A stretch of DNA of 18,364 nt from Candidatus Sulfotelmatobacter sp. (GTDB lineage: Bacteria; Acidobacteriota; Terriglobia; Terriglobales; Acidobacteriaceae). Shown piece by piece: positions 1-18,364 of the stretch. How positions within the stretch are numbered: position 1 is the stretch's first letter; each line of letters opens with the position of its first letter. Location of the stretch: NCBI GenBank assembly GCA_030037575.1, contig JASHRB010000484.1:1-18364 (forward strand), given 5' to 3'. A program made the position numbers and the translations under genes. The notes beneath the pieces are model-generated. The model did not search any database, was not told the DNA's origin, and saw only the letters and a list, made by a program, of their open reading frames with translations.

Positions 1-141
1 GATGGTGACCTGATAGCCCCAAGTCTGCAGCCAGCTTTGGAGAAGATGGCGGAAGATGGGGTCGTCTTCGGCCACGAGGACGGTAAGAGGGGACGGTGCA
101 CCGGGGCAATGGGAAGCCGGCGTGGTCGCGGCATTAGACAT
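1..141 (-). CDS. Response regulator receiver protein, N-terminal part (cut by window edge)
   Basis: Only the first 47 codons lie in the window; the gene continues beyond the left edge. After a proline-rich lead of about 18 residues comes a typical start of a CheY-like receiver domain: a hydrophobic strand (LTVLVAEDD) ending in the acidic pocket E25-D26-D27, then the helix beginning PIFRHLLQSWLQ and the next strand GYQVTI. The phospho-acceptor aspartate would lie outside the window, so the output domain is unknown. Its ATG (141-139) lies upstream of, and in another frame from, the TAA (136-134) of the preceding response regulator, so the two genes overlap by 8 bp and are probably translationally coupled in one operon. 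Family assignment is good for so short a piece because the acidic cluster and strand-helix pattern are clear. Confidence 0.7.
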   Translation of the reverse strand, partial: MSNAATTPASHCPGAPSPLTVLVAEDDPIFRHLLQSWLQTWGYQVTI

Positions 142-730
142 GGAAGTTCTCCAGGATACGGTATGCCTGCCCAGCTGGACGATCAGCCTCACGGTGAGCA
201 ACTGGGTCACGCTTGGAACCAAATGGTTCGATCAAACCGCTTTGCGAATCCGGCCCGCTGGGCGGGCGATGACGGAACGCGCTGTGAGTCAGATTGTTTC
301 CCAGGCGGTCTTCTGGTTCGGAGGCCTGGGGGTAGCGCCATTGCGAGTCAAATGGATTTTGCGAAGCCAGGATACGCTCCCCCAGCCGGATGCGGACACG
401 AAGTTCCTCGGGAACAAACGGCTTGGTGATGTAATCATCCGCGCCGGCGCGAAGACCGGAAACGATATCGGCCGAGCTGTTTCGGGAGGTGACAATGATC
501 AAATACATCGAAGACAGCAATGGGGACGATCTCACTTTGCGGCAGATTTCAGGGCCGCTGAGTCCGGGCATCACCCAGTCGAGAATGGCAAGGCGCGGCG
601 GGTTCGGGGCTTCGAGTGCGATCCAGGCCGCGTTGCCGTCGTTGGCGACCACCAGTTCGTAATGCGGCGCCAGAGTTTTCTGCAAAACGTTACTAAAGAA
701 AGCGTCGTCTTCGGCGATCAGTAACTTCAT
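134..730 (-). CDS. Single-domain response regulator with unusual C-terminal tail
   Basis: 198 residues. Residues 1-120 form a complete receiver domain: acidic pocket E7-D8-D9, phospho-acceptor D51 in the strand LAILDWVMPG, switch threonine T81 and conserved lysine K103 in YITKPF. It should take phosphate from a histidine kinase; no kinase is adjacent. Residues 121-198 match no output domain I recognise (no HTH, GGDEF, EAL or HD motif) and are rich in Pro, Arg, Ser and Asp. They could be a disordered tail or the out-of-frame remains of a lost domain; reading the other frames soon meets stops, so a single frameshift does not restore a known domain. The start is supported by GGAG seven bases before the ATG. 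The 3' end overlaps the next response-regulator gene, suggesting a tandem phosphorelay operon that continues off the window. Confidence 0.85.
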   Translation of the reverse strand: MKLLIAEDDAFFSNVLQKTLAPHYELVVANDGNAAWIALEAPNPPRLAILDWVMPGLSGPEICRKVRSSPLLSSMYLIIVTSRNSSADIVSGLRAGADDYITKPFVPEELRVRIRLGERILASQNPFDSQWRYPQASEPEDRLGNNLTHSAFRHRPPSGPDSQSGLIEPFGSKRDPVAHREADRPAGQAYRILENFHV

Positions 731-1543
731 AATTCAACTCCAGTTTGCCGCCCGTCAGCCCCGTTGTGAGCCGGCATCGGCGAGAGGCGTTACCGGAGTC
801 GTTGCAGGCGCCATGCCATGCGGGGGGAACCAGTCACGAGGAGCGGCAAGCCATTGAGTTGGAACGAGTTGAGAGCTCAGAGCGAGGAGAAGCGGGATCG
901 CAATTAGACCATGACTACCGTCCGGTTCATGGACGAGTGTCTGGTTGCTGGACGGCAAACACCTTTCATCCGTCTTTTTTGTTTTCGGCATTGTATCCGT
1001 TGAAAAGCGTGGAAGCCGATGCGGGAACCGTGCTCACCCTCTTGCACCGGCACTTTCTAGCAGTTGGCACTTCTTCGATCAGATTCACGGAGCAGGAAAT
1101 GAGCGAGTCGCCCCTCAAAAATATGGAAAATTGGACCTTCCTTAGATGAGCACTCGATCACGGAGCTGAGCAGCTTCGTATCCGATTCGTGGACGCTTGG
1201 CAAGATGGTGCACACCGACGCACGCCGGACGCTTGCGCATCCGACGGGGGCGGGGGGGTTTTTGGTTTGCACAGGTCAAGGTCGAAGGGAAACGTCTATC
1301 CAGCCTTCTCATCGTCAGCCACCCGCTGAACATGGCATCGCCCAACTATGTAGAGAGTATCCAATTAAGACCACAGACGAAATATTAGGGACAAACAATC
1401 CGAGTTTTTCAACCTGCTAGAAGCGGTCTCATAAATGGCGGTTGAACCTAGTTAACTATTTTCGGGGAGGCCATGCGAGGCCGATGGGAACTCAGCGATG
1501 CCCCATGGCAACTGGTTGCATGCAAATCTTGCTCAGGCATTTA
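731..1543. other. 813-bp gap without a supportable gene
   Basis: Open frames of 60-134 codons exist on both strands, but none has a good ribosome site, a recognisable domain or natural-looking composition, so none is called. Visible structure: a G-rich tract at 1245-1258 (five G, one C, seven G) followed by five T; a 10-bp palindrome TAGTTAACTA at 1449-1458; and a 10-bp palindrome TTGCATGCAA at 1516-1525, just beyond the stop of the leftward permease gene. The region separates two leftward units, so it should contain a terminator for the permease and a promoter for the response-regulator operon. I could identify neither with confidence; ATTGTA at 990-995 (TACAAT on the minus strand) is a possible -10 box with no good -35. 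Confidence 0.5.
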
Positions 1544-3952
1544 CTACTCGTATCGCAACGCAACCATCGGATCGACCTTCGCAGCGCGGCGAGCTGGCAG
1601 GCAGTTCGCGAGGAAGGCCACAGTCCCTAGCAGTGCGGCCACGCCTGCGAAAGTCAGAGGGTCGGTTGCCGTAATCCCAAACAGCATTCCCGAGATGAGC
1701 CGCGTCATTCCGAGCGACAGCATGGTGCCTGCCAGGATCCCCATGAGGGCGAGCGCCATTCCCTGCTTCACTACGAGCACGAGTACATCGGGATGCCGGG
1801 CTCCCAAAGCCATGCGGATACCGATTTCGTGAGTGCGTTGCGCGACCGAGTAAGACATGACGCCGTAGAGTCCGATGGCCGCAAGCAGCATGGCCACCAC
1901 GGCAAAGATGGAGAGCAGGAACATGCTGAACTTCCGAGGTTGAACGGAGTTAGCGATGAGATCCTGCATAGTGCGGAGGTTGGCGAGAGGAACATCTTTA
2001 TTCGCGCTCCAGACCACATTCTGTGCTGCCGAAGTCACGCTCGTGGCGTCAGAGGTTGCGCTCCGTATGGCCACCGACATCGACGGCCATTGCGCCTGGC
2101 CGAGCAACTGGTAGATCTCAGAGTGGGGCTCTGCATCGAGCCCGGCATGCCGTACATTACCGACGACACCAATGATCTCCAGCGTCAAGTTTTCCGGGCC
2201 GAAATGGGTGAGCTGTTTGCCGATGGGGTCCTGTCCAGGAAAAACGGTTCGCACTAGAGCATCGTTGACCAGGGCTACATTAAGCGAGCTGTTGAGATCG
2301 CTCTCGCTGAAGCCGCGGCCTTTCAGCAATGGGATTCTCATCGCACGGAAATAGCCGGGAGTGCTGACACGAACGTCCGCTTCGTAGTCCTTTTCGATTC
2401 CGGGAACATTGAAGCTGCGTGAACTATTGCTTCCAGACAGCGGCAACCTGCTGACGGCGCCTACGGACTGCACACCGGGCAACGCCTGAAGGCGCTGCAC
2501 GACTTGTTGGTAAAACGCGAGTTGGCGGACCGGATCGGTGGAGGATGGAAGTCTAAGGTTGAACGTCAAAAGATGATCTGGATCGAAGCCGACATTAACA
2601 TCCATGAGCCGGGCAAAACTCTTGATCAATAGCCCAGCCCCAACCAACAGAACTAGCGAGAGTCCAACTTCGGCGATCACCAGAGCGGAACGGGTTCGTC
2701 CTCGGTTCGCGGTGCTCCCGCGTTCGCCTTCCTTGAGGAATTCGTTGGGGCTGGATCGCGATGATTGCATAGCGGGGATCAGGCCAAACACAACTCCGGA
2801 GACAACTGAGGCCAGGAAACTGAAGGCCAACACTTCTCGGTTGATTCCAATCTGCTTGAACTGACGGATATCCGGCGGACTCAGTGCCAATAGCGACGGA
2901 ACGGCTAGGATCGCTAATAGAATCCCGAAGACTCCTCCCACTATCGCGAGCAGAACACTTTCGGTAAGCAACTGGCGGAGCAAACGCCGACGGCTCGCTC
3001 CCAGAGCCGTTCGTATTGAGATTTCTTTGGCGCGTGCTGTAGCTCGTGCCAGAAGCAGGTTGGCAACGTTCGCGCACCCGATCAGAAGCACGATGCCCAC
3101 GGTAGTTAAGAGAACGAGCAAAACCGGACGGATGTTACCGACGATATACTCCCGTAGCGGTAGAAGGCTGACGCCGACATCTCCGTTCGAATCCGGATAG
3201 AGCTTCTCCAGGCGGCCGCCGATTGTATCGAAGTCCGCGCGGGCCTGTTGCAAAGTGACTGCTGGCTTCAACCGCGCCCAGACATCAAGATAACTTCTGT
3301 CCCTGAATTGGCGCGGATCTTTGTCCGGCGCCAGAGGATGAGTGGGCACTCCCCACGGAGAGGGCAGCCACAGCTCGCCGTACCCGTCCGGAGAAAAGTT
3401 CGGCGGCATCACGCCGACAACAGTGTACTGCTCCCCATTGAGCCGGATGTCCCGGCCAATAATCGCACGATCTGCAGCAAAATAGCGCTGCCACAGGCCG
3501 TAGCCAACCACCACAACGTGATCGTTACCGGGCCGCACGTCGCTCGGTTCCAAACCGCGTCCAAGAATTGGACCTATTCCGAACAAAGGAAAGAAGCCGG
3601 GTGTGGTCATCGTGCCTTTGACCGCCTCCGGACGATCTCCCGCCGACAGGCTTCCTTGCCATCCGCGAGACGCCGCCATCTCGACGAAGACCTGGTTTTG
3701 TGAGACCCAATCCAGATAGTTGGCAGGAGAGGCGTCGTCGGTCGAAATGCCCTCGAACGTCTGCGATACCCTTACAATTTGATCCGAATCTGGGTAGGCA
3801 AGCGGATGCAACAAAACTTGATCGACCACACTGAACACCGCAGTGTTGGAGCCGATCCCCAGCGCCAGCGTGGTCACTGCCACCACCGTAAACCCGACAC
3901 TCTTAAGGAGCTGGCGCGTCGCATAACGGAGATCCTGAAACAGTCCAGTCAT
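1544..3952 (-). CDS. ADOP-family ABC transporter permease (MacB/FtsX type)
   Basis: 802 residues, full length for the acidobacterial duplicated orphan permease family. It has the MacB-like plan twice. First comes an amphipathic start (QDLRYATRQLLKS) and TM1 at about 20-42, then a periplasmic core at about 55-270, then a three-helix FtsX domain at about 275-395 containing IGCANVANLLLARA and the cytoplasmic coupling segment EISIRTALGASRRRLLRQ. The second half repeats this: TM at about 423-445, periplasmic core at about 455-675, and a C-terminal FtsX domain with HEIGIRMALGARHPDV and the ending PARRAAKVDPMVALRYE. Such permeases are thought to couple a cytoplasmic MacB-like ATPase to mechanical work in the periplasm, for export or efflux; the substrate cannot be read from sequence. 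AAGGAG at 3959-3964 on the minus strand precedes the ATG by seven bases. No ATPase or membrane-fusion gene is next to it, as usual for this family. Confidence 0.93.
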   Translation of the reverse strand: MTGLFQDLRYATRQLLKSVGFTVVAVTTLALGIGSNTAVFSVVDQVLLHPLAYPDSDQIVRVSQTFEGISTDDASPANYLDWVSQNQVFVEMAASRGWQGSLSAGDRPEAVKGTMTTPGFFPLFGIGPILGRGLEPSDVRPGNDHVVVVGYGLWQRYFAADRAIIGRDIRLNGEQYTVVGVMPPNFSPDGYGELWLPSPWGVPTHPLAPDKDPRQFRDRSYLDVWARLKPAVTLQQARADFDTIGGRLEKLYPDSNGDVGVSLLPLREYIVGNIRPVLLVLLTTVGIVLLIGCANVANLLLARATARAKEISIRTALGASRRRLLRQLLTESVLLAIVGGVFGILLAILAVPSLLALSPPDIRQFKQIGINREVLAFSFLASVVSGVVFGLIPAMQSSRSSPNEFLKEGERGSTANRGRTRSALVIAEVGLSLVLLVGAGLLIKSFARLMDVNVGFDPDHLLTFNLRLPSSTDPVRQLAFYQQVVQRLQALPGVQSVGAVSRLPLSGSNSSRSFNVPGIEKDYEADVRVSTPGYFRAMRIPLLKGRGFSESDLNSSLNVALVNDALVRTVFPGQDPIGKQLTHFGPENLTLEIIGVVGNVRHAGLDAEPHSEIYQLLGQAQWPSMSVAIRSATSDATSVTSAAQNVVWSANKDVPLANLRTMQDLIANSVQPRKFSMFLLSIFAVVAMLLAAIGLYGVMSYSVAQRTHEIGIRMALGARHPDVLVLVVKQGMALALMGILAGTMLSLGMTRLISGMLFGITATDPLTFAGVAALLGTVAFLANCLPARRAAKVDPMVALRYE

Positions 3953-4209
3953 CGCTTTCTCCTTACCCGTACTGCAGAGCTACCGTTCGTGTCGATACCC
4001 AAAGGCGAGGCTGGATTCCCCTGCGCAAGGCCGTGAAACCAGGGGCGCACGCACCTGCGGCGGATTTTCGATAAACTCTTCCCGCGTAGGCCGACCGTAA
4101 CCAGATCGAGCTCTGTCTAAGCAGAACTCTGACCAATCTACTTCAGGATGTAACCCCTTGGTTGCAAAGAAAAAGACGCATACCCGCCGCGGAAGCAAAG
4201 CGGAACATT

Positions 4210-4227
4210 CTGTCCGCCCACGGACAG
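4210..4227. promoter_or_regulatory. Inverted repeat CTGTCCG-N4-CGGACAG, candidate operator
   Basis: A perfect 7-bp inverted repeat with a 4-bp spacer (CCCA). It lies about 258 bp upstream of the permease start and 57 bp upstream of the small rightward reading frame, in an otherwise empty 331-bp gap (3953-4283). Its size and symmetry suit a dimeric winged-helix repressor such as the PadR proteins often linked to ADOP permeases, but no such regulator is in the window. An RNA hairpin role is possible. The function is inferred. Confidence 0.35.
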
Positions 4228-4283
4228 TCGATGTGCGGAAGCGAACAGAGACAATTACTATCCTGGTTTAGACACCGGTTGAA

Positions 4284-4490
4284 ATGGGGTATCCAACGGT
4301 TTTAGGAATTTTGGCTGTTTTCTTTGGGATTATTGGCATAGCCGCCGGGCTGAAGACGTTTTCTCCGGAGCCGCCACCGAAAGGTGGTATGCGCGCGTCC
4401 AATGCAAAGATTTCTTTTAAGGAATTCCACCGCCTTAAATCTGCTCAACAGGGTCGGGAATCTATTCTCGCGCAGCGTAAAGCATCATAA
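4284..4490 (+). CDS. Possible small membrane protein, hypothetical
   Basis: 68 codons. Residues 5-24 (TVLGILAVFFGIIGIAAGLK) form one convincing transmembrane helix, followed by a Pro-rich turn and a basic, hydrophilic C-terminal half (KISFKEFHRLKSAQQGRES) that would face the cytoplasm or act as a short helix. The segment order looks protein-like. However, no Shine-Dalgarno sequence precedes the ATG (the context is ccggttgaaATG) and I recognise no family. A weak hairpin followed by a T-rich run lies 33 bp after the stop and would suit a monocistronic small gene. It is convergent with the methyltransferase gene. It could be a chance frame; conservation in relatives would decide. Confidence 0.3.
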   Translation: MGYPTVLGILAVFFGIIGIAAGLKTFSPEPPPKGGMRASNAKISFKEFHRLKSAQQGRESILAQRKAS

Positions 4491-4521
4491 ATAATTCGTC
4501 GCTGCTCCAATCCTTTACGTC

Positions 4522-4547
4522 GGCCAACCTTCCGCTGGCTTCTTTTT
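4522..4547 (+). terminator. Weak hairpin with T-rich tail
   Basis: GGCCA (4522-4526) can pair with TGGCT (4536-4540, one G-U pair) around a 9-base loop, and the arm is followed directly by TCTTTTT. The stem is short, so this is a marginal rho-independent terminator for the small rightward frame. It lies in the gap between convergent genes, where one would be expected. Confidence 0.22.
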
Positions 4548-4609
4548 GGAGAGGGATTTCCTTACAAGGTCTTTCCGGGGTTTATCGACAGTTGTATCGT
4601 TGGACAATA

Positions 4610-5254
4610 TCAGGGTTTTGTGCCTATTCCCCAGATCCATCCTTTGTCACGTTCCACGGTGACCTGAACGTCCGAATAGCCTGCTTCGGCAAAGAGTTCG
4701 CGATGCTGATCGACGCCCAAAAGTGTCATTCCTGTTCGTGAGGTGTATTTTTCGGCCAGCTTTGCCACAGTGGTGCTCGCTTCTTTATAGACCTCCGCGA
4801 TGACGATGAGCTTGCCTCCGGTCTTCAAGACTCTGAAGACTTCGCGCATATCCATGGGCAAGTTGGGCCACCAAAAGTGAGTCTCCACTGCGGTTACCAG
4901 ATCGAACATTCCGGCCGGAAAGGGAAGCTGAGACACGGAACCATGGTAAACCTCAACCCGCCCCTCATTGACCCCGCGTGCATTCGTTCTCTTGCTCACG
5001 GCGACACTTTGCTCGGAATGATCAATGCCGTAGACTTTTCCTTGCGTAGCCTTGGCCGCTAACTTGCTGAGTGTCCTGCCACCACCACAGCCTACATCGA
5101 GAATGGTGTACTGCTTCTCAATGGAAACCTGCCCCAACCCCCAGTCCGTCACCTTGGAATGCCGCGAATTCATGTTCCATAAAGCTAATCGGCCCAGCCA
5201 TCCTCTTGGCTCTTGACACTGGCTCACCCGTCCGCCGGACGCAATCGTTCTCAT
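4610..5254 (-). CDS. Class I SAM-dependent methyltransferase
   Basis: 214 residues, the usual length for a small single-domain Rossmann methyltransferase (Methyltransf_11/25 type). Motif I is ILDVGCGGGRTL (51-62), which binds S-adenosylmethionine; the acidic end of the second strand is GKVYGID (72-78); the third region is VYHGSVSQLPFP (102-113); and motif IV is MFDLVTAVETHFWWP (116-130). The sequence following it, MREVFRVLKTGGKLIVIAE, is the usual post-motif helix and strand. The substrate is not predictable; small-molecule methylation is more likely than RNA or protein. I recognise the family as one common in soil bacteria (characteristic WLGRLALW, HSKVTDWGL and KGWIWGIGTKP segments), which supports the long N-terminus and this ATG, although no clear Shine-Dalgarno is present. 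It is convergent with the small frame on its left and divergent from the transposase stump on its right. Confidence 0.9.
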   Translation of the reverse strand: MRTIASGGRVSQCQEPRGWLGRLALWNMNSRHSKVTDWGLGQVSIEKQYTILDVGCGGGRTLSKLAAKATQGKVYGIDHSEQSVAVSKRTNARGVNEGRVEVYHGSVSQLPFPAGMFDLVTAVETHFWWPNLPMDMREVFRVLKTGGKLIVIAEVYKEASTTVAKLAEKYTSRTGMTLLGVDQHRELFAEAGYSDVQVTVERDKGWIWGIGTKP

Positions 5255-5371
5255 GCGGCCAGTCTAATGCGGACTGCTGAGTTGAGCTAGCAGGAGGCAT
5301 TGGTAAAGAGAAGCTGGCTCAGGACCAGAGAACTCTCGTGTTTCCACAGGCGAAACTGTTAAGAAGAACTC

Positions 5372-5647
5372 ATGCGTGGAAAAGACGAGCAACAACTGGA
5401 TGTCTTCAGCTATGTCAGCCCGGAGCAGCGAGTGCCGCAGGACCACCCGTTGCGGTCGCTGCGCTCCATGACCGATGAGGCATTGCGAGATTTGCAGCCA
5501 CGGTTCAACAAGCTGTATGCCAAAACTGGACGCCCCCCGATTGCGCCGGAGAAGTTATTGCGGGCGCTGCTGCTGCAAGCGCTGTACTCGGTGCGCAGCC
5601 AGCGCATGTTAATGGAACAGCTCGACTGTAGTTCTGCGTGTAAATAG
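5372..5647 (+). pseudogene. Truncated insertion-sequence transposase (IS1182/IS5-like N-terminus)
   Basis: 91 codons corresponding to the N-terminal quarter or less of a DDE transposase with the DUF772-type start: MRGKDEQQLDVFSYVSPEQRVP, then DHPLRSLRSMTDEALRDL, then GRPPIAPEKLLRALLLQALYSVRSQRMLMEQLD. In intact members this is followed by a tyrosine-rich FRWFVGL-type segment and the catalytic DDE domain of a 350-480 residue protein. Here the similarity stops at LMEQLD (about 5622), four more codons are unrelated and a TAA follows. No further transposase remains are seen before the activator gene ends at 5689, and no terminal inverted repeats were found. It cannot transpose on its own. The truncation lies 42 bp from the 3' end of the neighbouring leftward gene, so this is a deletion scar of an old insertion. 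Confidence 0.85.
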
Positions 5648-5688
5648 CCTCGCCGCGACGGGAGAGGGGACCGCTCAAATTGCGGCAG

Positions 5689-7065
5689 CTAAACCGGCTT
5701 GCTTTCTTCTTCGATCTTCATTTTCGACAACATCTGGTAGATGGTGGCGCGGCCGATGCCGAGAATCTCCGCGGCACGGGCCTTGTGTCCGCCCACCGCT
5801 TCGAGAACGTGAAGAACGTGGCGTTTCTGCATTTCTTCCATGGAGAGGAGGGGCTCGGTCGAAGTGGTTCCGAGGCTTACGGGAGCGCGCAGATTCTCCG
5901 GCAGATCAGAGCCATCGATGAGGTTCCCCTCCGCCATCATGCAGGCGTTTCCAATGACATTTTCCAGTTCGCGAATATTGCCCGGCCACTGATATGCCGC
6001 CATAACAGTCTGAGCCCGCCGGGTGAGGCCGAAAATCGGCTTGCCATACTCGGCGGCAAATTTTTCCACAAAGTGTCTCTGCAGCAACGGCAAATCCTCG
6101 CGACGGCTGGCCAGACTGGGAAGCGTGATTTCCACGATCGCCAGGCGGTAATAGAGATCTTCGCGGAATTGTCCCGAGCGCACCATCGCCTTCAGATCGC
6201 GATGCGTCGCCGCCACTACGCGGACATCGATGCTGCGCGGCGTAACCGAGCCGACGCGCTGCACCTGACGATTCTGCAGGACCCGCAACAGCTTGGCTTG
6301 CGCGCTGGGAGAGAGTTCGCCGATTTCATCGAGAAAGATGGTTCCACCGTCGGCATGCTCGAACAGTCCGGGCTTATCCTGCAGGGCGCCGGTAAAGGCT
6401 CCGCGAACGTAGCCGAACAGTTCGCTCTCCAGAAGATTTTCCACCAGCGCCGAACAATTGCAGACGGCAAATTTGCCCTTCGATACGGGGCTGCGGCGGT
6501 GCAGCGCCTGCGCCACAAGCTCTTTGCCGGTGCCGGTGGCGCCGGTCACCAGCACAGTCCGGAAGTGCGCGGCAATTCGGCGAATTCTGGCGAAAACATC
6601 AAGCATCAGCGGGCTCCGGCCAACCAAGCCCTCGAACTGGTAGGCGTCCAGAAGCTCGCGATCGAGCCGCAAAGTGGCCCGCCGCCGCGCGGCATCGCCC
6701 AGCAGCCCAGAGATGCGGGTCCGAAGTTTTTCGACGTCGAGCGGCTTGGTCCAATAGTCGGACGCACCTTTCTGAATGGCCTCGACGGCGGATTCGGGGG
6801 AGTAATGACTGGTGAGCAAAATCACGTCGGTGACGGGATCGAGCGTGACGATGCGCTCCAGAATCTCAATGCCGCTTTGATGGGGCATGATGAGGTCAAG
6901 CAGGACCACCCGGGGACGGATCTTTTGAAAGGTTGCGAAGCCCACCCGCGGATCGACGGCGGTGAGGACTTCAACATCCATCGGTTCGAGCGCTGCGCGA
7001 ACCAGCTCTAAGTTCTCCGCGCTGTCGTCGATCGCCAGTAATGTAAGTGCTTTCGGCTCGCTCAT
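5689..7065 (-). CDS. NtrC-family sigma-54-dependent response regulator
   Basis: 458 residues with the complete three-domain layout. Receiver (about 8-122): acidic pair D13-D14, phospho-acceptor D57, T85, K107 in YWTKP. AAA+ sigma-54 interaction domain (about 145-390): Walker A GATGTGKE (175-182), the sigma-54-contacting loop GAFTGA (222-227), Walker B GTIFLDEIGE (241-250), arginine-finger region REDLYYRL (301-308), and WPGNIRELENV (360-370). C-terminal Fis-type helix-turn-helix (about 425-450): GHKARAAEILGIGRATIYQ. Every residue needed to activate sigma-54 RNA polymerase is present. It would bind an upstream site as a dimer, assemble into a ring when phosphorylated and use ATP to open sigma-54 promoters. 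AGGAG at 7072-7076 supports the start. It is divergent from the secreted repeat protein, and no kinase is adjacent on its own strand. No gene symbol is justified. Confidence 0.95.
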   Translation of the reverse strand: MSEPKALTLLAIDDSAENLELVRAALEPMDVEVLTAVDPRVGFATFQKIRPRVVLLDLIMPHQSGIEILERIVTLDPVTDVILLTSHYSPESAVEAIQKGASDYWTKPLDVEKLRTRISGLLGDAARRRATLRLDRELLDAYQFEGLVGRSPLMLDVFARIRRIAAHFRTVLVTGATGTGKELVAQALHRRSPVSKGKFAVCNCSALVENLLESELFGYVRGAFTGALQDKPGLFEHADGGTIFLDEIGELSPSAQAKLLRVLQNRQVQRVGSVTPRSIDVRVVAATHRDLKAMVRSGQFREDLYYRLAIVEITLPSLASRREDLPLLQRHFVEKFAAEYGKPIFGLTRRAQTVMAAYQWPGNIRELENVIGNACMMAEGNLIDGSDLPENLRAPVSLGTTSTEPLLSMEEMQKRHVLHVLEAVGGHKARAAEILGIGRATIYQMLSKMKIEEESKPV

Positions 7066-7331
7066 TGGACGCTCCTGGCCGCGAGCTCATTCAGCGGCGC
7101 GGCGGAGGATGCGATGCGGACGAGCAAATCGAGAGGAGTTCGGCGATAGAGCCGCGCAGAAAAACACTTTTCGCAGATTCGGTGGATCGATGATACCGCG
7201 CTACCGAACATCTGGAATCCCTCCCTGCAATGCGCGAACGCAAGCAACGCCGTGCGCTGAGCCGGGGCGAAAGCCACTTTCACTCCCCAAATCGCGAGCT
7301 TCCCACCGCAGGGAAAAAGCCTTGTGGCCAG

Positions 7332-7360
7332 CTTACAGCAGAATGGACGGCTGGAGTCAA
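7332..7360 (-). promoter_or_regulatory. Candidate sigma-70-type promoter for the NtrC-family gene
   Basis: On the minus strand, TTGACT (7360-7355) and TGTAAG (7337-7332) are separated by exactly 17 bp, matching the housekeeping consensus at five and four of six positions. Transcription would start near 7325 and leave a leader of about 260 bases before the activator's ATG. This is a by-eye match and could be chance. Confidence 0.3.
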
Positions 7361-7471
7361 GCGCGAAGGCGGCGGAGATGCTTGACCAGAATGGTGACCG
7401 AAGCGAGCCATCGAAATCTGAATTGACCGAGCGCTATGTAAAGTTATTTCATCGTCTAAATCTCAGATGGG

Positions 7472-7495
7472 CAAAGTAACCGGTTACTTACTTTG
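7472..7495. promoter_or_regulatory. 16-bp perfect palindrome nested in a 24-bp inverted repeat; candidate activator-binding site
   Basis: AAGTAACCGGTTACTT at 7474-7489 is a perfect 16-bp palindrome. It overlaps a second symmetry, CAAAGTAA (7472-7479) and TTACTTTG (7488-7495), whose 8-bp arms are separated by 8 bp, so the GTAA/TTAC half-site can pair in two registers. It lies between the divergent NtrC-type gene and the secreted repeat protein, about 165-190 bp upstream of the sigma-54-like promoter. That is within the usual range for enhancer-type sites bound by the Fis-type domain of such activators. The site is directly visible; which protein binds it is inferred. Confidence 0.5.
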
Positions 7496-7645
7496 TCGGA
7501 GATCGAGTGCTGGGTTCTACAGATCGGACAGAATCTAGAAATCAGACACCTGCACCCCACTCCCTGCTTATTCGGAATTTAACGAAATGCCGATAAGTTG
7601 CTAAGGGCAAGCCACTTGGCGGATGGCGTTCCACTGTCCTCGGTT

Positions 7646-7661
7646 TGGAACGCCCAATGCA
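7646..7661 (+). promoter_or_regulatory. Candidate sigma-54 (-24/-12) promoter for the secreted repeat protein
   Basis: TGGAACGCCCAATGCA matches the consensus TGGCACG-N4-TTGCW at 10 of 12 defined positions. It has the invariant GG and GC exactly 10 bases apart; the mismatches are A for C in the -24 box and A for the first T of the -12 box. The predicted transcription start is near 7672, giving a leader of about 54 bases before the ATG at 7726. Matches of this quality are expected a few times by chance in a window this size. The value lies in the position: directly before a gene that is divergent from a sigma-54 activator. Confidence 0.45.
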
Positions 7662-7670
7662 TTCTCGAAA

Positions 7671-7690
7671 GGTGCCGCTTCGGCGGCGCC
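7671..7690 (+). promoter_or_regulatory. UUCG-capped hairpin in the 5' leader
   Basis: GGUGCCGC and GCGGCGCC form eight consecutive pairs (one G-U) closed by a C(UUCG)G tetraloop, one of the most stable RNA loops known. The predicted transcription start (about 7672) falls at its base, so the mRNA would begin with this hairpin. The ribosome site GAGGGGA lies about 23 bases after it. A role as a 5' stabiliser or a translation modulator is inferred. Confidence 0.5.
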
Positions 7691-7725
7691 CTCCCCAAAA
7701 CTTTGAAATGCGAGGGGAAACAACC

Positions 7726-10700
7726 ATGCGACTCCAAACTCTAGCGAAGATACTCATTGCCGTAATGATGGGCATGTTACCTGCGACGGCACAACAGTCG
7801 GTCTCGGCGCCCGTGGCCGCGCGTGCAGTCCAGAATTACGCGCGCTTGCCGCTGACCTTCGAGGCAAATCAGGGGCAGACCTCCAGCCAGGTGAAATTTC
7901 TTTCTCGTGGGAATGGATACACCGCATTCCTGACGGCCGGGGGAATGGTCTTGAATCTCCGCACTTCGGTAGAGCCGGTTGGGCAAGCGAACTCTGCGGC
8001 TGCGAGCGCGCAGGCGACCAGCACGACGCTGCAGTTTCGGCTGCTCGGCGCCAACCAGAATCCGAGCGTCGTGGGTGAGGAGCAGCAACCGGGCCGCGTG
8101 AATTACTTTCTCGGCAACGACCGTTCAAAGTGGCACACCAACGTGCCGACTTACAGACAGATTCGATACAAGAACGTCTATCCCGGAATCGATCTGATTT
8201 ACTACGGCAATCATCAGCAACTCGAATATGACTTCGCCATCGCGCCGGGAGTTGATTCGCGGCAGATTCAATTTGAAATCCGGGGCGCCAACCAGGTTTC
8301 GCTGGACGAGCAAGGAAACTTGGTGCTGGCCACCAACGGGGCGAAGCTCCACTTTCAAACTCCGGCGGTCTATCAGGAATCGAAGGGGCAGCGCGTGCCG
8401 GTGGTTGGCAGTTATGTGATGAAGGATTCTTCCCACATCGGTTTTCAGCTTGCAGACTACGACTCGAGCAAACCACTGGTGATCGATCCGGTGCTGGTGT
8501 ACTCCACTTATTTGGGGGGAAGCGGCACCGATCAGGCTTCGGGCATCGCCGTCGATGGCAGCGGCAACGTTTATATCACGGGCTACACGACTTCGGCGAA
8601 CTTTCCCTTGGCTGCGCTGGGCTCGCTGCCCAGCGGTGACAACCACGTTTTCGTGGCCAAGCTGAATGCGAGCGGATCGAATCTGGATTACGCCGACTAC
8701 CTCGGGGGCAACAGCCAGGATTACGGCATGGCGCTGGCGCTCGACAGCGCCGGCGAAGTTTATGTAACCGGCAGCACCATGTCGAGCAATTTCCCGACGG
8801 TGAATGCGTATCAATCGCAACTGGCGGGGCCCTACAACGGATTTCTCACCAAGATTTCGGCGGATGGATCGTCGGTGATGTACTCGACCTATCTCGGTGG
8901 AAACAGCTTCGATCAGCCCACCGGCATTGCCCTTGACAGCGCCAACGAAGCCTATGTCGCCGGCTATACCATGTCGACGAATTTTCCCACTGCCAACGCT
9001 TACCAGAGCACCGCATTGGCAAACCAGGGCGGTGAATATGGCGACTACGGTTTTCTGACCAAGTTCAGCTCGGATGGATCTTCGCTGGTCTATTCGACTT
9101 ATTTCGCGGGCAATACCAACGTCGTCCAGAACTGCGGCAGCCCTTGCTATCCCGCGCCCTACAACGCGATCAGCGCAATCGCCGTGGATGCAAACGGTAA
9201 CGCTTACCTTACCGGCAGCACGAACACATCGAACTTCCCGGTCACTGCGGGCGCATACATTACCAGCAACCCCACCCAATACGACGCCACCCTGGGATTC
9301 GTGAGCAAGTTCGGCAGTGCAGGCAGTCTTGAGTACTCGACCTATTTTTACGGATCGAGCGGAAACTCGCTCAGCATGTCGGCAATCGCCGTCGACTCGA
9401 CCGGCTCGGCCTATGTGACGGGCGCGGCGCAAAGTGATGGAACCTTTCCGGTGACTTCCACCAGCATCTGCGATCCCAACACCTACGGATTTTCGTGCAG
9501 CTACGCCTTTGTCACCAAGTTCGATCCGGCGGGAGCCACGTTGACCTACTCAACATTTCTTGGGCTGTACAACTACGCCACCCCGCAGGCGATTGCCCTC
9601 GATGCGAGCGGCGATGCCTACGTGCTGGCGGCGGTAAACGGCGGCGGATACCAGGCGGTCAACCCGATCGAGTCGTACAGCAGCGGCTCGGACCTGCTGG
9701 TGGTGGAGATTGATCCGGCGGCCACTACGCAACTTTTCTCCACTTACCTGGGCGGAAGCGGAGACGACTACCCAGCCGGTTTAGCCCTCGATTCCGAGGG
9801 CAACATTTACCTGGATGGCTCGACCACGTCGTCGGATTTTCCCACGACCGAGGGATCTCTGCAGGACCAACTCGGCGGAGGCACCGATGCTTTTGTGATG
9901 AAGATTGGTGCGGCCTCGGCGCCGTTTGTTTCGCTGAGCCCCAGTGGGTTGCAGTTTGCGGCTTTGGCGATCGGCTCGACCAGCCGGCCGCAAACTGTAA
10001 CGCTGCGCAACATGGGCAGCGAAGCCATGTCGATCGATTCGATCACGGCTTCCGGAGATTTTGCGGAGACCAACACCTGCGGAAGCAGCGTGGCGGCGGC
10101 GGGAAGCTGCACGCTTTCGATCACGTTCACTCCTACGGCCGCGGGTGCAAGCAATGGATCGGTTGCGATTGCGGATAATGCGGCGGGATCTCCGCATTCC
10201 ATCATCCTCTATGGCGTTGGCGAAAGCAGCAGCGGCCCCGCCGCGGTCCTGATGCCTAGCGCCCTCGCATTCTCGAGCGTTCCTCTGGGCCGGTCCGGGA
10301 TTGCGCAAACGGTGACGCTGACCAACGGCGGAAACGCTTCGTTGAGCGTCAGCTCCATTCAGACTTCGGGCGATTTCTCGCAAACCAACAACTGCGGAAG
10401 CACGCTGACCGCGGGCGCCAGCTGTTCCATCAACGTGGTGTTCACTCCAACCGCGGCGGGGGCCCGCAGCGGCAGCTTAACCGTTGCCGACAATGCGGCG
10501 GGCAGTCCGCAGAGCTTGAGCCTGAGCGGAACAGGCGCGGCGGCAAACCTGGTGTTTTCGCCCAGCGCCGTAACCTTCTCAAATGTGATGCTGGGATCAA
10601 GCGCGTCGCAGGCGGTCACGCTAGCGAACGCCGGCAACGCCGATATCGACCTCAACAACATACAAATCACGGGAGGGTTCGTACAAACCAACAACTGCCC

Positions 10701-11673
10701 GGGCCTGCTGGTGGCCGGGGGGAATTGCACCATCAACCTGTCGTTCACACCGAGCACAACGGCTACAAGCAGCGGTAACCTGACGGTCGTGTATGGAGCG
10801 CAGAATACGCTGTTAACCATGAGCATCTCCGGAAATGGCGCCGTGGCGGATCTGGTGGTCACGCCGACCAGCATCACCTTCTCCAGCGTAGCTCTGGGGC
10901 TCACCAGCAGTTCCCAGACCGTGACCCTGAGCAATACGGGCAACGGATCGTTGACCGTCAGCAATCTTCAGATCACGGGCAACTATAAACAAACCAATAA
11001 CTGCCCGGCGACGCTGGCCGCCGGCGCCAGCTGCGCCATCAGCGTGGTATTCACGCCCACCGCGACCGGAACCGCCAGCGGCAGCCTGAGCGTCAGCGAT
11101 AGCGCGGGCGCCTCCCAGACGGTGAGCTTGTCGGGAACCGGAGCCGATTTCACTCTGTCAACTACAACCAGCTCGAACACCATTCAGCCGGGAGCAAGCG
11201 CGACTTACACCCTATCGGCATCCGCGGTGGGAGGATCGTTCAACAACCCGGTGACCCTTGGTTGCAGCGGATTGCCGGCGGAGGCAACGTGCAGCTTCTC
11301 GCCCAGCACGGTAACTCCTGGCTCCACCAAGGCAACGACAACCCTGACCATCACGACCACCAGCTCCATCGCTGAAGATATGCCGGCCATTCCTTCGCGG
11401 CAGAAGCCGGCGGGGCAGATCTGGATGCAGTTGCAAGGACTGGGAGTGGTCGGAATGGTGCTGGCGAAGCGAGGCAAGCGCTCCAAGCGGGCGGCGATCT
11501 TGATCCTGCTGGCCTTGATGGTTCTGGGCATGATCTTCATGTCCGGTTGCGCTGGTGGAACGGGAATTGCCCCGAGCCAGACCTCGACCACGCCGCAGTC
11601 GTACACGATCACCGTGACCGGCACTTCCGGATCGCTGCAGCACTCGGTAACGGTAACCTTGACTGTGGAATAG
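7726..11673 (+). CDS. Secreted SBBP beta-propeller / ASH-repeat surface protein
   Basis: 1315 residues from the ATG at 7726. This start is chosen because a signal peptide begins there (MRLQTLAKILIAVMMGMLPATA, cleavage near ATA-QQ) and GAGGGGA lies 9-10 bases upstream; the frame stays open back to a TTG at 7645, but that would bury the signal sequence and overlap the promoter. Order of parts: a conserved N-terminal domain (about 25-250; LPLTFEANQGQT, NGYTAFLTAGG, YPGIDLIYYG); seven SBBP repeats (257-731); four ASH/choice-of-anchor-D Ig-like repeats (734-1140), each with a two-cysteine TN(N/T)C...C signature; then an Ig-like C-terminal module interrupted by a basic stretch (AKRGKRSKRA) and a hydrophobic segment ending in a lipobox-like MSGC (C1275). 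It probably acts outside the cell as a structural or adhesive protein. The binding partner is unknown. Confidence 0.93.
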   Translation: MRLQTLAKILIAVMMGMLPATAQQSVSAPVAARAVQNYARLPLTFEANQGQTSSQVKFLSRGNGYTAFLTAGGMVLNLRTSVEPVGQANSAAASAQATSTTLQFRLLGANQNPSVVGEEQQPGRVNYFLGNDRSKWHTNVPTYRQIRYKNVYPGIDLIYYGNHQQLEYDFAIAPGVDSRQIQFEIRGANQVSLDEQGNLVLATNGAKLHFQTPAVYQESKGQRVPVVGSYVMKDSSHIGFQLADYDSSKPLVIDPVLVYSTYLGGSGTDQASGIAVDGSGNVYITGYTTSANFPLAALGSLPSGDNHVFVAKLNASGSNLDYADYLGGNSQDYGMALALDSAGEVYVTGSTMSSNFPTVNAYQSQLAGPYNGFLTKISADGSSVMYSTYLGGNSFDQPTGIALDSANEAYVAGYTMSTNFPTANAYQSTALANQGGEYGDYGFLTKFSSDGSSLVYSTYFAGNTNVVQNCGSPCYPAPYNAISAIAVDANGNAYLTGSTNTSNFPVTAGAYITSNPTQYDATLGFVSKFGSAGSLEYSTYFYGSSGNSLSMSAIAVDSTGSAYVTGAAQSDGTFPVTSTSICDPNTYGFSCSYAFVTKFDPAGATLTYSTFLGLYNYATPQAIALDASGDAYVLAAVNGGGYQAVNPIESYSSGSDLLVVEIDPAATTQLFSTYLGGSGDDYPAGLALDSEGNIYLDGSTTSSDFPTTEGSLQDQLGGGTDAFVMKIGAASAPFVSLSPSGLQFAALAIGSTSRPQTVTLRNMGSEAMSIDSITASGDFAETNTCGSSVAAAGSCTLSITFTPTAAGASNGSVAIADNAAGSPHSIILYGVGESSSGPAAVLMPSALAFSSVPLGRSGIAQTVTLTNGGNASLSVSSIQTSGDFSQTNNCGSTLTAGASCSINVVFTPTAAGARSGSLTVADNAAGSPQSLSLSGTGAAANLVFSPSAVTFSNVMLGSSASQAVTLANAGNADIDLNNIQITGGFVQTNNCPGLLVAGGNCTINLSFTPSTTATSSGNLTVVYGAQNTLLTMSISGNGAVADLVVTPTSITFSSVALGLTSSSQTVTLSNTGNGSLTVSNLQITGNYKQTNNCPATLAAGASCAISVVFTPTATGTASGSLSVSDSAGASQTVSLSGTGADFTLSTTTSSNTIQPGASATYTLSASAVGGSFNNPVTLGCSGLPAEATCSFSPSTVTPGSTKATTTLTITTTSSIAEDMPAIPSRQKPAGQIWMQLQGLGVVGMVLAKRGKRSKRAAILILLALMVLGMIFMSGCAGGTGIAPSQTSTTPQSYTITVTGTSGSLQHSVTVTLTVE
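8494..9918 (+). repeat. Seven tandem SBBP (beta-propeller) repeats
   Basis: Seven units of roughly 60-80 residues share the pattern (Y/F)ST(Y/F)LGG...D...(G/A)IA(V/L)D..GN.Y(I/V/L)TG.T.S.NFP...A(F/Y)V.K(F/I/L). Units 4 and 5 carry cysteine-containing insertions (NCGSPC; CDPNTYGFSC). Unit 6 is the most degenerate, having lost the NFP turn. Seven blades is a common number for a closed propeller. Confidence 0.85.
9925..11145 (+). repeat. Four tandem ASH-type Ig-like repeats of about 100 residues
   Basis: Units begin near 9925, 10240, 10546 and 10849. Each reads (L/V)xPSxLxFxxVxLG..S..QTVTL.N.G...LS(V/I)..I...G.F..TNNC...L.AG.SC.I.V.FTPTA.G..SG.L.(V/I).D.A......LSGTG. The paired cysteines are kept in all four, suggesting a conserved disulfide in an extracytoplasmic protein. 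Unit 3 has drifted most, having lost the NxAxGSP strand. Confidence 0.85.
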
Positions 11674-11680
11674 CCCCGGC

Positions 11681-11728
11681 GCTGACCTAAGTGGCGAAGT
11701 TAGTCGCCCCACCCCCGCTTAGGTCAGC
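11681..11728 (+). terminator. Long two-tier hairpin after the secreted protein gene
   Basis: An 11-bp perfect outer stem, GCTGACCTAAG (11681-11691) with CTTAGGTCAGC (11718-11728), encloses an inner stem GGCGA/TCGCC (11693-11697 and 11704-11708). It starts seven bases after the stop codon. No T-run follows, so it is not a classical intrinsic terminator; it could be a 3' mRNA stabiliser, a hairpin-only terminator or a processing site. Confidence 0.45.
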
Positions 11729-11853
11729 CCTCCTCCAACTACGTTATTAGGTCGGCTATGCCCTTGTTAAGGATGACTTAGGTAATTAGCATCTTCTAAA
11801 TTTCCGTGCGATGTTGAGGAAAATACAACCACAAATAGTAGGTATTCTTACAA

Positions 11854-12861
11854 ATGCGCTCTCAGTCCCATCTGTTGGTGACTGGAACCATCTTGGTCGC
11901 GGACGATCAGGCAGCGAACCGAGAACTGCTCGATGAGTTCCTCTCAGCACAAGGCTTCACCGTGATTACCGCCGCCGACGGCGCTTCCGCGCTGGAAGCA
12001 CTGGCCCACCATCAAATCGACCTGGTGCTGCTCGACGTCATGATGCCGAAGCTGAGCGGCTTCGAGGTGTGCGAAAGGATCAAGAACGCGGGAGAAACGG
12101 AACTGATTCCAGTGGTGCTGATCACGGCGCTCTCCGATAAAGACGATCGCCTCAAAGGGATCAGCGTGGGCGCAGATGACTTCCTCACTCGTCCCGTCGA
12201 TTTGAGCGAGTTGCTGGCGCGCGCGCGCTCGCTCTTGAAGTTGAAACACCGTACCGACGAACTGGAGCGCGCCGAGTCGGTTCTATTTTCGCTGGCGCGA
12301 AGCATTGAGAGCAAAGATCCCTATACTCACGGTCATTGCGAGCGCTTGTCCGACTACTCGGTGAATTTGGCCCGTCAAGTAGGTTTGTCGCCGGAAGAGA
12401 TTACCGCTTTGCGCCGGGCCGGCGTGGTTCACGATATCGGCAAAGTTGCGGTTCCCGACGCGATTCTGCTAAAGCCGGGGCGGCTCACCGAGGACGAATG
12501 GAAGGTTATCCGCCAGCACCCGATCGTGGGCGAGCGGATCTGCGAGCCCTTGAAATCCTTCCGCCTGGTTCTGCCCATCATCCGGCACCATCACGAAAAA
12601 TATAACGGCATGGGTTATCCCGATGGCTTGCGCGGCGAGGCCATCCCCACGGGTGCGCGAATCCTGCAAATTGTGGATGTTTTCGATGCGCTGACTACGG
12701 AGCGTCCCTATAAGCGGGCGCTTCCCATGGAGGAAGCTTTGGCGGTGATGCGGGAGGAAGTCGGTAAAGGCTGGTGGGATGCAAAGATTTTTCAGCACTT
12801 CGAAGCGCTGATCAGGCGGGATGCGGAGAATTCGCGCCAGAGCCATGCCGCCGGCAGATAG
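11854..12861 (+). CDS. Response regulator with HD-GYP domain (cyclic-di-GMP phosphodiesterase)
   Basis: 335 residues. Receiver domain at about 12-128: acidic pocket D17-D18, phospho-acceptor D61 (LVLLDVMMPKLSG), T91; the usual lysine is an arginine (R113 in FLTRPVD). HD-GYP domain at about 140-325 with all metal and substrate signatures: the H161 region (PYTHGHCERLS), H193-D194 in VVHDIGKVAVPD, H222 in RQHPIVGERI, H245-H247, GMGYPDGL (252-259) with the GYP motif, and DVFDALTTERPYKRALP (275-291). Such proteins linearise and hydrolyse cyclic-di-GMP, lowering the signal that drives adhesion and biofilm growth; phosphorylation at D61 would control this. The start lacks a strong Shine-Dalgarno; a GTG at 11878 is an alternative. 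The histidine kinase gene follows after 88 bp on the same strand and is the likely partner. Confidence 0.93.
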   Translation: MRSQSHLLVTGTILVADDQAANRELLDEFLSAQGFTVITAADGASALEALAHHQIDLVLLDVMMPKLSGFEVCERIKNAGETELIPVVLITALSDKDDRLKGISVGADDFLTRPVDLSELLARARSLLKLKHRTDELERAESVLFSLARSIESKDPYTHGHCERLSDYSVNLARQVGLSPEEITALRRAGVVHDIGKVAVPDAILLKPGRLTEDEWKVIRQHPIVGERICEPLKSFRLVLPIIRHHHEKYNGMGYPDGLRGEAIPTGARILQIVDVFDALTTERPYKRALPMEEALAVMREEVGKGWWDAKIFQHFEALIRRDAENSRQSHAAGR

Positions 12862-12949
12862 GCGGAAAACCTGGCTCCGCGGGGAACTTCGGGCCGCCGG
12901 CAAATTCAAAGGACGGGGGAGAGAACGAACCCACGACACGGACTTCCGT

Positions 12950-15841
12950 ATGATGCGGGGAAAGATCGGACGATGGGCTTCCAAAACCGCGCCCCGGTTT
13001 TATCTTTTCTTAGTGGTGCTGATGCTGTTGCCCATCAGCATCTTCGCTTACACGGTGGCGAATATGCTGCGCCGGCAGGCCATGCGGCAGGCGGCCACGG
13101 AGGGATCGCAGATCGCGCGAGTTTCCTCGGAATTGCTGGCAGAATATTTCCGGCAAAGCAGCGCATTTCTCCAGTCGATTGCCACCCGCCCGGCCTTCGC
13201 GCGAGCCTGGGAAAAAAGCGATAGAGAATCATTGCAGGCAGAGCTGCAACAGGCCAGCAGCTTACGCCCGGATTTTCAATTTTTCAGCGTCTTCGATCTC
13301 GCCGGTAGGCTGCGCGGGATCTATCCCCCTGAACCGGCGCTGCTCAATCACAATTTCGCCTTTCGGGATTGGTATAAGGGCCTGACGCGGACCAAGAAGC
13401 CTTATGTTTCCGATGTCTATCGGACTGCGATTCCGCCATTTCCTCTGGTCACCGCCATTGCCGTTCCTCTTAAAGACGATTCCGGCAGGATCACCGGCAG
13501 TTTGGTGGCGCCATTTTCCATCGACTCCCTCAATCGGCGGTTGGGAGAAACCGAATTCGACGGGGGCTGGACGATTTCGATGGTCGACCAGGATGGACAC
13601 CTTTCCGCCCGGCCCAACATCAATTCGTTCTCGCCGCCGGTAGATCTGAGCAGGTATGGGCCGGTGAAGCTCCTGCTCGGGGGACGATCGGGCTCGGGCA
13701 TATTCACCCGCGACGGGACCCGGTTTTTCGCCGGCTACCAGCCCATCGAAGTGTGGGGCTGGGGAGTCCTGGTGGAAAAGCCGGCCGCCGCGCTCGAACA
13801 AAGCCTCTGGGCGGTGGAGCGCGGGGTCTGGCTGCTCGGATTCGTATTCCTTGTTCTGGGACTTGGGGTCAGCACTTTCATGGGGTGGCTCTATTCGCAA
13901 TTCGACAAGGGAAATCGCTTCATTGAATTATCCATGGACATGTTCTGTGTGGCTGGCTTCGATGGCTACTTCCAAAGTGTGAATCCGGCGTTCGAGAAGA
14001 TCCTCGGCTTTACGGCAAAAGAGATGATGGCCACGCCCTATGTGGGATTTGTGCATCCCGAGGACCGCGAGGCCACGCTGCGCGAGAGCAGCCGACTGGA
14101 AACGGGCGAAGTCACTTTTGCCTTGGAAAACCGATACCTATGTCAGGACAACACCTACAAATGGATCCTGTGGAATGCGGTGTCGGTGCCGGAGAAATCG
14201 CTCATTTACGCAGTGGGGCGCGACATCACCGGGCGGAAACGGGTGGAGGAGGAACGGCAGAGGTTCGCCCTTGAACTGGAAAACACAAATGCCGAACTGG
14301 AAATACGCAACCAGGAAGCGGAGCGGGCCACAAAATTGAAGAGCAAGTTTCTGGCTAACATGAGCCATGAGTTGCGCACTCCGCTGAACGCCATCATAGG
14401 ATTTTCCGATCTTCTGGCCGAGGGAACGGCAGGAAAGCTCAATGCCAAGCAGGAGCGTTTTGTAAATCACATCAAGCAAGGCTCGCACCATTTGCTCCAG
14501 CTCATCAATGACATACTCGATCTTTCCAAGATAGAAGCCGGGCAACTCGAGCTGCGCTGCGAAGACTTTCTGGTCGGGGAGGCGCTGCCCGAAGTCCTTT
14601 CGAACATTCGGCCGCTGGCGATGGTCAAGAACATTGAGGTGCGGCAGAAGGTGGAGATCGAACACGCGGTTTTCGCCGACCGGGTCCGGTTCAAACAGAT
14701 TCTCTACAACTTGCTCAGCAACGCGGTGAAATTCACGCCGAAAGGCGGGAAGATCGAGGTGGTGTGCACCGAACAAGGGGACTGCGCGAGCATCTCCGTG
14801 GCCGATACCGGCATTGGAATTCGCGCGGAGGATCAGTCCGTGATTTTTGAGGAGTTCCGCCAGGTTGACGATCCGCCGGGGGAAACGCACGAGGGAACAG
14901 GATTGGGCTTGGCCATTACCAAGCGCCTGGTGGAGCAGCAGAAGGGACAAATTGTTCTTGAAAGCGCTCCCGGAAAAGGCAGCCGCTTTACCTTCACCAT
15001 GCCGCTGGGCGGGCAAACGGCGGGCGATCGGCCGGTGAGCAAACCGGCCACAGAGAGTCCGCGCGCGTCTGCGGTGGGCAAGCCGCTGATCATGATTGTC
15101 GACGACGAAGGTCCGGCCAAGGAGCTTCTGGCCAGCTATCTCAGCCCCGATTACCGGATTGTAACCGCCAGTTCGGGCGCGGAAGCTCTGGAGAAGGCAC
15201 AGCTTCTCCGTCCGGATGCCATCACCTTGGATGTGCTGATGTCGGGCGGCAACGGCTTTGAAACCCTGGCGCGTCTGCGGCAGACGCGGGAATTCGCCGG
15301 CACACCTATTATTATCGTCTCGATTGTCGATGAGCAGCGGGTGGGATTCGCACTGGGAGCGGCGGATTATCTGATCAAGCCCATTCGCAGGCCGCTGCTG
15401 CTTGAAACCCTGCGCAAGCATGTGCCCTCGCAACCCGACGACGACGATTCGATCCTGCTGGTGGACGATGACCCGAAAACCCTGGAGCTTCTGAGCGAAA
15501 CGTTGCGCTCTGCGGGATACGAGACGCAGAGCGTGCAGAGCGGCGAGAGAGCCCTGGAAGTGCTCTCCTCGAAAATGGTGAGCGCGGTCATGCTGGATTT
15601 GTTGATGCCGGGAATGGATGGTTTCGAGGTTATTCAGCACCTCCGGAAGGAACCCACATTGAAAAATTTGCCCATTTTTGTGATGACCGGCAAAACCTTG
15701 ACCAGCGAAGAGTCGTCGCTTCTCGCCCAGGAAACGCAGGCGCTGTTTCACAAAAGTGGGGCGTGCCGCGAGCAGTTGATCAGCGAAGTGGGGCGCGTGC
15801 TGCAAGCGCGCAAGCGGGCCGCAGCTGCCGGAAACACCTAG
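12950..15841 (+). CDS. Membrane hybrid histidine kinase with two receiver domains
   Basis: 963 residues from the ATG at 12950. The frame is open from 12821, but the extra N-terminus is basic, not protein-like, and overlaps the previous gene; an ATG at 12953 is equally possible. No good Shine-Dalgarno is seen. TM1 at about 16-37; a Cache-type extracytoplasmic sensor at about 45-285 (FRDWYKGLTRTKKPYVSDVY, VTAIAVPLKD); TM2 at about 292-315. Cytoplasmic part: PAS at about 322-432, a coiled linker, HisKA with H473 in ANMSHELRTPLN, then HATPase with the N box at N591 (NLLSNAVKFTP), G1 VADTGIGI and G2 GTGLGLAI. Two receivers follow: D761 (in LDVLMSGGNG, where the usual Pro after LM is Ser) and D883 (in LDLLMPGMDG). 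There is no HPt domain, so onward transfer needs a separate protein. It senses a small extracellular ligand, identity unknown, and probably feeds the HD-GYP regulator upstream. Confidence 0.93.
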   Translation: MMRGKIGRWASKTAPRFYLFLVVLMLLPISIFAYTVANMLRRQAMRQAATEGSQIARVSSELLAEYFRQSSAFLQSIATRPAFARAWEKSDRESLQAELQQASSLRPDFQFFSVFDLAGRLRGIYPPEPALLNHNFAFRDWYKGLTRTKKPYVSDVYRTAIPPFPLVTAIAVPLKDDSGRITGSLVAPFSIDSLNRRLGETEFDGGWTISMVDQDGHLSARPNINSFSPPVDLSRYGPVKLLLGGRSGSGIFTRDGTRFFAGYQPIEVWGWGVLVEKPAAALEQSLWAVERGVWLLGFVFLVLGLGVSTFMGWLYSQFDKGNRFIELSMDMFCVAGFDGYFQSVNPAFEKILGFTAKEMMATPYVGFVHPEDREATLRESSRLETGEVTFALENRYLCQDNTYKWILWNAVSVPEKSLIYAVGRDITGRKRVEEERQRFALELENTNAELEIRNQEAERATKLKSKFLANMSHELRTPLNAIIGFSDLLAEGTAGKLNAKQERFVNHIKQGSHHLLQLINDILDLSKIEAGQLELRCEDFLVGEALPEVLSNIRPLAMVKNIEVRQKVEIEHAVFADRVRFKQILYNLLSNAVKFTPKGGKIEVVCTEQGDCASISVADTGIGIRAEDQSVIFEEFRQVDDPPGETHEGTGLGLAITKRLVEQQKGQIVLESAPGKGSRFTFTMPLGGQTAGDRPVSKPATESPRASAVGKPLIMIVDDEGPAKELLASYLSPDYRIVTASSGAEALEKAQLLRPDAITLDVLMSGGNGFETLARLRQTREFAGTPIIIVSIVDEQRVGFALGAADYLIKPIRRPLLLETLRKHVPSQPDDDDSILLVDDDPKTLELLSETLRSAGYETQSVQSGERALEVLSSKMVSAVMLDLLMPGMDGFEVIQHLRKEPTLKNLPIFVMTGKTLTSEESSLLAQETQALFHKSGACREQLISEVGRVLQARKRAAAAGNT

Positions 15842-16224
15842 GTTCGACGCGAAACCCTCCCCGAGCTATGGTTGGATGGCCAGTGAAAACGGGTTCGCGA
15901 CCCGCAGCCCGTCCATCCCCCGGCCGGTTTGCCTATCCTCTGCGAAGAGTGCGTCCGATGCAGCCGGTCCCGCCTGGGGAAATCACCCGCGGCCATGCGC
16001 CCCTGGGAAAAAAAGGTTTGGCACTGGGCATGTCATCCCTTCTGCCTTCCTTCCGCCCCGGGGGTCGAATAACTCATTCCGATTATTGACCCTCCACGGT
16101 TGACTCACGGTAATCGCGAGCCTCGGGGGCGGCGCAAGCAATTTCCGAGATCACAAGCTGTGGTTGCCGCCTTCCGATGCGCGCATTCCGGAGAGACACC
16201 ATCGTCGTGGGAGCGGGAGAATAC
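15842..16224. other. 383-bp gap with hairpins and possible promoter elements
   Basis: No gene. A short hairpin CGGGT-N5-ACCCG lies at 15890-15904, 48 bases after the kinase stop, without a T-run. A perfect -24 box TGGCAC at 16019-16024 is followed by a poor -12 box (ATGT where TTGC is expected). TTGACC (16086-16091) and GGTAAT (16109-16114), 17 bp apart, offer a competing housekeeping-type promoter. None is decisive. Confidence 0.4.
16060..16094 (+). promoter_or_regulatory. Bulged hairpin upstream of the TonB receptor gene
   Basis: GGGTC-G-AATAA (16062-16072) pairs with TTATTGACCC (16083-16092) apart from one bulged G, around a 10-base loop; two flanking pairs (one G-U) may extend it. It lies 130 bases before the receptor start. 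It could be the end of the kinase transcript or a leader structure; the right arm overlaps the candidate -35 box TTGACC, so on DNA it may instead be an operator. Confidence 0.35.
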
Positions 16225-16494
16225 GTGAGGTTTTCGAAAGCTTTGAGGTATTGCTTGTTGTTGGTCTTTTCAGCGGCAACCAGCCAGGCACAACAAATTA
16301 CCGCCAACATTCGTGGAACCGTGACCGACACCAGCGGAGCCGTGGTGCAATCGGACCTGGTAAGCGCCCAGGACATCGAAACCGGACTCGCACGCAGCAC
16401 CGCCTCCGATCAAAACGGCAGCTATTTGCTGCTCGAACTGCCCGTCGGACACTATCAACTCGAAGTTGTGGCCAAGGGATTTCTCTGGACGTAA
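16225..16494 (+). CDS. Receptor fragment 1: signal peptide and carboxypeptidase-regulatory-like domain
   Basis: Encodes QQITANIRGTVTDTSGAVV, then the strands of a CarboxypepD_reg-like domain up to GSYLLLELPVGHYQLEVVAKGF, then two foreign codons and TAA. The frame can be extended upstream to an ATG at 16177, but the signal peptide and the ribosome site favour the GTG at 16225. On its own it would be a short secreted Ig-like peptide. It is treated as the 5' part of the broken receptor. Confidence 0.7.
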   Translation: MRFSKALRYCLLLVFSAATSQAQQITANIRGTVTDTSGAVVQSDLVSAQDIETGLARSTASDQNGSYLLLELPVGHYQLEVVAKGFLWT

Positions 16495-16964
16495 ACCAGA
16501 CCGCGACGATTGCTGTGCGTTTGCAAGTTGGTTCGGAGACCCAGCAAGTCGAAGTCAAGGCAAATGCCACGCTCGTGCAAAACACGTCGAGCAGTCTCGG
16601 CGAGACCGTGATGCAGCGAGAGATTCTCGACTTGCCGCTGGACGGGCGCAATTTTTCTCAGCTCGGAGTGCTGCAACCCGGGGGGGGTGCCGCTGATCCC
16701 CGGACTTCTCGAAGCCGGCGGCCCGGCGCGGCCGAATCAGGCCTACGCGGTCGATGGCCAGCGGCCGGAGTCGAACAATTTTCTGATCGACGGCGCCGAC
16801 AACGTTAGCGCGGTAGACGGTGGATTCGTGCTCAAGCCGCCCATCGACGCTATCGAAGAGTTCCGCATCATGACGCATAACGCCAACGCGGAGTTTGGGC
16901 GCAACACCGGCTCAACCACCAATATCATCACGCGCAGCGGGACCAATTCGTTTCACGGCGCCCC
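16475..16964 (+). pseudogene. Receptor fragments 2 and 3: end of the Ig domain and TonB plug
   Basis: From 16475 to about 16680 one frame gives QGISLDVNQTATIAVRLQVG and then LDLPLDGRNFSQLGVLQPGG, the end of the regulatory-like domain and the start of the plug. After the eight-G run the next frame gives VPLIPGLLEAGGPARPNQAY, AVDGQRPESNNFLIDGADN, AIEEFRIMTHNANAEFGRNT and NIITRSGTNSFHGA, the diagnostic plug signature of the Oar-like family. It breaks at the C-run 16961-16964. Confidence 0.75.
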
Positions 16965-17641
16965 TTTGGGAGTTCTTGCGCAACGATGCCATGGATTCCT
17001 CGGACTATTTCACCCGGTCGGTTCAGCCCTTGAAGCAAAATCAATTCGGCGCGACCTTCGGCGGCCCGATCATGAAAGACAAGACTTTTTTCTTCGGATA
17101 TTACGAGGGCTTTCGCAATCGGCAAGGCGAATCCGTACCCGCCACGGTGCCTTCCGCCGCCGAGCGGAAGGGCAACTTTGGCCAAGAGTGTACGGCCGGT
17201 TTCAACCAGTCCGGCATGTGTCGCAACGCGCAACAACAGCTCACGTTTTTGGGAACTCCCGTGCCCTTTAACCAAATGACGCTGGTTACTCCCATTAATC
17301 CGATTGCCACCAGCGTGCTGCCTTTTTACCCTCTGGCCAACAGCGGCGCAAACGGATACATCGGCACCCAGGCCTTGGCGGAAAACAACGATCAGTTCGG
17401 GGTGCGCGTCGATCACTATCTTTCCCCCGCCAACACGCTGAATTTTCGCTACATGTACAGCGCCGGCCCCACCACCGATCCGCTTTCTCCGGTGGGTGCG
17501 AATGTGCCCGGTTTTCCCGTCGGCGAGTACGATCGCGCGCAGAATTTTGTTTCGCAGGAGACGCACCTGTTCTCGCCGAAACGATCGGGGTGGCCCGGTT
17601 CTCCTTTCTGCGCAATACGTTCCTGCTCGACGAGCACTTGA
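16963..17641 (+). pseudogene. Receptor fragment 4: start of the beta-barrel
   Basis: This frame, open upstream to about 16895, becomes genuine at LWEFLRNDAMDSSDYF and continues with QNQFGATFGGPIMKDKTFFF, GYYEGFRNRQGESVPATVPS, ANTLNFRYMYSAGPTTDPLS and VSQETHLFSPK. It then leaves the family sequence at 17579-17581 and stops at 17641 after 20 foreign codons. The FGGPI...KTFFFGYYEG signature is typical of Oar-like receptors. Confidence 0.75.
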
Positions 17642-18364
17642 ATCACGAGTCGCCCTCGGATCTGGGTTTCGAATACGCACCCACTTTGCCGCTGGCCGCC
17701 GGGCCGCCATTCATTGAAGTCGGGGGCTACGCTTCGGTCGGCGATCCCATCACCGGCCCGCGTTACACCTATCAGAACACCTTCGATGTTTCCGCTTCGC
17801 TGAGTCGGATTCACGGCCGCCGCGACTTCAAATTCGGCGGTGGTTATCGCCGTGACCAGATCAACGCTTTGCAGGGAATCGCGAGCAACGGATTTTTTGT
17901 ATTCTCCACATTTCCCTACAGCGACGGCTTCGCCAGCTTCCTTTCCGGCAATCCGGTCGTGTTCTTGCAAGGTGGGGGGAATTTCAGCCGCGAAATCCGC
18001 GACCGGGCGGTCGACGCGCATGCGCAAGACACATACAAAGCAACTCGCCGTCTGACGTTGAATTACGGTCTTCGCTACGAACTGCCTTTCCCGGCGACCG
18101 AGAACCACAACGAAGTCAATCTCTTCGTCCCCGGGGCTCAGTCGAAGGTCCTGCCCACCGCGCCTCGCGGGCTTCTTTATCCCGGGGATTCAGGCGTGCC
18201 CGCCGGACCTATTGCCACGCAAACAACCGCATTCGCTCCGCGCGCGGGCCTGGCCTGGGATGTGCGCGGCAACGCCAAGACTGTGCTCAGCTCTTCCTAT
18301 GGAATTTTCTACGAGCCTTACTACACGGGAGAAGGCGGCCCATTGCAAGATCCGGTGAGCTCGC
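17582..18364 (+). CDS. Receptor fragment 5: beta-barrel, open to the window edge
   Basis: No start codon or ribosome site of its own; it is the continuation after the missing A. It reads IGVARFSFLRNTFLLDEHLN, then YTYQNTFDVSASLSRIHGRR, DFKFGGGYRRDQINAL, LNYGLRYELPFPATENHNE and FAPRAGLAWDVRGNAKTVLS, SSYGIFYEPYY: alternating barrel strands with the conserved LNYGLRYE and FAPRxGxAWD motifs. There is no stop before 18364, so the rest of the barrel lies beyond the window. Confidence 0.75.

Follow-up and report, generated by a model that had tools for sequence, protein, structure and literature searches.

A predicted sigma-54 promoter with tandem upstream dyads precedes the gene for a giant SBBP protein in Acidobacteriota

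In the window analyzed here, the whole 18,364-nt stretch of DNA from the genome of a Candidatus Sulfotelmatobacter, one of a group of uncultured soil bacteria, the gene for a giant SBBP protein lies beside one for an NtrC-type activator. Sequence comparison predicts that an NtrC-type activator controls the SBBP gene through sigma-54, and linkage, co-occurrence and promoter conservation strongly support this. The neighboring regulator very probably drives the gene together with sigma-54 by way of two tandem dyads and a -24/-12 element.

The activator and the SBBP protein

The two genes were delimited as follows.

5689–7065, minus strand: NtrC-type activator with receiver, sigma-54 AAA+ (GAFTGA) and Fis HTH domains (domain models, motif alignment)
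7726–11673, plus strand: exported SBBP protein with DUF7948, SBBP repeats, four choice-of-anchor D/ASH domains and a lipo-invert C-terminal anchor (domain models)

The sequence-only reading, a model's annotation of this DNA, had described an activator with intact GAFTGA and a Fis-type HTH, divergent from a 1315-residue propeller/Ig-repeat protein, and both descriptions were borne out. Receiver, AAA+ and Fis HTH domains were all found in the activator; the receiver carries Asp at the acceptor position and the AAA+ motif GAFTGA is intact, whereas GAFTDA replaces it in the activators of the two nearest relatives. The recognition helix is similar across most orthologues within the genus. AtoC and PrsR were the top NCBIfam models, each scoring under its own cut-off (408 bits against 714 for AtoC; 390 bits against 502.6 for PrsR, TIGR02915), so that the protein falls outside both. 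It shares with AtoC/NtrC-type regulators the order of receiver, AAA+ with GAFTGA and Fis HTH, but differs in target and site sequence as well as in its low AtoC score. RpoN, whose presence the earlier reading had left to be confirmed, is encoded in the same assembly (E = 5.7e-59).

The 1315-residue protein contains DUF7948, six SBBP repeats and four ASH/choice-of-anchor D stretches. As in SBBP beta-propeller/lipo-invert proteins (PF06739, NF058595), the DUF7948, SBBP, choice-of-anchor D and lipo-invert models all score over cut-off. Lipo-invert was present in all eight SBBP proteins scanned with NCBIfam (that of the window and 7/7 relatives), and no PEP-CTERM model was listed for any of these eight. 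DUF7948 genes occur in 45/45 genus genomes searched. The surface location and function of the protein are predictions from its sequence.

Predicted promoter architecture upstream of the SBBP gene

The gap between the two genes holds the following elements.

7474–7489, no strand assigned: palindrome AAGTAACCGGTTACTT, named by the sequence-only reading, probably not the main activator site
7515–7529, plus strand: putative upstream activator dyad 1, TTCT-N7-GGAC (unbiased motif search, alignment)
7533–7547, plus strand: putative upstream activator dyad 2, ATCT-N7-AGAC (unbiased motif search, alignment)
7594–7599, plus strand: middle block TAAGTT (consensus TAAGTC), possibly a site for a bending protein (alignments only)
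7644–7661, plus strand: predicted sigma-54 -24/-12 element, TTTGG-N9-TGCA (GG-N10-GC; consensus scan, comparison across loci)
7671–7690, plus strand: leader hairpin with a UUCG loop at the predicted transcript start (structure search)

An unbiased search picked out two tandem dyads, GTCY-N7-RGAC, as the upstream site that is conserved; in the window they span 7515–7547, and they form an element at a fixed position across the genus. The best tandem dyad lay 123–134 bp upstream of TTYGG in 19/19 promoters examined, one of which (L168) has the box and a weak dyad (12/16 positions, p = 0.24). NtrC sites are also 15-bp dyads. A full architecture was defined as a tandem dyad matching at least 13/16 positions, followed 105–165 bp on by GG-N10-GC[AT]. 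With a dyad rule and threshold of 13 fixed after most loci had been seen, and loci that are mutually related, this architecture was found before 17/17 activator-linked SBBP genes, before 4/5 SBBP genes located on other stretches (same-subfamily or second genes), and before 0/53 other DUF7948 genes examined (Fisher p 1e-17 for the contrast, relatedness ignored). One control stretch, L141, contained no DUF7948 gene and was excluded. Three loci outside the motif set (L076, L093 and L110) also pass the rule. A stricter form (14/16) occurred 21 times across 23 activator loci, in 14 cases upstream of SBBP genes, and not once in one shuffle of each of these loci. Among the DUF7948 genes examined, the dyad-box architecture is restricted to this SBBP subfamily.

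The -24/-12 sequence named by the sequence-only reading, TGGAACGCCCAATGCA at 7646–7661, is present and conserved across linked loci, although its consensus count in the window is not above chance (28 sites with up to three mismatches against 32.6 expected). A scan of its own genome for the box returned 171 sites and is uninformative alone. Weighted scoring of the 300 bp before the SBBP gene gave p = 0.003 (300 Markov samples), and the same scoring applied to the relatives one by one was mostly non-significant. Because box consensus and single-region scores were mostly non-significant alone, the promoter call was made by comparing loci: TT[TC]GG-N9-TGC[AT] occurs upstream of 15/17 activator-linked SBBP genes and 1/53 other DUF7948 genes examined, and GG-N10-GC is kept in 17/17 linked loci. 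As a predicted promoter element, the box is convincing solely through this comparison.

Since the loci are related to each other, and box counts in the window do not by themselves exceed chance, box and dyads might be relics of shared ancestry beside a housekeeping promoter that actually drives the gene. This is extremely unlikely, as the flanking intergenic DNA has diverged and the elements stand out from it, the distance between box and start codon ranges from 77 to 174 bp whereas that between dyad and box holds steady, and the same architecture recurs upstream of other genes.

The earlier reading had placed the activator on the palindrome at 7474–7489. The palindrome exists and is perfect: AAGTAACCGGTTACTT is the sole perfect 16-bp palindrome in the window, where shuffled windows average 0.33, and such a palindrome is rare for a gap of this size: when the 660-bp gap was shuffled 2000 times, 1.35% of the shuffles contained one. 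Counterparts of the form GTAA-N4-TTAC were found in 2/16 other linked loci (L072 and L073 only), and in these two and the window they lie 156–168 bp upstream of the box, a distance differing by 12 bp among the three. It is nevertheless very improbable that the activator acts mainly through this site, since the palindrome was not found in 14/17 linked loci and the tandem dyad is present in all 17. A search of the genome for the palindrome yielded two further sites with two mismatches and no pattern, one adjoining a pilin-like gene and the other beside a gene that we take to be ftsZ. Comparison of orthologous loci, as the earlier reading had proposed, found the activator and the -24/-12 box conserved together, and the palindrome not; the regulatory link from activator to SBBP gene keeps its support from linkage, co-occurrence and conservation, but not the binding site first proposed for it.

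The leader hairpin of the earlier reading is present at 7671–7690 but confined to six close loci; a search allowing up to two mismatches in 45 genomes found it exact in three. Its covariation count was no better than that of shuffles, and it was therefore dropped as a mechanism. A scan of 7066–7900 against Rfam gave no family up to E = 1. A separate dyad, TTCCC-N6-GGGAA, is seen near 7300 in the three closest loci.

Co-occurrence of activator and promoter

A promoter model of 156 positions, searched in 45 genus genomes, matched 28 places at E <= 1e-3; ten of these were outside the training set, and five of the ten precede SBBP genes. Matches that include the dyads and cover the model wholly or for the most part occurred in 22/45 genomes. 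Partial matches in two others (G034 and G030) were left out of the counts because they lack the dyad part and precede a small Ala-rich peptide. The activator was likewise found in 22/45 genomes (in one as a partial copy only), and the two occurred together in 21/45, each being alone in one: G014 has the promoter and an SBBP gene, with no orthologous activator found, and G022 has an activator (59% identity) without the promoter. An SBBP gene lies within the same stretch as the activator in 17/24 activator loci. In 23 activator loci that belong, or presumably belong, to other genera (20 of the 31 places in other genera, with L029, L030 and L041), no DUF7948 gene was found on the stretch examined, which for some of them is short. 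Distances between activators correlated weakly with those between linked SBBP proteins (Spearman 0.24, 14 loci; 195/2000 permutations as high).

These data also bear on the identity of the regulator. The dyads could be the enhancer of a sigma-54-dependent promoter and yet be bound by another sigma-54 activator of the genome, which encodes 15 further activator-like matches at E < 1e-50; the promoter of G014, with no orthologue detected, would accord with this. Such an arrangement is unlikely, given one exception each way in the co-occurrence of promoter and neighboring activator, the linkage of that neighbor to the SBBP gene, and the 15 rechecked genomes, in which the best activator matches are about 40% identical, except for a 79% partial copy in G042.

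With the neighboring activator as the preferred regulator, RNA polymerase with sigma-54 would transcribe the SBBP gene from 7644–7661, starting at about 7671. The response regulator, presumably phosphorylated, would bind the tandem dyads, at about -156 to -124 from the predicted start, and loop over the DNA between, so that its AAA+ domain could open the promoter. Binding, phosphorylation, the identity of the kinase, looping and transcription are all predicted from sequence features.

A possible wider regulon and its relation to known systems

Further features of the window place the SBBP gene among signaling genes.

134–730, minus strand: stand-alone receiver gene behind a second predicted promoter (domain models)
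803–818, minus strand: second -24/-12 element, TGGCATGGCGCCTGCA (dyad-box scan)
920–953, minus strand: second tandem dyad, 16/16 positions, GTCC-N7-AGAC and GTCC-N7-GGAC (dyad scan)
11854–12861, plus strand: receiver-HD-GYP protein, 180 bp past the SBBP stop, in the same order in L072 and L073 (domain models)
12821–15841, plus strand: dCache-PAS histidine kinase with two receiver domains, start codon uncertain (domain models)

The description of the locus as a self-contained switch proved too narrow, because a second predicted promoter of this type (953–803, minus strand) precedes the receiver gene. It matches the promoter model weakly (E = 0.016), and L072 and L073 also have a related gene behind a similar region. 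Relatives carry this promoter type upstream of PilZ, GGDEF-EAL, PAS-receiver and hybrid-kinase genes as well. Those genes in relatives, like the receiver gene of the window, are probably driven by the same regulator, and the cell would then display a giant anchored surface protein in a controlled way, together with c-di-GMP signaling parts. No terminator-like site was found in 11600–12000.

The nearest described system is the control of PEP-CTERM proteins by PrsK/PrsR and RpoN, whose motifs Haft 2006 (PMC1569441) found only in Proteobacteria; RpoN dependence has been demonstrated for Aquincola pepA (PMC9850573). Both that system and the one in the window combine an NtrC-type regulator with a conserved upstream site and a -24/-12 element before genes for exported proteins with a C-terminal sorting domain, and both have a matching phylogenetic profile. 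They differ in phylum (Proteobacteria against Acidobacteriota), in targets, which here carry SBBP, choice-of-anchor D and lipo-invert domains, and in the upstream site: according to PMC1569441, PEP-CTERM motif 1 is 17 nt ending in TTTACA with a mean spacer of 62.8 nt, whereas GTCY-N7-RGAC ends about 96 bp before the box. The system in the window is an acidobacterial variant distinct from PrsR/RpoN control of PEP-CTERM proteins.

A search of the literature found no report of sigma-54 control of genes for SBBP/lipo-invert anchored proteins and no account of how SBBP proteins are controlled; a 2025 survey of sigma-54 regulons (PMC12316311) mentions neither Acidobacteria nor SBBP. The predicted promoter fits the proposal in PMC3162934 that the bacterial exterior is the main target of sigma-54 control; its passages on this do not mention Acidobacteria. 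More tentatively, a genus-level sigma-54 regulon with its own tandem-dyad enhancer may couple display of lipo-invert giant propellers to c-di-GMP signaling (PilZ, GGDEF-EAL, HD-GYP) in Acidobacteriota, as an independent counterpart of the proteobacterial PrsR/PEP-CTERM regulon that, in the nearest relatives, might be signal-independent through the natural GAFTDA.

Taken together, a precisely placed putative enhancer and promoter would offer a handle on when SBBP proteins are made and would link these proteins to two-component and c-di-GMP genes. They suggest a second form of the sigma-54 control of anchored surface proteins that is known from the PEP-CTERM system, one belonging to a different phylum and involving a different anchor.

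Activator, surface protein and their linkage

The NtrC-type sigma-54 response regulator (the activator; 5689-7065, minus strand) and the giant DUF7948/SBBP protein (7726-11673, plus strand) both match their description in the sequence-only reading, which had also correctly located a palindrome (7474-7489) and a -24/-12 string. RpoN was looked for in the genome and is encoded in the same assembly (751 contigs, 82% complete). In the SBBP protein, DUF7948 is accompanied by SBBP repeats and four choice-of-anchor D domains, and the C-terminus bears a lipo-invert anchor (97.7 bits against a cut-off of 37); the same tail was found in 7/7 relatives' SBBP proteins scanned. The window activator's two nearest relatives, in loci L072 and L073, depart from GAFTGA:

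L072, 6997-8364: activator gene, GAFTDA replaces GAFTGA
L073, 7096-5729: activator gene, GAFTDA replaces GAFTGA

Since the same change, G266D, rendered NorR signal-independent (PMC2941729), these two copies may be constitutively active.

Several other features were observed around the pair:

1544-3952, minus: MacB/FtsX-type permease gene near the locus
~5500-5646, plus: broken transposase-like frame, which we take to be IS5-like, adjoining the 3′ end of the activator gene (read by eye)
~7300-7316: TTCCC-N6-GGGAA dyad upstream of the activator gene, common to the window, L072 and L073, possibly a site controlling the activator itself
16177-18364, plus: TonB-type outer membrane protein gene in several overlapping frames, the last with an OMP_b-brl_4 match; the overlap suggests frameshifts or assembly errors

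Contig titles of the activator's nearest named relatives read Candidatus Sulfotelmatobacter or Acidobacteriaceae. Of 45 genomes of the genus searched, 21 contained an activator match at E up to 1e-110, with identities of 59-79% excepting the window itself, and one further, truncated copy (79% identical) was found in genome G042. When 15 of the 24 genomes without a match were searched again at a looser threshold, the best matches, G042 excepted, were ∼40% identical. An SBBP gene lies within the fetched stretch at 17 of the 24 genus activator loci (the window, L072-L093 and L111). In five loci (window, L072, L073, L074 and L111) activator and SBBP gene are arranged back to back within a distance of ∼1.3 kb, and in the remaining linked loci the SBBP gene is downstream or some kilobases off. 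Seven of the 24 had no SBBP gene in the fetched stretch; three of these, in G011, G023 and G033, have a same-subfamily SBBP gene with the promoter on another contig (L110, L112 and L113). At 23 activator loci from other genera, or presumed to be so (20 of 31 other-genus places plus L029, L030 and L041), no DUF7948 gene was found, some of these stretches being under 8 kb, and the pairing therefore looks like a genus feature.

The region upstream of SBBP genes

By itself the -24/-12 string does not exceed chance expectation in the window, where 28 sites with up to three mismatches compare with 32.6 expected. Within 600 bp upstream of DUF7948 codons, TT[TC]GG-N9-TGC[AT] precedes 15 of the 17 linked SBBP genes. 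Elsewhere, it stands before 4 of 5 same-subfamily or second SBBP genes, and of 53 other DUF7948 genes one has it. In the window's own genome the string occurs 171 times over both strands of 4.25 Mb, a density of ∼0.012 per 600 bp on a single strand. A candidate enhancer was sought by palindromic expectation-maximisation in the 260 bp before the box of 19 promoters. The resulting motif exceeded four letter-shuffled controls, which do not remove shared ancestry, at width 16 (51.1 vs 24.4-27.5) and at width 20 (72.2 vs 33.6-37.9). Alignment gave two tandem GTCY-N7-RGAC dyads, spaced 18 or 19 bp:

7515-7547, upstream of the SBBP box: tandem dyads in the window (alignment of 19 promoters)

The best tandem starts 123-134 bp upstream of TTYGG in 19/19 promoters, with a shuffle p of ≤0.04 in 18 and of 0.24 in L168. 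At a threshold of 13 of 16, all 17 linked SBBP genes have dyads with GG-N10-GC[AT] upstream; so do 4 of the 5 same-subfamily or second SBBP genes, L168 being the one that fails, and 0 of the 53 other DUF7948 genes do. The 75 genes compared come from 128 DUF7948 matches in the genus, the extra ones taken from the top of the list. Because this rule was derived from 19 of the loci, which are related and not independent, the fairer test is L076, L093 and L110, which lie outside that set and all pass. Boxes of the sigma-54 type with a comparable middle block, TAAGTT...TTG, which may be a general architectural element, were also seen without dyads before a small Ala/Val/Lys-rich peptide, in genomes without a detected activator:

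L251, 557-637, minus: dyad-less middle-block box
L252, 3641-3717, minus: dyad-less middle-block box
L253, 5065-5140, minus: dyad-less middle-block box

The palindrome, earlier proposed as the activator site, was rejected in that role, GTAA-N4-TTAC occurring upstream of the box in only 3 of 17 linked loci (window, L072 and L073); it could serve as an additional site specific to that lineage. The proposed leader hairpin begins at the predicted transcript start and was found again, partly imperfect, in six close loci; its covariation was no better than that of shuffles (163/500). The three closest loci have a further predicted hairpin that covers the ribosome site (energy z -2.2 to -3.3); z was -0.3 and -1.3 in L074 and L112.

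Co-occurrence within the genus and known systems

A sequence-only promoter model of 156 positions, built from 18 promoters, was searched in the 45 genomes under the stricter filters set for >40 genomes. It gave 28 places with E no higher than 1e-3, of which 18 were the training promoters. Five of the other ten lie upstream of SBBP genes (G036 contig C429, L110, L093, L168 and L076), and two, in G032, precede apparent SBBP remnants:

L249, 2104-2251 and 5701-5843, plus: promoters before seemingly decayed SBBP pieces

One place (G036) reaches a contig end, one (G021) is upstream of a PAS-GGDEF-EAL gene, and one (G034) is a partial match before a small unrelated peptide. Matches starting in the dyads occurred in 22 genomes and extended to the box in 21; the match in G031 ends at position 128, and the box there was found separately. 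The activator is present in 22 of the 45 genomes, the promoter in 22 and both in 21 (Fisher p 1.3e-10, uncorrected for relatedness), the exceptions being G014, which has the promoter alone, and G022, which has the activator alone.

An enhancer, a spacer and a -24/-12 element near a response regulator fit the standard layout of sigma-54 activation. We infer that the neighbouring activator, rather than a paralogue, binds the dyads, and the choice of kinase acting on it is likewise presumptive. Among known systems, PrsR and its PEP-CTERM genes come closest. Haft and colleagues (PMC1569441) report two motifs, the 17-nt motif 1 and the sigma-54 motif 2, before 99 of 167 proteobacterial PEP-CTERM genes, together with a matching profile of the regulator; RpoN dependence was later demonstrated for one PEP-CTERM gene (PMC9850573). 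The present system would act similarly, but it does not match PrsR/PEP-CTERM in the score of its activator, the domain of its target or the sequence of its site. Searches on SBBP in Acidobacteria, lipo-invert, Sulfotelmatobacter sigma-54, and Acidobacteria RpoN with surface protein, their scope mostly outside subscription papers, found no literature, nor any paper combining SBBP and sigma-54.

Further probable targets of the promoter type

The window contains a second promoter of this type:

953-920, minus: dyads (16 of 16 positions)
818-803, minus: box
730-134, minus: stand-alone receiver gene behind this promoter

It matches the model at E = 0.016 only. L072 and L073 have a related gene behind a similar region, in which the second dyad has an 8-base spacer (read by eye); the model matches there are E 0.098 and a partial 0.115. 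Among relatives, the dyad-box architecture stands before PilZ genes in L093 and in L085, where the box follows at a distance of only 108 bp; L077 has it before a PAS hybrid kinase gene, L083 before a PAS-receiver gene and L079 before the GGDEF-EAL gene mentioned above. Gene order in L077 and L083 is hybrid kinase, receiver-PilZ, activator, SBBP, and in the window, L072 and L073 the SBBP gene is followed by a receiver-HD-GYP gene and then a kinase gene. The sequence-only reading had described a candidate self-contained switch, a description too narrow for the same promoter type, which stands before the receiver gene in the window and before c-di-GMP and kinase genes in relatives. Together with the neighbouring signalling genes, these promoters before receiver, PilZ, kinase and GGDEF-EAL genes point instead to a putative regulon built around two-component and c-di-GMP signalling.
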